Part shown: piece after piece, positions 1 to 64,000 of the stretch
Layout: every line of letters starts with the position of its first letter
Position numbering within the stretch: position 1 is the first letter of the stretch
Assembly (NCBI GenBank): GCA_030041255.1
Contig: JASHOF010000012.1
Span: 62,001-126,000, forward strand
Source of the DNA: Acetobacteraceae bacterium
Lineage (GTDB): Bacteria > Pseudomonadota > Alphaproteobacteria > Acetobacterales > Acetobacteraceae
Reading direction: 5' to 3'
DNA: 64,000 nucleotides
Program-made: the position numbers and the translations under genes
Notes under the pieces: model-generated
Databases searched by the model: none
Seen by the model: only the letters and a program-made list of their open reading frames with translations
What the model was told of the DNA's origin: nothing

Positions 1-231
1 GTAGGCGTCCGGATCGACGCCGAGAGCGGAGCCGCCCCAATAGACGTGGGTGTGGAGATCGATCAGGCCGGGCACCACGAGGAGGCCGGCTGCGTCGCGG
101 CGCTCGGCGGCCGCGCCGAGATCGTGACCGAGGGCGGACACCTTGCCGTCCGAGAAGGCGATGTCGACGATGGCGTCGACGTTCTGCCCGGGGTCGATCA
201 CCCGTCCGCCCTGCAACACGAGATCATGCAT
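1..231 (-). CDS. Amidohydrolase/deacetylase family metallohydrolase, N-terminal part
   Basis: This is the first 77 codons of a gene that runs off the left edge. The start is ATG at 231, reading MHDLVLQGGRVIDPGQ, the usual beta-sandwich opening of amidohydrolases. The metal-binding strand follows around residues 57-65 as LIDLHTHVYWGG, supplying the HxH pair of the binuclear site. The HTHVYWG variant and the following GVDPDAY fit the dihydroorotase-like amidohydrolase/deacetylase group (COG3964 type) more than true dihydroorotase or hydantoinase. The substrate cannot be told from this fragment. It is divergent from the aminotransferase at 320, with 88 bp between the two starts that must hold both promoters. 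Confidence 0.8.
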   Translation of the reverse strand, partial: MHDLVLQGGRVIDPGQNVDAIVDIAFSDGKVSALGHDLGAAAERRDAAGLLVVPGLIDLHTHVYWGGSALGVDPDAY

Positions 232-319
232 AAGCCGGCCCTCCTCAGGCGCCTGCGAGTGGCGCATAGTGACAATCACCCGATTTCCCGCCGATGGCGT
301 CAAGGCCAGGATTGCAAAG

Positions 320-1714
320 ATGGATCAGCCGCTCGAGACCGTTCGCACCAACTCGCGAATCGTTGCCGAATATCGCGCCCGCACGGCGGGCTCCGCCGCG
401 CTGGCGAAGGAGGCGCTGGGGCTCCTGCCGAGCGGGATCGCCCATGACGGGCGACACATCGCGCCCTACGGCATCTATGTCGCGCGGGCGGAAGGGCCGC
501 GCAAATGGGATGTCGATGGCAACGGCTATGTCGATTACTTCGGCGGACACGGGGCGCTGCTGCTCGGCCATCGGCATCCGGAGGTGATGCGGGCGGTGGA
601 GGCAGCACTTGGCGCAGGCACGCATTTCGGCGCCAATCATCCGGGCGAGGTCAGGTGGGCGACGGCGATCCGGCGTCTCGTGCCGTATGTGGAGCGCGTG
701 CGATTCACATCGTCCGGCACCGAGGCGACACTGATGGCAGTGCGCCTGGCGCGCGCCTTCACCGGGCGGAACACGCTGGTGCGCTTCAAGGGCCATTTCC
801 ACGGCTGGCACGATCACATGACGTCGGGCTTTGCGAGCCATTTCGATGGCACGCCGACGGTGGGCGTGATCGAGGGTATTCCGGCGAAGGTGCGGCTCCT
901 GGAGGCGGGCGACGAGCGAACGCTCGAGGCGGCGTTCGCGGAGGATCGGGACCTCGCCGCGGCGATCATCGAGCCGACCGGGGCCTCGTTCGGGCAGGTA
1001 CCCGTGAGGCCCGAGTTCGTGCGGGCGCTGAGGCGGATCACGGAGCGGCACGGCGCGCTGTTGATCCTGGACGAGGTGGTCACGGGCTTCAGGGTTTCGC
1101 GCGGTGGCGCGGCGATGGCGTTCGGCGTGACGCCGGACCTGGTGAGCTATGCCAAGATCGTCGCCGGCGGGCTGCCGGGCGGGGCGGTGGCCGGGCGAGC
1201 AGATGTCCTGGATCGGCTCGACTTTGCGGCGATGGCGCGCGCGGGGCAGGAGAAGATCCAGCATCCCGGGACCTTCAATGCCAATCCGGTCTCTGCCGCG
1301 GCGGGGATCACCACGCTTGGAATCATTGCGGAGGGCGATGCGAATGAACGCGCCGATGCGACGGCAACCCAACTCAGGGAGGTGCTGAACGAGGTGTTCA
1401 CGGAGGCCCGTTGCGGCTGGGCGGCGTACGGAACGGGTTCCGGGTTTCACGTTTTCCTGAATGCGGCAGAGAGGCCGATCGATCCCAGGCGCTTCGATGC
1501 CGAGGCCATATCGGCAGAAGAACTCAAGCGGCAGCCGGCGAGGCTGGCGGAGCGGCTGAGGCTGGCGCTGCTCTTGAAGGGCGTGGACGTGAACGGGCGG
1601 ATCGGCGGGTTCGTTTCGGCAACGCATGGAGCGGCCGAGATTGCGGAGACCGCGGCGGCGTTCCGCGAGGCGATCCGCATGCTGCGCGCCGAGGGGGAGA
1701 TGGCGCGGGGCTGA
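320..1714 (+). CDS. Class III PLP-dependent aminotransferase, glutamate-1-semialdehyde aminotransferase-like
   Basis: A 464-residue fold-type I PLP enzyme. The frame is open further upstream, but ATG at 320 starts a normal N-terminus and the extension has no family features. Landmarks are the small-domain strand WDVDGNGYVDYFGGHG (about residue 60), the cofactor segment SSGTEATLMAVRLAR, the PLP-ring aspartate in LILDEVVTGFR, and the Schiff-base lysine in VSYAKIVAGGLPGGA. These match the glutamate-1-semialdehyde 2,1-aminomutase-like branch of class III. A haem role is not implied, because many catabolic paralogues share this architecture and the neighbours are an amidohydrolase and ABC transporters. 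A role in amino-acid or amine catabolism is inferred; the substrate is unknown. Confidence 0.85.
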   Translation: MDQPLETVRTNSRIVAEYRARTAGSAALAKEALGLLPSGIAHDGRHIAPYGIYVARAEGPRKWDVDGNGYVDYFGGHGALLLGHRHPEVMRAVEAALGAGTHFGANHPGEVRWATAIRRLVPYVERVRFTSSGTEATLMAVRLARAFTGRNTLVRFKGHFHGWHDHMTSGFASHFDGTPTVGVIEGIPAKVRLLEAGDERTLEAAFAEDRDLAAAIIEPTGASFGQVPVRPEFVRALRRITERHGALLILDEVVTGFRVSRGGAAMAFGVTPDLVSYAKIVAGGLPGGAVAGRADVLDRLDFAAMARAGQEKIQHPGTFNANPVSAAAGITTLGIIAEGDANERADATATQLREVLNEVFTEARCGWAAYGTGSGFHVFLNAAERPIDPRRFDAEAISAEELKRQPARLAERLRLALLLKGVDVNGRIGGFVSATHGAAEIAETAAAFREAIRMLRAEGEMARG

Positions 1715-1842
1715 GGCGCGGCCATGCCAGGGTCCGATTGGCGTCGTACCGTTACCCATACCACATCTCGTGTCCCAACCAGAACCAGCCTCAACATATC
1801 GGTCCCGAGGAATCAGTGCGCTTGCCGGGGCAGGAGTGGTTG

Positions 1843-1850
1843 TGGTACCA
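1843..1850. promoter_or_regulatory. Palindrome TGGTACCA, candidate operator
   Basis: A perfect 8-bp palindrome lies 45 bp upstream of the binding-protein start, in the 180-bp gap after the aminotransferase. GntR- and LacI-type regulators often use short palindromes of this kind. No regulator gene is adjacent and symmetry does not extend further, so this is only a candidate. Confidence 0.2.
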
Positions 1851-1894
1851 TTTTTGCGTACTAAAGACGTGAACCCATCGGGAGGGGCGAGCAG

Positions 1895-3271
1895 ATGTCC
1901 GAAAGAAAGGAACAGGAATTCGTCCTGCAGCAGGACGCGCGGCGGCAGTTGCAGCAGGGCAGAATCGACAGGCGCGAATTCCTGACGCGAAGCCTGCTGA
2001 CCAGTCTCGGGCTCGCTGGCGTCGGCGCTGTCGCGAGCGGTGGCTTCGAAGCGGCCTACGCCAAGGACCGGCCGCTGACCCCGACATTCTACGAGTGGAT
2101 CCCGGATCTGCATCCCGAGATCAAAGCCGTCAACGCCAGGTTCCCCGGGATCAACTACGAGATCGCCCCGGTGCAAGGCTTCGGCATCCAGCGCTTCGTC
2201 GCAGAGGCCAAGAACAAGCAGAGCACATGGGACGTCTATGTCGGGATGACGCCGTTCGTCGAAATGTCGTCGCTGATCGCGGCCGGCGTCATCGAACCAT
2301 GGGACAAATATATCCCAAAGGAGGTGCTGGACGACATCATTCCGTCGATCCGGAGAGAATGCACGGTCGATGGCAAACTCTATAGCTGGCCGTTCCTGCT
2401 GGACGTAACGGGAATGGCATGGCACTCCGGCCTGACGACGAAGGCGGGCCTGCCGGACAGCGCGCCGGTCACCTGGAACGATTACCTCGCCGACTCCGCC
2501 AAGGTGATCAAATCCGGCGCCGCACCCTTCGGTTGCACCTTCGATTCGCACGGCTGGCGGTCGCTTGCGCCATTCACGTACAGCATGAGTACCAACTGCT
2601 ACACGAAGGACGGGTTGTTCGACTTCACCAGCGATCCTGCCATCGCGGCGCTGGAGCTGATGAAGAAGATGATGCCTCTCGCGGATCCCGACATCCTGCT
2701 TGAAGGCACGACGGACGCCGGTGTCAACGGCACGCCGGACGAGGTCACGTTCGCCGCCCAGCGCGCCGCCTACTACTGCAAATACTTCAACGCTCCGCTG
2801 CGCATGGCACACTATTGGCCGGATCCCAAGCTGCTTCATCTCGGCCGATTGCCGAAATTCGCCAAAGGAGAAGGCTCGACGGTGTTCTGGACGACCGGCT
2901 GCGCGCTGTTCACATACGGCCAGAACAGGGACAAGGCGGCGGAATATATTCGCACACTGACCTATGACATGCCGCTCTGGAAGGACTCGATCGCCGGCAC
3001 CAAGACCAACCATGCGGGCCAGTTGCCGCCCTACCAGTCAATCTACACCAAGTGGAACCAAGAGAAGCCGGCGTGGATGCCATCGTTCGTGGCCCTGATC
3101 CGCGAGCAGCTCGACATTGCGAAGGCGATCGAGAACAACATCTTTGGCCTGCAGCAATTCGTCATCGGCAAGCCGATCTGGGAAACCTACCTCAAAGGGC
3201 AGGAACCGAATCCGAAGGTCGCGATGCAAAAGGTCATGGCCGCGGTTCGTGCCGAGATGAAGCGCGGCTGA
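1895..3271 (+). CDS. Carbohydrate-type ABC transporter substrate-binding protein, Tat signal
   Basis: A 458-residue extracellular solute-binding protein of the family 1 (UgpB/MalE-like) type. ATG at 1895 is preceded by a strong GGGAGGGG ribosome site. After about 20 polar residues comes a twin-arginine motif, DRREFLTRSL, and a hydrophobic stretch ending near AAYA, so export by Tat is predicted. The mature part has the two-lobe binding-protein pattern with many aromatic residues. Two MalF/MalG-type permeases follow, supporting uptake of a sugar, polyol or glycerophosphodiester. The ligand is not deducible. A stable hairpin follows the stop codon and probably keeps expression of this gene above that of the permeases. 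Confidence 0.88.
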   Translation: MSERKEQEFVLQQDARRQLQQGRIDRREFLTRSLLTSLGLAGVGAVASGGFEAAYAKDRPLTPTFYEWIPDLHPEIKAVNARFPGINYEIAPVQGFGIQRFVAEAKNKQSTWDVYVGMTPFVEMSSLIAAGVIEPWDKYIPKEVLDDIIPSIRRECTVDGKLYSWPFLLDVTGMAWHSGLTTKAGLPDSAPVTWNDYLADSAKVIKSGAAPFGCTFDSHGWRSLAPFTYSMSTNCYTKDGLFDFTSDPAIAALELMKKMMPLADPDILLEGTTDAGVNGTPDEVTFAAQRAAYYCKYFNAPLRMAHYWPDPKLLHLGRLPKFAKGEGSTVFWTTGCALFTYGQNRDKAAEYIRTLTYDMPLWKDSIAGTKTNHAGQLPPYQSIYTKWNQEKPAWMPSFVALIREQLDIAKAIENNIFGLQQFVIGKPIWETYLKGQEPNPKVAMQKVMAAVRAEMKRG

Positions 3272-3281
3272 GCGTGCATGA

Positions 3282-3320
3282 CGTGAGGGCCGGCGCGGAT
3301 TGCCGCCGCCGGCACTCGCG
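3282..3320 (+). other. Intercistronic hairpin between binding protein and permease
   Basis: The arms at 3282-3295 and 3307-3320 pair over 14 positions with one G-A mismatch and one G-U pair, leaving an 11-nt loop. There is no T-run, so it is not a simple terminator. A second small stem with a TTCG tetraloop lies at 3319-3330 and overlaps its right arm. Placement just after the binding-protein stop suits a 3' mRNA stabiliser or partial attenuator, as known for malE-malF type operons. Confidence 0.55.
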
Positions 3321-3454
3321 CCTTCGGGCGAGCCTGGCCGGGAGGTGGCGCGATCCCGCTTGCACGGCCCGAGGGGTGCTGGAAGCGGGATGGGCAATGC
3401 GCGCGTCTGGTCGCGTGCCTCCGATCCGATGAGACGTTTCGCGTGCGCTAACCG

Positions 3455-4435
3455 GTGAACGAGCGCATGGCAGAAACGATCGCATCCAGCGAAATCGGCT
3501 TCAGCCGAAGGTGGCCTGGCAGGCGGCCGAGCCTGCATCTGGCGCTGCTGCGGCAGCGGGCCGGGGCCTGGCTGTTCCTGCTTCCCGCACTCGTCTTCTT
3601 CATCGGCTATCAGGTCTATCCGATCATCCGCGTCATCTGGATCAGTTTCACCGACTACCAGTTCCTCAGCACCAAGCCAGCGCACTGGATCTGGTTCGCC
3701 AATTATGCCCAAGCGCTGCGCGACCCGCTAATGTGGGAAAGCCTGTGGCGCGCGGCCCTGTTCACCATCATGTTTCTGCCCGGCGCGATCGCGCTGCCGC
3801 TGCTGCTCGCCGTTCTGGTGGACCGCGTAACGAATGCGCGCCTGGCAACGCTCTACCGGCTCGTACTGCTGATCCCGGCCGCCATTCCCAGCACGCTCGT
3901 CTTCGTACTCTGGAAGTGGATGTACAACTTCCAGACCGGCCCGATCAATCATCTGCTTGTCAATAACCTCGGCCTGTTCACCTTTCGCAACGCGCCGGAA
4001 TGGCTGGGCGGCACGCCGCTGACCCTGCCCTCGATCGCGATCATGGAGGTGTGGTGGGGCCTCGGTTACCACACAATCTTCTTCCTGGCCGGCCTTGCAG
4101 CGATCCCCAAGGACCTGCCGGAGGCCGCCCGCATCGACGGCGCGAACGAGTGGCAGGTTTTCTGGCACATCATCCGGCCGCGCCTGGCGCCGATCATGAT
4201 GATCCTGGTCGTCCTGCGCTTCGGCACGGCGATGGCGGTGATCGACGAGTACCTGATCTTCGGCGGCTTCAATCGCCAGTCGCCGACCTATACCTGGACG
4301 ATGTTCATGTACGACGAGGCGTTCCGGGAGGGCCTGTGGCGCCAGGGCTTCGCCGCCGCGATCGGCATGATCGGCGCGATTGCGATGATGATCGTCATGC
4401 TGATGCTGCTTCGCATGTTCCGGCCGAGGGACTGA
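3455..4435 (+). CDS. ABC transporter permease, MalF/UgpA type
   Basis: A 326-residue inner-membrane permease with six hydrophobic segments; the first is near residues 35-55 (WLFLLPALVFFIGY). The cytoplasmic EAA loop is seen in LPEAARIDGANEWQVFWHI, which docks on the ATPase. The start used is GTG at 3455; ATG at 3467 is an in-frame alternative four codons on. It is separated by 183 bp from the binding protein and by 12 bp from the next permease. No ATP-binding gene of the MsmK/UgpC type is seen in this cluster, so a shared ATPase from elsewhere is inferred. Confidence 0.88.
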   Translation: MNERMAETIASSEIGFSRRWPGRRPSLHLALLRQRAGAWLFLLPALVFFIGYQVYPIIRVIWISFTDYQFLSTKPAHWIWFANYAQALRDPLMWESLWRAALFTIMFLPGAIALPLLLAVLVDRVTNARLATLYRLVLLIPAAIPSTLVFVLWKWMYNFQTGPINHLLVNNLGLFTFRNAPEWLGGTPLTLPSIAIMEVWWGLGYHTIFFLAGLAAIPKDLPEAARIDGANEWQVFWHIIRPRLAPIMMILVVLRFGTAMAVIDEYLIFGGFNRQSPTYTWTMFMYDEAFREGLWRQGFAAAIGMIGAIAMMIVMLMLLRMFRPRD

Positions 4436-4447
4436 GGGGACGCCGAC

Positions 4448-5341
4448 ATGTCAACGGCACTCGAGGCTGTTCCCTACGACACGACGCTGGCGCGACTGCG
4501 GCGCCGCCGGCCCGGCCGCAACAGGGGGGCGATCGTCCGCCATGCGGTGATCATCCTTTTCATGGCGATCATCCTGTTGCCGCTCGCGTGGGTGCTCATC
4601 ATGTCGGTCAAATCGCTGCCGGATGCGATGAGCGGCGCCTTCTGGCCGACACAGTTCGACTTCACCCATTACGGCTATGTCCTGCACAACATCGCCACGC
4701 TGCCGATCAACCTGTTCAACAGCATCTACGTCACCACCAGCACCGTCATCATCACGTCGATCTGCGCGGTGCTTGCCGGCTATGCGCTCGTGCATCTCAG
4801 ACCGCGCGGCGGCGGAGCGCTGGTCGCGATTCTGCTGATGTCCCTCTATTTCCCGGTCCGCGTCGTCTCGCTGATCGCCGTCTACCAGATTCAGAATTTC
4901 CTCGGCCTGATCAACAGCACCAGCGGCCTGATCCTGCCTTACGTCACGCTCAACCTCGCGATCAGCGTGCTGATCATGCGCAGCATGTTCCAGCTCGTGC
5001 CGCGCGAGCTGATCGAGGCGGCGACGATCGACGGCGCCGGCCCCTGGCGCACGCTCTGGACGGTCGGCCTGCCGATGGTGCGCAACGGCCTGGTCGTTAT
5101 CTTCATCGTCAATTTCGTCACCGCCTGGGGCGAGTACCTGCTCTGCATGACACTGACGAACGATCAGGTGAGACGGACGATGCCGGTGGTCCTCGCGAGC
5201 GTCGAGGGCGGTCTCGGCGAATGGTCCTGGCCAAATCTAGCCGCCGTCTACGTCATCGTGGTCGCCCCCGCCGTCATTGCGTTCTGCTTTGCGCAGAAGC
5301 TGTTCTTCAAGGGACTGAACGAGGGCGCGCTGAAAGGCTGA
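4448..5341 (+). CDS. ABC transporter permease, MalG/UgpE type
   Basis: A 297-residue partner permease of the carbohydrate uptake (CUT1) group. A short cytoplasmic N-terminus rich in arginine precedes the first membrane span (VIILFMAIILLPLAWVLIM). The EAA loop reads LIEAATIDGAGPWRTLWTV, a clear match to the family. The C-terminus ends with the usual KLFFKGLNEGALKG, matching the typical MalG ending. It is the last gene of the plus-strand operon; 42 bp later the convergent dipeptide transporter genes end on the other strand. Confidence 0.88.
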   Translation: MSTALEAVPYDTTLARLRRRRPGRNRGAIVRHAVIILFMAIILLPLAWVLIMSVKSLPDAMSGAFWPTQFDFTHYGYVLHNIATLPINLFNSIYVTTSTVIITSICAVLAGYALVHLRPRGGGALVAILLMSLYFPVRVVSLIAVYQIQNFLGLINSTSGLILPYVTLNLAISVLIMRSMFQLVPRELIEAATIDGAGPWRTLWTVGLPMVRNGLVVIFIVNFVTAWGEYLLCMTLTNDQVRRTMPVVLASVEGGLGEWSWPNLAAVYVIVVAPAVIAFCFAQKLFFKGLNEGALKG

Positions 5342-5383
5342 GTGCCACGGGACGCATGGCCGCATCCTGGCAGGAGTGGTGGG

Positions 5384-6352
5384 TCAGGTGCGGAGGTGGC
5401 AGGCGGCGAGGCGGCCGTCGGAGAGCGGGCGGAGAGCGGGAAGCTCGGTGCGGCAGCGGGCGATCGCGTACGGGCAGCGGGGGTGGAAGGCACAGCCGGA
5501 GGGCGGGTTGATAGGACTTGGCACCTCGCCTTCGATGACCGGGCGATTGCTGCGCGCGCGCGGATCGGGAAGCGGCGCGGCGGCCAGCAGCGCCTCGGTA
5601 TAGGGATGCTGCGGCGAAGCGAAGAGGGCGGCGCGGTCGGCCAGTTCGACGATGCGGCCGAGATACATCACCGCGACGCGGCTCGCGATATGCTCGACGA
5701 CACCGAGATCGTGCGAGATGAAGAGATAGGCGAGACCGTATTGCCTCTGGAGATCGAGCAGCAGGTTGAGGACCTGCGCCTGCACGGAGACATCGAGTGC
5801 GCTGGTCGGCTCGTCGGCGATGATCAGTACCGGGCGGAGCGAGAGCGCGCGGGCGATGCCGAGGCGCTGGCGCTGGCCGCCCGAGAACTCGAAGGAGTGC
5901 TTGTCCAGCATGTCGGGGCGGAGGCCGACGCGCACGAAAAGCTCTGCGGCGCGTTGGCGGCGGGCCGAGCGGGAGAGGGGTTCGTAGTTCTCGATCGATT
6001 CCGTTACGATCTGTTCGGCCGAAAGGCGCGGGTTGAGCGAGGCGGAGGGATCCTGGAACACCATCTGGGCGCGCCTCCGCAAGGGACGCATGGCGGCGGG
6101 GCCGAGTGTGGTGACGTCGGTGCCTTCGATCAGGATCTGGCCGGAAGAGGGTTCGATCAGGCGGAGGATCAGCTTACCGACGGTCGATTTGCCGCAGCCC
6201 GATTCGCCGACCACGCACAGCGTTTCGCCCGCGGCGAGCATGAAGGAGACATCTTCGACCGCGTGCACGGAGGCTGCGGTGCGGCCCAGGATTCCGCCCA
6301 GGATCGGGAAGCGCTTGGTGAGGTTGCGCACCTCGAGCACCGGCTGCGTCAT
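5384..6352 (-). CDS. Dipeptide/oligopeptide ABC transporter ATP-binding protein, OppF/DppF type
   Basis: A 322-residue ATPase; the start is the ATG at 6352, which overlaps the upstream ATPase stop by 4 bp. Walker A is GESGCGKST, the Q-loop lies in [11 protein letters not shown], the signature is [15 protein letters not shown] and Walker B runs into DEPTSALD. The C-terminal oligopeptide transporter extension holds the cysteine-rich segment [14 protein letters not shown], which in this family can bind a 4Fe-4S cluster. It is the last gene of the minus-strand operon that begins with the MlrC-type peptidase. Confidence 0.92.
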
Positions 6353-7335
6353 GGCGCGATCTCGCCGGCGCGGAAGCAGGCGGCGCGATGGCCGTCGGCG
6401 AGGTTCTGCATCGGAGGTGCTGCGATACGGCAACGATCGATCGCCATCGGACAACGGGGCGCGAAGGCGCAGCCCGTGATCGGTTCGCGGAGAGAGGGGA
6501 CGACACCTGGAATTTCGGCGAGGCGGCGGCACCCGCTGGCGCGGTGCGGAATCGAAGCGAGCAGGCCGCGTGTGTAGGGATGGGCCGGGCGGTCGAAGAG
6601 CTCGAGGACGGGTGCTTCCTCGACGGTGCGGCCGGCGTACATCACGATCACGCGCTGGCAGGTTTCGGCGACCACACCGAGATCATGGGTGATCAGCATG
6701 ACGGCGGCGCCGATGCGTTCCTTGAGTTCCAGCATCAGGCGGAGGATCTGCGCCTGGATGGTGACGTCGAGGGCCGTGGTGGGTTCGTCGGCGATCAGGA
6801 GTTTCGGGTTGCAGGCGAGCGCCATGGCGATCATGGCGCGCTGGCGCATGCCGCCGGAAAACTGGTGCGGATAGTCGGCAAGGCGGCGTGGCGCATCGGG
6901 AATGCGGACGAGCCTGAGTGTCTCGGCGGCGCGTGCACGGGCGGCGGAGCGGGAAAGCTTCTGATGGATACGCACGGCTTCGGCGATCTGCGAGCCGATG
7001 GTGTGCACGGGATTGAGGCTCGTCATCGGCTCCTGGAAGATCATGGCGATGCGGTTGCCGCGGATCTCGCGCATCTCGGGTTCGGTGAGCGGCACGAGAT
7101 CGCGGCCTTCGAAGCGGATATGGCCTGCGATGATGCGCGCGCCCTTGCGCGGCAGCAGGCGGAGAATGGAGAGCGCGGTGACGCTCTTGCCGCAGCCGGA
7201 TTCGCCGACGATGCCGAGCGTTTCGCCGGGGGCGATCGAGAAGGAAACGCCGTCCACCGCGCGCACGGTGCCTTCGGCGGTGAAGAAGTGGGTGTGCAGA
7301 TCCTCGACCGTGAGCAGCGGCGGGGGCTGGCTCAT
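6349..7335 (-). CDS. Dipeptide/oligopeptide ABC transporter ATP-binding protein, OppD/DppD type
   Basis: A 328-residue ATPase that pairs with the OppF-type subunit downstream. Motifs in order are Walker [11 protein letters not shown]-loop [11 protein letters not shown], signature [15 protein letters not shown], and Walker B with DEPTTALD. The C-terminal [14 protein letters not shown] segment is the family's cysteine motif. Its start overlaps the DppC-type permease stop by 4 bp (7332-7335), and its end overlaps the next ATPase start by 4 bp, so translation is probably coupled through the operon. Confidence 0.92.
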
Positions 7336-8198
7336 AGGCTGCGGGCAAGCCGGGGATCGAGGCGATCGCGCAGGCCATCGCCGAGCAGGTTCACGGCGAG
7401 AACGAGAACGGCGAGGGCGACGCCCGGAAAGAAAATGTTCCAGGGGGCGAGGCCGAGATAAAGCTGCGAAGAGGCGATCATGTTGCCCCAGGTCGGGATC
7501 GAGGGCGGCACGCCGGCACCAAGGAAGGAGAGTGCGGCCTCGACCAGGATCGCCGAGGCACAGACGTAAGTGCCCTGCACGGTGAGGGGCGCAAAGGTTG
7601 CGGGCAGGATATGGCGGAGCAGGACTTTCCGTGTGCGCGCGCCGCCGGCGACGGCAGCCTCGACGAAGGGCTGTTCGCGGGCGCTGAGCACGATCGCGCG
7701 CACGAGGCGCACTTCGCGCGGCATCTCGGGGAGCAGGATGGCGATGATGACGATGGGCACGCCGCCGTTTGTCAGGGCGACGAGGGCGATGGCGAGCAGG
7801 ATGGAGGGAATCGACATCAGCCCGTCCATCACGCGCATGACGAGAGCGTCGAAGCGGCGATAGTAGCCGGCGGGCAGGCCGATCAGGATGCCGAGCGCGA
7901 CCGCGAGGATGGCCACTGAAAGGCCGATGGCGAGCGAAATCCGGCCGCCGAAAACAGTGCGGGCGAAGACGTCGCGGCCGAGGCTGTCGGTGCCGAACCA
8001 GTGCACGGCGGATGGCGCCTCGAGCCGGATCATCGGGTTCATGGAATTCGGATTGCCGGCGAAGAGAGGTGCAAACGCGGCGGCGAGGATCATCAGCAGG
8101 ATGACGGTGCCGCCAAGGCTGATGCGGCGGTTCTGCGCAAGGAAGGAAGAGACGCCGCGGCGACGGACGGGGCCGGCGGGGATGGCAAGGTCGGACAC
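7332..8198 (-). CDS. Dipeptide-type ABC transporter permease, DppC/OppC type
   Basis: A 288-residue permease. A cytoplasmic N-terminus leads to the first membrane span near residues 30-50, followed by the family stretch [18 protein letters not shown], which marks the DppC/OppC branch. Further spans and the inner loop around [22 protein letters not shown] are as expected. It lies 4 bp after the DppB-type gene and overlaps the first ATPase gene by 4 bp. Confidence 0.92.
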
Positions 8199-8202
8199 GG
8201 TT

Positions 8203-9144
8203 TCAGTACCGCACGCGCGGGTCGATCAGCGTGTAGGTGAGATCGACGAGCAGATTGATGATCACGTAGGCGCCGGAGAAGATCACCATCACGCCCTGGA
8301 TGATGGGATAGTCGCGATTGGTGATGGCATCGACGGCGAGCCGCCCGATGCCGGGGATGTTGAAGACGGTCTCGGTGACGACGACGCCGCTGACGAGAAG
8401 TGCGACGCCGATGCCGATGACGGTCACGATCGGGACGCCGGCGTTTTTCAGCGCATGGCGGAATAGGATGGCCTCGGTGGAGGCGCCTTTGGCGCGGGCG
8501 GTGCGGATGTAATCCTCGGCCAGCACCTCCAGCATGCTGGCGCGGGTAATGCGCGCGATCAGCGCGACATAGGCGAGGCCGAGCGCGATGGTGGGCAGGA
8601 TCAGATGCGAGAGCCAGGGCCAGAGCCCGTGCGAGAGCGGCACGTAGCCCTGGACAGGAAGCCAGCGCAGGCGGATCGAGAAGAAGTAGATCAGGAAGTA
8701 GCCGACTACGAACACCGGCGTGGAGAAACCGAGAGCGGCGAAGCCCATCAGCGATCCGTCGAGGACGCCGCCGGCGCGCCAGGCAGCGAACACACCGGCA
8801 GCCACGGCGACGATGACGGCGAAGGCGATGGTGAGAACGGTGAGCGAAAGGGTGGCCGGGACGCGCTGGCCGATCAAGGTGATGACCGGTGTGTCCGAGA
8901 AAATGGAGATGCCGAAATTGCCGTGCAGGAGGTGCCAGAACCAGCGGACGAACTGCACGGAGAGCGGGTCGGCGAGGCCAAGCTGTTGGCGGATCGAGGC
9001 GATCTCGGCCGGGGTTGCATTGTCTCCGGCGATGATCGCCGCCGGATCGCCAGGTGCGATGTGCAGGAGGGCGAAGACGAAGATGCCGACCAGCAGCATC
9101 ACGACAACGGTCGAGCCGAGACGGCGGAGAGTATATGCGGCCAT
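8203..9144 (-). CDS. Dipeptide-type ABC transporter permease, DppB/OppB type
   Basis: A 313-residue permease with the typical opening RRLGSTVVVMLLVGIFVFAL and the periplasmic loop containing LGLADPLSVQFVRWF. The coupling loop YIRTARAKGASTEAILFRH is the standard DppB signature. It follows the binding protein by 20 bp and precedes the DppC-type gene by 4 bp, so the two permeases form one membrane unit. Confidence 0.92.
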   Translation of the reverse strand: MAAYTLRRLGSTVVVMLLVGIFVFALLHIAPGDPAAIIAGDNATPAEIASIRQQLGLADPLSVQFVRWFWHLLHGNFGISIFSDTPVITLIGQRVPATLSLTVLTIAFAVIVAVAAGVFAAWRAGGVLDGSLMGFAALGFSTPVFVVGYFLIYFFSIRLRWLPVQGYVPLSHGLWPWLSHLILPTIALGLAYVALIARITRASMLEVLAEDYIRTARAKGASTEAILFRHALKNAGVPIVTVIGIGVALLVSGVVVTETVFNIPGIGRLAVDAITNRDYPIIQGVMVIFSGAYVIINLLVDLTYTLIDPRVRY

Positions 9145-9164
9145 CCGCCGTCAGCCCGAATGTG

Positions 9165-10766
9165 TCAGGTCTTGGTGACGTTCCAGAACGGGATGATGTC
9201 GGGCATGCCGATGATGCCGTGCACATTGCTGCGCATGGCGACGGGGCTGACCCATTGGCCGAGCATCACCTGGGGAACGACGTTCCAGGCGATGGTCTGC
9301 ATCTTTTGCGCGATGGCCTGGCGCTCGGCGAGCGTGGAGACGAGCGCCCACTGGCGACGCAGCGTCTCGTACCCGGCGTTCTCCGGCCAGCCGAACCAGC
9401 CTTTCCTGCCGTTGCAACCGAGGGCCACCATGGTGATCGGGTTGTTCCAGTCGTAGCCCGGGCCGTAGGTGATGAAGATGTCCCACCCTCCCTTGTCGTC
9501 CGGCGCCATGACGGCGCGGCGGGTGATGACGCCGCCCCAGGTGGAGGCGGCGAGTTCGGCGTTGACGCCGATCTCTTTCAGCCAGCCGGCGATGAGCTGG
9601 GCGGAATTGTTCATGAAATCGAAGTCGGTTGCCTGAAGGACGATGACTTTTTCGCCGCCATAGCCGGATTCCTTGAAGAGCTGCTTTGCCTTGGCCGGGT
9701 CGGGGGCTGACTTGAACCAGGCGCTGTTGGCGCCGTTCGCCATCGGGGTCTGGTAGCCGAAGATCGAATCGATCTCGTGGTAGTATTTCGGGTTGCCGAA
9801 GGTGGCTTTCAGGATGTCCGCCTGGTTGGTCAGGTACAACATGGCCTGCCGCGCCTTCACGTTGTTGAAGGGCGGATGCAGCCAGTTGAGACGCATCATG
9901 CCGCAATTGCCGGACGGGTCGAGCACGCGGACCTTGATGTCCGGGTTGGACTGAAGCTGCGGCAGGAGATCGAGCGGGGGCAGCTCGAAAAAATCGATCT
10001 CGCCGGATTCGAGGGCGGCGAGCGCGGTCTGGTCGTCGGTGATGTTCTGCCAGACCACCCGGTCGAGCTTGACGACCTTGCCGCCGGCAAAGCCTGAGGG
10101 GGGCTCGGGGCGCGGCACATATTTCGTGAACCTGTCGAACACGTAGCGGCTGCCTGGCCGGGTTTCCTTTTCGTTGAAGGTGAAGGGGCCGGAGCCGATG
10201 TGAGAGGTAATCTGCTGGAAGGGATCGGTCTCCGCCGCCTTCTTCGGCATCATGAAGCAGTCGGGCGTGGAAGTGGCGGCGAAGGCGGGAACGGTGAGGC
10301 CGAACGGCTGCTTCAGGGCGAGGATGAAGGTCTTGTCGTCCCTGGCGGAGAGATCCGTCACATACTCCATCATCATCTGGCCGCCCGAGTTGCGCACGGC
10401 CCAGCGGCGGATCGAGGCAACGCAGTCGGCGGCGGTGACGGGGGTGCCGTCGTGCCACAGCAGCCCGTCACGCAGCGCGAAGGTGTAGGTGCGCTTGTCC
10501 TCGCTCAAACCCCACTTGCCGACCATTTGCGGTTGCGGCTGGAAGTTGGCGTCGGTTGCGAACAGTGTGTCATAGACCATGGCGCCGTAGTAGGCGGAGA
10601 TATTGGCGGTGGTCCAAATGGGATCGAAGGAGCGGAGATCTCCCTGCATCACGGCGTTCATGATTTTCGTGTTCGAAGCAGCGTGTGCGCGGCGCGTTCC
10701 GGGTGTTGCGGCGGCGAGGGCGCCGGCGGCACCATTCTTCAGAATGGTCCTGCGGGATAGTGTCAT
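9165..10766 (-). CDS. Peptide-type ABC transporter substrate-binding protein (SBP family 5), Tat-like signal
   Basis: A 533-residue periplasmic binding protein. The open frame extends upstream, but ATG at 10766 has a GGGAGGGG ribosome site and begins MTLSRRTILKNGAAG, a twin-arginine-like signal ending near RRAHA. Family 5 landmarks are the YTFALRDGLLWHDGTPVTAADC segment (central part of the first lobe) and GSGPFTFNEKE. The ligand may be a di- or oligopeptide, but family 5 proteins also bind nickel, haem or sugars. The MlrC-type peptidase upstream in the same operon favours a peptide or modified amino-acid ligand. Confidence 0.9.
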   Translation of the reverse strand: MTLSRRTILKNGAAGALAAATPGTRRAHAASNTKIMNAVMQGDLRSFDPIWTTANISAYYGAMVYDTLFATDANFQPQPQMVGKWGLSEDKRTYTFALRDGLLWHDGTPVTAADCVASIRRWAVRNSGGQMMMEYVTDLSARDDKTFILALKQPFGLTVPAFAATSTPDCFMMPKKAAETDPFQQITSHIGSGPFTFNEKETRPGSRYVFDRFTKYVPRPEPPSGFAGGKVVKLDRVVWQNITDDQTALAALESGEIDFFELPPLDLLPQLQSNPDIKVRVLDPSGNCGMMRLNWLHPPFNNVKARQAMLYLTNQADILKATFGNPKYYHEIDSIFGYQTPMANGANSAWFKSAPDPAKAKQLFKESGYGGEKVIVLQATDFDFMNNSAQLIAGWLKEIGVNAELAASTWGGVITRRAVMAPDDKGGWDIFITYGPGYDWNNPITMVALGCNGRKGWFGWPENAGYETLRRQWALVSTLAERQAIAQKMQTIAWNVVPQVMLGQWVSPVAMRSNVHGIIGMPDIIPFWNVTKT

Positions 10767-10804
10767 CTGCCCCTCCCTTTGTTTGCACATGTGTGCGCTC
10801 TTGA

Positions 10805-10825
10805 CACCGGGCGGATCTCCCGGTG
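10805..10825. other. Inverted repeat, 7-bp arms, upstream of the peptide-binding protein
   Basis: The arms CACCGGG (10805-10811) and CCCGGTG (10819-10825) are perfectly complementary with a 7-nt loop. The repeat sits in the 215-bp gap between the M81 peptidase and the binding protein, within the likely leader of the latter. Confidence 0.45.
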
Positions 10826-10852
10826 CGCGCCTCAATGCCGACGTTTCTACGC

Positions 10853-10883
10853 AGAGCGTGTTCGGCTCGACTGAACACGCTCT
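10853..10883. other. Inverted repeat, 11-bp perfect arms
   Basis: AGAGCGTGTTC at 10853-10863 pairs with its exact complement at 10873-10883 over a 9-nt loop. There is no T-run on either side. With the repeat at 10805 it makes the peptidase/binding-protein gap strongly structured, which suits an mRNA processing or stability element; an operator is the alternative. Confidence 0.5.
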
Positions 10884-10981
10884 CTCTTGTCCGACCGAGC
10901 GGATCGTGCTCCTGACGCTAACACCGGGCCGGGCGAGGGGCAATTGCGGCTGAGGCGCCGCGGGATGCGCGGGTGGCGGAA

Positions 10982-12451
10982 TCAGAAGATCAGGCCGGGC
11001 GCTGTATCGGCATCGAGCGGCCAGATCGGGCGCATGATCCTGGTGTAGGGGATGCGTCTATAGTCGCGGTTCAGCGGGCCATCCGAATCGACATAGAGGA
11101 CCTGATGGGCGATCGGCCCGAACGCGGCCATGAAGTGATTCGTCGATTTCAGCACGAGAATCTTCCGCGCGTGGGGATCGATGCCGAGGTTGGTGAAGAG
11201 TTCGAGGCCCAGTGCCTGGGTGCGGTTCGTGATCAGCACGGTCTCGACGCCGCCGATGCGGATTGCGGCGCAATCACCAAGCGGAACCTTTGTCGGGCCG
11301 AAGGTCTGCCAGCAGTCGCGCGCCAGGGCCGCGACCTCGACGGTGGCGTCGATCGGCTGGCCGGAGGCGGGGCCGGTCTTGCCGCCGAAGCGGAGCGGAA
11401 GGCGCGCGCCGACGCCGGCATCGAAGCAGAGGCGAACGGCGATCGGATCCCAGAGCGGGCCGAGGGCGGCATTTTCGATGTCGTGATCGAGAAGGTGGCA
11501 AAGAATCGTGGTGTTGTCCGAAGGGGCGCCGCCGCCGGCATTGTCGGCCGGTTCGGCGAGCACGACCGGAGCGCCGCCGGCGGCGAGCGCGGTTTCGACG
11601 GCGGCATCGACGGGACGATAGTCGGGCGCGGTGCGCCCGCGCATCCGGATGAATTCCTGGCCGATTTCGCTCGCCAGGCGGTCTGCGGCGGCCTTGTCGC
11701 GATTGGCGACGACGAGGATACGGCCGGACAATTCCGCAACGTCTGCATAGGGAAAGCAGTGGCCGATGGAGACGGAGAGGATGCCTCCCCTGCCCTCCTC
11801 CTGCTTGATTCGATCGACGAAGCTCCGCATCAGCGGCAGAGTGGTCGGGTAGCTGCCGATCTGGCGGCAATCATAGAGCGACATCACGGGGCGGATTGTG
11901 CCGCGGATCGTGGCGAGCACGAGGCGGAGCAGATCCTCGGCCCGCTCGACCACGTCGGTGTGAGGAAATTCCTTGTACAGAACGATGATATCGGAGAGGC
12001 GGACGCGCTTCAGCGTGAGATGGCAATGCGGATCGAGTTCGACGCCGACGATGGTGCGCGCACCCACGAGGTCGCGCACGCGCTCGATGATGTCGCCTTC
12101 GACGTCGTCGTAGCCGTGGGCGACCATGGCACCATGCAGGCCGAGCAGCACGCCATCGAGGGGAAGGGCAGCTTTCAGCTCCGAGAGAATCCGATCGCGC
12201 ATGAACTCGTAGTCGGCGCGGTTGGTGCGGCCGGCGGGGCTTGCGGCGAAGCAGCTTCCTTCGACGAGCGTGAAGTTCTCGCGCCGGGTGGCACGGCGGG
12301 CAACCCAGAGCGGCGCGGTACACATCAGGGGTGTTGCGTCCGGGTGCTCGCCCGGGCGGAGGAACACGGTTTGCTTGTAGCCGTCGAGGCTGGTGGGCAA
12401 TGGCGAGAAGGTATTGGTTTCGGTCGCGAGGGTGGCCGAGAAGAGGCGCAT
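10982..12451 (-). CDS. M81 family metallopeptidase, MlrC (microcystinase C)-like
   Basis: A 489-residue protein that opens with the MlrC hallmark LATETNTFSPLPTSLDGY. Other family stretches are LHGAMVAHGYDDVEGDII around residue 105, VELDPHCHLT, and the C-terminal LKSTNHFMAAFGPIAHQVLYVDSDGPL. MlrC of sphingomonads cleaves linear microcystin products, but the family is widespread and usually linked to peptide or amino-acid transporters, as here. It is the first gene of the operon with the dipeptide-type importer. The protein has no signal peptide and is expected in the cytoplasm, acting on the imported compound. Microcystin itself is not implied. Confidence 0.88.
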   Translation of the reverse strand: MRLFSATLATETNTFSPLPTSLDGYKQTVFLRPGEHPDATPLMCTAPLWVARRATRRENFTLVEGSCFAASPAGRTNRADYEFMRDRILSELKAALPLDGVLLGLHGAMVAHGYDDVEGDIIERVRDLVGARTIVGVELDPHCHLTLKRVRLSDIIVLYKEFPHTDVVERAEDLLRLVLATIRGTIRPVMSLYDCRQIGSYPTTLPLMRSFVDRIKQEEGRGGILSVSIGHCFPYADVAELSGRILVVANRDKAAADRLASEIGQEFIRMRGRTAPDYRPVDAAVETALAAGGAPVVLAEPADNAGGGAPSDNTTILCHLLDHDIENAALGPLWDPIAVRLCFDAGVGARLPLRFGGKTGPASGQPIDATVEVAALARDCWQTFGPTKVPLGDCAAIRIGGVETVLITNRTQALGLELFTNLGIDPHARKILVLKSTNHFMAAFGPIAHQVLYVDSDGPLNRDYRRIPYTRIMRPIWPLDADTAPGLIF

Positions 12452-12491
12452 GCGGCGTTACCTTCGGGGCGGGAGCAGGTGCGAAGCGCGG

Positions 12492-14000
12492 CTACGAAGC
12501 GGCGAGGGCGGAGATGGTTTCGAGTGCCGTTTCGAAACCGGTCACCTCGGCGAGGCGGTCGAGGCGGCGCATCACGCCGTCTCCGGCATAGACGCCCCTG
12601 CCCTCCGCGAGGCGCAGCACGAGGCGACGGCCGGTGCGCGCGAGGGCCGTTTCGGCGAGCAGGCGGGGCGTGCCGGCGGAGAGCGTGCAGGCGAGACGGA
12701 GCGCGGTGCCGAGTGCCTCGGCGCGGTTGGCGGAGGAGAGATCGAGCAGCGAGCGAAGCGGGGCGAGGAAGCTTGCGGTGCGCTCGGCTTCGTAACGGAA
12801 GGCGATGACGAGGGCGAGGAAGGCGCGTGCGTGGTGGTCGAGCCCGACACCGGGCTGACGCAGCACGCGGAGCACGGACTGCTCGGCGCGGTAATCGGGA
12901 TGATCGCGGGTGCCGATGTCGCTCATCCAGCAGGCGGCCTCGCGCAGGCGCTGCTCGACGGGGGTCTCGTCGGCGAAGAGGGGGGCGGTCCAGTCGATCA
13001 GGGCGGGGGCGAGAGCAGGATCGCGGGAGAGGCGGTCGTTGAATTCCTGTGCCGCGGCGAGCAGCGGATCGGCAGCGCCGAGCGCAGGCGGGACGAGGCG
13101 CATGAACCAGCCTTCGCGCAGGCCATTGCCGGAGAAGACCACGCGCGCAGCCCCGGTTGCGCGCAGGAGCCGGCGCAGGGTGACGGCGGCGAAGGGCAGA
13201 TCCTCGATGCGTCGTTGTGGCAGGCCGGGGAGACGTTCGAGTACACGCAGGGAGGCGCCGGCGATGACGGCGGTGAGATCGCGCGCCTCTTCGCGGCCGA
13301 GCGTGTAATGGTGGACGATGTTGAGCGGATAGCTGGTCTGCGCGATGTGGATGCGGGCGAGGGCACGGAACGTGCCGCCGACGAGATAGAGATCGCGGCC
13401 GGTGCCCTCGGAAAGCCAGGGAACGGAGGCGAGTTCCTGCTCGACGATGGCGCGTGCGCGCACGATGTCGCCGTGCGCGCGTTCGGAGAGGCGAATCACG
13501 CCAAGGGGCAGCGTGGCAATCGATCCGGCCTTGCCGGAGCCGAGGCGGGCGAGTTCGAGCGAGCCGCCGCCGACATCGGCGAGCACACCGTCGGCAGCGG
13601 GGATGCCACACAGCACGCCGGCGGCTGAGAGCACGGCCTCTTCCTGACCGGAGAGGAGGCGGACCGGGACGTCCGGGAGTTGCTCGGCGAGCGAGTCAAG
13701 AAAGGCGCGGCCATTGGTTGCTTCGCGCACGGCGGCGGTGCCGAGCACCTCGAAGGGAGCGGCACCCAACGCCTCGACGATGCGGCGAAAGCGGTCGAGT
13801 ACGGCGCGGGCCTGATCCATCGTGGCCGGATCGAGCCGGCCGCTTGCCTCGATACCGCGCGCGAGGCGGAGGGTGGCGCGCTCGTTGACGATCGGCTTCG
13901 GGTTGCGGCCGAGGCCTTCGAAGACGACCAGCCGGACCGAGTTCGAACCGAGATCCACCACCGCCGGGCGGCGCGCCGGCGTGGGCTCGCCGTTCTGCAT
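12492..14000 (-). CDS. ppx: Ppx/GppA family exopolyphosphatase
   Basis: A 502-residue ASKHA-fold phosphatase. The first phosphate motif is VVDLGSNSVRLVVFEG (residues 14-29) and the second is VLADVGGGSLELARL near residue 145. Between them LLSGQEEAVLSAAGVLCGIP is the conserved Ppx segment. The protein removes terminal phosphates from polyphosphate or pppGpp. It sits 3 bp after ppk1 on the same strand, so synthesis and breakdown of polyphosphate are co-expressed. Its length matches the alphaproteobacterial Ppx group with a C-terminal HD-like domain. Confidence 0.93.
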   Translation of the reverse strand: MQNGEPTPARRPAVVDLGSNSVRLVVFEGLGRNPKPIVNERATLRLARGIEASGRLDPATMDQARAVLDRFRRIVEALGAAPFEVLGTAAVREATNGRAFLDSLAEQLPDVPVRLLSGQEEAVLSAAGVLCGIPAADGVLADVGGGSLELARLGSGKAGSIATLPLGVIRLSERAHGDIVRARAIVEQELASVPWLSEGTGRDLYLVGGTFRALARIHIAQTSYPLNIVHHYTLGREEARDLTAVIAGASLRVLERLPGLPQRRIEDLPFAAVTLRRLLRATGAARVVFSGNGLREGWFMRLVPPALGAADPLLAAAQEFNDRLSRDPALAPALIDWTAPLFADETPVEQRLREAACWMSDIGTRDHPDYRAEQSVLRVLRQPGVGLDHHARAFLALVIAFRYEAERTASFLAPLRSLLDLSSANRAEALGTALRLACTLSAGTPRLLAETALARTGRRLVLRLAEGRGVYAGDGVMRRLDRLAEVTGFETALETISALAAS

Positions 14001-14003
14001 CTC

Positions 14004-16199
14004 TCAGTCCTGGCTCACGCGGTCCGGACGGCGGATCGCGATCAGGGGTGCGGGGCCGAGGGGACCGTGCAGGGCGGAGCCGCGGCCGGAGAGGGAGGGG
14101 TTGGTCATGAAGTAGTCGTGCGCGGAGACCGGGCGGCGGCCGGGCGCGAGGCGGCGCCAGGTACCGTCGGGGCCGAGTTCCCAGGACTGCCTGGTGTCGC
14201 GCAGATTGACGACCATGATCTGGTCGAGGAGCTGGGCGTGCACGGTCGGGTTGTGGATCGGGACCATGGTTTCGATTCGCCACTCCATGTTGCGGGCCAT
14301 CCAGTCGGCGGAGCTGATGAAGACGAGGGCGCCGCGGGAGGGCAGCGGATGGCCGTTGCCGAAGGCGAGGATGCGACCGTGCTCGAGGAAGCGGCCGACG
14401 ATGGACTTGACGCGGATGGTCTCGGAAAGGCCGGGCACGCCCGGGCGGAGGCAGCAGATGCCGCGCACGATGGCCATGATTTTCACCCCGGCCGCGGAGG
14501 CGGCGTAGAGGCGGTCGATCAGGCGATCGTCGACGAGGCTGTTCATCTTCAGCCAGATGGCGGCGGGCTTGCCCTCGCGGGCATTGGCGATTTCACGGTC
14601 GATCAGAGTTTCGAGAGTGGAACGGATGGTCAGCGGCGAGAAGGCGAGTGCCTCCATTTTTTCGGGGCGGGCATAGCCGGTCATGTAGTTGAAGAGGCGG
14701 GCGGCATCGCGGGTGAGGGCCGGTTCGCAGGTGAAGAAGCTCAAGTCCGTGTAAATGCGGGCGGTGATCGGGTGATAATTGCCGGTGCCGAAATGCGCGT
14801 AGGCGCGCATGCCGCCGCTTTCGCGGCGCACGACGAGCGAAAGCTTGGCGTGCGTTTTACGCTCCGGCAGGCCGTAGACGAGCTGCACGCCGGCGGCTTC
14901 GAGGCTGCGGGCGAGGCGGATGTTCACCTCTTCATCGAAGCGGGCGCGGAGTTCGATGACCGCGGTGACAGACTTGCCGGCCTCGGCCGACTCGATCAGC
15001 GCCTTGACGATCGGGCTGTCGCGGGTGGTCCGGTAGAGGGTCTGCTTCACCGCGACGACGTTCGGGTCGGCTGCCGCCTGGCGGAGGAACTGCACGACGA
15101 CATCGAAGCTTTCGAAGGGGTGATGGACGACGATGTCCTTGGCGCGGATGGCGGCGAAACAGTCGCCGCCGAAATCGCGGATGCGTTCGGGAAAGCGCGG
15201 GGTGAAGGCGGGGAACTGCAGGTCGGGCCGGTCATCGACGATCAGCGCGCGGAGATCGGCGAGGCCGAGCAGACCCGGAGCGACGAAGACTTCTGCCTCC
15301 GGCACGTCGAGTTCGTCGGCGACGAAGGCTTTCAAATCCGCCGGCATTGTTGCGGCGACGGAAAGATGGATCGCGACGCCGCGGCGGCGTCGCTTGAGTG
15401 CACTCTCGTAGGAGCGGACAAGGTCTTCCGCCTCTTCCTCGAATTCGACGTCGGTGTCGCGGATCAGCCGGAAAAGGCCGCTGCCAAGGAGGCGGCAGCC
15501 GGGGAAGACCCGATCGAGGAAGAGATCGACCAGCGCCTCGAGCATGACGAAGCGGATCGGCCCGCCAGGTTTGCCGGGAAGGCGGACAAAGCGCTCGATT
15601 TGTGACGGGAGAGGAATGAGCGCGCGCATGCCGTGCTGATCCTCCTCGCGCACCAGGCGGAGTGCGAGGACGAGGCCCATGTTGGGGATGAAAGGGAACG
15701 GGTGGGCGGGGTCGATGGCGAGCGGTGTGAGCACGGCGAACAGCCGCTCCATGAACCAGTGCTCGAGCCAGGTGTGTTCGGAGGCGGACAGTTCGGCGGG
15801 ATTGCAGACGGTGAGGCCGGCTGCCTCGAGCTCGGCGCGGAGCTCCTGCCAGACGCGGTTCTGCTCGGCGATCAGCGCGTGGGCGCAGCGGCCGATCTCG
15901 GCCAACTGCTGGGCAGGGGTGAGGCCGTCAGGCGAAGGATGGAGGACGCCGGCCTTGGCCTGGCCAATCAGGCCGGCGACCCGGACCGAGAAAAATTCGT
16001 CGAGGTTGGAAGCGCTGATGGAGACGAAGCGGAGCCGCTCGAGGAGTGGGTGGCCGCGGTTCTCGGCCTCCTCGACGACACGGTGATTGAAGTCGAGCCA
16101 GGAGAGTTCGCGGTTGATGAAGCGTGCGGGACTGTCGGCGGCGATCGGCGGCAGTGGTTCGGGATGGAGGTGCTCGAGGTCGCGGCGCTGGGTGCTCAT
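14004..16199 (-). CDS. ppk1: Polyphosphate kinase 1
   Basis: A 731-residue enzyme making polyphosphate from ATP. Upstream codons in frame look non-coding, and ATG at 16199 gives the normal start. The N-terminal domain shows [20 protein letters not shown] and [16 protein letters not shown]. The catalytic part has [19 protein letters not shown], the autophosphorylated histidine in [13 protein letters not shown] and the second histidine region HFGTGNYHP. The C-terminal phospholipase D-like domain includes [17 protein letters not shown]. It precedes ppx and follows hda on the same strand, a block order I associate with Acetobacteraceae. Confidence 0.95.
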
Positions 16200-16209
16200 G
16201 GCAGGGAAT

Positions 16210-16935
16210 TTACAGGAGCGGATGGGCGTGCGGCGAGGGAGTCCCTGATCTTTCGCAATCGATTTCGGGCTCGCAGCCGATGAGCGGGGCGAGCGCGGCG
16301 ACAGCGAGGCCACGGGTGAGCGGGCGGCCGGCGGCGAGGCCGGCGCGGTCGAGCCGGACGACGGCTTCGGCGAGGGCGGCAGGATGGCGGGGCAGCCGGG
16401 CGAGCAGGAAGGAGGCGAGCGGCGGGCTGAGCAGGAGCTGGCGGGTGGAGAGGAGACGGGCAAAGAGCGCGCCGAGCAGCCCTTCATCCAGGGCGCCGAC
16501 CTCGACGGCGGCGGTGGCCGCAAGGCGGCTGGCGAGGTCGGGCAGCCCGACCGGCCAGCGGGCCGGGGGCGAGCGGGCGGCCATCAGCAAGGGGAAGCCG
16601 GCTTCGGCGACAATGTTGAGGAGGTGGAGCAGCGGGGGTTCGGCGGCGAAGAGGTCGGCATCGTCGAGGGCGAGGGCGGCGGCGGGCGGAGCGATGGGTG
16701 CGACCAGCGAGGGTCCGGTGAGGATCAGGGCGCCGAGGCGGCGTGCCCAGAGGTAAAGGAGGTGCGATTTGCCGACTCCGGCTTCACCCCAAAGCGCAAG
16801 CCGGTGGGCCGGCCAATCGGCGGGACGGGCGAGCCAGGCCCGGGCTTCGGCGTTCGCGGGTGCGTCGAGAAAGTCGGCCGCGCAATATTCAGGTGTCACG
16901 GCAAAAGGCAGCGGCAACTGGCGCGAGGCGCTCAT
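16210..16935 (-). CDS. hda: DnaA-homologue regulator, Hda/HdaA type
   Basis: A 241-residue AAA+ protein without the DNA-binding domain of DnaA. It begins [10 protein letters not shown], a sliding-clamp-binding QLPLPF box typical of Hda. Walker A is [12 protein letters not shown] (residues 49-60) and Walker B is [10 protein letters not shown]. Hda together with the loaded beta clamp stimulates ATP hydrolysis by DnaA and prevents re-initiation of replication. It overlaps the AI-2E family gene upstream by 4 bp and is 10 bp from ppk1. Confidence 0.88.
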
Positions 16936-18146
16936 TTCTGCAGGCCCGGCGGCGGGTCGAGATAAAGCGGGCTGCCAAGGTAGCGGCCGAGCCAGAAGCG
17001 GGCGAGCACGCCGAGCACGGCGGCCGCAGGAACCGCCAACAGCACGCCGAGAAAGCCGAAGGCAGCACCGCCGGCAAAGAGGGCAAAGATCACCCAGACC
17101 GCGTGCAGCTTCACCCGATCGCCGAGGAAGCGGGGGTAGATGACGTAGGTTTCCAGGAGGTTGCCGATCACGAACACGGCGGCGACACGGATGATGGCGG
17201 ACCAGAGCGGAAATTGGGCGAGGCCGAGAGCCAGCGAGAGCACGGCGCCGGTGATGGTGCCGACATAGGGGATGAAGGAGATGATACCCGCGGCAAGACC
17301 GATGATCAGCCCGAGATCGAGGCCGACGATGGTGAGGCCGGCAGCGTAGAAGAGGGCGAGAAAAAGACAGCAGAGAAGCTGGCCGCGGAGCCAGGCCGAA
17401 AGGATGCGATCGACTTCGCGGGCCTGGGCGCGGAGAACGGCCGCATAGCGGCGTGGCAGCCAGGAATCGACGCGCGCCACGACCCGAGGCCAGTCACGCA
17501 GCAGATAGAAGGCGACGACAGGCGTGACCGCGACGATCTCGACCACGTTGAAGAGGGCGACGCCGCCGGTGATGAGCCGCGTCAGGGCCTGGGCGATGAA
17601 GCTCAGGATCGCGCCACCCTGGCTGGTGATGAGGTCGCGGAGCTTGCTGTTGACGTAGTCGGGGCCGAGGCCGGCCTGCAGATCGTTCACCAGCCGCTGG
17701 GCGAAATTGCGCAGGGCCAGGACATAGTCGGGCAGGTGGACGACAAGCTGGCCGACCTGCTGGGCAACCAGCGGGTAGAGCAGGAGAACGACCATCAGGC
17801 CGAAGGCGATCAGCCCGATGATCAGGACCAGTGCGGCAACGGGCCGGGGAACGCCGAGGCGGGTGAGGTGGTAAGCGACCGGGTCAAGGAAATAGGCGAT
17901 CCCGGAGGCAGCGACGAAGGGCAAAAGGATCGACGAAAAGAGCGTGAGGCCGAGCCAGAGCACCACCGCGAGGCCAATAATCAAGGCCCAGCGTTGAAAA
18001 CGGGTGGCCCCCTGTTCCTCCTCCCCGGCCGCGAGGGAGGGCAGGGCAGGAGGCGAGGCAGGCTCGACCGGTGCCGTTTCAGAGCGCTCGGGCGCGCCAG
18101 ACCGGGCCAGACCGGACTCGTAGCCTGGGGGATTCACCGCAGCCAT
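16932..18146 (-). CDS. AI-2E family transporter (PerM-like membrane protein)
   Basis: A 404-residue polytopic membrane protein. About 55 polar, proline-rich residues precede the first membrane pair (ALIIGLAVVLWLGLTLFSSI and a second segment). The central soluble part carries LRDLITSQGGAILSFIAQAL, and the C-terminal helices include the family motif FIPYVGTITGAVLSLALG. Members range from AI-2 export to sodium/proton exchange, so the substrate is open. It overlaps the CDP-alcohol transferase gene by 13 bp at its start and the hda gene by 4 bp at its end. Confidence 0.88.
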   Translation of the reverse strand: MAAVNPPGYESGLARSGAPERSETAPVEPASPPALPSLAAGEEEQGATRFQRWALIIGLAVVLWLGLTLFSSILLPFVAASGIAYFLDPVAYHLTRLGVPRPVAALVLIIGLIAFGLMVVLLLYPLVAQQVGQLVVHLPDYVLALRNFAQRLVNDLQAGLGPDYVNSKLRDLITSQGGAILSFIAQALTRLITGGVALFNVVEIVAVTPVVAFYLLRDWPRVVARVDSWLPRRYAAVLRAQAREVDRILSAWLRGQLLCCLFLALFYAAGLTIVGLDLGLIIGLAAGIISFIPYVGTITGAVLSLALGLAQFPLWSAIIRVAAVFVIGNLLETYVIYPRFLGDRVKLHAVWVIFALFAGGAAFGFLGVLLAVPAAAVLGVLARFWLGRYLGSPLYLDPPPGLQK

Positions 18147-18700
18147 GCCGTGCGCCGCACATAGGCCGCGCCGGAGAGCAGGGTGAGCCCCGCGACCAGC
18201 CAGATCAGCGGGGAGAGCAGAGGCCGAGGCGGCAGGCCAAGCGTAGCGAAGAGGAGAGATATTGCAATCAGAACAACTTGCAGAGCAGTATTCACTTTTG
18301 ATATGAAAAGTGGACGAATGGCCACCGAGTACCCGGCGATGTTCAGCACGAGCACGCCGCCGACGATCAGGAGATCGCGGAACACCACCAGGATGGCGAT
18401 CCAGGCCGGAAGGACGCCGATGCCGGCGAGGGTGACGTACATGCTGACGAGCAACAGCTTGTCTGCCGCGGGATCGAGCACGGCGCCGATTGCGCTGGCG
18501 CGGCCGTGCCGGGCGAGCAGGCCATCGATGGCGTCGCTTACGCCGGCGGCCAGGAAGACGGCGAAGGCGGCGGCGAGGTTGTGGCCGAGCAGGAGCCAGA
18601 CGGCGAGCGGCACGGCGCAGATACGGGCGAAGGTGATGGCGTTGGGGAGGGTGACCAGCCCGAGCGAGGTGCCATGCGCCAGCCGTGATCCGTCAGCCAT
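18134..18700 (-). CDS. CDP-alcohol phosphatidyltransferase family protein (PgsA-like)
   Basis: A 188-residue membrane enzyme with about five hydrophobic spans. The catalytic motif is present as DAIDGLLAR followed by GAVLDPAADK near residues 60-85, supplying the four aspartates that bind metal and CDP. By my count seven residues lie between AR and the next glycine, one fewer than the usual eight. PgsA makes phosphatidylglycerophosphate from CDP-diacylglycerol, but cardiolipin synthase of the same fold is also possible. It is the first gene of the minus-strand block and faces purM across a 200-bp gap. Confidence 0.85.
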   Translation of the reverse strand: MADGSRLAHGTSLGLVTLPNAITFARICAVPLAVWLLLGHNLAAAFAVFLAAGVSDAIDGLLARHGRASAIGAVLDPAADKLLLVSMYVTLAGIGVLPAWIAILVVFRDLLIVGGVLVLNIAGYSVAIRPLFISKVNTALQVVLIAISLLFATLGLPPRPLLSPLIWLVAGLTLLSGAAYVRRTAWLR

Positions 18701-18778
18701 AGGCGGTACCTCTGCCGGCGCACGGCCTGCGGCGCCGGATGGGGGCGCGCGATAGTGCTGTCATTCTCCGTGGCCGCA

Positions 18779-18806
18779 TCGTCATGCCCGTTTCGTCATG
18801 CCCGTT
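18779..18806. repeat. Perfect 14-bp tandem duplication in the purM leader region
   Basis: The unit TCGTCATGCCCGTT occurs twice head to tail (18779-18792 and 18793-18806) between the divergent transferase and purM genes. The CGTCATGCCCG core resembles one arm of palindromic intergenic repeats common in alphaproteobacteria; the other arm is not clear here. Confidence 0.7.
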
Positions 18807-18900
18807 ATGGGGGCCTCCCGCCATCTCTTCATACCGCAGATTCCGAAGTGCTGCGTCATCAGGTAGGGTCGGAACCAGGGTGGGGGATTGCACGGAGAAT

Positions 18901-19959
18901 ATGGGAAGCGGCACCACTTACCGGGCGGCCGGCGTGGATATCGAGGCGGGCGAGGCGCTGGTGGCGGCGATCCGGCCGATTGCCGGGGCGACCGCGCGGC
19001 CGGGTGTCGTCGGCGCGATCGGCGGCTTCGCGGCGGCTTTCGACCCGCGCGCAGCGGGGTATGCAGACCCGATCCTGCTTGCCACCACCGATGGCGTGGG
19101 CACGAAGCTGGTGCTGGCGAGGGCGTGTGGAGGGCACGGCGCGGTCGGTGTCGACCTGGTGGGGATGTGCGTGAATGACCTCCTGGTGCAGGGGGCGGAG
19201 CCGCTTTTTTTCCTGGATTATTTCGCGACCGGCCGGCTGGCGGTGGCGGAGGCCAGGGCCGTCATCGAGGGGATTGCGGGAGCCTGTCGGGAGGCCGGAT
19301 GCGCACTGGTCGGGGGCGAGACGGCGGAGATGCCGGGGCTCTATGGGCCGGGCGAGTACGATCTTGCAGGTTTCGCGGTCGGGGCTGTCGAGCGGGGACG
19401 GCTTTTGCCGCGCGGGGTCGAGCCGGGTGATCACGTATTGGGGCTCGCCTCGAGCGGCGTGCACTCGAACGGCTTCTCGCTGGTCAGAAAGATCGTCGCC
19501 GATGCGGGGCTTCCGTGGGACGCGCCGGCGCCATTTGCGCCGGGGAAAGCGCTCGGCGAAGCACTCCTCACGCCGACGCGGATTTATGTGCGGAGCCTGC
19601 TCCCGTTGATGCGGGCCGGATTGATCAAGGCGGCGGCGCATATCACCGGCGGCGGGCTTGCCGGCAATCTCTCTCGTGTGCTGGGCGAGGCGACCGAGGC
19701 AACGCTCAATGCCGAGGCGTGGGAGGTGCCGGAAGTGTTTCGCTGGCTGGCACGGACGGGGCGGGTGCCGTCTTCCGAGATGCTCAAGGTCTTCAACTGC
19801 GGGATCGGGATGGCACTGGTGGTCGCGGCGGAGCAGGCGGAGGAGGTCATGGGGCGGCTTGCCGCTCAAGGCGAGCGCGTATTCCGAATCGGGGGCATAG
19901 GGGCGGGAAGCGGGCCGGTGCGCGTTGCGATCGAACGTCGGACCGGCTGGCCGGGATGA
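18901..19959 (+). CDS. purM: Phosphoribosylformylglycinamidine cyclo-ligase (AIR synthetase)
   Basis: A 352-residue enzyme of purine synthesis that closes the imidazole ring using ATP. The chosen start, ATG at 18901, gives the typical opening [16 protein letters not shown]; an upstream in-frame extension has no family character. Landmarks are [12 protein letters not shown] (about residue 60), [32 protein letters not shown] and [17 protein letters not shown]. The purN start overlaps its stop by 4 bp, so the two steps are translationally coupled. Confidence 0.95.
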
Positions 19960-20588
19960 GGAGGCGGACGGCTGTCCTGATCAGCGGCCGGGGGAGCAAC
20001 ATGGCGGCGCTGATACGGGCGGCTCTCGACCCCGCGTATCCGGCGGAGATTTCGCTGGTGATTTCGAACCGGGCGGCGGCGGCAGGGCTCGAACTAGCGC
20101 GGGCTGCGGGCGTTGCGACCGCCGTCATCGAGCGGAGGGGAGCGGAGCGAGCGGCGCACGAAGCAGAGATCGATGCCTTGCTGGCGCGGCACGAGATCGA
20201 GCTGGTGTGCCTTGCCGGGTATCTCAGGGTGCTCACGCCCTATCTGGTGCAGCGCTGGGAGGGGCGGATGCTGAATATCCACCCGAGCCTGCTGCCTCAG
20301 TTTCCGGGGCTGGAGACGCATGCGCGGGCGCTTGCCGCAGGGGTGAAGCTGCACGGCTGCACGGTGCATCTCGTGAGCGAGCGGCTGGATGGCGGGCCGA
20401 TCCTGGTGCAAGCGGCGGTACCGGTTCTGCCCGGTGACAGCGCGGAGAGCCTGGCGGCCCGTGTGCTGGTGCAGGAGCATCGGATTTATCCGCTTGGGCT
20501 GGCGATGCTGGCGGGGGCGACGGCGCGGAATGCGGCCGGCGATTCGGCGTTGCTGAACCCCTTGCCGGGGTTCGCCGCCGCGCCCTAA
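19956..20588 (+). CDS. purN: Phosphoribosylglycinamide formyltransferase
   Basis: A 210-residue GAR transformylase using 10-formyltetrahydrofolate. ATG at 19956 overlaps the purM stop. The phosphate loop is [14 protein letters not shown], the folate/catalytic region is [10 protein letters not shown], and the catalytic histidine lies in [12 protein letters not shown] followed by the conserved [17 protein letters not shown]. The length agrees with the family. A hairpin with an A-run follows the stop codon and probably serves the opposite strand. Confidence 0.95.
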
Positions 20589-20622
20589 AAAAGGCGCCCC
20601 GGCCCTGGCAGCGACGCGGGGC
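20587..20622 (-). terminator. Candidate Rho-independent terminator on the minus strand
   Basis: Arms at 20596-20601 and 20617-20622 (GCCCCG/CGGGGC) form a stem with a 15-nt loop. On the minus strand it is followed within three bases by six T residues (20592-20587). It would stop transcripts leaving the TauB-type gene, whose stop is at 20853, before they run antisense into purN. Confidence 0.5.
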
Positions 20623-20647
20623 GGGAGATGAAGAGCGAGGTGCGGTA

Positions 20648-20803
20648 GTGTCCCACAGTGCGAGCAATCCCCAAGGCGCCGTCACCGAGGAACGGCTCTT
20701 CGACGACCGGTACCATTTCTGGGGCGGGTTCTACCGTTTCGTCTGGGGAATGGCAGCGCTGCTCGCGCTGATGCTGATCCTGATGGCGTATTTCCTGACC
20801 TGA
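20648..20803 (+). CDS. Small single-span protein resembling bacterial aa3-type cytochrome c oxidase subunit IV
   Basis: A 51-residue frame starting with GTG at 20648. An in-frame TAG immediately upstream fixes the start to this codon or later. The product has a polar N-terminus ending in ERLFDDRYHFWGGFYRF, then one membrane span (about residues 33-50) ending in LMAYFLT. The W..F near the membrane entry and the LMA.FL ending resemble short subunit IV proteins (pfam07835 type) that stabilise the aa3 oxidase. It lies 59 bp after purN, with GCGAGG as a possible ribosome site. No oxidase genes are nearby. Assignment is by eye only, but the composition and hydropathy argue for a real gene. Confidence 0.55.
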   Translation: MSHSASNPQGAVTEERLFDDRYHFWGGFYRFVWGMAALLALMLILMAYFLT

Positions 20804-20852
20804 GGGCCGTGCCGCCGGAGCGTGTCGTGAATCCGATCCCGGTGCGGCGTTG

Positions 20853-21587
20853 CTACCCGGCAAGAATATGCAGTGCCTGGCGTTTGAGATCGATGAACGC
20901 CGGCTCGAGGCTCATTTCCCATTGACGGGGGCGTGAGAGCGGGACGGATTGCTCGAGGACGATGCGGCCCGGGCGCGCACCCATGACGACGACCCGATCG
21001 CCGAGCAGGATTGCCTCGTCGATGTCGTGAGTGATGAACAGCACGGTGGCTTGGATCTTCTCCCAGAGCTCGAGCAGGAAGCGTTGCATGTTGTGGCGGG
21101 TCTGAGCGTCGAGCGCGGCGAAGGGCTCGTCCATCAGCAGCACGCGTGGCTGCATGACGAGCGCCCTGGCCAGCGCGACGCGCTGCTGCATGCCGCCGGA
21201 AAGTTCATACGGGCGATGCGACTCGAAGCCGCGCAAACCCATGACCGCAATCACTTCGTCTACCCGTGGCCATTCGATGTGGCGTGCGGATCTCATGCGC
21301 AGGCCGAACGCCACATTGTCCCGGAGGGTGAGCCAGGGATAGAGACCCGGCTGCTGGAAGACGACGACGCGATCAGGTCCCGGGCCGGCGATCGGCTTGC
21401 CGTCGAGCAGGATGCGGCCGCGGCTTGGCGCGCTCAGGCCGGCGACCATGTTGAGCAGCGTCGTCTTCCCGCAGCCGGAAGCGCCGAGGACGGTGACGAA
21501 AGTCCCGTCCTCGATCGCCAGGGACACGTCGTCAAGGACCCGGAGCGGACCGAAGTCCCTGCCGACGTGCTCGATCCGGATCGGCAT
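20853..21587 (-). CDS. ABC transporter ATP-binding protein, TauB/SsuB type
   Basis: A 244-residue ATPase of the nitrate/sulfonate/taurine group. Walker A is GASGCGKTTLL (residues 35-45), the Q-loop is VVFQQPGLYPWLTL, which is characteristic of TauB/SsuB/NrtD, the signature is LSGGMQQRVALARAL and Walker B is LLMDEPFAALD. It follows the TauA-like gene by 27 bp and ends the operon. It powers import by the permease at 22742-23650. Position next to the Xsc region supports sulfonate as the substrate. Confidence 0.9.
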   Translation of the reverse strand: MPIRIEHVGRDFGPLRVLDDVSLAIEDGTFVTVLGASGCGKTTLLNMVAGLSAPSRGRILLDGKPIAGPGPDRVVVFQQPGLYPWLTLRDNVAFGLRMRSARHIEWPRVDEVIAVMGLRGFESHRPYELSGGMQQRVALARALVMQPRVLLMDEPFAALDAQTRHNMQRFLLELWEKIQATVLFITHDIDEAILLGDRVVVMGARPGRIVLEQSVPLSRPRQWEMSLEPAFIDLKRQALHILAG

Positions 21588-21614
21588 TCCGCCGGTTGTT
21601 GTCGTCGCGCTGTC

Positions 21615-22628
21615 TTATTTCCCCTGCACCGCCTTTTCGGCGAAGGTCGGATCGACGGCGGCGGCGGGGTTGGCCGGAACCTTCGTGATGCGGCCGATCT
21701 TGAGAAGGACTTTCGCGGTATTGGCCAATGTCAGGGTGGTCGCGGAATGGGCGACGCTGTCTCCCGAGCCCAGCACGTTCGGGGTCAACTGATCCTTGGC
21801 AGAAAAGAGTTCGTAGCCCGCGAGCTCGGCTTTCGCGACCGGCAGAGTGATGCCGGCCTGAGCCGCCATGATCTTGAGCGCCGCATCGGGATGCGCATTC
21901 GTGTATGCGACGCCGGCGTCGAGTGCACGGATGAAGTCCGCGGCAAGGGCGGCGTGGGAACTCGCCCAGTTGGTATCAGCGATGCAGATATTGTAGGAGG
22001 AGGCGTCGCGCGGCAGATCGGCGTCGGTCTTGAGGACGGTTGCGCCCATGCCGCGCAAAGCGTCGAAGACCGGATCCCAGACGATGGCGGCGTCGATGCT
22101 CTTTGTCGACCAGGCTACGCGCATCTCGGGGGGCGCCATGTTGATCTGGCGCACGCTTTCCCACGGCACGTTGGCCGCGGCAAGGAAGGTTGCCAGTTCG
22201 AACGATGCCTGCGAACCCTGGACGATCGCGATCTTGCGGCCTTTGAGGTCGGCGATCGAGTTGATGCCGGCGCCGGGGCGGACGGCAACACCTGCCGCCG
22301 TCGTGTAGCGCTCCTGGTTGAAGATGATCGCCAGCGGCACCCCTTGCGAGATCGCCGAGACGAATGGCGGGACCCCGAGGCCGCACATGAACTGCAGGCT
22401 GTTCGAGGCGAGCGCGCTCATCGCGGCGGGACCGGAGTCGAAGAATTTCAGAGAGATTTTCGCGGGCATCATCTTCTGGAACAGGCCGAGCCCCTGGGTC
22501 ACCATGTAGGGGTCAGCGCCGTTGTTCTCGTAGCCGATGACGACGTTTGGCGTCTGCGCCTGAGCAGCGCCGAACCAGAGGAGCGCTGCGATGGCGCCGA
22601 GTGTGACATTTCGCGAAGTCTTGCTCAT
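21615..22628 (-). CDS. Periplasmic substrate-binding protein, taurine/sulfonate (TauA) type
   Basis: A 337-residue binding protein. The frame extends upstream, but ATG at 22628 begins a Sec signal peptide, MSKTSRNVTLGAIAAL to AAQA. The mature part has GRKIAIVQGSQASFELATFL, the TauA-like segment IDAAIVWDPVFDALRGMGATVL and ADTNWASSHAALAADFI. These fit taurine-binding proteins better than nitrate or thiamine-precursor binders. The ligand could be taurine, isethionate or another C2 sulfonate. It lies between the permease (113-bp gap with a hairpin) and the ATPase. Confidence 0.85.
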   Translation of the reverse strand: MSKTSRNVTLGAIAALLWFGAAQAQTPNVVIGYENNGADPYMVTQGLGLFQKMMPAKISLKFFDSGPAAMSALASNSLQFMCGLGVPPFVSAISQGVPLAIIFNQERYTTAAGVAVRPGAGINSIADLKGRKIAIVQGSQASFELATFLAAANVPWESVRQINMAPPEMRVAWSTKSIDAAIVWDPVFDALRGMGATVLKTDADLPRDASSYNICIADTNWASSHAALAADFIRALDAGVAYTNAHPDAALKIMAAQAGITLPVAKAELAGYELFSAKDQLTPNVLGSGDSVAHSATTLTLANTAKVLLKIGRITKVPANPAAAVDPTFAEKAVQGK

Positions 22629-22667
22629 GGTGTCTCCCTTGGGTGAGCGGGTGATTTTCGCGTTGCT

Positions 22668-22687
22668 CGCCCGTACGAGGACGGGCG
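22668..22687. other. Intercistronic hairpin between TauC-type and TauA-type genes
   Basis: CGCCCGT at 22668-22674 pairs perfectly with ACGGGCG at 22681-22687 over a 6-nt loop, without a T-run. It lies 40 bp upstream of the binding-protein start, between the permease and binding-protein genes. Confidence 0.45.
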
Positions 22688-22741
22688 CGGCCGAATGTAG
22701 CTTGTCTCCGGGACCTCCGTCGAGGCGCGCACAGGCGGGCG

Positions 22742-23650
22742 CTAGCCGTGGCCGCGCCATGGCACGACCCGGCGTTCGAAGACACGGATCAGGAGTTCCA
22801 TCGCATAGCCGAGGACTCCGATGACGATGATGCCCACGATGACGATCGCGACCTGGAGCGCCTGCCCGGCGTACTGGACGAGCCAGCCGAGCCCCTGATC
22901 GGCGGCGATCAGTTCGGCGGCGACAAGGCAGGTCCATGCGACGCCGATACCGATCCGCATGGCGGTGAAGATTTCCGGCAAGGAGGAAGGAAGGATGACA
23001 TGGCGGAAAATCTGGCTTTCCGAGGCACCCAGTGTCCGCGCTACGGAGAGCCTGAGGGGCGGAGTGCCTTTGACGCCGGAAATGGTGCCGATGATGATGA
23101 CGGGAATCGTGCCGATCAGGATCAGGACGATTTTCGGAAGCTCGCCGATTCCGAACCAGACGACGAGGAGCGGAATATAGGCGAGCGGCGGGACCGGGCG
23201 GATGAACTGCAGGAACGGATCGATGGTACGGAAGATGATGTCGATCCGGGCCATCAAGAGGCCAACGGGAACTCCGATGACGACCGCGCCGACGAACCCG
23301 ATGGCGATGCGAAGCGAACTGATCCAGATATCGTCGAAGAGGGAGTGCCCGCCATAGCCGTGAGCGAGCAGCAGGATCAGCGCGTTCAGGACCGAGACGG
23401 GGGATGGCAGGGCGATCGGCGGGAAGAGGTGGAAATCGCAGACGACCTGCCAGACGATCACCGCGGCGATGAGCACGCTCACGGTGGCGTAGCGGGAGGT
23501 GATGCGCCAGCCGCGGGAGGCGAGAGAGCCGGACGCCGCGACAGCCGGCGGAGGCGCGCTTTCGGTTTCCGCCATTGCGACCTGGGGCGACGATGGGGCC
23601 GGCGTGCCGGCGGTCAGCGTTGCAACTTCCGCGTGTTCCCTGCCTGCCAT
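22742..23650 (-). CDS. ABC transporter permease, TauC/SsuC type
   Basis: A 302-residue permease with a long polar N-terminus of about 50 residues before the first span (TVSVLIAAVIVWQVVC). The family stretch FPPIALPSPVSVLNAL follows, then PVPPLAYIPLLVVWFGIGELPKI and the coupling region ASESQIFRHVILPSSLPEIF, all typical of the TauC/SsuC/NrtB group. An in-frame ATG 25 codons in (MAETESAPPP) could be the true start. It is the first gene of the importer operon permease - binding protein - ATPase. Confidence 0.88.
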   Translation of the reverse strand: MAGREHAEVATLTAGTPAPSSPQVAMAETESAPPPAVAASGSLASRGWRITSRYATVSVLIAAVIVWQVVCDFHLFPPIALPSPVSVLNALILLLAHGYGGHSLFDDIWISSLRIAIGFVGAVVIGVPVGLLMARIDIIFRTIDPFLQFIRPVPPLAYIPLLVVWFGIGELPKIVLILIGTIPVIIIGTISGVKGTPPLRLSVARTLGASESQIFRHVILPSSLPEIFTAMRIGIGVAWTCLVAAELIAADQGLGWLVQYAGQALQVAIVIVGIIVIGVLGYAMELLIRVFERRVVPWRGHG

Positions 23651-23712
23651 ATCGCGTTACCGCCCGTTCCGCCCGCAGCGGGTTGCCGACCGGAACCGTG
23701 CCGCGATGCCGT

Positions 23713-23742
23713 GATGTCCTTCTGCATGAGAGGGAGTGTCAA
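23713..23742 (-). promoter_or_regulatory. Candidate promoter of the TauCAB-type operon
   Basis: On the minus strand a perfect TTGACA (23742-23737) lies about 90 bp upstream of the permease start. The expected -10 position holds only a weak GACATC at a spacing of 18. The -35 is convincing and the -10 is not. Confidence 0.3.
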
Positions 23743-23864
23743 AGATTGTGCGCATAGCATCGAGCGTGCAGCGATCTCGATCGTCCGAAGCGTCGACGAA
23801 GGTTAGCGCAACGGGAACGGTGCAGCAACAGTTCATGGCGCCCGGTCGTCGCCATAACGGTCGG

Positions 23865-25013
23865 TCATTCCGGCCTTTGCTGGATGGGTATGAAGGTTCG
23901 CGCCGGCGGGCCGTCGTAGAGGGTCAAGGGCCGGATCAGGATGTTGTTCTCCTGCTGCTCCAGCACCTGGACGACCCAGCCGGGAACGCGGCCGATCGCG
24001 AAGATGGGGACGAACAGGTCGCGCGGGATACCGAGCAGGTAGTAGACCACGCCGGAATAGAAATCGACGTTGACGTTGACGCCATGGCGGGCATAGGGCG
24101 CCATGGCTTGCACCACCGCCTGCAGAATCTCGTACCAGCGCGGCTGTCCCATCTCTTTGGATAATCGCTCGACACCTGAGCGCATGTGCCGCGCGCGGGG
24201 ATCCTCGACCCTGTAGACGCGGTGACCGAAGCCGGTGACCGGATCGCCCGCCTTGCGTCTTTCCCGCACGTACTTGCCGGCGCGGGAGGGATCGCCGATC
24301 TCCTCGGCCATCTTCATCACGTCCTCGGCGGCGCCGCCGTGCGCCGGGCCGGAAAGGGCGGCGATGGCGGCGGTGATGGCGGCGTGCAGGTTGGCGTTGG
24401 TGCCGGTGACGACGCGGGCGGAGAAGGACGAGGCGTTGGAGCCGTGTTCGGCATGCAGGACGAGATCGCGATCGACGAGGCGGGCGGCCTCCTCGCCCGG
24501 TTTCTCGGCCTTCAGCATCCAGAGAAAGTTGGCCGCATGGCCGAGGTCGCGTGCCGGCGGGACGGGCGCCCGATCCTGGCGCATCCGTGCCTGCGCGGCG
24601 ATGATCATCGGCACCTGGGAGATCAGCCGGACGGCCTTGCGCAGCGTTGCCGGACGCGCATTGTCGGCCGTGTCGGGGTCGAAGGAGGCGAGCGCGGAGG
24701 TGGCTGTGCGCAGGACATCCATCGGATGCCCCGATTTCGTGAGGCGGATGATGTCGTAGACGGCGGAAGGAAGCGTGCGCGCCAGCTTCAACTCGCGGTC
24801 GAACTCTGCGAGTGCGGTTCGTGTGGGCAGATCGCCATGCAGGAGCAGCCAGGCGGTCTCTTCGAATGTTGCGTGCTCTGCGAGGTCGTGGATCGAATAG
24901 CCGCGGTAGCGGAGATCGCCGGCGCGGCCGTCGATAGAGGTGCAGCGCGAGCGGTCGAAGTAGATGTCTCTGAGGCCGCGGTAAACCTTGACTGACGCTG
25001 TTCCTTCCGCCAT
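23865..25013 (-). CDS. Citrate synthase family protein
   Basis: A 382-residue enzyme condensing an acyl-CoA with oxaloacetate. The ATG at 25013 has a clear AGGAGAAAG ribosome site, so the 18 extra in-frame codons upstream are not used. Conserved parts are [14 protein letters not shown] (N-terminal), the histidine region [44 protein letters not shown], and the catalytic aspartate in [17 protein letters not shown]. The short type I-like form occurs in both citrate and 2-methylcitrate synthases. Divergence by 53 bp from phosphotransacetylase suggests that acetyl-CoA made by the Xsc route is channelled into the TCA cycle. Confidence 0.88.
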
Positions 25014-25026
25014 CACTTTCTCCTGC

Positions 25027-25042
25027 TGCAACTGCTGTTGCA
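25027..25042. promoter_or_regulatory. Inverted repeat in the citrate synthase / pta divergent gap
   Basis: TGCAAC and GTTGCA form perfect 6-bp arms around TGCT, just upstream of the citrate synthase ribosome site and 25 bp before pta. TGCAA-type sites are used by some acyl-CoA and short-chain fatty acid regulators. The 53-bp gap leaves room for only one shared operator. Confidence 0.4.
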
Positions 25043-25066
25043 AACCATTCCTGCTCAGGGCTCTCA

Positions 25067-26053
25067 ATGGAGCTGTTGGATCGCTGCTTCGAGAGAGCGC
25101 GCCGGGCCAGCCTGAAAGTCGTTCTTCCCGAAGGCCATGATTCCCGTGTGCTTGCCGCCGCCCGGCGGCTCAAGGACGAGGCCATCGCGTGGCCGATCGT
25201 TGTCGGCTCGGCGGCAGCGGTTGGCCGGGCGGCCGAGGCAGCCGGCGTTTCTCCCGGCGGGATCGAAATCGTCGATCCGGCGAGCGACCCGCGCGTGCCA
25301 TCCTTCGGCGCGGCCTGCGCTGCCGGACGGGAGCGGATGACACCGGCCGAAGGAACGCGCCTGATGGCGAGGCCGTTCTATCTTGGCGGCATGATGGTAC
25401 GCGAGGGCGATGCGCACGCCATGGTCGGCGGGGTGGCGGCTCCGACCCGGCGTGTCATCGAAGCGGCGCGCATGACGATCGGCCTGGCCGATGGCATCGC
25501 TTTTCCCTCGAGCTATTTCGTTCTGCGGGTGCCGGACTTTCTGGGGCAGGGCCCGCGGCATCTCCTGTTCGCGGACTGCGCAGTCAATGCCGAGCCGACG
25601 GCCGAGCAGCTTGCGGATATCGCGATGGCCTCGGCGCGGAGCGCCGAGGCGCTGATCGGCGAGCCGGCGCGCGTGGCGATGCTCTCGTTCTCGACCAAGG
25701 GGAGTGCGCAGCATGTCCGTGTGGAGAAGGTGCGCCGCGCAACCGAACTCGTGCGCGAGCGAGCGCCGGGGCTCGCCGTGGATGGGGAGCTGCAGGCCGA
25801 TGCGGCGCTGGTTCCGGCAGTCGCCGGGAAGAAGCTGGCCGAGCCTGGCGCGGTGGCCGGACGCGCCAACGTCCTGATCTTTCCGGATCTCGATGCCGGG
25901 AACATCGGCTACAAGCTGGTGCAGTGGCTGGGCGGGGCGAGCGCGTTCGGGCCGTTCCTGCAGGGCTTTGCCAGGCCGGTCAGCGATCTTTCGCGCGGGG
26001 CGAGCGTGGAGGACATCGTCGCGACCTGCGCCGTGATCCTGGCCACGGCGTGA
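25067..26053 (+). CDS. pta: Phosphate acetyltransferase
   Basis: A 328-residue phosphotransacetylase of the short form without the N-terminal DRTGG domain. Family stretches include [18 protein letters not shown] at the start, [25 protein letters not shown] in the centre, [35 protein letters not shown] and the C-terminal [22 protein letters not shown]. It converts acetyl phosphate, the product of Xsc, into acetyl-CoA. No acetate kinase is adjacent. It is the only plus-strand gene inside the region and converges on tctA with a 32-bp gap. Confidence 0.92.
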
Positions 26054-26085
26054 GCGGAGGCAAAAGGCGGGCATCCTTTCCGGGA

Positions 26086-27615
26086 TCATCGGGGACCACC
26101 CGAAGCCGGAAGCGGTTGCCTCTGCCGGCGGGACAGGACTTCGCGCAGCAGCGGATAGCCGAGAGCGAGCGCCGATGCGCCCATCAGGGTGGCGCTGATC
26201 GGGTCCTTGAAGAAGACGAGCCAGTCGTTGCCGCTGGCGATCATGCTGCGCACGAAAGAGTCCTCGCCGATCGGGCCGAGGATCGCGCCGAGTACCAGGG
26301 GCGCGATCGGGAATGCGAACTTCTCGAACAGATAGCCGAGGATGCCGAAGAAGACGATCATCCAGACATCGGCGAGATCGTTGCGATTGGCGTAGGCGCC
26401 GATAAGGCAGAACATGACGACGATCGCGGAGAGAATGCCCTGCGGGATTTTCAGCACCTTGACGACGACACGGATCCAGAAGAAGCCGAGGAGGCACATG
26501 CCGATGACGCTGACGAACATCGAACTCAGGATCGTGTAGACGAGGAGCGTCGATTTCGGGTCCTGAAACAGCATCGGACCCGGCTGCACGCCATGCAGGA
26601 GGAAGGCGGCGAGGATCACGGCGGTGGCGCCGCTGCCGGGAAGGCCGAGCGTCAGGAGCGGGATCATGTGGCCTGCGACCGAAGCGGTGGCGCCGATCTG
26701 CGGAGCGACGATGCCTTCGGGCAGGCCCGTTCCCAGGAGATGCCGCCGCCGGCCATACTGCTTCTCGATACCATAGGAGATGAAGGAGGTAATCGTCGCC
26801 CCCGCGCCGGGGACGATGCCGATCAGAGTGCCGAGAATGGTGCTGCGAATGATCGTGATCCTGATTGCGATCAGCTCGCTCAGGGTTGGGAATTCGGTGG
26901 CGACGCTTCTGTCGGCATCGTTCGGCTGGCTGACGCGCAATCCCTGGCCGATCCGTGTCAGCACCTCGCTCAGCCCGTACGTGCCGACCAGGATCGCGAC
27001 CAACTGGATGCCGTCCCGAAGGATCGGCACGCCGAAGGTGAAGCGGTCGGTGCCGTAGGTGCTGTCGATGCCGACCGTTGCCACCAGCAATCCGACACAG
27101 AGGCTGATGATGGCGTTGGGTAACGATCTTCCGGCCAGCGCCACGACGGTCGTCAGGCCGAAGAACACGGCAGCGAAATAGTCCGGCGAATCGAAGCTCA
27201 ACGCGACGCTGCTCAGCGGTCCGGCGATCGCGACCATGACCGCCGAAGAAACGAGGCCGCCGATGAGTGCTGCAACCAGGGCCCAGCCGAGGGCCTTGGC
27301 CGGCGCCCCACGCTTGGCCATGGCGTGACCGTCCCACAACATCGGGACGTCCATCGGCTCGCCCGGTATGCGGTAGAGGATGGCCGTGAAGCAGCCCGCG
27401 TACGTGCCGGAGAAGTAGATCGCGGTGAGCAGAATGATCGAAGGTTCGATCGGCATCCGGTAGGTGAAGGGAAGTGCCAAGATGACGCCCATGACCAGGC
27501 CGAGACCGGGCATGATCGAGACCGCCATTCCGACCAGCAGGCCGGTGACGAGCATCAGGAGGTCGAACGGCTGAAAGACGTGTGCGAGGCCATGTCCGAG
27601 ATCGACGAAGGTCAC
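26086..27615 (-). CDS. tctA: Tripartite tricarboxylate transporter, large permease TctA
   Basis: A 509-residue protein with about twelve hydrophobic segments. TctA features are GLGLVMGVILALPFTYRMP (residues 35-55), IYFSGTYAGCFTAILYRIPGEP, and GIVPGAGATITSFISYGIEK in the second half. It moves an organic anion with the help of TctB and the periplasmic TctC. TctA starts 12 bp after tctB and is the last gene of the putative Xsc operon. Sulfoacetate or a similar sulfonated carboxylate is inferred as substrate from the neighbours. Confidence 0.92.
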   Translation of the reverse strand: MTFVDLGHGLAHVFQPFDLLMLVTGLLVGMAVSIMPGLGLVMGVILALPFTYRMPIEPSIILLTAIYFSGTYAGCFTAILYRIPGEPMDVPMLWDGHAMAKRGAPAKALGWALVAALIGGLVSSAVMVAIAGPLSSVALSFDSPDYFAAVFFGLTTVVALAGRSLPNAIISLCVGLLVATVGIDSTYGTDRFTFGVPILRDGIQLVAILVGTYGLSEVLTRIGQGLRVSQPNDADRSVATEFPTLSELIAIRITIIRSTILGTLIGIVPGAGATITSFISYGIEKQYGRRRHLLGTGLPEGIVAPQIGATASVAGHMIPLLTLGLPGSGATAVILAAFLLHGVQPGPMLFQDPKSTLLVYTILSSMFVSVIGMCLLGFFWIRVVVKVLKIPQGILSAIVVMFCLIGAYANRNDLADVWMIVFFGILGYLFEKFAFPIAPLVLGAILGPIGEDSFVRSMIASGNDWLVFFKDPISATLMGASALALGYPLLREVLSRRQRQPLPASGGPR

Positions 27616-27627
27616 GGCACGGCCCTT

Positions 27628-28173
27628 CTAATGGACGCCGAGGAAGGCCATGACCGCGAAGGACACCCGATCGAATGGCGCGATCCCGCCGGGCAGGGAA
27701 ACGTAAACCACCCGCATGAAAAGGAACATGAAGCCGAATGCGACGACGACGCTCAGGCCAACGCCCAAGAGCAATCGCCGGTAGTGCCCGAGATAGAGCA
27801 GGACCAGCGTGTAGATGATCGTGGCGAGGAAAAAGCCCGCCACCGGCAGCAGGAGCAGGTAGCCGAACGTCGCCAGGACGGCGAGCCACACCCGGTGGGG
27901 ATAGAGTTCCGGCGGGCGGAGCAGTGCCTCGATTTCGGCACTGTCGCTGCTCTGCTCCGCCGTGGCTTTGCCGATCCCGAATGCGCTCGCGACGAATCCC
28001 CAGAATGCGGCGAGCAGCATCAGGGCGAGGACGAGCTTCGGCCAGGCATCCGGACCGATCCGGCCGGGAACGGCGCCGAAGTTGAAATGATCGGCGGTGT
28101 CGAAGAGAAAGGCGCCGACGCCGAGCACGACAAGATAAGGCAGGCCGGCCCGGATGCGCGCGAGCGGGCGCAT
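27628..28173 (-). CDS. tctB: Tripartite tricarboxylate transporter, small permease TctB
   Basis: A 181-residue protein with four predicted spans: VLGVGAFLFDT, LVLALMLLAAFWGFVAS, a central pair around VLATFGYLLLLPVAGFFLAT, and a last helix VVVAFGFMFLFMRVVYV. The ATG at 28173 is chosen because upstream in-frame codons overlap tctC. It lies between tctC (14 bp) and tctA (12 bp), the usual TctCBA order. Confidence 0.88.
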   Translation of the reverse strand: MRPLARIRAGLPYLVVLGVGAFLFDTADHFNFGAVPGRIGPDAWPKLVLALMLLAAFWGFVASAFGIGKATAEQSSDSAEIEALLRPPELYPHRVWLAVLATFGYLLLLPVAGFFLATIIYTLVLLYLGHYRRLLLGVGLSVVVAFGFMFLFMRVVYVSLPGGIAPFDRVSFAVMAFLGVH

Positions 28174-28187
28174 TGCCGCGCCCGCGT

Positions 28188-29159
28188 TTATCTCGCTCCC
28201 ATGTTCGTCAGGGCCCGGAACTTCCTGGCCTGATCGAGCCAGGCGTTCATGAACTGCCGCGCTCCATCCATCGGGATGTAGCTGTCGGGATCCGCGTATT
28301 GGCTCTGGAGGTAGGTTTTCCATTCCGCGGTCTTCGCGACCTTGGCCAGTTCATCGGCCAGCAGCTTGACGATCGCGGGCGGGGTTCCGGCCTTGACGAC
28401 GATGGAGCGGAATTGCGGCAGGTCGACGGTATAGCCGAATTCCGTGCCGATCGGCACGTCCTTGAATTGCGGAATGGTGAGGCGGCGGGGATAGAAGAGG
28501 ATCAGCGGGCGGATCTCGCCACCGTCGAAGTAGCTGCGAACATCGCCGGTCTGTTCGTAGAGAAGATCGGTATGGCCGCCGATGATCGAGGTATAGCGCA
28601 GGACCGGCTTGGCATAGGGGATCTCCGTGAGCTTCAGCCCCTTGGTTTGCAAGTAACTGGTGGTGATGTCGTCGGCGCTGCCGTAACCGAGGATCGCGAC
28701 CTTGAGGGGATGCCGTTTCGCACTGGCGACGAATTCGGGCCAGGTTTTCCATGGGCTTCTGGTGCTGACCCAGTAACCGGACGGCTGCTGGATCATGATC
28801 GCCAACGGAATGACCTCTTTCGGGTCGAAGGCCGGACGCGGCCGGGCGAGGAGGGCGTAGGTGTCACCGATCAGGACCGCGAGGGTGTAGCCGTCTGCGG
28901 GCGAGGTGAGAAGCTTGGTCATTCCGACCATGCCGGTGGCGCCGGGCACGTTGAGCACCGGGAAGGACGCGCCGAGATCGTGCGCCATGATTTTCCCCGC
29001 GGTGCGCGCGAGGAGGTCGGCACCGCCGCCAGGACCCCAGGGCACGATGAAATCGATCGGATGGTCGGGATATCGCGCCTGGGCAGGGCTAGCCGGCGCG
29101 GACAGTACGAGTGCCAAGAGCAGAGCGCCGATCCAGACGCATTTCCTCGCAGCAGACAT
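28188..29159 (-). CDS. tctC: Tripartite tricarboxylate transporter substrate-binding protein, TctC/Bug type
   Basis: A 323-residue periplasmic protein. The signal peptide is MSAARKCVWIGALLLALVLS to AQA, followed by the Bug-family opening YPDHPIDFIVPWGPGGGADLLAR. Further family parts are FPVLNVPGATGMVGMTKLL and GYTLAVLIGDTYALLAR. Bug proteins bind carboxylates through two water-mediated contacts at one end of the ligand. The C-terminal half has an aromatic, basic stretch that could take a sulfonate. It follows the CoA-ligase alpha gene by 108 bp. Confidence 0.9.
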   Translation of the reverse strand: MSAARKCVWIGALLLALVLSAPASPAQARYPDHPIDFIVPWGPGGGADLLARTAGKIMAHDLGASFPVLNVPGATGMVGMTKLLTSPADGYTLAVLIGDTYALLARPRPAFDPKEVIPLAIMIQQPSGYWVSTRSPWKTWPEFVASAKRHPLKVAILGYGSADDITTSYLQTKGLKLTEIPYAKPVLRYTSIIGGHTDLLYEQTGDVRSYFDGGEIRPLILFYPRRLTIPQFKDVPIGTEFGYTVDLPQFRSIVVKAGTPPAIVKLLADELAKVAKTAEWKTYLQSQYADPDSYIPMDGARQFMNAWLDQARKFRALTNMGAR

Positions 29160-29199
29160 GGCTCCCTCCTTGTTGTGCGTGGCGTTTCCCATCGGACGA

Positions 29200-29231
29200 G
29201 CCGACGCGGCCGTCCCTTCCGCGGCATCGGC
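29200..29231. other. Intercistronic hairpin upstream of tctC
   Basis: Two stem blocks, 29200-29204 with 29227-29231 and 29205-29209 with 29219-29223, form a ten-pair hairpin with a 3-nt bulge and a 9-nt loop. It lies 41 bp upstream of the tctC start, between ligase and transporter genes. Confidence 0.4.
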
Positions 29232-29267
29232 GGCAGTGAGTGCCTGTTGCACGGACGAGAGCATGCA

Positions 29268-30170
29268 TCAGGCCCTCTCGGGAACAAGAGGCGAAAGGCG
29301 CCGGGCGAGCGCAGCGGGGATCGCGTGCGGCGTGTCGACGACCGTGACGCCCGCCCGCTCCAGCGCTGCGCGCTTGCCGGCATAGCTTCCGGCGCCAGCC
29401 TCGACGATGGCGCCGGCGTGGCCCATGCGCCGGCCGGGCGGTGCGACGCGGCCGGCGATGAAGGCTGCGACCGGCTTTGCCATGCTGGCGGCGTAGCGCG
29501 CGGCGTCCTCTTCCATCGCACCGCCGATCTCGCCGACCAGCACGATGGCATCGGTGCGGGAATCACGATCGAGCGCCTGCAAGGCTTCCTCGGCTGTCGT
29601 GCCGAGTATCGCGTCGCCGCCGATGCCGATGAAGCTCGACTGGCCGAGACCGGCGCGCGTCAGGTTGAGGCAGACGAGGGTGCCGAGGCTGCCGCTGCGC
29701 GAGATCACGCCGATCCGCCCGGGCCTGAAGATGTTGGCGTTGTGGCCCGGCATGATGCCGACGAACGCCTCGCCCGGGGTGACCAATCCGGCAGTGTTCG
29801 CACCGACGACGCGCGCCCCGGAGGCACGGGCATAAGAAAAAACGGCAAGCATATCGTGCACCGGGACGTGCTCGGTCAGCACGACGAGGCCTCTGATGCC
29901 GGCTTCGATCGCGTCGAGCGCGGCATCCTTGACGGCGGGCGGCGGGACGAACATCACCGCGATATCGACTTCCATCCGGGCGAAGGCGGCCGAGGCGGAG
30001 GCGAAGACCGGAAGGCCAAGGTGGGTGACGCCCGCACGTTTCGGGTTCGTGCCAGCCACGACGTTCGTGCCGGCCTCGAGCATGCGCCCGGTCCAGAAGG
30101 TTCCCTGGGCGCCGGTTACCCCCTGGATCAGGACACGATCGGAGCGACGGAGGATGGGAAATGCCGTCAT
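29268..30170 (-). CDS. ADP-forming CoA ligase alpha subunit, SucD type; probable sulfoacetate-CoA ligase
   Basis: A 300-residue CoA-binding subunit. The Rossmann start is RVLIQGVTGAQGTFWTGRML, the nucleotide/CoA parts include VVAGTNPKRAG and GVISRSGSLGTLVCLNL, and the phosphorylated histidine is His251 in RRMGHAGAIVEAG. It is expected to form a phosphohistidine intermediate with the beta subunit, whose stop overlaps its start by 4 bp. Housekeeping SucCD normally sits with sucAB or mdh, which are absent here. Context (acylating aldehyde dehydrogenase and Xsc) points to sulfoacetate activation, as in the two-subunit SauCD ligase described from Bilophila. A malate or succinate ligase role is the alternative. 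Confidence 0.88.
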   Translation of the reverse strand: MTAFPILRRSDRVLIQGVTGAQGTFWTGRMLEAGTNVVAGTNPKRAGVTHLGLPVFASASAAFARMEVDIAVMFVPPPAVKDAALDAIEAGIRGLVVLTEHVPVHDMLAVFSYARASGARVVGANTAGLVTPGEAFVGIMPGHNANIFRPGRIGVISRSGSLGTLVCLNLTRAGLGQSSFIGIGGDAILGTTAEEALQALDRDSRTDAIVLVGEIGGAMEEDAARYAASMAKPVAAFIAGRVAPPGRRMGHAGAIVEAGAGSYAGKRAALERAGVTVVDTPHAIPAALARRLSPLVPERA

Positions 30171-31294
30171 GAAGCGGCCTCGACCGCAGCACGGACGGCA
30201 TCTTCCATGAGGTCGAAAGGTTCCTTGCCGAATTCGCTCCTGATGAGCGAAACCGCTTCGTCTTCGCCCGTGCCATGGACCGAGAAGAACACCGGAATGG
30301 CTGGCTTGAGGCGGCGCCAGGCTTCGACGACGCCGCGCGCCATGACGTCGGTGCGGGCGAAGGCGCCGCAGAAATTGACGACCAAGGAGCGCAGGTTCGG
30401 ATTGCCGAGCACGAGGGCGAGAGCCGGTTCGGCCTTTACATAGGCATCACCGCCGATTTCGAGAAAATTCGCCGGCCGGCCACCGAAATGGCTCACCATG
30501 TCCATGGTGGTCATGGTGAGTCCGGCGCCGTTGGCGAGAACGCCGACATTGCCATCGAGGGCGATGTATTTGAGGCCGAGGGCGGCGGCATGCCGTTCGA
30601 TGCCAGTCAGCGGATCCGCAACTGCGCAGGCGGCGAGCGTTGGCTGGCGGAAGGAAGCTGCGTCATCGAGGATGAACTTGCAGTCGAGAGCGACGAAGGA
30701 GTGATCCGCAAGCTCTGCCAGGGGGTTGATCTCGATCAGTTCGGCATCGGTCTGCCGCCACAGGCGATAGAGCCGAGCCAGGACATCCGCCAGCGCCGGT
30801 TTCACATGATCGACACCCATGCCTTCGAGCATCGCGGCGGCGGCGGTGGCATCGAACCTGTCGAGATCGCGGATGAGGTGGCGTGCGATGGTGCCGGACC
30901 CGGCAGCGGCGATTTCCTCGATATCCATGCCGCCGGCGGGAGAAAACATGACGAGAGGAGAGCGGTCACGAGGGGACTGGAGGACGGCGCAATAGAATTC
31001 GCCGATGAGCGGAAGTCTCGGCTCGACCAGTACGGCCACGGGGCGATGGCCGGCGAATGTGCGGCTGAGGATATCTTCGGCCGCCGCACGCGCCTCATCG
31101 GGGCTGCCGGCCATGCGGACGCCGCCCATCCGGCCGCGCTTGCCGGCGGGAATCTGTGCCTTGACCACGCACTGCCCGAGGCACCGTGCCACATTCGCGG
31201 CGGTGTCGGGATTTTCGCACCACGCGCCGGCCGGCACCGGGATGCCGGCGGGTGCGAGGATTTCGGTCTTGGCGTGGTATTCGAGCACATTCAT
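30167..31294 (-). CDS. ADP-forming CoA ligase beta subunit, SucC type; probable sulfoacetate-CoA ligase
   Basis: A 375-residue ATP-grasp subunit, slightly shorter than usual SucC. It opens MNVLEYHAKTEILAPAGIPV. The nucleotide loop reads VVKAQIPAGKRGRMGGV (residues 43-59), where housekeeping SucC has HAGGRGKAGG, so this is a divergent branch. Further parts are GVLANGAGLTMTTMDMVSHF, FLEIGGDA instead of the usual VGGGA, and VNFCGAFARTD instead of NIFGGI. The acidic metal site EINPLAEL is retained. It begins 9 bp after the aldehyde dehydrogenase stop. The deviations support a substrate other than succinate, but the exact acid is inferred from neighbours. Confidence 0.87.
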   Translation of the reverse strand: MNVLEYHAKTEILAPAGIPVPAGAWCENPDTAANVARCLGQCVVKAQIPAGKRGRMGGVRMAGSPDEARAAAEDILSRTFAGHRPVAVLVEPRLPLIGEFYCAVLQSPRDRSPLVMFSPAGGMDIEEIAAAGSGTIARHLIRDLDRFDATAAAAMLEGMGVDHVKPALADVLARLYRLWRQTDAELIEINPLAELADHSFVALDCKFILDDAASFRQPTLAACAVADPLTGIERHAAALGLKYIALDGNVGVLANGAGLTMTTMDMVSHFGGRPANFLEIGGDAYVKAEPALALVLGNPNLRSLVVNFCGAFARTDVMARGVVEAWRRLKPAIPVFFSVHGTGEDEAVSLIRSEFGKEPFDLMEDAVRAAVEAAS

Positions 31295-31303
31295 CGCCCC
31301 GGC

Positions 31304-32728
31304 CTACTTCCCGTATTTCGCCCAGTAGCGTTTGAACAGCGTCTCCTCGGTCGGCCGGTCTTCGGGAATGGGCCGGACGAGATGGGTGATGTTCAGGAAA
31401 TGCCGGTAGCTCAGATTTTCGCTGATCGAGTTCTTCTGCCAGGTACCGCAGCCCATGCTGAGGGTGAAATTCAGGCCGCTGTCGAAGCCGCCGCCGTTGC
31501 CGAAGGTGTGGGCGAAATTCACCAGTACCCGCACGACATCGACGTTGGCGGCGAGGATGCGAGGACGCTCCGGATCCCTGGTGTGAATGCCACAGGAATG
31601 CCCGCGGCCCTGATAGTCGAGAATGCGGCGGACGATTTCCACGGCCGCTTCGAAATCCGGGGCGCGGTAGAGCGCCAGGACCAGCGAGAGCTTTTCCCCG
31701 GAAAGAGGATGGGCGGGGCCGTAGCCGGTTTCTTCGACCATGAAGAAACGCGCCGCGGCGGCTGGCCTGGGCAGGGCGAACGCCTCGGCGAGGACCGGGG
31801 CGTCCCTGGCGATGAGATCGCGGTTCAGCCGGCCGCCCTGCCAGAGAGCCGAGCGCACGCGTCGGGCGGCATCTGCCGTGCAGAGATAGCCGCCCGCGCG
31901 CTGCAAGGCGGCGAGTGCTTCGTCGTAGATGGTATCGATGATGACGAGGGAATTTTCGGAAGAGCAGGACGTCGCATTGTCGAAGGTCTTGGAGGCCGCG
32001 ATCTTCTGCGCGGCATCCTCGAGGTCTGCTGTTTCGTCGATGATGACCGGCACGTTGCCGGCACCGACGCCGATGGCCGGAGTGCCGCTCTTGTAGGCAC
32101 GGCGGACATTGTCCTGCGAGCCGGTGACGACGACGAGGTCGGCGGCTTCCATCAGGGCCTGGGTCATCTCTTTGGAGGCCGGCGGCGGAAGGACCTGGAC
32201 GAGGTCGGCCGAAGCGCCGATGCGGGCGAGTTCACTGCGCATGGCCGTGACGGTCGCCGAAGTGGTGGCGAAGCCGCTCGGCGAGGGTGCTATGACAACC
32301 GCGTTCCGTCCCTTCAGGGCCATCATGGCCTTGTTGACGGCGGTGGCGGAGGGGTTGGTCGAGGGGGTGACGGCGGCGACGACGCCGACCGGCTTGGCGA
32401 ACTTGACGATCCCGCTGGCCGGGTCCTCCTCGATCATGCCGACCGATCTGGCGCGCAGGAGATCGCGCAACGTGCCGAATGTCTTGCGCTGGTTCTTGAT
32501 GATCTTGTCGGGGACATTGCCGAGACCGGTGTCCTCGACTGCGAGCCTGGCGAGCGAGGCGGCACGGTCGGGGCGATAGAGGGACCAGGCAAGCGCGATC
32601 ACCAATTCGTCGGTGCGCTCCTGACCGGCATTGGCGATCGCAGCCATGGCGGTGCGGGCGCGTTCGATCAGCGGCTCGACGACGGCCTTGGCAGCTCTGG
32701 CTTCGATGCCGGTGGGTATCTGGTCCAT
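31304..32728 (-). CDS. sauS: CoA-acylating aldehyde dehydrogenase, probable sulfoacetaldehyde dehydrogenase (SauS)
   Basis: A 474-residue member of the acylating aldehyde dehydrogenase group. ATG at 32728 follows a GGGAGG ribosome site. The cofactor part is PVGVVAAVTPSTNPSATAVN (residues 113-132), and the catalytic cysteine is Cys255 in NATSCSSENS. The C-terminal part has ARFFMVEETGYGPAHPLSGEKL and GHSCGIHTRD, as in EutE/PduP/SauS proteins. It would reduce sulfoacetyl-CoA to sulfoacetaldehyde with NAD(P)H, or run in reverse. Placement between Xsc and a CoA ligase makes sulfoacetaldehyde the likely substrate; acetaldehyde or another aldehyde cannot be excluded by motifs. Confidence 0.85.
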   Translation of the reverse strand: MDQIPTGIEARAAKAVVEPLIERARTAMAAIANAGQERTDELVIALAWSLYRPDRAASLARLAVEDTGLGNVPDKIIKNQRKTFGTLRDLLRARSVGMIEEDPASGIVKFAKPVGVVAAVTPSTNPSATAVNKAMMALKGRNAVVIAPSPSGFATTSATVTAMRSELARIGASADLVQVLPPPASKEMTQALMEAADLVVVTGSQDNVRRAYKSGTPAIGVGAGNVPVIIDETADLEDAAQKIAASKTFDNATSCSSENSLVIIDTIYDEALAALQRAGGYLCTADAARRVRSALWQGGRLNRDLIARDAPVLAEAFALPRPAAAARFFMVEETGYGPAHPLSGEKLSLVLALYRAPDFEAAVEIVRRILDYQGRGHSCGIHTRDPERPRILAANVDVVRVLVNFAHTFGNGGGFDSGLNFTLSMGCGTWQKNSISENLSYRHFLNITHLVRPIPEDRPTEETLFKRYWAKYGK

Positions 32729-32763
32729 GGCGAATTCCGACCTCCCTCCCCTCGCCTCTGCGA

Positions 32764-32795
32764 TGGCCGCCGCAGAATGGCGCCTGTGGCGGCCA
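32764..32795. other. Intercistronic hairpin between xsc and the aldehyde dehydrogenase gene
   Basis: Perfect 8-bp arms at 32764-32771 and 32788-32795 (TGGCCGCC and complement) enclose a 16-nt loop in the 91-bp gap. No T-run follows on the minus strand, so read-through with possible 3'-end protection of xsc mRNA is more likely than termination. Confidence 0.5.
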
Positions 32796-32819
32796 CCCCC
32801 CTGGAGACCCAGGCCAGAC

Positions 32820-34571
32820 TCAGGCAACCGTGTAAGCGGCGTATTTCTGGAGCAGCCGCTTGGGCTTGGAGAGAGCGTCACGGCGGAAGGGATCGCCGAG
32901 TTCCTGGGTCACCATCATTTCGAGGACGGTCGTCTTGCCGTCGCGCTGCGCGCGGCAGGCGCTTGCCAGCGCGTCACCGACGTCGGAGATTTTGTCGACC
33001 ACCTGGCCCTCGGCCCCCATGGCGCGGGCGATCGCGGCGAAGCTCGGGTTCTTGAGATTGGTGCCGACGAAACGGCGGGCGTAGAAATCGACCTGGTTCT
33101 TCTTCTCGGCACCCCACTGGCCGTTGTTGAAGACGACCGCGGTGACGGGGAGATTCTCGCGCACGGCGGTGAGGATTTCGCCAAAGCTCATGGTGAAGGC
33201 GCCGTCGCCCACGTAGGCGATGGCCGGGCGTTCCGGGGCGGCAGCCTTGGCGCCGATCGCGACCGGGAAGGCGTAGCCGCAATTTCCGAAGCTCATGGCG
33301 GCGAGCATGCTGCGCGGCTGCTCGAAGCGGAGGTAGCTGTTCGATACCGAGCAGATATTGCCGATATCGGTGGAGACGATGGCGCCCTTCGGCATGGCCT
33401 CTTCGAGAGCGCGGAGCATCTGTCTCGGATGCATAGCGGAGGCGGTACTGCCGACCTCGCGGCTGAAATCGTCGGTTTCCTGGGTCCAGTGGCCGAGTTC
33501 GCTTTCCCAGGCAGACTTTTCGGCGGCGACGGTCTCGAGCCGCTGCTGGCGCGATGCGGTGCCGCGGAGCGGGCGGTTGGCGAGCGCGGAAAGGAGCGCC
33601 TCCGTCACCTCTGCGGCGTCGCCCGCGATGCCGACCGACATTTTCTTGACGAGGCCAAGAGATTTCGGATCAGCATCGACCTGGATGATCCTGGCGGTGC
33701 GCGGCCAGTAGTCGATGCCGTGCTGGGGGAGCGTGCCGAACGGGCCGAGGCGCGTGCCGAGCGCGAGCACGACGTCGGCGCGGGCGATCAGCTTCATCGC
33801 CGCCTTGGAACCCTGATAGCCGAGCGGTCCGGCCCAGAGCGGGTGGTTGGCGGGGAAGCTGTCGTTGTGGAGATAGCTCGTGACAACGGGGGCGCCGAGC
33901 AGTTCGGCGAGCGATGTACAGGCCTCGCCCGCGCCGGCCGTGATGACGCCGCCGCCGGCGACGATGACCGGGAAGGTTGCATCGGCGAGAAGTGCCGCCG
34001 CGGCTCCGACCGCGTGCGGGCTGCCGGCGCCGCGCTCGATCCGGATCGGTTCGGGGATCTCGTAGTCGTCCACGGCATAGAAATAGTCGCGTGGAATGTT
34101 GAGCTGGGTCGGGCCGAGCTCGAGGATGGCGCGGTCGAAGCAGCGGGCGGTGATTTCCGCCATCCGGCGCGAATTGTTGACGTGCCCCTGGTATTTCGTG
34201 ATCCCCGAGAAGATCGGGAGCTGGTCGGTTTCCTGGAAGCCGCCGAGGCCCATCGTCGAAGACCCCGATTCGGGGGTGATGGCGACGACGGGGCTGTGCG
34301 CCCAATAGGCGGCGGCGATGGCGGTGACGAAATTCGTGATGCCGGGGCCGTTCTGGCCGATGCAGACGCCGTGGCGGCCGCTGATGCGGGCGTAGCCGTC
34401 TGCCATGTGGGCGGCGCCTTGTTCGTGAACGGTGGGGATGAAGCGGATGCCGGCTGCGGGAAAGAGATCCAGCGCGTCCATGTAGGCGGAGCCGACGATG
34501 CCGAACATATTCCTGACGCCCTGGACATGCAGGGTTTCGACGAAGGCTTCGCTGGCGGTCATCCTGGTCAT
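32820..34571 (-). CDS. xsc: Sulfoacetaldehyde acetyltransferase
   Basis: A 583-residue thiamine-diphosphate enzyme. ATG at 34571 overlaps the IclR regulator stop by 4 bp. The activating glutamate is Glu50 in PTVHEQGAAHMADGYAR, and the cofactor motif runs from GDG (455-457) to NN (482-483). Xsc-specific stretches are GIVGSAYMDALDLFP, TPESGSSTMGLGGFQETDQL and NNGQWGAEKKNQVDFY. The enzyme converts sulfoacetaldehyde and phosphate to acetyl phosphate and sulfite, the desulfonation step of C2 sulfonate catabolism. The phosphotransacetylase at 25067 takes the acetyl phosphate. Acetolactate synthase, the nearest confusable family, lacks these stretches. Confidence 0.93.
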   Translation of the reverse strand: MTRMTASEAFVETLHVQGVRNMFGIVGSAYMDALDLFPAAGIRFIPTVHEQGAAHMADGYARISGRHGVCIGQNGPGITNFVTAIAAAYWAHSPVVAITPESGSSTMGLGGFQETDQLPIFSGITKYQGHVNNSRRMAEITARCFDRAILELGPTQLNIPRDYFYAVDDYEIPEPIRIERGAGSPHAVGAAAALLADATFPVIVAGGGVITAGAGEACTSLAELLGAPVVTSYLHNDSFPANHPLWAGPLGYQGSKAAMKLIARADVVLALGTRLGPFGTLPQHGIDYWPRTARIIQVDADPKSLGLVKKMSVGIAGDAAEVTEALLSALANRPLRGTASRQQRLETVAAEKSAWESELGHWTQETDDFSREVGSTASAMHPRQMLRALEEAMPKGAIVSTDIGNICSVSNSYLRFEQPRSMLAAMSFGNCGYAFPVAIGAKAAAPERPAIAYVGDGAFTMSFGEILTAVRENLPVTAVVFNNGQWGAEKKNQVDFYARRFVGTNLKNPSFAAIARAMGAEGQVVDKISDVGDALASACRAQRDGKTTVLEMMVTQELGDPFRRDALSKPKRLLQKYAAYTVA

Positions 34572-35536
34572 CTGGGCTGCTTCCTCTGTCGCGTGGCTCG
34601 CCGCCGGTGCAAGGGAGGGCCGGCGGCGAAGCCGGGATTGAAGGTGGTGAGGCTCTCGCCGAGCGCACGGGCTGCCTGGAGCAGTGCGGCACGGTGGCGG
34701 TAGGCGTCCGAGACGGGCATGCGCGCGGCAGGTGCCTGGATCGCGATGCCGGCCAAGATTTCGTGGCGGCGATTGAACACCGGCGCGCCGAGGCAGACAA
34801 CCCCGGCGAGGTATTCTTCGCGATCGACCGAAAGCCCGTCGCGGCGGATTTTCTGGAGTTCGGCTTCGAGAGCAGGCGTGGTGGTGATCGTGTTGCGGGT
34901 AAAGGGCCGGAGCTCGAGCTGCTCGAGCAGGATTGCGCGTTGCCTGTCGGGCAGGAAGGCGAGGAAGAGCTTGCCGATTGCCGTGCAATAGAGGGGCACG
35001 CGGGCGCCGATCGGGAAGTGCAGCCGGAGCGGCCAGTGCTGGGCTTCCACACGGTCGAAATAGAGGACCTGGTTTCCTTCGAGGGTGCCGATGTTACAGG
35101 TTTCGCCGACCTCGGCGACGAGGCCGTGCAGGATCTGGCGGCGTGGCGCGTACTGGATGGAGCTGTTCAGGATAGCGAAGGCGAAGTCGACGAGGCGGGG
35201 ACCGACCGCGATGCGGCGCGTGGCGAGCCCGCGGTGCAGGATGCCGTCTCGCTCGAACTGCTCGATCATGCGGTAGATGGTGGGCTTCGGCAGATCGAGG
35301 TGGGCGGCGATTTCGGGGGCTGCGACCGGCCGGGCGGCGCGGACGATATATTCGAGAACCGCGAACGCGCGCTGGAAGACACCGGTGCCGAGTTTCGGCC
35401 CTTGCTCGGCGGTGTCCGGCACCAGGAATGCGGGTTCGCGAGCGCGCGGGCGCGCGGGACGCGCGCCCTTGGCGCGCGGCGGGCGGCGCGGCGGGCCGGT
35501 GTCATGGCGGCCCGAGTGATCGTGCGTTCGTCCCAC
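34568..35536 (-). CDS. IclR family transcriptional regulator
   Basis: The GTG at 35536 is preferred because GAGGAAAGG lies about nine bases upstream, giving 322 residues; ATG at 35602 would add 22 more. A basic, proline-rich N-terminus of about 50 residues precedes the winged helix (VFQRAFAVLEYIV to LPKPTIYRMIEQFERDG). The effector domain carries GETCNIGTLEGNQVLYFDRVE, LYCTAIGKLFLAFLP and DREEYLAGVVCLGAPVF. It is translationally coupled to xsc and divergent from the molybdenum hydroxylase gene at 35723, so it probably controls the Xsc operon and senses the sulfonate or a CoA intermediate. Confidence 0.88.
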   Translation of the reverse strand: MGRTHDHSGRHDTGPPRRPPRAKGARPARPRAREPAFLVPDTAEQGPKLGTGVFQRAFAVLEYIVRAARPVAAPEIAAHLDLPKPTIYRMIEQFERDGILHRGLATRRIAVGPRLVDFAFAILNSSIQYAPRRQILHGLVAEVGETCNIGTLEGNQVLYFDRVEAQHWPLRLHFPIGARVPLYCTAIGKLFLAFLPDRQRAILLEQLELRPFTRNTITTTPALEAELQKIRRDGLSVDREEYLAGVVCLGAPVFNRRHEILAGIAIQAPAARMPVSDAYRHRAALLQAARALGESLTTFNPGFAAGPPLHRRRATRQRKQPR

Positions 35537-35722
35537 GGAGTGGTACCTTTCCTCTTGAAGGCTGATACACGACGTCTCTCGGGTCAAGAGCGATACCACC
35601 ATCGAGATTCGGCGTCTCCGATGTCAGGACCGTGGAGGCCGACGGAAACGAGCCCCGGCCCTTGGCGGGAAAGCCTCTCTTCTATAGGCAGAGCGGCAAG
35701 CAGCCGACGAGGGCCTGGCATC

Positions 35723-38038
35723 ATGACCAAATTCGGTACCGCGCAATCCGTCCGTCGGGTCGAGGATCCGAGACTGTTGCAAGGACGGGGCAGATATACC
35801 GACGATATCGCTCCGCCCGGCGTGCTGCACGCCGTCATGGTGCGCAGCCCGCATGCGCATGCGCGGATACGCGGAATCGACGGCGAGGCCGCGCGGCGGG
35901 TGCCCGGGGTGGCTGGCATCTTCACGGCGGCCGATCTTGCCGCCGACGGAGTGGGCGCGATGCCGTGCGAGGTTTCATTGAAGAACCGGGACGGCTCGAA
36001 GAACGCCGAACCGCCCCGCCCGGCCCTGGCCGGCGAGGTGGCGAAGTATGTCGGCGACGGGGTCGCGCTGGTGGTCGCAGAGACGCTGAATGCGGCGCGC
36101 GACGGCGCGGCGGCAGTCTCTGTGGACTATGACGTGCTGGCGTCGATCACCGACCTCTCGCGGGTGACGGAGGAGGGTGAGCCGCGGGTATGGGAGGGGA
36201 GTGCCCGGAACATCTGCTTCGATTGGGAGATCGGAGATCGGGCCGCCACCGAGGCCGCGTTTGCGAAAGCGAGCCATGTCAGCCGGATCCAGGTTGTCAA
36301 CAACCGCATCGTGGTCTGCTCGATGGAGACGCGAGCGGCGGTTGCGCAGTATGACGAGGCAAGCGGGCGCTGGACGCTCGAAACCTGCACGCAGGGGGGT
36401 TGGCTCCTGAAGCGGCATCTCGGCACGGTATTCGGGGTCGATCCGGAGCGGTTCCTGGTACTGACGCCCGACGTGGGCGGCGGCTTCGGGATGAAGGCTT
36501 TTCTTTATCCGGAGCACGTTCTGGTGTGCTTCGCCGCGCGACGGCTGGGCAGGACCGTGAAATGGACCGCGGAGCGTTCGGAGGCGTTTCTTTCCGACAC
36601 GCATGGGCGCGACAATGTCTCGGAGGCCGCGCTGGCGCTCGGGCCGGATGGCCAGTTCCTGGCTCTGCGCACCCGTATTGTCGCCAATATGGGCGCCTAT
36701 CTTTCCGCCTTTGCGCCCTATATCCCGACCTATGCGGGGACGTGGGTGCTGCCCGGGGTGTACCAGTTCCGCACCGCGTATGCGAATGTCATCGGCGTGT
36801 TCACCAACACGGTGCCGGTGGATGCCTATCGGGGGGCGGGGCGCCCGGAAAGCAACTACCTGCTGGAGCGGTTGATCGACGCAGCGGCCGTGGAGATCGG
36901 GATCGACCGGGTGGCGTTGCGGCGGAGGAACATGGTGAAGTCCTCGGCGCTGCCATGGACGACGCCGGTCGGCAAAGTGTACGATTCCGGCGATTTCGAG
37001 CGGGTGCTCGATGTGGCGCTCGGCAAGGCCGATTGGGCGGGATTTCCGGCTAGAAGGAGTGCTTCGCTCGCCAAGGGAAAGAAGCGCGGCATCGGGCTTG
37101 CGTATTATCTCGAATCGACCGGTGGAAGCCCGACCGAACGCGCGGAAATCCGGTTCAGCGACGATCGGTTCGTCGATGTTTTCGTTGGCACGCAGACCAA
37201 CGGCCAGGGACACGACACCGCCTATGTGCAACTGACCTCGGAACGGCTGGGTGTCGAGGCAGAGCGCATTCGTATCCGCCAGGGAGACACGGATCAGATT
37301 CCGGAGGGTGGTGGCACGGGCGGTGCCCGCAGCCTCTATTCGGAGGGCCAGGCAATCCTGGCCACGACCGCGAGCGTGATCGAAAAAGGGCGCAAGGCGG
37401 CGTCCGAAGCGCTGGAAGCGGCAGCGGAGGATATTGCCTTCGAGGACGGCAGCTTCCGCATCGCGGGCACCGACCGGGCGATCGAGATTCTCGAGCTTGC
37501 GGCGAGGCAAAAGGCCAAGGTTGCGGCGGGAGAGCAGGCGACATTGCTCGATTCGGTCGAGATTGCGCCGATTCCGGCGGCGACCTTCCCGAACGGTTGC
37601 CACATCGCAGAAGTGGAAATCGATCCGCAGACCGGCGTCGTGGATGTCGTGCGCTACACGGTCGCGGATGACTTCGGGAGGCTGGTCAACCCGATGATTG
37701 TCCGTGGCCAGGTGCATGGCGGCGTTGCCCAGGGAATCGGGCAGGCGGCGAATGAACTGACTGCGTACGACAGCGAGTCCGGACAATTGCTGTCGGGGAG
37801 CTTCATGGATTATGCGCTTCCGCGAGCCGACGACCTGCCGGACATCGATGTCGAATTCGTGGAAATCCCGTGCCAGACGAATCCGTTGGGCGTGAAGGGC
37901 GCGGGCGAGGCGGGATCTGTCGGCAGTCCGCCGGCGGTGATCAATGCCGTCATTGACGGCTTGCGCGATGCCGGAGTGACCAGGTTCGACATGCCGGCGA
38001 GCCCGGAGCGCGTCTGGCGGGCGTTGCAGCACGCCTGA
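35723..38038 (+). CDS. Xanthine dehydrogenase family protein, molybdopterin-binding large subunit (first of two)
   Basis: A 771-residue Moco subunit. ATG at 35723 is preceded by GAGGG; the long in-frame upstream extension runs antisense through the regulator and is not coding. Landmarks are the opening RRVEDPRLLQGRGRYTDDI, the pterin loop GGGFGMK (252-258), AYRGAGR (368-374), and the catalytic glutamate Glu729 in KGAGEAG. AYRGAGR is the form II signature; genuine CO dehydrogenase has AYRCSFR. No FAD or 2Fe-2S subunit gene lies on either side. The reaction is hydroxylation or oxidation of an unknown aldehyde or heterocycle. Confidence 0.9.
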   Translation: MTKFGTAQSVRRVEDPRLLQGRGRYTDDIAPPGVLHAVMVRSPHAHARIRGIDGEAARRVPGVAGIFTAADLAADGVGAMPCEVSLKNRDGSKNAEPPRPALAGEVAKYVGDGVALVVAETLNAARDGAAAVSVDYDVLASITDLSRVTEEGEPRVWEGSARNICFDWEIGDRAATEAAFAKASHVSRIQVVNNRIVVCSMETRAAVAQYDEASGRWTLETCTQGGWLLKRHLGTVFGVDPERFLVLTPDVGGGFGMKAFLYPEHVLVCFAARRLGRTVKWTAERSEAFLSDTHGRDNVSEAALALGPDGQFLALRTRIVANMGAYLSAFAPYIPTYAGTWVLPGVYQFRTAYANVIGVFTNTVPVDAYRGAGRPESNYLLERLIDAAAVEIGIDRVALRRRNMVKSSALPWTTPVGKVYDSGDFERVLDVALGKADWAGFPARRSASLAKGKKRGIGLAYYLESTGGSPTERAEIRFSDDRFVDVFVGTQTNGQGHDTAYVQLTSERLGVEAERIRIRQGDTDQIPEGGGTGGARSLYSEGQAILATTASVIEKGRKAASEALEAAAEDIAFEDGSFRIAGTDRAIEILELAARQKAKVAAGEQATLLDSVEIAPIPAATFPNGCHIAEVEIDPQTGVVDVVRYTVADDFGRLVNPMIVRGQVHGGVAQGIGQAANELTAYDSESGQLLSGSFMDYALPRADDLPDIDVEFVEIPCQTNPLGVKGAGEAGSVGSPPAVINAVIDGLRDAGVTRFDMPASPERVWRALQHA

Positions 38039-38150
38039 CGGCGCCGGCCTTTCCCCGCGCGGGCCACCGGCCGCGATTCCGCGGCGGTTTCCCTCGGCGT
38101 CGGTCAACTGAGAAGTCGGCGGGGGATTCGTTGCAGCGAAGGGAATTGCC

Positions 38151-40481
38151 ATGGCGCCATTGCAGGCGACTTCTGTCAGGCGGCGCGAGGATCGGCGGCT
38201 GCTGACGGGTGGGGGACGCTACGTTGCCGACGGGAAGCGGCCGGACATGCTCGAGGCGGTACTGGTGCGTTCGCCGCACGCCCATGCGGAGGTGCGGGGC
38301 ATCGACGGCGCGGCGGCGGCGGCCGTTCCCGGCTTCGTGGGCTTCTACACGCATCGGGATCTGAGTGCAGTCGGACCTATTCCAGGCGGCATCGGCTTTC
38401 CTCGTCCGGACGGGACGCCGGCGCCGCGGACAGACCGTTCCCTTCTGGCCAGGGAACGCGTGCGCTTCGTCGGCGAGCCGGTGGCGCTGGTGATCGCGGA
38501 GACCCGCGCTCAAGCCGAGGAAGCGGCGGAAAGGGTCGTCGTGGAGTACGCGGCTTTGCCGGTGGTGACCGACCCGGCGGAAGCGATGCGGCCGGACGCA
38601 CCGGCGGTATGGGACGAGACGCCCGACAATATCGCGTTTCTCTGGAAGGGAGGCGATGCCGAGCGGACCGCGGCCGGGTTGCGGGCTGCGGCGCGTGTCG
38701 CACGCCTGCGCTTCTCGATCTCGCGCGTGACCGCCAATTCTCTCGAACCGCGCGGCGCCTGGGCGGAAATCGAGCCTGACGGGCGCCTCGCGCTGCATGC
38801 CTCGATCCAGGCTCCGTTTGGACTCCGGAACGGGCTGGCCGAGAACAATCTTCACCTGCAACCGACCGACATCCGGGTGCTGGCCGAGGATGTCGGCGGC
38901 TCGTTCGGCATGAAGGCCGGCGTGCAGGCGGAGTACGCGCTGGTCGCGTGGGCGGCGCTGAGGCTCAGGAGACCGGTCCGCTGGGTGGCGGATCGGACGG
39001 AGGGGTTTCTCAGCGACGAGCAGGCTCGCGAGATGCAGATCGCGGCCGAACTGGGGCTCGACGAGGAGGGACGGTTCACCGCCCTGAAGGTGCGATGGGA
39101 CGTGAACCTGGGAGCCTATGTATCCGGCCGCTCGGCGTGGTGCGTGGGCAACATCGGCGGCATTGCCGGTGTGTACGCGATCCCCGCGATCTACGCCGAA
39201 TGCTGCGGGGTCTTGACCCATACCGTGCCCACGGCGGCGTATCGGGGCGCCGGGCGGCCCGAGGCGACTTACACCATCGAGCAGATCATCGACAGGGCGG
39301 CAGGAGAGCTGAAGATCGATCCGTTCGAGCTGAGGCGGCGCAACCTGATCGCACCCGAAGCGATGCCGTACCGGACCGCCCTCACCTTCACGTACGATTG
39401 CGGAGAATTCGAAGGGAACATGAAGGCGGCTGCGGATCTGGCGGATCTCGAGAGCTTCCCGACGCGGCGCGAAGAGGCGCGGCAAGCGGGCAAGCTGCGC
39501 GGAATCGGCATCTGCAACTGCATCGAGGTTGCCGGCGGACCGTTCCTGCGCCCGGGAAAGGACATGGCGAATCTGCGCCTGGCGCAAGACGGGACGCTCA
39601 TTCTGCACACCGGGACGATGTCGGTCGGCCAGGGCGTGGAAACCGCGTTCTGCCAGCTTATTGCCGAGAGGTTCGGGGTGCCGATCGAGAAGGTCCGTTA
39701 TGCGCAGGGAGACACCGACGATCTTCCCTATGGCAGGGGCAATGGCGGTTCGAGTTCGTTGTGCACGGGCGGCTCGGCGGTGTGGCTGGCCGCGGACAGG
39801 CTGATCGAAAGCGCGAAGCGGGTCGCGGCGGAACGCCTGGAGGCCGCGGTGGAGGATGTGACGTTCGAAGGCGGGGCGTTCACCATCGCCGGAACGGATC
39901 GTTCCGTGGATCTGGCGACGGTGGCGCGAGCGGCCGCCGATGCCGCCGATGGCGGCGAGGGCGAGGAGGGTGGCCTGGCGGAACGGGGGGAATTCGTTCC
40001 TGGCGCGGTCAACTATCCCAATGGCACGCATATCTGCGAAGTGGAGATCGATCCGGATACCGGGGTTGCAGAGATCGTGCGCTACAGCGCGGTGGAGGAG
40101 CTTGGCGCGATCCTCAACCCGATGCTCGTGGCCGGGCAGTTGCATGGCGGCATTGCGCAGGGAATCGGCCAGGCGATGGGCGAAAAGATCGTGCACGACC
40201 GGGAAAGCGGGCAGCTTCTGACGGCCTCCTTCATGGACTACGCGATGCCGCGGGCCGGAGATCTGCCGGAGTTCCGGCTGGCGACGCGCGAAGTCCCGAC
40301 CAAGGCCAACCCGATCGGTGCCAAGGGGGTCGGGGAGGCCGGTAACGTGGGCGCGCTGGCCGCGGCGATGAATGCGGTGAACGCGGCGCTGGCGCCGCTC
40401 GGGGTCGATCATCTCGACATGCCGGCGACGCCGGCCAGGGTCTGGCAAGCGATTCAGGCGGCGCAGAACGGGCGGGATTGA
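38151..40481 (+). CDS. Xanthine dehydrogenase family protein, molybdopterin-binding large subunit (second of two)
   Basis: A 776-residue paralogue of the preceding gene, 112 bp downstream. It opens TSVRRREDRRLLTGGGRYV. The pterin loop is GGSFGMK (249-255), the substrate loop AYRGAGR (363-369) and the catalytic glutamate Glu729 in KGVGEAG, the same residue number as in the first copy. The two proteins differ widely outside these motifs, so the duplication is old and the substrates may differ. Like its neighbour it lacks partner FAD and Fe-S genes here. It is followed by a PQQ dehydrogenase and a cytochrome c. Confidence 0.9.
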   Translation: MAPLQATSVRRREDRRLLTGGGRYVADGKRPDMLEAVLVRSPHAHAEVRGIDGAAAAAVPGFVGFYTHRDLSAVGPIPGGIGFPRPDGTPAPRTDRSLLARERVRFVGEPVALVIAETRAQAEEAAERVVVEYAALPVVTDPAEAMRPDAPAVWDETPDNIAFLWKGGDAERTAAGLRAAARVARLRFSISRVTANSLEPRGAWAEIEPDGRLALHASIQAPFGLRNGLAENNLHLQPTDIRVLAEDVGGSFGMKAGVQAEYALVAWAALRLRRPVRWVADRTEGFLSDEQAREMQIAAELGLDEEGRFTALKVRWDVNLGAYVSGRSAWCVGNIGGIAGVYAIPAIYAECCGVLTHTVPTAAYRGAGRPEATYTIEQIIDRAAGELKIDPFELRRRNLIAPEAMPYRTALTFTYDCGEFEGNMKAAADLADLESFPTRREEARQAGKLRGIGICNCIEVAGGPFLRPGKDMANLRLAQDGTLILHTGTMSVGQGVETAFCQLIAERFGVPIEKVRYAQGDTDDLPYGRGNGGSSSLCTGGSAVWLAADRLIESAKRVAAERLEAAVEDVTFEGGAFTIAGTDRSVDLATVARAAADAADGGEGEEGGLAERGEFVPGAVNYPNGTHICEVEIDPDTGVAEIVRYSAVEELGAILNPMLVAGQLHGGIAQGIGQAMGEKIVHDRESGQLLTASFMDYAMPRAGDLPEFRLATREVPTKANPIGAKGVGEAGNVGALAAAMNAVNAALAPLGVDHLDMPATPARVWQAIQAAQNGRD

Positions 40482-40495
40482 CAGCCTTTCCGGCT

Positions 40496-40527
40496 GGTCG
40501 CAGTCATGTTCTCAGCGCGTTGCGACC
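40496..40527. other. Inverted repeat, 7-bp arms, between Moco subunit and PQQ dehydrogenase
   Basis: GGTCGCA at 40496-40502 and TGCGACC at 40521-40527 are perfectly complementary over an 18-nt loop, 14 bp after the stop of the second Moco subunit. A processing hairpin or weak terminator is possible. Confidence 0.35.
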
Positions 40528-40609
40528 GTCATGTCGAGGTGCGATTCGTGGTAGCGGCGCGGTGCGGCGTTCCGAGAACGAAGAAGCAGGGGGCGAAGGC
40601 CGGGAGACG

Positions 40610-42265
40610 ATGAAAATCAGCTTTCCATCACGCGCGGCAGTGAGTGCGGCGGGATCCGTAGCGGCGATTCTTGCCGTGATGGCGATCACGCCGGCGCTCG
40701 GGGCCGGCAGCACCGTGGCGTGGCCGACATACGGCGGCGATGACGCGAATACGCGGTACGCCGATCTGGATCAGATCAACGCACAGAACGTGAACTCGCT
40801 GGCGCCAGCCTGGATTTACCAGACCGGCGTGATGGGCGCGGACGAGGGCACGCCGCTCGTCGTCGGCGACACGATGTATGTGACGACCGGCGTCAACGAC
40901 ACGATCATTGCGCTGGATGCCGCGAGCGGGAAGATGCGCTGGAGGCATGCGACGCCGCTCGGATTTGTCAGCCTTTGTTGCGGCACCAACAATCGTGGTG
41001 TTGCCGTGGACGGCAACAAGGTCTTTTACGCGACCCTGGACGGCCACCTGATCGCGCTCGATGCGGCGAGCGGCAAAGAGCTCTGGAGCGTCGTGCTCGG
41101 GGATCCGAAGGACGGGTTCAGCGAGACGATGGCGCCGTTGGCGTGGAATGGGAAAATCTATATCGGCAGCGCCGGCGGGGAGTACGGGATCCGCGGATCA
41201 CTGAGCGCGTATTCCGAAGCGGATGGCAAGGAGCTCTGGCGCTGGTGGACGGTCTCGCCGGGCTGGGAAGGGACCTACGCGACCGAGGTGCATGGGGTTT
41301 CCCTGCACCGCGACATCGCAGAGGAGAAAGCGGAGGCCGCCAAGTGGGCGGATGCCTGGCAACATGGCGGCGGGCCGGTCTGGATGACGCCTGCACTGGA
41401 TGCGGCGACGGGGACGATCTACGCGAGCACGGGAAATCCGGCGCCGCAGCTTCTCGGGGCGGTGCGGCCAGGGGACAACCTCTATACCGATTCGATCGTC
41501 GCGCTGGATGCGAACACCGGCGCGCTGAAATGGGCCTATCAGGAAACGCCGCATGATCTCTGGGATTACGATGCGACCAGCCCGCCGCTCCTGTTCGATG
41601 TGACCGGTCCGAGCGGAGCAAAGGTTCCTGCGGTCGGCGAGGCGAGCAAGACCGGGTGGTTCTATGTCGTGGAGAGGGACAACGGCAAATTGCTCAGCGT
41701 ATCGGAGCCCTTTGCGCCGCAGATGAATATCTACGTGCCGCCGGGCCCGAACGGGATCACGGTGGAACCCGGAGCGCTTGGCGGGGCCAACTGGTCGCCG
41801 ACATCGTTCAACCCCGGGCTCGGCCTTGCGTATGTGGCGTCTGTCGTGCAGCCGCGGGTGGACAAGCCGATTCCGTACGCTGCCTGGAAGACCGGCGGGG
41901 CGCGCTGGGCCGGCAGCCGCGAGGTACCGATCCCTGGAGAGAAGGGCTCGGGAACCTTCACGGCGATCGATGTCACGACCGGCAAGGTGGCCTGGCAGGA
42001 CAAGACGAGCTTGCCGCTGATCGGCGGCTCGCTCGCGCTTCCCGACCTGACGTTCGTCGGCGAAGGAGACGGCATGTTCGACGCCATGGACGCGAAGAGC
42101 GGGAAGATTCTCTGGCAGTTCCAGACCGGGGCGGGGATCTCGGCGGCGCCGATGGCGTACGAACTGAACGGGCGGGAATACATCGCCGTGCAGTCGGGCG
42201 GGAACACGTTGCTGGGCACGGCGCCTGGCGATGATGTCATCGTGTTCGCCCTGCCGCAGAAGTGA
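40610..42265 (+). CDS. PQQ-dependent alcohol/aldehyde dehydrogenase, predicted lanthanide-type
   Basis: A 551-residue periplasmic quinoprotein. The start ATG at 40610 gives a Sec signal peptide ending about AL-GA. Eight-bladed propeller signatures recur (ALDAASGK repeats, ALDANTGALKW, AMDAKSGKILWQFQTGAG). The vicinal disulfide is Cys123-Cys124. Metal ligands expected from methanol dehydrogenases are Glu191, Asn276 and catalytic Asp319. A further Asp321 two residues on (WDYD) is the marker of lanthanide-dependent XoxF/ExaF/PedH enzymes; calcium enzymes have alanine or serine there. The protein is shorter than XoxF (about 600). Alcohol or aldehyde oxidation is inferred. A cytochrome c gene follows as likely electron acceptor. 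Confidence 0.88.
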   Translation: MKISFPSRAAVSAAGSVAAILAVMAITPALGAGSTVAWPTYGGDDANTRYADLDQINAQNVNSLAPAWIYQTGVMGADEGTPLVVGDTMYVTTGVNDTIIALDAASGKMRWRHATPLGFVSLCCGTNNRGVAVDGNKVFYATLDGHLIALDAASGKELWSVVLGDPKDGFSETMAPLAWNGKIYIGSAGGEYGIRGSLSAYSEADGKELWRWWTVSPGWEGTYATEVHGVSLHRDIAEEKAEAAKWADAWQHGGGPVWMTPALDAATGTIYASTGNPAPQLLGAVRPGDNLYTDSIVALDANTGALKWAYQETPHDLWDYDATSPPLLFDVTGPSGAKVPAVGEASKTGWFYVVERDNGKLLSVSEPFAPQMNIYVPPGPNGITVEPGALGGANWSPTSFNPGLGLAYVASVVQPRVDKPIPYAAWKTGGARWAGSREVPIPGEKGSGTFTAIDVTTGKVAWQDKTSLPLIGGSLALPDLTFVGEGDGMFDAMDAKSGKILWQFQTGAGISAAPMAYELNGREYIAVQSGGNTLLGTAPGDDVIVFALPQK

Positions 42266-42296
42266 GGGCGGCAAGGCGGCCGGCCTGGCCAGCGAT

Positions 42297-42722
42297 TTGA
42301 ACCTGACGAAGACCGCTCTTCCGGGACTGCTGATCGTCGCGATCGGGGCCAGCGGCGGCGGCGCGCTTGCCGGCGGGGCAAGCCCGGCCGCCCTGCCGTC
42401 CTTCACCGCGGCGCAGGCGGAGGACGGAGCGGCGGCGTACGAAAATGATTGTTCGCAATGTCATGGCGCGAATCTCGAGGGCTACACGGGGCCGGCGCTG
42501 ACGGGGCCGCAGTTCACGCAGGCCTTTGGCTCCATCAGCGCCCTGCTCGGCTTCGTTTCCACCAGCATGCCGTACGATGCGCCGGGCAGCCTTTCCCACG
42601 CAGACTATGTGGCGATCGTCGCCTTCATCCTGAGCAGGAACGGGCTGGCCGCCGGAAAGGCTGCCTTGACCTACAAGGCTGCCATGGGATCGGAGGCGCT
42701 GCCCTGGGGTCCAGGGAAGTGA
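42297..42722 (+). CDS. Secreted c-type cytochrome
   Basis: A 141-residue protein if TTG at 42297 is the start, which gives a clean signal peptide (NLTKTALPGLLIVAIGA to ALAGG). In-frame ATG codons at 42231 and 42234 lie inside the dehydrogenase gene and would spoil the signal. One haem site, CSQCH, is at residues 52-56; a methionine in STSMPYDAPG is the probable sixth ligand. The layout with YENDCSQCHGANLEGYTGPAL is typical of monohaem class I cytochromes paired with quinoproteins. The start codon remains uncertain. Confidence 0.8.
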   Translation: MNLTKTALPGLLIVAIGASGGGALAGGASPAALPSFTAAQAEDGAAAYENDCSQCHGANLEGYTGPALTGPQFTQAFGSISALLGFVSTSMPYDAPGSLSHADYVAIVAFILSRNGLAAGKAALTYKAAMGSEALPWGPGK

Positions 42723-42725
42723 CGG

Positions 42726-42757
42726 TCCGATCCGGCGCTCCGGGTCCGGCGATCGGA
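42726..42757. terminator. Hairpin between convergent cytochrome c and aldo/keto reductase genes
   Basis: TCCGATC (42726-42732) pairs with GATCGGA (42751-42757), and the 18-nt centre can pair further through CCGG elements. It lies between two converging stop codons 50 bp apart. There is no T-run, so it may be a bidirectional structure rather than a classical terminator. Confidence 0.4.
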
Positions 42758-42771
42758 TCTGCCCGCTGGTG

Positions 42772-43794
42772 TCAGGCGGGGAGCGGGGCGACCGGATGCA
42801 ACAGTCCCTCGGCTTTGAGTTCCGCCCAGAGAGCGGGGGGAATCTTTCTTGTCATCAGGGCGATGTTGTTCGCCACCTCTTCCGGGCGAACGGCGCCCGG
42901 CACGATGGCGGCGACCACGGGATGACCGAGCGGGAACTGGATGGCTGCGGCCGGCAGCGGCACGGCGTGGCGGGCACAGACGGCTGCGATCCGTTCGGTC
43001 TTACGCAGGATCTCCGGCGGCGCCGGCTTGTAGTTGTATTTGGCGCCGGCGACCGGGCCTGAGGCGAGGATGCCGGAATTGAAGGGGCCGGCAAGAAGAA
43101 TCCCGACACCTTTGCGTTCGAGGAGCGGCAGGAGATCCTCGAGCGGCTCCTGTTCGAGCAGGGTATAGCGGCCGGCCAGCATCAGGACATTGATATCCGT
43201 TTCATCGACGAAACGGCGGGCCGGGACGATCTCGTTGACGCCGATGCCGATTGCCTTGACCGTGCCGGCGGCACGCAGTTCGGCGAGTGCGCGGAAGGCA
43301 CCGGCGACGGCCTGGCGGAAGCGCTCTTCGAAGGCTTCCGCCGTCCCGTGCGTCCAGATATCGACGTCGTGGATCAGCGCGATGTCGATGCGTTCGATGC
43401 CGAGCCGCTGGAGGCTGTCTTCGAAGGCGCGCATCGCGCCATCGTAACTGTAATCGTACTGGGGCTGCATGTTGAGCCCGCCGGACCACTGACCGCGATC
43501 GATGCGGGCAGGATCCGTCGGGACCAGGCGGCGCCCGACCTTGGTGGAGAGCACGTAGCTGGCGCGCGGCTGGCGGCGCAGGACGTGGCCGAAGCGATGC
43601 TCGGAGAGGCCATAGCCATAGAGCGGCGCGGTGTCGTAGAGGCGGATGCCGCGCTCGTAGGCGGTTTCGAGCGTGGCGAGGGCACGGTCTTCCGGGATGC
43701 GCTCATAGAGATCGCCGAGCGGTGCACCGCCGAGGCCGAGGCAGGAGATGCGAAGGCCGCTGCGGCCGAGAGGGCGAGTCGTGCTGAGGTCCAT
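42772..43794 (-). CDS. Aldo/keto reductase, D-threo-aldose 1-dehydrogenase-like
   Basis: A 340-residue NAD(P)-dependent TIM-barrel oxidoreductase. It begins RPLGRSGLRISCLGLGGAPLG. The catalytic set is visible: aspartate and tyrosine in LYDTAPLYGYGLSE (residues 52-65), lysine in LSTKVGRRLVP, and histidine in IALIHDVDIWTHG. The C-terminal IVPGAVRPEEVANNI is the cofactor-binding end. The closest named groups are D-threo-aldose (L-fucose) dehydrogenase and pyridoxal 4-dehydrogenase. The gene stands alone and converges with the cytochrome c gene. Confidence 0.88.
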   Translation of the reverse strand: MDLSTTRPLGRSGLRISCLGLGGAPLGDLYERIPEDRALATLETAYERGIRLYDTAPLYGYGLSEHRFGHVLRRQPRASYVLSTKVGRRLVPTDPARIDRGQWSGGLNMQPQYDYSYDGAMRAFEDSLQRLGIERIDIALIHDVDIWTHGTAEAFEERFRQAVAGAFRALAELRAAGTVKAIGIGVNEIVPARRFVDETDINVLMLAGRYTLLEQEPLEDLLPLLERKGVGILLAGPFNSGILASGPVAGAKYNYKPAPPEILRKTERIAAVCARHAVPLPAAAIQFPLGHPVVAAIVPGAVRPEEVANNIALMTRKIPPALWAELKAEGLLHPVAPLPA

Positions 43795-43878
43795 GATCCT
43801 TCCTTGGGTGTTGGCGGATGATGCGAGCGGAACAGAAAGGATAGCACGGCAGGTGGCAGCGGGCCTTGGGGGGCCGTT

Positions 43879-44907
43879 TCAGGCGGGCGGCGATAGCTGA
43901 GCGGGATTCGACGCCTCGGAATGGGGGAGGCCGTGCGTGCGGAGGTGATAGCGGAACTGGTGGTAGGTAAGGCCGAGGGAGCGGGCGGCCTGGCGCTGGT
44001 TGAAGCGGGCGGCCTCGAGAGCCTGGCGCAGGAGGCCCGCCTCGTAGGCGCGGACGCGGGCGCGGAAGTCGGACGCCGGGGGTCGGGGCTGGGAGGCAGG
44101 GAGTGTCGATCGCGGCGCCTCGAATGGATTGAAGTAGAGCTTGTCGAGCGGGCGGTCGATCCGTGACATCCGGTAGACGCTGCGTTCGACGACGTTGCGA
44201 AGCTCGCGCACGTTGCCCGGCCAGGGCGCCTGGTCCAGGCGCAGCAATGCGGCATCGGTGAAGCCGGGGAAATAGTCTCGCCTGAGCTCGCTCGTCATGC
44301 GGGTTGCGAAATGCCGGGCGAGCAACCGGATGTCGGAGGGGCGTTCGCGGAGCGGCGGGATTTGGATGACGTCGAAGGCGAGGCGATCGAGGAGGTCGGG
44401 GCGAAAGCGGCCGGCCTCAGCGAGTGCGGGAAGATCGGCGTTGGTGGCAGCGATGATGCGCACATCGACATGGTGCTCGGCATTGCCGCCGACGCGCTCG
44501 AAGCAGCCGTATTCGATCACGCGCAGGATCTTTTCCTGCACGGCGAGGGAGGCGTTGGCGATTTCGTCGAGGAAGAGGGTGCCGCCGTCGGCGAGTTCGA
44601 AGCGGCTTGCGCGCCGGCGCTGCGCGCCGGTGAAGGCGCCGGCCTCATGGCCGAACAGCTCGCTGTCGAGCAGGGTTTCGGCCAAGGCGGCGCAGTTGAG
44701 CTTGAGGAAGGGCTTGTCCCACCGCGTGGAGAGATAGACGAGGCGATTGGCGATGACCTCCTTGCCGACCCCGCGCTCGCCGCAGAGGAGGAGCGGGCGG
44801 TTGAGGGGGGCGAGTTGCGAGACGTGGGCCAGCATGTCGAGGAAGGCGGGGCTTTCGCCGATCGGGGTGGTATCGGCGAGGGGCGGGGAAGGGTCTGGAA
44901 TGCCCAT
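43879..44907 (-). CDS. pspF: Sigma-54 activator PspF
   Basis: A 342-residue enhancer-binding protein without a receiver domain. ATG at 44907 is preferred; TTG at 44922 is the in-frame alternative. The AAA+ domain starts almost at once: Walker A GERGVGKE (43-50), the sigma-54 contact loop GAFTGA (90-95), Walker B TLFLDE (110-115). A C-terminal Fis-type helix-turn-helix follows (ALEAARFNQRQAARSLGLTY, about 300-320). PspF drives the psp promoter and is held inactive by PspA until the membrane is stressed. It is divergent from pspA, as in enterobacteria. Confidence 0.93.
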   Translation of the reverse strand: MGIPDPSPPLADTTPIGESPAFLDMLAHVSQLAPLNRPLLLCGERGVGKEVIANRLVYLSTRWDKPFLKLNCAALAETLLDSELFGHEAGAFTGAQRRRASRFELADGGTLFLDEIANASLAVQEKILRVIEYGCFERVGGNAEHHVDVRIIAATNADLPALAEAGRFRPDLLDRLAFDVIQIPPLRERPSDIRLLARHFATRMTSELRRDYFPGFTDAALLRLDQAPWPGNVRELRNVVERSVYRMSRIDRPLDKLYFNPFEAPRSTLPASQPRPPASDFRARVRAYEAGLLRQALEAARFNQRQAARSLGLTYHQFRYHLRTHGLPHSEASNPAQLSPPA

Positions 44908-44912
44908 AGCGT

Positions 44913-44942
44913 ATTTTGACAATAGTTAGCCGAATTTTTCAA
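44913..44942 (-). promoter_or_regulatory. Candidate sigma-70 promoter of pspF, possibly leaderless
   Basis: On the minus strand TTGAAA (44942-44937) and CAAAAT (44918-44913) are 18 bp apart. The expected start point falls at or very near the A of the pspF ATG (44907), five bases beyond the -10. No ribosome site precedes either start codon, which suits a leaderless message. Confidence 0.45.
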
Positions 44943-45015
44943 CTGGCCGTGCAGATGGACGGCTGGAGATCAGAGAAAACATTTTTGTTCAATGCATTAC
45001 GAATTTCCGGGGAGA

Positions 45016-45031
45016 TGGCACGAAGGTTGCT
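45016..45031 (+). promoter_or_regulatory. Sigma-54 (-24/-12) promoter of the psp operon
   Basis: TGGCACG, four bases, then TTGCT match the sigma-54 consensus at every defined position. The start point would be about 12 bases downstream, leaving a leader of roughly 48 nt before pspA with an AGAAGGA ribosome site. An AT-rich stretch at 44978-44999, unusual in this DNA, contains a partial IHF-like site and lies between the promoter and pspF, as expected for looping. Confidence 0.85.
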
Positions 45032-45089
45032 TATCATCGAGCGCCGGGGCGCTCTGCCGCCCGGGTGACCAGCCAGAAGGATCGCCGCC

Positions 45090-45773
45090 ATGGGAATTTT
45101 CTCCCGCCTGACCGACATCGTGAACTCGAACCTCAACGCCCTGCTCGATCGCGCCGAGGACCCGGAAAAGATCATCCGGCTGATCATCCAGGAGATGGAG
45201 GACACGCTGGTCGAGGTGCGGAGCGCGGCGGTGAGGAGCATTGCCGAGAAGAAGGGCCTCGATCGCAAGGCGGCCGAACTTCGCGAGCAGCAGGAAGACT
45301 GGCAGCGCAAGGCAGAGCTTGCCGTGACCAGGGGGCGCGACGACCTGGCCAAGGCGGCGTTGCATGCGAAGGCGCGAATCAGCCAGAACCTGAAAGCGCT
45401 CGAGCAGCAACTGGCGCAGCTCAGCGAAGCCTTGACGCGGCAGAACGAGGACATCGGCAAGCTGCAAGCGAAACTCAGCGACGCCAAGGCACGGGAGAAG
45501 AGTCTCGCCGCGCGGCACAAGACGGCGGCGACGCGGCTGAAGCTGCGGACGAAGCTCTACGACGAACGGATCACCGACGCCTTTGCGCGCTTCGAACAGG
45601 TGGAGCGCACGCTCGATGTGATGGAGGGCCAGGTCGAAGCGCATGAGCTTGGCCGCAAGCCTGCGCTGAATGAAGCCTTCACGGAGCTGGAAGCCGATGC
45701 GGGTCTGGACGAGGAGCTGGAGGCGTTGAAGTCCCGACTGGGAAATCGCATCCCGCAGGCTGCGAAGGCGTAG
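45090..45773 (+). CDS. pspA: Phage shock protein A
   Basis: A 227-residue PspA/IM30 family protein, almost entirely helical coiled coil. The amphipathic N-terminus MGIFSRLTDIVNSNLNALLD binds membranes; EDPEKIIRLIIQEMEDTL is the conserved contact region for PspF. It protects the inner membrane on loss of proton-motive force and represses PspF. It is the first gene of pspABC-yccF, 4 bp before pspB, under the sigma-54 promoter at 45016. Confidence 0.95.
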   Translation: MGIFSRLTDIVNSNLNALLDRAEDPEKIIRLIIQEMEDTLVEVRSAAVRSIAEKKGLDRKAAELREQQEDWQRKAELAVTRGRDDLAKAALHAKARISQNLKALEQQLAQLSEALTRQNEDIGKLQAKLSDAKAREKSLAARHKTAATRLKLRTKLYDERITDAFARFEQVERTLDVMEGQVEAHELGRKPALNEAFTELEADAGLDEELEALKSRLGNRIPQAAKA

Positions 45774-45777
45774 GGCC

Positions 45778-46020
45778 GTGACGTTCGGCGTTTTCGTTCT
45801 TGGCATTCTCTTCCTCGTCGTCGTCGCGCCGCTCTGGATCCTGGCGCATTACCTGACGCGCTGGCGGAGTGCGCGTGCGCTTTCCGTGGAGGATGAGCGT
45901 GCGCTTGGAGAACTCTGGAGCGCGGCGCAACGGATGGAAACGCGGCTGGCCAATCTCGAGCGTGTGCTGGACGCCGAGACGCCGGGCTGGCGGGCGGAAA
46001 CGGAGGCGGATCAGCGATGA
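45778..46020 (+). CDS. pspB: Phage shock protein B
   Basis: An 80-residue protein starting with GTG. An N-terminal membrane span (VFVLGILFLVVVAPLWILAHY) is followed by a charged helix with the PspB pattern LSVEDERALGELWSAAQRMETRLANLERVLD. PspB and PspC sense membrane damage and release PspA from PspF. Its stop overlaps the pspC start by 4 bp. Confidence 0.9.
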   Translation: MTFGVFVLGILFLVVVAPLWILAHYLTRWRSARALSVEDERALGELWSAAQRMETRLANLERVLDAETPGWRAETEADQR

Positions 46021-46412
46021 ATCTCGGCTGGCAATCCGGCTTCGCACTGTATCGTGACCGGGAACATGCCTGGCTCGGCGGAGTGTGTGCAGGGATCGCG
46101 CACTATCTCGGCGTGAGCCGGGCGGCGGTCAGGCTTGCCGCGGTGGTGGCGTTGTTCTTCTTCGCGTTGCCGACGGTGACGGTTTACGTGGCGCTGGCGA
46201 TCGTGCTGCCGGCGCGGCCGCCGCGTGCGTTTGCGAATGCGGCCGAAGAGGATTTCTGGCGCGGGGTGGCGAGAGAGCCCCGCCAGACAGCCTCGGCGCT
46301 CCGGCAGCGTTATCGGGAACTCGAATACCGGCTGCAGCGCCTCGAGCGGGCGGCGACTTCGGAGGCGGTCATGCTGCGCCGGCGCTTCCGCGATCTCGGG
46401 GATCGGCCATGA
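46017..46412 (+). CDS. pspC: Phage shock protein C
   Basis: A 131-residue PspC-domain protein. The N-terminal part ALYRDREHAWLGGVCAGIAHYLG is the family hallmark, followed by membrane segments (LAAVVALFFFALPTVTVYVALAIVLP). The C-terminal half is a charged coiled coil (LRQRYRELEYRLQRLERA), as expected for the soluble signalling tail. It overlaps pspB and yccF by 4 bp each. Confidence 0.9.
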   Translation: MNLGWQSGFALYRDREHAWLGGVCAGIAHYLGVSRAAVRLAAVVALFFFALPTVTVYVALAIVLPARPPRAFANAAEEDFWRGVAREPRQTASALRQRYRELEYRLQRLERAATSEAVMLRRRFRDLGDRP

Positions 46413-46843
46413 CAGTGCTTCGACTGCTGCTGAACGTGCTGTGGATCATCACGGGCGGCATCTGGATGGCGGCGGCCTGGATCATCGCCGGCTGCCTGAT
46501 GCTGATCAGCATCGTCGGCATTCCGTGGGCGTGGTCGGCGTTCAGGATCGGCGCCTTCACCCTGCTGCCGTTCGGGCATCGCGCGGTGCGACGAAGCCGG
46601 TTTGCAGGCGAAGGCGGTCCCGGCAGCGGGCCGCTCGGGGTGCTGGGCAATGTCATCTGGCTGGTGCTGGCGGGCTGGTGGCTGGCGCTCGGGCACCTGG
46701 TGGCGGCCGTGCTGCTGGCGGTGACGGTGATCGGGATCCCGTTTGCGTGGGCGCATCTGAAACTGGCCGGGCTGGCGCTGTGGCCGGTCGGCACCGAGAT
46801 CGTGCCGATCGGTGCCAGGCCGAGGGAGCCGTTCCCGTACTGA
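46409..46843 (+). CDS. yccF: YccF domain-containing inner-membrane protein
   Basis: A 144-residue membrane protein whose ATG overlaps the pspC stop. It contains two YccF repeats: LLNVLWIITGGIWMAA with GIPWAWSAFRIGAFTLLPFG, and LGNVIWLVLAGWWLALGHL with GIPFAWAHLKLAGLALWPVG. YccF function is unknown. Its tight coupling to pspC suggests a part in the envelope stress response here. Confidence 0.88.
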   Translation: MTVLRLLLNVLWIITGGIWMAAAWIIAGCLMLISIVGIPWAWSAFRIGAFTLLPFGHRAVRRSRFAGEGGPGSGPLGVLGNVIWLVLAGWWLALGHLVAAVLLAVTVIGIPFAWAHLKLAGLALWPVGTEIVPIGARPREPFPY

Positions 46844-46952
46844 GGATAGCGTTCCGGCCGGCGAAGGATTGGCAACGACGGGGCGCGCAACACCATGCGC
46901 GTGGCGCTTCTTTGCTGGCGACAAGGGCGTTGTGCAGCGGTGAAAACGGATG

Positions 46953-47279
46953 TCAGGCCGCCGGCTCGGGCGTCACGGTCTGGATCGTCTCGAAGCCTTC
47001 GAATTCGGGATGGCCGAGATAGAGCGGCTTCCTGGTGCCGGCGCCCTGGTGGGCGAGGCGGAACGCCTCCGAGCGGGTCCAGGCTTCGAAGGCGGCGCGG
47101 CTTTTCCAGATGGTATGCGAGGCGTAGAGCACATGGTCGTCGCGCCGGGGTCCGCGCAGCAGGTGGAACTCGACGAACCCCGGCACGGCGCGCAGGTGGG
47201 TATCGCGCTCCGTCCAGACGCGCTCGAATTCGGCTTCGCAACCGGCGATCACCTGGAAGCGGTTCATGGCGATGAACAT
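46953..47279 (-). CDS. ABM-domain monooxygenase, haem-degrading (IsdG/MhuD) type
   Basis: A 108-residue ferredoxin-like alpha/beta protein of the antibiotic biosynthesis monooxygenase fold. ATG at 47279 has GGAG ten bases upstream. The family core is FERVWTERDTHLRAVPGFVEFHLLRGP, YASHTIWKSRAAFEAWTRSEAFRLAH and the C-terminal GHPEFEGFETIQ. An asparagine near the N-terminus (MNRFQV) and a histidine in SEAFRLAH match the haem-binding pair of IsdG enzymes. Haem breakdown for iron is likely but not proven. It is divergent from the DUF1800 gene. Confidence 0.8.
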   Translation of the reverse strand: MFIAMNRFQVIAGCEAEFERVWTERDTHLRAVPGFVEFHLLRGPRRDDHVLYASHTIWKSRAAFEAWTRSEAFRLAHQGAGTRKPLYLGHPEFEGFETIQTVTPEPAA

Positions 47280-47409
47280 GGCCGGCTATCTCCGAAGGGA
47301 GTTGAGGCAGGGCGAAGCACATCGCCGGACGGGGAGCGAAGGGAATCGGGTCTTGCGGGCGTTGCGGTTTGCAACACTCGGTCAAGCTATAGCCCGCTAG
47401 GATGAGCGG

Positions 47410-48741
47410 ATGGAAGAAGCCGCTTTCCACGCGCTGGCGCGCTTCGGCCTTGGTGCAGGAACGGCGGAGGCGGCACCACAAGACCCGCGCGGCTGGCTCG
47501 TCGCGCAGCTCGAAGGCCCGGATCCGGCGCTTTCAACCGAACGGTTCCGCGCGCTTCCGAACGGTGCCGCTGCGCTTGCCGCCATCCGCGAGGACGCGCT
47601 CGAAAAGAAACGGCTGCGGGTGGCGGGAATCCCGCTCAAGGGGTATTTCAAGTCAAAGGCGTTCCAGTTCTTCCTGGACGATGCGCGGGCCGGGCTCGAC
47701 TGGGCGGTCGCGACCCCCGCTCCCTTCCGCGAGCGGCTGGTCTGGTTCTGGGCCAATCACTTCACGGTCAGCATGCGCCAGGGAGGCGTGGCGGCGCTGG
47801 CCGGCCCGTTCGTGCGCGAGGCGATCCGCCCCTACGTGACGGCCAGCTTCACCGAGATGGTGCTGGCCGCCGAGCGGCATCCGGCGATGCTGCTCTATCT
47901 CAGCAACGCCGGATCGATCGGGCCGGATAGCCGGGTCGGGCGGCGGACGGGGCGCGGGCTCAATGAAAATCTCGGCCGGGAGTGCATGGAGCTGCACACG
48001 GTCGGGCTCGGCGCGCATTACCGCCAGGCGGATGTGACCGGCATGGCGAAGCTGCTGACGGGCTGGTCGGTCTCGCCGGAGCGGCCGCCGACGGGCTTCC
48101 TGTTCCGCCCATGGGCGCACGAGCCGGGGCCGCAGACGGTGCTGGGCAGGCAATTCCCGGCCGGCGAGGAGGGCGGGATCGCGGCGCTCGGTTTCCTCGC
48201 GACCTATCCGACCACGTGGCAGGAGCTGGGGCGCAAGCTGGCGCGGCATTTCGTGGCCGACGATCCGCCTGAGCGGGCGGTGCAAAAGATCGCCGACGCG
48301 CTGGCTTCGAGTGGCGGAAATCTCGGTGCCGCGGCGCGGGCGCTGATCGCGCTTCCCGAAGCTTGGCAGCCCCTGACGAAATTGAAGACGCCGCTCGAGT
48401 ACATGGTTTCGGTACTGCGCGCGGTGGGAAGGCCCGGAAAGGGCGCGTTTCCGTATCCGGCCGTGCTGCGCAAGCTCGGGCAGCCGCTCTGGGCGGCGCC
48501 GCTGCCGAATGGCTGGTCGGATCTGGCAGCGGACTGGGCGGGTTCAGATGCGGTGCTGGCTAGGATCGGCTTTGGCTATGGCGAGGCGCACCGGGCAGAG
48601 GCCGAGCATCCGATGGAGCTGGCGAGCGCGGTGCTCGGGCCCCTGCTCCGCCCCGAAACGGCGAGCGCGATGCGCCGCGCGGGCTCGCGGGCGGAGGCGG
48701 TGAGCCTGTTGTTCGCGGCTCCGGAATTCCAGCGGCGATAG
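47410..48741 (+). CDS. DUF1800 domain-containing protein
   Basis: A 443-residue protein with the DUF1800 hallmark GLNENLGRECMELHTVGLGAHY (about residues 180-200) and the earlier RLVWFWANHFTVSM. The function of the family is unknown; in many bacteria it is encoded beside a DUF1501 protein, as here with an 11-bp gap. No signal peptide is obvious. ATG at 47410 has an AGGA ribosome site. Co-conservation with Tat-exported DUF1501 suggests a shared envelope or extracellular role. Confidence 0.88.
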   Translation: MEEAAFHALARFGLGAGTAEAAPQDPRGWLVAQLEGPDPALSTERFRALPNGAAALAAIREDALEKKRLRVAGIPLKGYFKSKAFQFFLDDARAGLDWAVATPAPFRERLVWFWANHFTVSMRQGGVAALAGPFVREAIRPYVTASFTEMVLAAERHPAMLLYLSNAGSIGPDSRVGRRTGRGLNENLGRECMELHTVGLGAHYRQADVTGMAKLLTGWSVSPERPPTGFLFRPWAHEPGPQTVLGRQFPAGEEGGIAALGFLATYPTTWQELGRKLARHFVADDPPERAVQKIADALASSGGNLGAAARALIALPEAWQPLTKLKTPLEYMVSVLRAVGRPGKGAFPYPAVLRKLGQPLWAAPLPNGWSDLAADWAGSDAVLARIGFGYGEAHRAEAEHPMELASAVLGPLLRPETASAMRRAGSRAEAVSLLFAAPEFQRR

Positions 48742-48752
48742 AGGCAGCCGCG

Positions 48753-49946
48753 ATGCCCATGCGCATGAGCCGACGCGATACCTTGCTCGGGCTTTCGGCC
48801 GTTCTGGCGGTCGGGCCAGTGCAGCTTGCGTTGGCGGCGGCCGCGACCGAGCGGCGGTTCGTTGTCGTGCTGCTGCGCGGGGCGCTGGACGGGCTTTCGG
48901 CAGTGGTGCCGTATGGGGATCCGCACCTCCGCGGCCTGCGGGCCGGGCTGATGGCGGGGGCACCCGGAAGCCCGGGCGGCGTCCTGGACCTTGGAGGATT
49001 TTACGGGCTGCATCCGGCGCTGAGCGGCCTCCATGCGATGTACCGGGACGGGGCGGTGCTTCCGGTGCACGCGATCGCGGGGCCATACCGCACGCGAAGC
49101 CATTTCGAGGCGCAGGATTTGCTGCAGACGGGCACCGTCGAAAATTCGATCACCTCGGGCTGGCTCAACCGGGTGCTGGCGGAGATCGCGGGTGAGAGCG
49201 GCGATGGATTGGGGCTTTCGGTCGGCATGGGCATGCCGCTCCTGCTGCGCGGCAAGGCGCGGGTCGGCTCGTACGCGCCGGCGGTGTTTGCCTCGCCTTC
49301 GCCCGATCTCTATCGGCGGATCGCGGCGCTCAATGCGCCGGACCCGCTGCTCGGCCCGGCGATCGCGGGCGGGCTCCGCGAACGACATTTCGATGCCGCC
49401 GTGCTGGACCCGGACGGAGAGCGGGAACACGCAGTCGGCGGCTACGGCTTTGTCCAACTCGCGGCGGCGGCGGGCAAGCTCCTGGCGGCGCCCGAAGGGC
49501 CGCGGATTGCCGCCTTTCAGCTCGAGGGCTGGGATACCCATGCCAACCAGACGGCACTTCTGCACGCCCCGTTGGCGGGGCTGGATGCCGGGCTGGTAGC
49601 GCTGAAGACGGCGCTCGGGCCGGCCTGGGCGGAGACGGCGGTGCTCATCATCACGGAATTCGGCCGCACGGCGCGCATGAACGGCACGCACGGCACGGAC
49701 CATGGGACGGCCACGGTGGCATTCCTGCTCGGCGGGCGGGTTGCGGGTGGGCGGGTGAGAGCGACCTGGCCGGGGCTGGGGCCGGGACGGCTCTACCAGA
49801 ACCGGGATCTCGAGCCGACGGCCGATACCCGGGCGCTGGCCAAAGGCCTGCTCGCGGAACAGTTCGGGCTATCCGAGGCGGCGCTGGCGCGGATATTCCC
49901 GGGCAGCAGGGAGGCGGAGGCGATGCACGGACTCCTGCGCAGCTGA
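48753..49946 (+). CDS. DUF1501 domain-containing protein, Tat-exported
   Basis: A 397-residue protein that begins with a twin-arginine signal, MSRRDTLLGLSAVLAVG, cleaved near LALAAAA. DUF1501 belongs to the alkaline phosphatase/sulfatase-like superfamily. Visible parts are VVLLRGALDGLSAVVPYGDP, HAIAGPYRTRSHFEAQDLLQ, FQLEGWDTHANQ and ITEFGRTARMNGTHGTDHG, the last two carrying conserved metal-type Asp/His residues. The substrate is unknown. It lies between DUF1800 and the sulfite-oxidase-like gene in one transcription unit. Confidence 0.87.
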   Translation: MPMRMSRRDTLLGLSAVLAVGPVQLALAAAATERRFVVVLLRGALDGLSAVVPYGDPHLRGLRAGLMAGAPGSPGGVLDLGGFYGLHPALSGLHAMYRDGAVLPVHAIAGPYRTRSHFEAQDLLQTGTVENSITSGWLNRVLAEIAGESGDGLGLSVGMGMPLLLRGKARVGSYAPAVFASPSPDLYRRIAALNAPDPLLGPAIAGGLRERHFDAAVLDPDGEREHAVGGYGFVQLAAAAGKLLAAPEGPRIAAFQLEGWDTHANQTALLHAPLAGLDAGLVALKTALGPAWAETAVLIITEFGRTARMNGTHGTDHGTATVAFLLGGRVAGGRVRATWPGLGPGRLYQNRDLEPTADTRALAKGLLAEQFGLSEAALARIFPGSREAEAMHGLLRS

Positions 49947-49964
49947 GGCCGTGGGAAGCAGAGG

Positions 49965-50969
49965 TTGGGCGCGGTGAGCGAGTCGGAGCCGCCTCGTTTC
50001 GAAGTGACAGAGGCGGGAACGGTGCGCGATGTTCCGCTCAGGCCGCACGAGATGGGCGAGCGGATCACGCCGGCCGATCGCGTGTTCACGCTGGCGCATT
50101 TCGGGCTTGGGCGGATTGCCGCTGCCGACTGGTCTCTTTCGATCGAGGGCCAGGTGGAGCGGCCGTTGCGGCTGACGCTCGCGGAGCTTGGGCCATTTCC
50201 GCGCGTCGCGATCGAGGCGGTGCATCAATGCGCCGGCAATCCCTTGCAACCGGACATTCCGACGCGGCGGGTCGCTGCCGTGGTGTGGGGCGGGGTGCGC
50301 CTTGCAGACGTGCTCGATGCTGCGCGTCCGGCGGCAGGGGGAAAATTCGTCTGGGCGGACGGCGCCGATGGCGGGGAATTCGGTGGTTCGGCTTGCGCAT
50401 TCTTCCGCAAGGACCTGCCGCTCGAGCGCGTGGGCGAGGATGTGCTGCTGGCCACCGAGATGAACGGCCGGGCGCTGGACGATCGGCATGGCGCGCCGGT
50501 CAGGCTCGTCGTTCCCGGTTTCTATGGTACCAACAGCGTAAAATGGCTGTGGCGGATCACGCTCGCCGATCGCCGGGCCAACGGCCCTTTCACCACCCGT
50601 TTCTACAACGATACGCTGGCGGACGGGCAGCTTTCGCCGGTCTGGGCGCTGGGACCGGAAAGCATCATCGTGACGCCTGCTCCGGGCACGCGAATCGCGG
50701 GGGCGACGGAGATCGCCGGCTGGGCCTGGGCGGATCGTCCGATCGTTTCGGTCGAGATCGGTGACGACGGCGGAGAGGGCTGGGAGGAGGCCACGATCGA
50801 ATCGCGCCGCGCCCGCACCTGGCAGCGGTGGCGCCATGTCTGGCGGCCGCGGGCGACAGGACCGCTCGTGCTTCGCTGCCGGGCACGCGACAGCGCGGGC
50901 GTGGCACAGCCGGAAACCGGAAGACGCAATGCCTGGCACGCGACCGAACTCTTGGTCACGAGCGTTTGA
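49965..50969 (+). CDS. Sulfite oxidase-family molybdopterin oxidoreductase
   Basis: A 334-residue Mo enzyme. The start may be TTG at 49965 or GTG at 49974. The molybdenum-ligating cysteine is Cys89 in HQCAGNPLQP; other family parts are VVWGGVRLADVLDAA, VPGFYGTNSVKWLWRITLADR and the C-terminal dimerisation domain starting at IAGWAWADRPIVSVEI. There is no signal peptide and no haem domain, so it differs from periplasmic SorA and from YedY. Sulfite is the default substrate of the family, but other S- or N-oxide chemistry is possible. It ends the DUF1800-DUF1501 operon. Confidence 0.85.
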   Translation: MGAVSESEPPRFEVTEAGTVRDVPLRPHEMGERITPADRVFTLAHFGLGRIAAADWSLSIEGQVERPLRLTLAELGPFPRVAIEAVHQCAGNPLQPDIPTRRVAAVVWGGVRLADVLDAARPAAGGKFVWADGADGGEFGGSACAFFRKDLPLERVGEDVLLATEMNGRALDDRHGAPVRLVVPGFYGTNSVKWLWRITLADRRANGPFTTRFYNDTLADGQLSPVWALGPESIIVTPAPGTRIAGATEIAGWAWADRPIVSVEIGDDGGEGWEEATIESRRARTWQRWRHVWRPRATGPLVLRCRARDSAGVAQPETGRRNAWHATELLVTSV

Positions 50970-51004
50970 GGCCTCGCCGAGGGCGGAGGGGTCAGTTTAG
51001 CGGC

Positions 51005-51044
51005 GCATCGATGAGGGACCCATGACGGCGGTCCCCATCGATGC
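51005..51044. terminator. Strong hairpin between convergent genes
   Basis: The arms 51005-51020 and 51030-51044 form 15 base pairs with a single bulged A and a 9-nt loop. It is the most stable inverted repeat I found in the window. It lies in the 92-bp gap between the sulfite-oxidase-like gene and the secreted protein gene that end towards each other. No T-run is present on either side. Confidence 0.65.
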
Positions 51045-51061
51045 CGGAAACGCCGAGCCGG

Positions 51062-51496
51062 TTAGCGGCCACCCCCTGTCTGGCCGTTTGCGACGCTGTT
51101 GAGGTTCATCATCGGCTTGATGTCCACCGTGTTGTTGGCGCAGCCCTCGCCCTTCAATGTCGCCATGATTGCCCCGTTGGCCGATTTGGTCCCGGTGACG
51201 GTGCCGACCGGGCCATTGCCGATGCTGGTCTTCGTCAGTGTCAGGGTGAAGCTGCCGTCGGGTTGCATCGTCCCGTCAACCTGGCTGAGGCCGCTGAGGT
51301 CCGAATAGTAGGCCATGCCGTGGACGTGGCCACTGGTATTGGCCAACCGCCAGACGATGGAGGGGCAGCCGGCGACGGAAGAGGCGGTGTTGCCGACGAA
51401 GCCCGCCGGCGCCTGGGCGTACGCGGGGCCGGCGGCGATCACCCCGAGCCCAAGCAGCCCGGCTGCGAGCAACCCGACAGAAGTCCTGGTGTTCAT
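51062..51496 (-). CDS. Small secreted protein of unknown function
   Basis: A 144-residue protein with a signal peptide MNTRTSVGLLAAGLLGLG to AYAQ. The mature chain has two cysteines (AGCPSIVW and GEGCANNTVD) that could form one disulfide. The centre is rich in Gly/Thr/Ser strands (SQVDGTMQPDGSFTLTLTKT, VGTVTGTKSANGAI), suggesting a small beta-barrel. The C-terminus ends in a flexible NGQTGGGR. I do not recognise the family. It is expressed alone from the minus strand. Confidence 0.7.
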   Translation of the reverse strand: MNTRTSVGLLAAGLLGLGVIAAGPAYAQAPAGFVGNTASSVAGCPSIVWRLANTSGHVHGMAYYSDLSGLSQVDGTMQPDGSFTLTLTKTSIGNGPVGTVTGTKSANGAIMATLKGEGCANNTVDIKPMMNLNSVANGQTGGGR

Positions 51497-51878
51497 TGTG
51501 CACTCCTCGGAATGAGCGGCCGCGGGATGCCGCCGCCAGAACGGAACGGACGCACGCTCGGGATCTCATGCAGCCATGGTTTCCATAGGCTGAGGCTCGC
51601 GGCGGGCACTGGACCCACATCCCCCGGATCGGCGACGTTTCCGTTCAATTGCATAGCCGGGTTCGGCAGGGCTTTCAACTGCCGGGACGGTTCGGCGCGG
51701 TTCTGATCTGCGTGGAGTACATCGACCGCGGCGCCGGCGGGCCGAGGCGCGGGCCGGCATGGCAGGGGCGCGCAAATGAGGGCGCTGGCGTGGCTGGCAG
51801 GGGGAATGGCGCTCTATATGCTGTCATCGAGAGCGACGGCCGCCAGAGGCTGGACGGATCGGGAAAGGGAAGCCGGGC
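51497..51878. other. 382-bp intergenic region
   Basis: This divergent gap between the secreted protein and the MFS gene holds no frame that I would call a gene. A short plus-strand start at 51776 (MRALAWLAGGMALYM) runs straight into the MFS gene in the wrong frame. Both promoters must be here, but I see no clear -35/-10 pair. Confidence 0.6.
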
Positions 51879-53105
51879 GTGGGCCAGAGCATCGCGGTCG
51901 GGCAAAGAGGGGGCGGCCGCACCGCTTTTGCCGTGCTGGGCGCGATCAGCCTCTGCCATCTTTTCAACGACACGATGCAGACGCTGCTGCCGGCGGTCTA
52001 CCCGCTGCTGCGCGCGGAGCTTTCCCTCAGCTTCGTTCAGCTCGGCGTCATTACGCTCGTCTTCCAGACGACGGGGTCTTTTCTGCAGCCGTTGATCGGT
52101 CGGTTCACCGACCGGAGGCCGCAGCCCTATTCGCTGCCGGTCGGGATGAGCTTCACGATGGCCGGAATCCTGGTCCTCGCATCATCCGATCGATATTCGC
52201 TGCTGCTGGTCGGCGCGGCGCTGATCGGGATTGGCTCCTCCGTTTTTCATCCCGAGTCGTCGCGGCTGGCGCGGGTGGCCTCGGGCGGAAAATTCGGACT
52301 TGCGCAGTCGGTTTTCCAGGTGGGCGGCAATCTCGGCCAGTCGCTGGCGCCGCTCCTGGTTGCATTCTTCGTGATGCCGCGCGGGCGGGGGAGCCTGGCC
52401 TGGGTCGGCTTTCTGGCCTTGCTCGGCATCTGCCTCCTGACGCTGCTTGGCCGGTGGTACCAGGGCAGCGGGGAGGCACGGCCGCGGTCGCGGCAGGCGC
52501 TGAATGCGCCGGGGCCGGTCGGGCGGAGAGAGGCCAATCGCGCGCTTGCCGTGCTGATCGCGCTCATCTTCTCGAAGTTCTTCTATCTTTCGAGCATCAC
52601 GAACTTCTACATCTTCTACCTGATGCAGCGCTTCGGGCTGACGGCGGAGGCATCACAGGTTTGCCTGTTTGCCTTCCTCGCCGCGGTGGCGACGGGGACC
52701 CTGGTGGGCGGGCCGCTCGGCGATCGGATCGGGCGGAAATCGGTGATCTGGGGCTCGATCCTCGGTGTGCTGCCGTTCACGCTGGTGCTGCCGTTTGCCG
52801 GGCTCGGCGTGACGATTGCGCTCAGCGTCGTCATTGGCCTGATCCTTTCCTCCGCCTTCTCGGCGATCATCGTCTATGGGACCGAGCTGATGCCGGGGCG
52901 GGTGGGGACGATCTCGGGGCTTTTCTTCGGCCTGGCGTTCGGCATCGCAGGGCTTGGCGCGGCCTTCCTCGGTGCGCTGGCGGACTGGACCAGCATCACG
53001 TTCGTCTATCACGTATGTGCGTTCCTGCCCGCGATCGGGCTGTTTGCCTTCCTCCTGCCTGACATCGGCCAGGACGGGCGGCTCAGAGAGCGTGCCCGCG
53101 CCTGA
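51879..53105 (+). CDS. MFS transporter, fosmidomycin-resistance (Fsr)-like
   Basis: A 408-residue major facilitator with twelve spans. The GTG start at 51879 has an AAGGGAAG ribosome site. Fsr-type features are LCHLFNDTMQTLLPAVYPLLR (near residue 25), GRFTDRRPQPYSLP in the first cytoplasmic loop, and SVFHPESSRLARVASGGKFGLAQSVFQVGGNLG, the family's most distinctive stretch. The second half carries GGPLGDRIGRKSVIW. Fsr relatives export fosmidomycin and other small drugs, but many members have unknown substrates. Confidence 0.88.
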   Translation: MGQSIAVGQRGGGRTAFAVLGAISLCHLFNDTMQTLLPAVYPLLRAELSLSFVQLGVITLVFQTTGSFLQPLIGRFTDRRPQPYSLPVGMSFTMAGILVLASSDRYSLLLVGAALIGIGSSVFHPESSRLARVASGGKFGLAQSVFQVGGNLGQSLAPLLVAFFVMPRGRGSLAWVGFLALLGICLLTLLGRWYQGSGEARPRSRQALNAPGPVGRREANRALAVLIALIFSKFFYLSSITNFYIFYLMQRFGLTAEASQVCLFAFLAAVATGTLVGGPLGDRIGRKSVIWGSILGVLPFTLVLPFAGLGVTIALSVVIGLILSSAFSAIIVYGTELMPGRVGTISGLFFGLAFGIAGLGAAFLGALADWTSITFVYHVCAFLPAIGLFAFLLPDIGQDGRLRERARA

Positions 53106-53180
53106 GAGCCGGGGCGGGACGGCAATTCCGGTTGTCCGGCATTCGCGGTATGGTCGGCCAATCTGGATTGGAATACCGGC

Positions 53181-55073
53181 ATGCTTTCCTTCATCCGCCG
53201 CCATCTCGGTGACTGGTTCTCCCGCATCCTGTTCGGGCTGCTGGCGATCGCGTTCGCGGGGTGGGGTGTGGGAGACATGTTGCGCCATCTCGGCACCGAC
53301 ACGGCGGTGGCGCACGTGGCCGGGCGGAGCATCGGGCCGACGGCCCTCGCGAGTGAATTCCAGAACGACATGAACCGCCTGAGCCGGGAGCTGCCGAATG
53401 GCCAGGAGCCGACGGCGGCGATGCGGAAGCTGGTGGCGATGCAGGCGGCGCAGCAACTGATCACCGAGATCGCGCTCGAGGCGGAGATCGGCCGGCGTGG
53501 CCTGATCGTGCCGGATGCGGCGGTGCGCCAGGCGGTTTTCTCGATGCCGGCCTTTCAGGGCAGCAACGGGGCATTCGACAACGCCAAGTTCCAGCAGGTG
53601 CTGCAATCGAACGACCTGACGGAGGCGCGGTTCATCGAGCTGATGCGGCGGGACCTGGCGCAGAGCCAGCTTCTCGACCCGATCGCGGCGGGGGCGGTGG
53701 CGCCGAGAGTGCTGACCGCGACGTTGTTCGCCTACCAGTACGAGACGCGGACGGCGACGGCGGTGATGCTGCCCTTTGCGGCTGCGCCCGAGCCGGCAGC
53801 GCCGGATGCGGCGGTGCTGAAACGCTGGTGGGCGAACAATCCGAAGACTTTCAGCACGCCGGAATACCGGCGGATCCGGGTTGTCGTGCTGTCGCCGGAC
53901 CTGCTGGCGAAGAGTGTCACGGTGTCCGAAGCCGCGCTCAAGTCGGCCTATGCCGAGCACCGGGCGGAGTACAACCGGCCGGAGAAGCGTTCGGCGGAGA
54001 TCCTTCTCGCGCCCGACCAGGCGAAGGCGGCGGCGCTGGCGGCGCAATGGCGGGCCGGGGCGAGCTGGGCGGAGATGCAGCAGGCGGCGAAGACTGAAGG
54101 TGCGACGGCGGTTGCACTGGATGACGCGTTGCCGGCCGAGTTCCCGGATGCGGCACTGGCCAAGGCGGTGTTCAGTGCACCGCCGGGGACGGTGACGGGG
54201 CCGGTCGAGACACCGCTCGGGTGGCACGTGATCGAGGTGAGCGCGATCACGCCGGGGGCGAACACGAGCTTCGCCGATGCGAAGCCGGCGCTCGAGGCGG
54301 CGGCGGCGCGGCAGGAAGCGGTCAGCCTCGTCTACGACCGGATGACGAAATTCGAGGATGCGGTAGCCGCCGAGCCGACGCTCGGGAAGATGCCGGCTGA
54401 TCTCGGGCTGGTCGGGGTGACGGGAACGCTCGATGCGGAGGGACTGACGCCGGAGGGAAGGCCGGCCCCCCTGCCCGGCCCGCCCGAGTTGCAGAAAGCG
54501 ATCATCGCCGCGGCTTTCGCGACGGCGAAGGACAACCTGGCGAGCGTGGTGCAGGGACCGGGGCAGTCCTACTACGCACTGAGCGTGACCGACATCACGC
54601 CGCCGCATGTGCAGCCGTTCGAGCTGGTCAAAGCGAAGGTGCTGGCGGACTGGGCGGAGCACGAGCGACGGCAGGAGCAGAACGAGATGGCGACGCGGCT
54701 GATGGTAGCGGTGAACCACGGCACGTCGCTTGCCGATGTGGCCGGAAAGGAAGGGCTGAAGGCCGAGACTTTGCCGCCGACCGGGCGCAGTTCGCCAGCC
54801 GAAGGGGTGCCGGCGGAATTGCTCGAGCCGCTTTTTTCGCTCAAGCTGCACCAGGCGACGATGGTCGAGACGAAGGATGGGTTCGTGACCGCCGAACTGG
54901 CGGCAATCGACGTGCCGACCGAGACCTCGAACCCGATCGGCTTCAAGGCGCTGCAGACGGAGCTGGGGCGGAGCATCGGCACGGACTTGCAACAGGTTTT
55001 CGTCTCGGCAGTGCGCGAACAGGCACATCCGCGGGTCAACATGCACGCGCTCGAGCAGATTGCGCAGCAATAA
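53181..55073 (+). CDS. PpiD/SurA-type peptidylprolyl isomerase, membrane-anchored
   Basis: A 630-residue foldase. It starts MLSFIRRHLGDWFSRILFGLLAIAFAGWGVGDM, a short cytoplasmic tail and one membrane anchor as in PpiD. A SurA-like N-terminal chaperone domain follows (AHVAGRSIGPTALASEF to about 240). The parvulin domain lies near residues 265-360 and ends in PPGTVTGPVETPLGWHVIEV. A second, degenerate parvulin-like unit follows. It helps fold proteins leaving the Sec translocon. It is 21 bp before trpE, an order seen in many alphaproteobacteria. Confidence 0.9.
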   Translation: MLSFIRRHLGDWFSRILFGLLAIAFAGWGVGDMLRHLGTDTAVAHVAGRSIGPTALASEFQNDMNRLSRELPNGQEPTAAMRKLVAMQAAQQLITEIALEAEIGRRGLIVPDAAVRQAVFSMPAFQGSNGAFDNAKFQQVLQSNDLTEARFIELMRRDLAQSQLLDPIAAGAVAPRVLTATLFAYQYETRTATAVMLPFAAAPEPAAPDAAVLKRWWANNPKTFSTPEYRRIRVVVLSPDLLAKSVTVSEAALKSAYAEHRAEYNRPEKRSAEILLAPDQAKAAALAAQWRAGASWAEMQQAAKTEGATAVALDDALPAEFPDAALAKAVFSAPPGTVTGPVETPLGWHVIEVSAITPGANTSFADAKPALEAAAARQEAVSLVYDRMTKFEDAVAAEPTLGKMPADLGLVGVTGTLDAEGLTPEGRPAPLPGPPELQKAIIAAAFATAKDNLASVVQGPGQSYYALSVTDITPPHVQPFELVKAKVLADWAEHERRQEQNEMATRLMVAVNHGTSLADVAGKEGLKAETLPPTGRSSPAEGVPAELLEPLFSLKLHQATMVETKDGFVTAELAAIDVPTETSNPIGFKALQTELGRSIGTDLQQVFVSAVREQAHPRVNMHALEQIAQQ

Positions 55074-55094
55074 GGACGAAAGGACAGCGCGGCG

Positions 55095-56606
55095 ATGAAT
55101 GAGCTTGCCCCGCCGGGCTTTGCCGCGTTTCGCGCGGCCTATGCGGCTGGCAAGGGCACGCTTGTCTGGTCGAGCGGAGTTGCCGATCTCGAGACGCCGG
55201 TGGCGGCCTTTCTCAAGCTTGCGCACGGGCAGCCCCATTCGTTCCTGCTGGAGAGCATCAAGGGAGGCGCGGCGCGCGGGCGTTATTCGATCATCGGCAT
55301 GCAGCCCGACCTTGTCTGGCGCTGCCAGGGCGGGCGGGCCGAGATCAATCGCCATGCGCGAGCGGCGCCGCATGCGTTCGTTGCCGACGAGCGACCCGCG
55401 CTCGAAAGCCTGAGAGCGCTGATCGGGGAGACGAGGCTCGAGGTGCCGGGACATCTGCCGCCGATGACGGGCGGGCTGGTCGGCTATCTCGGCTACGACA
55501 TGGTGCGGCTGATGGAGCGATTGCCGGCGCAGAATTCCGACCGGCTGGGACTGCCGGAGGCGCTGCTGATCCGGCCGACATTGTTTGCGATCTTCGACAA
55601 CGTGAATGCGGACCTGACGCTTGCCGCCCCGGTCTATCCGCTGGCCGGGGTGGACGCGGAGGCGGCATGGGAGGGGGCGAACGCAGTGCTGGCGGAGGCC
55701 GCGGCGGCGCTGGAGCGTCCGCTGCCGCATGCGGCGCCCCCGGTTGCGTTGCCGCCATTGCCGCAGGCCGTTTCGAATATGAGCAAGGCGGCGTTCCTGG
55801 CCATCGTGCGGACGATGAAGGAGTACATTTTTGCCGGCGATGCGTTCCAGATCGTGCCGAGCCAGCGTTTTTCGCTGCCATTTGCATTGCCACCCTTCGC
55901 GTTCTATCGCGCGCTGAGAAGGATCAACCCCTCGCCGTTCCTGTTTTTCCTCGATTTCGGCAGTTTCGCTGTCGCCGGATCGAGCCCGGAGGTGCTGGTT
56001 CGCCTGCGTGACGGCATGGTGACGATCCGTCCGCTGGCCGGCACCCGGCCGCGCGGAGCGACGCGGGAGGAGGATCTCAGGCTGGAGACGGAGCTTCTGG
56101 CCGACCCGAAGGAGCGGGCGGAGCACCTGATGCTGCTCGATCTGGGGCGCAACGATGTCGGGCGGGTGGCGGAGATCGGCTCGGTCAAGGTGACGGAAAG
56201 CTTCGTCGTCGAGCGGTTCAGCCACGTGATGCACATCTCTTCCAATGTCGAGGGGAAGCTCAGGCCGGGGCTCGATGCGCTGGATGCGCTGATTGCGGGA
56301 TTTCCGGCGGGCACGCTGACCGGCGCGCCGAAAGTCAGGGCGATGGAGATCATCGAGGAACAGGAGCCGGAACGGCGGGGCGTCTATGCCGGCTGCATCG
56401 GCTATTTCGCGGCCAACGGGACGATGGACACCTGCATCGGGCTGCGCACTGCCGTGGTGAAGGATGGCACGCTTTATGTGCAGGCGGGCGGCGGCGTGGT
56501 GGCCGATTCCGATCCGGAATCGGAATACGAGGAGACGCGACACAAGGCGCGTGCGCTGCTGCGCGCGGCGGAGGAGGCGGTGCGCTTCGCGGCGCGGCGG
56601 GGCTGA
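55095..56606 (+). CDS. trpE: Anthranilate synthase component I
   Basis: A 503-residue chorismate-using enzyme, the committed step to tryptophan. Feedback and glutamine-subunit regions are in the N-terminal third (SFLLESIKGGAARGRYSIIG, GYLGYDMVRLMERLP). The catalytic domain has IVPSQRFSLPF, SPFLFFLDFGSFAVAGSSPEVLVRL, RPLAGTRPRGATREED, HLMLLDLGRNDVGRVAEIGSV and the C-terminal QAGGGVVADSDPESEYEET. The partner trpG is not in the following 8 kb. Confidence 0.95.
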   Translation: MNELAPPGFAAFRAAYAAGKGTLVWSSGVADLETPVAAFLKLAHGQPHSFLLESIKGGAARGRYSIIGMQPDLVWRCQGGRAEINRHARAAPHAFVADERPALESLRALIGETRLEVPGHLPPMTGGLVGYLGYDMVRLMERLPAQNSDRLGLPEALLIRPTLFAIFDNVNADLTLAAPVYPLAGVDAEAAWEGANAVLAEAAAALERPLPHAAPPVALPPLPQAVSNMSKAAFLAIVRTMKEYIFAGDAFQIVPSQRFSLPFALPPFAFYRALRRINPSPFLFFLDFGSFAVAGSSPEVLVRLRDGMVTIRPLAGTRPRGATREEDLRLETELLADPKERAEHLMLLDLGRNDVGRVAEIGSVKVTESFVVERFSHVMHISSNVEGKLRPGLDALDALIAGFPAGTLTGAPKVRAMEIIEEQEPERRGVYAGCIGYFAANGTMDTCIGLRTAVVKDGTLYVQAGGGVVADSDPESEYEETRHKARALLRAAEEAVRFAARRG

Positions 56607-56684
56607 GGGTCCAGGCGCTTCCGGCCCGGCGGTTAACGAAACGGCAAGCGGCACGCCTTAGGGCGGGGTGAGGCGAAAGGGGCT

Positions 56685-56716
56685 CGTCCGGACAAGTCGT
56701 TCCGGGTCGCCGGACG
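56685..56716. other. Inverted repeat, 7-bp arms, between trpE and the DUF2029 gene
   Basis: CGTCCGG (56685-56691) and CCGGACG (56710-56716) pair perfectly over an 18-nt loop in the 144-bp gap after trpE. It may end or process the trpE message. Confidence 0.35.
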
Positions 56717-56750
56717 CAACCTCGTTGCAGGCAAGGCCTTCGACACCACG

Positions 56751-57941
56751 ATGCGCGCGTTGCACCCGGGATGGCTCCCGAACGACCGGCTCATGCTCGT
56801 CCCGATCGCGGCCGTCTCGCTGTTGCCGGCGATGGCCGAAGCAGTGGCGGTGATGTGGGGGCAATGGCACGGTTATACCGGCAAGGCGCTGCGCGACGGC
56901 GTCGATTTCTGGGCCGGTGGATTCCTCGCTCTCCATCATCGGCTCGGTGTCGTTTTCGATCCCCGGGCATACCGGCATTTCCTGGCCGGTCATTTCGGTG
57001 CGCTGCCGTTTCACATCTGGAGCTATCCGCCGAATGACCTGCTGCTTGCGAGCCTGTTCGGCTGGCTCCCGCCGTGGCCGACGGTGCTGGCGTTCGATGC
57101 GGCGAGCCTGCTGTTTCTTGCCTTCGTGCTGCGCCTGTCCGGCCGGGGCTGGTGGCTGGTGGCGGCCGTCGTGCTCAGCCCGGCCAGCCTCGCGAACCTG
57201 CTGGCCGGGCAGAACGGGATCCTGCTGGCGGCGCTGATCGGGGGCGGCCTGCTCTTGGTGCCGATGCGACCGCGGCTGGGCGGGACGCTGATCGGGCTGG
57301 CCACGATCAAGCCGCAACTCGGCATTCCCTTGCCGCTCCACCTGCTGCGTCGTTCGCCAGTGGCTTTTGCCTGCGCGGCGCTGGGTGCCGTCGCGCTGGC
57401 AGGGCTCTCGGCCTCTGTGTTCGGGCCCGGCCCGTGGATCGCGTTCTGGCGCATCACGCGTCCGGCAATGGAACGGGTATTGGCGACCGGGCAGCCGAAC
57501 GTCTTTGCCGGCGGTCTCATCAGCGTTTTCGCGGCGGTCAGGCCTTTTGGCGTGACGGAAGCGCTGGTGGTGCAGGCTTTGGTCAGCCTCTGTGCGGTGG
57601 CGCTTGCGGCGCGCACGAAAGAGCCGGCGGCGGTGCTCATTCTTGCTGCGATCGCCAGCCCCTACCTGCATGGCTACGATCTTGCGGGGGTCGCGCTGGC
57701 GGTGGCGCTGCTGGTGCGGGACCGACTCTCCAGCGGATTCCATGCCGGGGAGCCGGTCCTGTTCTTCGTGGCCTGGGCTGGTCCGGGCATGCTGGTATGG
57801 TTCCCCCGGTTGGCACCGCTGGGGCCGGCGGCGCTGGCTTTGCTCGCGGTCTCTGCAACCTGGCCGGAAATCGCCGGCGCGGGCCCCGGGATAAGCAGGC
57901 GAGCGGTGGCTGGCCCGGGAGGGAGCGCCCCGACGCGCTGA
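56751..57941 (+). CDS. DUF2029 family membrane protein (GT87-like glycosyltransferase)
   Basis: A 396-residue polytopic protein with about ten spans. The DUF2029/GT87 pattern is seen in VDFWAGGFLALHHRLGVVFDP with a periplasmic loop, FHIWSYPPNDLLLASLFGWLP, LAGQNGILLAALIGGGLL, and IGLATIKPQLGIPLPLHLLR. Family members are polyprenol-phosphate mannose-dependent mannosyltransferases in mycobacteria; in proteobacteria the role is unknown. It stands alone between trpE and a serine hydrolase. Confidence 0.83.
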   Translation: MRALHPGWLPNDRLMLVPIAAVSLLPAMAEAVAVMWGQWHGYTGKALRDGVDFWAGGFLALHHRLGVVFDPRAYRHFLAGHFGALPFHIWSYPPNDLLLASLFGWLPPWPTVLAFDAASLLFLAFVLRLSGRGWWLVAAVVLSPASLANLLAGQNGILLAALIGGGLLLVPMRPRLGGTLIGLATIKPQLGIPLPLHLLRRSPVAFACAALGAVALAGLSASVFGPGPWIAFWRITRPAMERVLATGQPNVFAGGLISVFAAVRPFGVTEALVVQALVSLCAVALAARTKEPAAVLILAAIASPYLHGYDLAGVALAVALLVRDRLSSGFHAGEPVLFFVAWAGPGMLVWFPRLAPLGPAALALLAVSATWPEIAGAGPGISRRAVAGPGGSAPTR

Positions 57942-57977
57942 AAAAGCTGCGGCGGCGTGAGCGCCCCATGAGGCGCC

Positions 57978-57986
57978 GGGGGGGGG
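57978..57986 (+). repeat. Run of nine G residues in an intergenic gap
   Basis: The tract lies about 90 bp upstream of the serine hydrolase start, outside any gene I accept. Tracts of this length can slip during replication and might alter promoter spacing. Confidence 0.6.
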
Positions 57987-58078
57987 TCGGGCTGCCCGCA
58001 CGCTTGCGTCATCATCAGCCGGTGCGATGATATCGGGCGCGAGTGACGAGGTCCTGGCAACGATATCGGGAGGTGACG

Positions 58079-59260
58079 ATGAGCGATGGCGCGATCGAGC
58101 GGGTGCTGAGCGAGGCCGTCTCACGCAACGAGGTGCCCGGGGTGGTGGCGGCGGCGGTGCGGCCGGACGGAAAGATCTACGCGGGGGCCTTCGGCCGGCG
58201 CGATGTTTCCAAACCGGAAGCGATGACGGCCGATACGGTGTTCTGGATTGCCTCGATGACCAAGGCGCTGGTCTCGACGGCGGCGATGCAGCTTGTCGAA
58301 CAGGGCAAAGTCACGCTCGACCAGGATCTGGGTACAATCCTGCCGGCGCTTGCCAGGCCGCACGTGCTGGAGGGGTGGGACGCAGCGGGTGCGCCGCGGC
58401 TGCGCCCGGCACGCGCGGCCGTGACCCTGCGCCGGTTGCTGACACACACCGCAGGCTTCAGCTATGAATTGTGGAATCCCGATATCGTGCGATACCTGGA
58501 ACATGCCGGCCTTCCAGGCATCACTTCGTGCGAAAATCGGGCGTTGACGACGCCCTTGATCGCTGATCCGGGCACGCGCTGGGAATACGGCATCAATCTC
58601 GACTTCGTCGGCAAACTGGTGGAAGCGTTGAGCGGCAAGCGCCTGGACGCCTATCTTGCCGAGCACCTGTTCGCGCCCCTCGGCATGGCGGAGACGACGT
58701 TCCGGATCCGAGCCGATCAGCGCCCGCGGCTGGCGGCGATGCATGCGCGCGCGGCGGACGGCACGCTGGCGCCGATCGCGTTCGAAATTCCGCAGGAGCC
58801 GGAGTTCCACATGGGCGGCGGCGGACTCTACGGGACGGCGGGCGATTATCTCGCGTTCTGCCGGATGATCCTCGGCGGCGGCGAACTCGGCGGAGCGCGC
58901 GTGCTGCGTCCCGAGACGGTGGCGTCGATGGGGCAGAACCAGATCGGGCCGCTCAACGTGACGAAGCTCGCGACCTCCGCGCCCGCGGCGACGAACGACG
59001 CGGAGTTCTTCCCCGGCATGGTCAAGAAGTGGGGCCTTGGCTTCATGATCAGCACGGAGGCGGTGCCCGGCCGGAGGGCGGCGCACAGCCTGACCTGGGC
59101 GGGGCTCGCGAACACCTATTTCTGGATCGATCCGGCGAGCCGGGTTGCGGGCGTGATCCTGACCCAGATCCTGCCCTTTGCCGATGCGAAGGTGCTCAGC
59201 CTTTATGATGCGTTCGAGGCGGAGGTGTATCGGCCGGGGAGACCCGCGCAAGCGGCCTGA
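58079..59260 (+). CDS. Beta-lactamase-family serine hydrolase
   Basis: A 393-residue class C beta-lactamase/esterase-fold protein. ATG at 58079 with GGGAGGTG is chosen over codons 36 bp upstream. The nucleophile motif SxxK is SMTK (residues 61-64), and the general-base motif YxN is YGIN near residue 170. The third motif region (HSLTWAGLANTYFWID, near residue 340) has H-x-x-x-W-x-G in place of KTG, usual for esterases of this fold. It has no signal peptide, so a cytoplasmic esterase or amidase is more likely than antibiotic resistance. Confidence 0.87.
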   Translation: MSDGAIERVLSEAVSRNEVPGVVAAAVRPDGKIYAGAFGRRDVSKPEAMTADTVFWIASMTKALVSTAAMQLVEQGKVTLDQDLGTILPALARPHVLEGWDAAGAPRLRPARAAVTLRRLLTHTAGFSYELWNPDIVRYLEHAGLPGITSCENRALTTPLIADPGTRWEYGINLDFVGKLVEALSGKRLDAYLAEHLFAPLGMAETTFRIRADQRPRLAAMHARAADGTLAPIAFEIPQEPEFHMGGGGLYGTAGDYLAFCRMILGGGELGGARVLRPETVASMGQNQIGPLNVTKLATSAPAATNDAEFFPGMVKKWGLGFMISTEAVPGRRAAHSLTWAGLANTYFWIDPASRVAGVILTQILPFADAKVLSLYDAFEAEVYRPGRPAQAA

Positions 59261-59387
59261 GGGAAGTCGCAAGGGGCGGAGGATATTCCTGGCCGATGAG
59301 AAGGCAAGCGGGCCGGAATGCATCCGCTTTCATGGTTTCTTCATCGCGATCGGGTAAATTGAGGGCGGAAAACGGTGCCGGGCCAAA

Positions 59388-61307
59388 ATGCCCTCGGACT
59401 GTCTTGCCTCTGCCGAAGCCGGAGCCGCCGAGCCGGGGATCGTTGCACTGCTCTCGGCTGGCCTTGCCCATCACCAGGCCGGGCGGCTCGCGGCGGCGGA
59501 GGCGGCGTATCGGCTGGTACTGGCGCGGGCGCCCGGGCAGCCGAATGCGCTTTATCTCTGCGGCGTGCTGCGGCTTGCGAAGGGGCAGGCGGAGGAGGCG
59601 GAGCGGTTGCTGCGCCTGGCGGCCAAGGTTCGTCCGGACGACGCGGAGACCTCTTTTGCACATGCCAACGCGCTCTATCGGAGCGGAAGGCCGGGCGCAG
59701 CGATCGAGCGCTATCGGGCGCTTGTCGCGCGCTGGCCCGGGCATGCCGGGGCGCGGATCAATCTCTCGAACGCGCTCCGCGAAGCGGGGGAGGCAGAGGC
59801 CGCGCTGGCAGAGGCCGAGGCGGCCGTCAAAGTGGCGACCGGAGCGAACCGGGCGGCGGCGGAGGCAACCCGGGGAGCGGCCCTTCTTTCGCTGGAACGC
59901 ACGGAGGAAGCGATTGCCGCCTACCGGGAAGCGATCGCTGCGGAGCCCGGCCATGCGGCGGCGCATGCGGGGCTGGCGGCGAGCCTTCTCCGCGCCGGAC
60001 GACCGGCAGAGGCGCTGGCGGCGGCGGAGTCTGCGGCTCTGCTGGCGCCCGAACTTGCGGAAGCCGAGTTTCTGCGCGCGATGGCGCTGGCAGGGCTCAG
60101 GGCGGGGCCGGCGGCGATGGCCGGGCTCGAGCGCACGATCGCGCTGGATCCCGGGCACGCGAAGGCGCATCTCAATCTTGGCAACCTGCTGGCCGAGGAG
60201 GACCGCCTCGAGGAAGCGGAGGCAAGCTGCCGCCGGGCGATCGCGCTCGATCCGGGACTGGTCGAAGCGCACGCGAGCCTTGGCTACCTGCTGACCGCTG
60301 AGGGCAGGCTCGAAGAAGCGATCGCAGCCTGCGAGGCGGCGCTGACGATCGCGCCGGAATTCGTGCAGGCGCACTGGAACCAGGGGATCGCGCTGCTGCT
60401 CGCCGGCGATTATGCGGAAGGGTGGGCGAAGTACGAGGCGCGCAAGGGCTACGAGCGGTTCGCGCGCCTCTATCCGGATCCGGAAGGGCCGGTCTGGCAG
60501 GGCGAGGCGCTGGATGGGCGGTCGATCCTGGTGCATGCCGAGCAGGGGCTCGGCGATACCATCCAGTTCGCACGCTACCTGCCGCTCTTGGCAGCCCTTG
60601 GTGCGAAGGTGGTGCTGGCGTGCGACGCGGCGCTGGTGCCCCTGCTGTCGGCGCAGCCGGCCTCGCTGATGCCGGGCCTCGCAGCGGTCGTTGCGCGCGG
60701 GGCGGCGACGCTGCCTCCGTATGATTGCTGGGTCAACCAGATGAGCCTGCCGCACCGGTTCGCCACCAGGCTCGAGACCATCCCGGCGCCGGCCTCCTAT
60801 CTCGCCGCCGATGCCGGGCGGGCGCAGCGTTTCGCGGAGCGGCTGCCGGGCGGAACGAGGATCGGGCTCGCCTGGGCGGGGAATCCGCGGCACTCCAATG
60901 ACCGGCGCCGGTCGATGCCGGGTGCGGCGCTGACACAGCTTCTACAAACAGGTGGCGTTTCCTTCGTCAGTCTGCAGGTGGGAGCGCGCGCGAAAGAGGC
61001 GGCGGGGCATCCGGGACTGATCGATTTTTCACACGAGATCAGGGATTTCTCGGACACGGCGGCGCTGATTGCGGCGCTCGATCGGGTCATCGCGGTCGAT
61101 ACCTCGGTTGCGCATTGCGCGGCCGCACTCGGCAAGGAAACCTGGATCATGCTTGCGCACGCGCCGGACTGGCGCTGGCTCATCGGGCGCCAGGATTCGC
61201 CCTGGTATCCTTCGGTCAGGCTGTTCCGCCAGCCGAAGCCCGGCGCCTGGGACAGGGTGGTGGCAGAGGTCGCCGGAGCGCTTCGCGAGAAGGAAGCGGG
61301 CGGGTAA
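59388..61307 (+). CDS. TPR-repeat protein with C-terminal glycosyltransferase-like domain
   Basis: A 639-residue protein. Roughly residues 15-340 are about nine tetratricopeptide repeats, recognisable by ALAEAEAAVKVATG, AIAAYREAIAAEPGHAAAHAGL and AIALDPGHAKAHLNLGNLL. The C-terminal 300 residues resemble GT9/GT41-type transferases: LVHAEQGLGDTIQFARYLPLL, GTRIGLAWAGNPRHSNDRRR and VIAVDTSVAHCAAALGKETWIML. Such fusions are common in alphaproteobacteria and are thought to glycosylate proteins or envelope sugars; the acceptor is unknown. Confidence 0.88.
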   Translation: MPSDCLASAEAGAAEPGIVALLSAGLAHHQAGRLAAAEAAYRLVLARAPGQPNALYLCGVLRLAKGQAEEAERLLRLAAKVRPDDAETSFAHANALYRSGRPGAAIERYRALVARWPGHAGARINLSNALREAGEAEAALAEAEAAVKVATGANRAAAEATRGAALLSLERTEEAIAAYREAIAAEPGHAAAHAGLAASLLRAGRPAEALAAAESAALLAPELAEAEFLRAMALAGLRAGPAAMAGLERTIALDPGHAKAHLNLGNLLAEEDRLEEAEASCRRAIALDPGLVEAHASLGYLLTAEGRLEEAIAACEAALTIAPEFVQAHWNQGIALLLAGDYAEGWAKYEARKGYERFARLYPDPEGPVWQGEALDGRSILVHAEQGLGDTIQFARYLPLLAALGAKVVLACDAALVPLLSAQPASLMPGLAAVVARGAATLPPYDCWVNQMSLPHRFATRLETIPAPASYLAADAGRAQRFAERLPGGTRIGLAWAGNPRHSNDRRRSMPGAALTQLLQTGGVSFVSLQVGARAKEAAGHPGLIDFSHEIRDFSDTAALIAALDRVIAVDTSVAHCAAALGKETWIMLAHAPDWRWLIGRQDSPWYPSVRLFRQPKPGAWDRVVAEVAGALREKEAGG

Positions 61308-61398
61308 CGCACCCGGGCTTCGACACGCCCCGCCGCGGGCGAGATCGCTGCGGGCAACGACGGCGCGGAGGTTGGCGCCTGTTGGGCGAGGGAATGCC

Positions 61399-62640
61399 TC
61401 AAGTGCTGAAATGCAGCAGTTGCTCCACCAGGTTCGCGTCGTCCAGCTTCTCGCCGGAAAGTGCCATCGCCAATAGCGAGCCGCCCAGCACCTGCGGAGC
61501 GATGATGAGGCTCGGATGCACCCGCTTGACGCGCTCCATGTTGCGCGCGTCGTTGACCGCCGCCACGGTCTTCACGCTCTCCGAGAGCTCCCTGGCCGCC
61601 ATGACGATGAACGCATTTTCCGAATCGTCCAGTCCGAGGGCGAGGATCGCTTTCGCTTCCGTGGCTCCGGCTTCGCGCAGAACATCGAGATCAGTCGCAT
61701 CGCCGAACAGCACGTCGTGCGGCGGAGTTGGGCCCTCCGGGGCGTGCGCGAGCAGCACGGTGAAGGGCAAGTCTCGCGCCTTCAACTCCCGGCGGGTATT
61801 GCGGGCAAGCGCACTGTCACTGACGACGATGTAATGGTTGCTGCGCACTGCGCGTCTCTCCCGGTTCTGAAAAAGCCCTTCTACCCGACGCGAGATTACC
61901 GGCAACAACAGCGCGCTGAGCGAGGTCGCGAAGACCGTGATCCCGAGCACGATGATCGAGACCGTAAACAGACGCGCGTCGTTGGTTTTGGGTACGACGT
62001 CGCCGTAGCCGACCGTGCTCATGGTGACGATCGCGTAATAGAGGGCCGTGAGGAGATCCGTGATCGGCGGGGCAAAGCTCGCCCCGAGCAGGAAGCTGCC
62101 AAGTACCGCGTAGGCAAGCAGGGAAGCAACGCTGACGATCGCGAACAGCGTTGCCGAGGCGAGGCTGCTGCGGTTGAACCTGTGACTGAAGAGGAGCAGC
62201 AGCGCGAGAACGCAGCCGTTGTAGATCAGCAGTCGCGCGTGGCTTTGGATTCCGCCACTCCAGCCGAGCGCGGCCAGAAGGAAGCTCGCGGTTGCGCTGA
62301 TCAGTGCGATGACCCAGGCGAGCCTCGAGCGCCGCAAGAGGCCGAAAGACATCACGATCAGGAACGCCCCGATGACGGCACTCGGTGCACCGTCGATCAC
62401 GGCGGCGATCGTGTCCGGCGAGGCGGTGAGCGGGGCATGGGCCGAGAGATGCGCGAACAGCGCGGCGCGGTGCGCGTGGCGGACCAGCAGCAGGCCCAGG
62501 ATGAGGACCGCGAGGAACAGCGGCGAATGGGGAAACCAGAGATCGAGGCGGAGCCGCCGCTCTGCTGCCCGGAGAACCCGCTGCAGTCGCTCCCTGGTGC
62601 CGAGGCGGAACGGCCGCGGCAAATTCTCCGAGCCCGTCAT
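61399..62640 (-). CDS. Kch-type voltage-gated potassium channel with RCK/TrkA-N domain
   Basis: A 413-residue membrane protein from ATG at 62640; TTG at 62658 would add six residues. Six spans are followed by the selectivity filter TVGYGDVVP (209-217) after the pore helix. The C-terminal RCK domain starts YIVVSDSALARNTRRELK and continues with DVLFGDATDLDVLREAGATEAKAILAL, an NAD-binding Rossmann pattern. Length and layout match E. coli Kch (417 residues). It probably sets membrane potential under stress. Confidence 0.9.
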   Translation of the reverse strand: MTGSENLPRPFRLGTRERLQRVLRAAERRLRLDLWFPHSPLFLAVLILGLLLVRHAHRAALFAHLSAHAPLTASPDTIAAVIDGAPSAVIGAFLIVMSFGLLRRSRLAWVIALISATASFLLAALGWSGGIQSHARLLIYNGCVLALLLLFSHRFNRSSLASATLFAIVSVASLLAYAVLGSFLLGASFAPPITDLLTALYYAIVTMSTVGYGDVVPKTNDARLFTVSIIVLGITVFATSLSALLLPVISRRVEGLFQNRERRAVRSNHYIVVSDSALARNTRRELKARDLPFTVLLAHAPEGPTPPHDVLFGDATDLDVLREAGATEAKAILALGLDDSENAFIVMAARELSESVKTVAAVNDARNMERVKRVHPSLIIAPQVLGGSLLAMALSGEKLDDANLVEQLLHFST

Positions 62641-62732
62641 CCCGGCCGGCCGGCACAACGCTCAGGAATGAACACGGATCGATGCCGTTGCCGGACCGCC
62701 CGAGGGGTGAAGTCACTCAAGTCGGCAAGGGA

Positions 62733-62825
62733 CTAATTCGTCGCGGCGATGCCGCCGCGCGCTTGGCGGGGCGATGGCGTCGCCGGAATACCTGCGAGTG
62801 CGGCAGCAAGAAAGAGTTTGCGCAT
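62733..62825 (-). pseudogene. Truncated start of a secreted-protein gene
   Basis: ATG at 62825 has a strong GGAGA ribosome site (62835-62831) and encodes a signal-peptide-like start, MRKLFLAAALAGIPATPS, but the frame ends after 30 codons. It directly follows the amidase remnant on the same strand. It looks like the 5' end of a periplasmic protein gene, for example a binding protein, cut off by a deletion. Confidence 0.45.
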
Positions 62826-62872
62826 GATTCTCTCCTGGGCGAGAGGATGCGGGCCGCACCCTTCATGCCATC

Positions 62873-63180
62873 GAAAAGTGCCGCCCCCGGTAACGCCGGC
62901 GGCCGAGCCGCTGGAAGAGCCGCATTCGCTTGGCATATCGGCCGTGTCGAGCACGTCCTTGGCGCCGACCGGCAGCCCATGCAGCGGCCCGGGCAGCACC
63001 GCGGCAGCGCCACGCTCTGCTGCCGCATCGAACCAGACACCGGCAGTCGCTGTCAGCCCGGGTCAGCCTGGACGGATCCTGCATCCGAAGACTCCCGCTC
63101 TCCCCTGCGAGGCGGTGGCGCAGAAGGTGCCGTGCCGTTTCGGCTTGCACGATCCGGCGTGCCACCTGGCTTGCGTAGCG
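62873..63180 (-). pseudogene. Amidase gene remnant with internal deletion and frameshifts
   Basis: On the minus strand, 63050 to 62873 encodes WFDAAAERGAAAVLPGPLHG, LPVGAKDVLDTADMPSECGS and SSGSAAGVTGGGTF. The first two blocks are the amidase-signature N-terminus. The third resembles the Gly/Ser nucleophile loop that normally lies about 60 residues later, so the middle appears deleted. An in-frame stop sits just upstream and the probable N-terminus (ARRIVQAE) is in another frame. There is no intact enzyme here. Confidence 0.55.
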
Positions 63181-63233
63181 CTGATCGCCCTCCGTTCGCC
63201 GCCAGGCCGAGTCCAGTCCGGAGGAAGGACGCA

Positions 63234-63686
63234 TCAGCGGTCGATGCGTTCCTCCGGAACGGAACGCCGCTCCTTCACGTTGAAGCGCTCACTGTAGATC
63301 GGCCGTTCCGTCGTCGTCGGTCCGGGGTACTGGACGATCAGGATCTCGCCACCGGTTTTGGTATGCAACGCACCCTCGAAATGGGGATCGGGATGGAACA
63401 GCATCGTGCCCGGGCCATGCAGCTTGCCGTCGATCTCATATTCTCCGGACAGGATGTACCAGACCTGGGCGAAGCCGTGGTAGTGCTCCGGATGGTGCGC
63501 ACCGGGCTCGAGGCGCAGAATGCCGGCATTCGGCTCGGTCGGGCGTTCCGGCCGCGGGTGAAACAGCATCTTGCCGGTCTCGCCGGGCCAGCGGATGGTC
63601 TCCCATTGCATATCGTCGATGTGGCGGGTCTCGAATGGCAGGTGGTGTTGGCGTGACGCCTGGCGGGGAACCAGAGCCTCGGTCAT
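63234..63686 (-). CDS. Cupin-domain protein
   Basis: A 150-residue single-cupin protein. Cupin motif 1 is HHPEHYHGFAQVWYILSGEYEIDG (about residues 62-85), giving three histidines and a glutamate-type position, and motif 2 follows in PGTMLFHPDPHFEGALHT. The start overlaps the stop of the upstream cupin gene by 4 bp. Metal-dependent dioxygenase, isomerase or ligand-binding roles are all open. The amidase remnant downstream suggests a decayed operon for an amide or related compound. Confidence 0.82.
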   Translation of the reverse strand: MTEALVPRQASRQHHLPFETRHIDDMQWETIRWPGETGKMLFHPRPERPTEPNAGILRLEPGAHHPEHYHGFAQVWYILSGEYEIDGKLHGPGTMLFHPDPHFEGALHTKTGGEILIVQYPGPTTTERPIYSERFNVKERRSVPEERIDR

Positions 63687-64000
63687 GAGATTTCCTCCTT
63701 GGTTCGCGGCTTAGACTGATCTGGCCGCCGGCATGCTCCGCTGATCGGCATCCGCCACCAGTCGAGAGCTTCCGGTTCATGTTCGGGCTTCGCCACCGTC
63801 ATCAGGACATGCGCCTCGCCTCCGCCTGCCGCCTCTGCACGATGCGGCTGCTCCGAGGCGATGAAAATGCTGTCGCCGGCGCGAAGGTGGTGCCGTTCGC
63901 CGCCGGCAAAGAAAGCGATCTCTCCCGAGAGCACATAACAATGTTCCTGCCCCGGATGCGAGACCATGACACGCATCCGGTTCCGCTTCGGAAAAACCAG
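63683..64000 (-). CDS. Cupin-domain protein, C-terminal part (probable XRE-cupin regulator)
   Basis: The frame is open to the right edge of the window. The visible 105 codons contain a small cupin: HPGQEHCYVLSGEIAFFAGG, then LRAGDSIFIASEQPHRAEAAG. This arrangement, with a hydrophobic strand LVFPKRNRMRVMV just before it, is typical of the C-terminal sensor of HTH-XRE/cupin regulators, whose DNA-binding half would lie beyond the window. A stand-alone cupin is the alternative. The stop overlaps the next cupin start by 4 bp. Confidence 0.7.
   Translation of the reverse strand: MVFPKRNRMRVMVSHPGQEHCYVLSGEIAFFAGGERHHLRAGDSIFIASEQPHRAEAAGGGEAHVLMTVAKPEHEPEALDWWRMPISGACRRPDQSKPRTKEEIS

Follow-up and report, generated by a model that had tools for sequence, protein, structure and literature searches.

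Two adjacent genes of an Acetobacteraceae genome, L1 and L2, encode large subunits (L) of molybdenum hydroxylases, and neither a [2Fe-2S] subunit (S) nor an FAD subunit (M) is encoded beside them. They lie in a window of 64,000 bases, positions 62001-126000 of contig C34 of genome G000 (C numbers denote contigs). The explanation favored here, at a probability of roughly 65% on comparison of sequences, is that one S-M pair acts as a hub that serves interchangeable Ls in trans, L1 and L2 among them. Both would be Mo-pterin catalytic subunits from a clade encoded without electron-transfer partners of its own. They would most likely assemble in trans with form-II-type coxS and coxM products, here those of contig C103. 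Electrons from Mo would travel through the two [2Fe-2S] clusters of S to the FAD of M, and from there to an acceptor, and CoxG may dock the complex at the membrane. As a rule each genome would have one S-M hub and several Ls of different substrate specificity. The sequence-only reading of the window had offered either a distant shared small subunit or an unusual exit for electrons. The first is well supported by comparative genomics, through the clade-specific lack of S, the co-occurrence of L and M, S-M modules without L and the tree of the large subunits. The second, by way of a PQQ dehydrogenase and a cytochrome c, was not supported. Standard S and M genes do exist elsewhere in the genome, which is the first half of what that reading had taken to speak against its proposal; the hub S and M are predicted to bind the lone Ls.

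Features of L1 and L2

L1 and L2 are separated by 112 bases and share 44% identity over 771 residues. Both contained the domains Ald_Xan_dh_C (PF01315), MoCoBD_1 (PF02738) and MoCoBD_2 (PF20256), far over the Pfam cut-offs, placing them among the large subunits of the xanthine oxidase family. The motif AYRGAGR was found at position 368 of L1 and position 363 of L2, and the catalytic glutamate is residue 729 in both proteins. The domains, AYRGAGR, Glu729 and the open reading frames confirmed that these are tandem large subunits with intact molybdenum cofactor motifs. No signal peptide was evident by eye in either protein. An AlphaFold2 model of L1 had a mean pLDDT of 85.5 and a pTM of 0.85. It aligned to the large chain of CO dehydrogenase over 749-751 residues (Z 45, rmsd 2.6-2.7), and L1 is accordingly modeled with the large-chain fold of the xanthine oxidase family.

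The coordinates of L1, L2 and the genes discussed with them are given in Table 1. The window held no PF01799 match (S-type [2Fe-2S]) and no PF00941 match (FAD domain, M), as had been claimed when the nearby absence of Fe-S and FAD partner genes was first remarked upon. The PQQ dehydrogenase and cytochrome c reported downstream of the pair were also present.

Table 1. Location of L1, L2, neighboring genes in the window and the proposed hub operon. Positions are those of the window unless a contig is named.
Feature	Position	Strand	Remarks
Tripartite tricarboxylate-type transporter TctA/TctB/TctC	26086..29264	-	Domain search
Two-subunit succinyl-CoA-ligase-like pair	29268..31294 (30167-31294 + 29268-30170)	-	Domain / NCBIfam search
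Acylating sulfoacetaldehyde dehydrogenase SauS	31304..32881	-	NF047625 over cut-off
Sulfoacetaldehyde acetyltransferase Xsc	32820..34559	-	TIGR03457 over cut-off
IclR-family regulator, divergent from L1	34568..35602	-	Domain search
L1, Mo-hydroxylase large subunit, lone (satellite) clade	35723..38038	+	771 aa, ORF without internal stop
L2, second Mo-hydroxylase large subunit, lone clade	38151..40481	+	776 aa, ORF without internal stop
PQQ alcohol-dehydrogenase family protein	40610..42265	+	PF01011; TIGR03075 at 434 bits, below its cut-off of 480
Cytochrome c	42231..42722	+	PF13442; start codon uncertain
Form-II-type S-L-M operon (proposed hub S and M)	C103, ~42.05-46.09 kb		Genome search

S and M genes elsewhere in the genome

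Eleven PF01799 matches were found in G000, comprising ten S genes and one fragment at a contig end, together with six PF00941 matches. The nearest S on the contig of L1 and L2 is about 80 kb from L2, beside a distant L. This L and a similar one on C153 are presumably of the Ior type. Eight of the ten S genes sit beside an L of their own. Those on C103 (two), C135, C19, C177 and C111 are accompanied by M as well as L, and those on C153 and C34 by an Ior-type L. The remaining two, on C150 and C89, are at contig ends and might belong with the Ior-type Ls of C117 and C120. For three Ls of the genome no partner is visible, namely L1, L2 and one on C96. Among Ls with a full set of partners, the closest to L1 is that of the S-L-M operon on C103, at 48-49% identity.

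Two further loci of the genome are of note for their arrangement. On C19 (locus L026, 5517-11536) two tandem Ls of another clade accompany one M and one S, an arrangement of tandem Ls and a single S-M pair that thus also exists outside the clade of L1 and L2. On C34, outside the window (locus L034, 3641-9267), an S and an Ior-type L are followed by a cytochrome c and then a PQQ dehydrogenase, which are 41% and 40% relatives of those behind L2. This Ior-type L has a twin-arginine-like start, as judged by eye.

Phylogeny and residue conservation of the large subunits

A total of 120 Ls were collected and 99 rows were used for a quick tree, in which some branches are long. The 21 rows dropped came from 20 loci and were mostly near-duplicates, including both Ls of locus L204 and the C177 L of G000. 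Ls of the S-L-M type (41 rows, 40 with S) were sister to Ls of the lone type (54 rows, 53 without S), with SH-aLRT supports of 100 and 97 for the two clades, respectively. Two of the 53 S-less rows in the lone clade lie at contig ends. The label S or no S changed three times on the tree, compared to about 32 times in shuffles. An enlarged tree with 40 more rows, trimmed to the last 800 residues, gave supports of 98 and 86, the latter for the lone clade; shadow frames (e.g., L230, L243, L247, L252, L259, L260) were not counted. The sole member of the lone clade with an S nearby, L198, directly follows an S-L-M operon. A second lone-type L next to such an operon, at L204, was outside the tree rows. 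Given their position both have S and M at hand anyway.

The group that contains L1 comprises 25 lone Ls, 22 from the family of the window or titled Acetobacteraceae and 3 titled only Proteobacteria or Rhodospirillales. L2 grouped with a 75% relative in G018. There were 252 columns at least 95% invariant in the S-L-M Ls, and L1 keeps 175 of these and L2 keeps 168. The lone Ls as a whole keep 158-194 (mean 179), and an outgroup L accompanied by its own S keeps 164, so this measure of conservation separates weakly. In 56 of the 252 columns the lone clade most often has another letter or a gap, as in GGGFGMK instead of GGGFGSK. Close to the active site, 96% of lone rows carry Met in place of Ser at L1 position 257. 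Compared to the S-L-M Ls, the lone clade also has a short deletion near 471-481, close to the active site.

Adjacency of S in 13 genomes

The presence of S beside L was surveyed in 13 genomes of 92-100% completeness, which gave 93 L matches. An S was classed as adjacent if it lay on the same strand and no more than 4 kb away. Among Ls at least 44% identical to L1, S was adjacent to 11 of 50 and absent from 39. Among those below 44%, S was adjacent to 42 of 43 and absent from 1. Eleven of the 13 genomes had exactly one L of at least 44% identity with an S, plus one to five lone Ls. An M was found beside that S-bearing L in all six genomes inspected (G000, G020, G032, G044, G050 and G057). In the remaining two genomes, G007 and G039, hub-type S and M were adjacent with no L between or beside them. 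The FAD oxidoreductase gene after S-M in G007 is 63% identical to the one after S-L-M in G000, and this common neighbor indicates that the G007 locus is the same as that of G000 minus the L. G039 and G007 also carry one or two Ls in or next to the S-L-M clade, so S-M may serve those Ls there.

L1 and L2 could use another S of their genome in place of the form-II-type hub, either an Ior-type S or the S and M of the operon on C135, C19, C111 or C177. The number of S and M genes in G000 leaves room for this. The S of C135 scored 209 bits against the hub S, and the most distant hub-type S tested elsewhere scored 208-214 bits. Furthermore, for 26 of the 76 S matches in the 13 genomes no L was listed within 4 kb, which makes other unattached S proteins conceivable partners; of the few inspected, some stood beside a distant Ior-type L or at the end of a contig. 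The use of another S is nevertheless unlikely, as the lone clade has the form-II S-L-M Ls for its sister group and is found together with hub-type M, and the S genes of G000 either have their own L or lie at contig ends.

Co-occurrence of L and M and S-M modules without L

The proposed shared S-M hub was examined across 290 Alphaproteobacteria genomes, drawn at a completeness of at least 95%, with L counted at E <= 1e-150 and hub-type M at E <= 1e-50. Copies of L were classed per genome, with a top class of at least three. L was found in 157 genomes, hub-type M in 155 and both in 153, with L alone in four and M alone in two (G094 and G200). Of 128 genomes with at least two Ls, 125 had a hub-type M and three had none at the cut-off. 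The hub-type M was single copy in 147 of 155 genomes. The Fisher p for co-occurrence of 4.6e-75 is an overstatement, since kinship was ignored and related genomes are not independent, and since the L of the S-L-M operons themselves was counted, which makes part of the co-occurrence trivial. The four genomes with L and without M at the cut-off (G285, G316, G329 and G346) are drafts of 95-97% completeness in 30-470 contigs. The stretches read near their Ls showed neither S nor M. Given their draft state, missing sequence may explain the absence of M; a true absence of hub M in these genomes is also possible.

Forty M loci were read, hand-picked from the listed rows and mostly from genomes of few contigs, with G094 chosen for its M without L. 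Thirty-six were S-L-M and four were S-M without L, in G175, G280, G094 and one of three loci in G326. The G175 module consists of coxG-S-M-coxD-coxE-xdhC in a row with no L, the coxD-like gene being an AAA gene. This genome has four Ls, three of them in tandem, and all were placed in the lone clade. G280 is a single contig of 4.15 Mb and has one hub-type M, in an S-M pair without L. It carries 21 Ls at E <= 1e-140 (loci L251-L268), two of which are broken. No S was found within about 4 kb of these 21 Ls, and for one of them an M-like fragment lies on the opposite strand at a distance of about 3.7 kb. On the tree 14 were placed in the lone clade, 1 sister to it and 4 outside both clades, leaving the 2 broken Ls unplaced. 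None of the 19 placed Ls belonged to the S-L-M clade. In G000, G175 and G280 alike, the [2Fe-2S] domain of hub S and the FAD domain of hub M are retained.

These modules also bear on whether lone Ls work without Fe-S and FAD, either in non-redox reactions (e.g., as hydratases) or by direct transfer to a soluble acceptor. The absence of S and M nearby and the four genomes with L and no detected hub M are in keeping with such activity. It is improbable, however, as the Mo-pterin domains, fold and active-site motifs are retained and L-less S-M modules are maintained, in G175 alongside maturation genes. A Michael hydratase of the Mo family, once proposed as a hydratase, has itself been described as a heterotrimer with Fe-S and FAD (PMC4052635).

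Relation to known systems

Form II CoxL is defined by AYRGAGR and the coxSLM gene order and its role is unclear (PMC13203968). L1 and L2 share AYRGAGR and the domain layout with form II and are in a sister position in the tree, and the S and M of form II are their proposed partners. However, they are not in the coxS-coxL-coxM order, have no S or M beside them and fall outside the S-L-M clade, in the sister clade (SH-aLRT 97 in the quick tree). L1 and L2 therefore share the form II motif but neither its operon nor its clade. They have AYRGAGR and not the AYXCSFR motif of form I CoxL (CO dehydrogenase). The best NCBIfam models for L1, L2, hub S and hub M were those of the glyceraldehyde dehydrogenase alpha, beta and gamma subunits (NF041018-20; PDB 4zoh), but the equivalog cut-offs were not reached (L1 577 and L2 550 compared to 790, M 212 compared to 350 and S 219 compared to 290). 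Quinoline 2-oxidoreductase and CO dehydrogenases (1t3q, 1n61 and 8uem) matched the L1 model in large-chain fold over 746-751 residues at 32-37% identity, and the best sequence matches came from this family too. These enzymes are dedicated S-M-L heterotrimers. Rieske oxygenase and P450 multi-oxygenase systems have many catalytic components and one ferredoxin or reductase. Their sharing of one electron-transfer module would be analogous to the S-M hub, with proteins that are unrelated and partners that are transient, whereas S and M would here be integral subunits. The open-access literature searched yielded no account of an S-M module shared between large subunits.

Form-II coxS and coxM, joined in some genomes by coxG and maturation genes, may plausibly form a general electron-transfer chassis across Alphaproteobacteria. 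Several Ls with genes at other loci, about 20 at most in one genome, would be exchanged on it to give a combinatorial family of molybdenum hydroxylases, and form II CO dehydrogenase would be only one loading of the chassis. If one S-M pair serves many Ls, many lone Mo-hydroxylase Ls gain a predicted partner, and failed expression of lone L genes alone would be explained by the missing S-M. The role of form II CO dehydrogenase would become testable, with its S and M mattering for every satellite enzyme. Loss of one operon should then silence many activities at once.

L1 orthologues and the PQQ and cytochrome genes

An L1 orthologue was found in 22 of 59 relatives, 21 at 64-71% identity and one at 95%, some of them incomplete. 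No S or M was seen at the L1 orthologue loci read, several of which are on short contigs. L2 was beside the L1 orthologue only in the 95% sister. The 75% L2 orthologue occurs singly, as do L1 orthologues. Apart from the 95% sister, the L1 orthologue loci read had no relative of the PQQ protein or cytochrome next to the orthologue. Among 29 loci read, an RND efflux permease was near in 15 (two of them outside the L1 group), and in 11 (L041, L042, L119 and others) it was 40-147 bases upstream on the same strand. Clustering of neighbor genes around lone Ls gave mostly shadow ORFs of high-GC DNA.

An obligate L1-L2 heterodimer that passes electrons to the adjoining PQQ dehydrogenase and cytochrome c is very improbable. 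The genes are adjacent and co-oriented, and the relatives of the PQQ protein and cytochrome described above adjoin an Ior-type S and L elsewhere in G000. However, the single occurrence of L1 orthologues and of the 75% L2 orthologue led to rejection of the obligate heterodimer, and the whole arrangement is found in two sister genomes only. By eye the N-terminus of the PQQ protein and the start of the cytochrome c are signal-like, which together with the lack of a signal peptide in L1 and L2 argues against direct electron transfer between them. The Ior-type L on C34 differs from L1 and L2 in its twin-arginine-like start. Exit of electrons via the PQQ protein and cytochrome, as the sequence-only reading had suggested, was rejected on this contrast and on the orthologue loci without these genes. 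A functional tie of the two proteins to L1 and L2 is unproven.

An absence of S and M caused by misassembly or draft gaps was rejected as an extremely remote prospect because, although G000 is a draft of 4.35 Mb in 187 contigs, the pair is well inside a contig of 216,656 bases, a relative has the same layout and lone Ls recur in the single-contig genomes G044 and G280.

Sulfoacetate-type cluster and other neighbors

The L1-L2 pair is divergent from a sulfoacetate-type cluster encoding IclR, Xsc, SauS, a CoA ligase and a Tct transporter. The cluster spans 23865-35602 of the window and also holds phosphotransacetylase and citrate synthase genes. Xsc and SauS exceeded equivalog cut-offs, and the succinyl-CoA-ligase-like pair is a candidate sulfoacetate-CoA ligase. 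Xsc was found in 3 of 36 genomes searched of the window's family (G000, G004 and G001). G001 has the Xsc, SauS and CoA-ligase genes and its best L2 match is 48%. No L was found in the G001 stretch by the Xsc cluster, which stops at a contig end 248 bases past IclR, so L1 and L2 could still have been located there. The order L1-L2-PQQ-cytochrome opposite the Xsc cluster was found only in the two sister genomes G000 and G004 (L040 and the G004 locus were counted as one). Elsewhere, in the loci read, L1 orthologues adjoin genes other than the sulfoacetate cluster. The case for membership of L1 and L2 in a sulfoacetate pathway is weak.

The Xsc reaction releases sulfite. A protein of the sulfite oxidase family (PF00174, PF03404) is encoded at 49965-50969 of the window, about 15 kb from Xsc. 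The pair of genes at 47410-49946, which we take to be DUF1800/DUF1501-like, has homologues (39-42%) on contig C3 of G175, where they follow the three tandem lone Ls (locus L270, 8004-15190).
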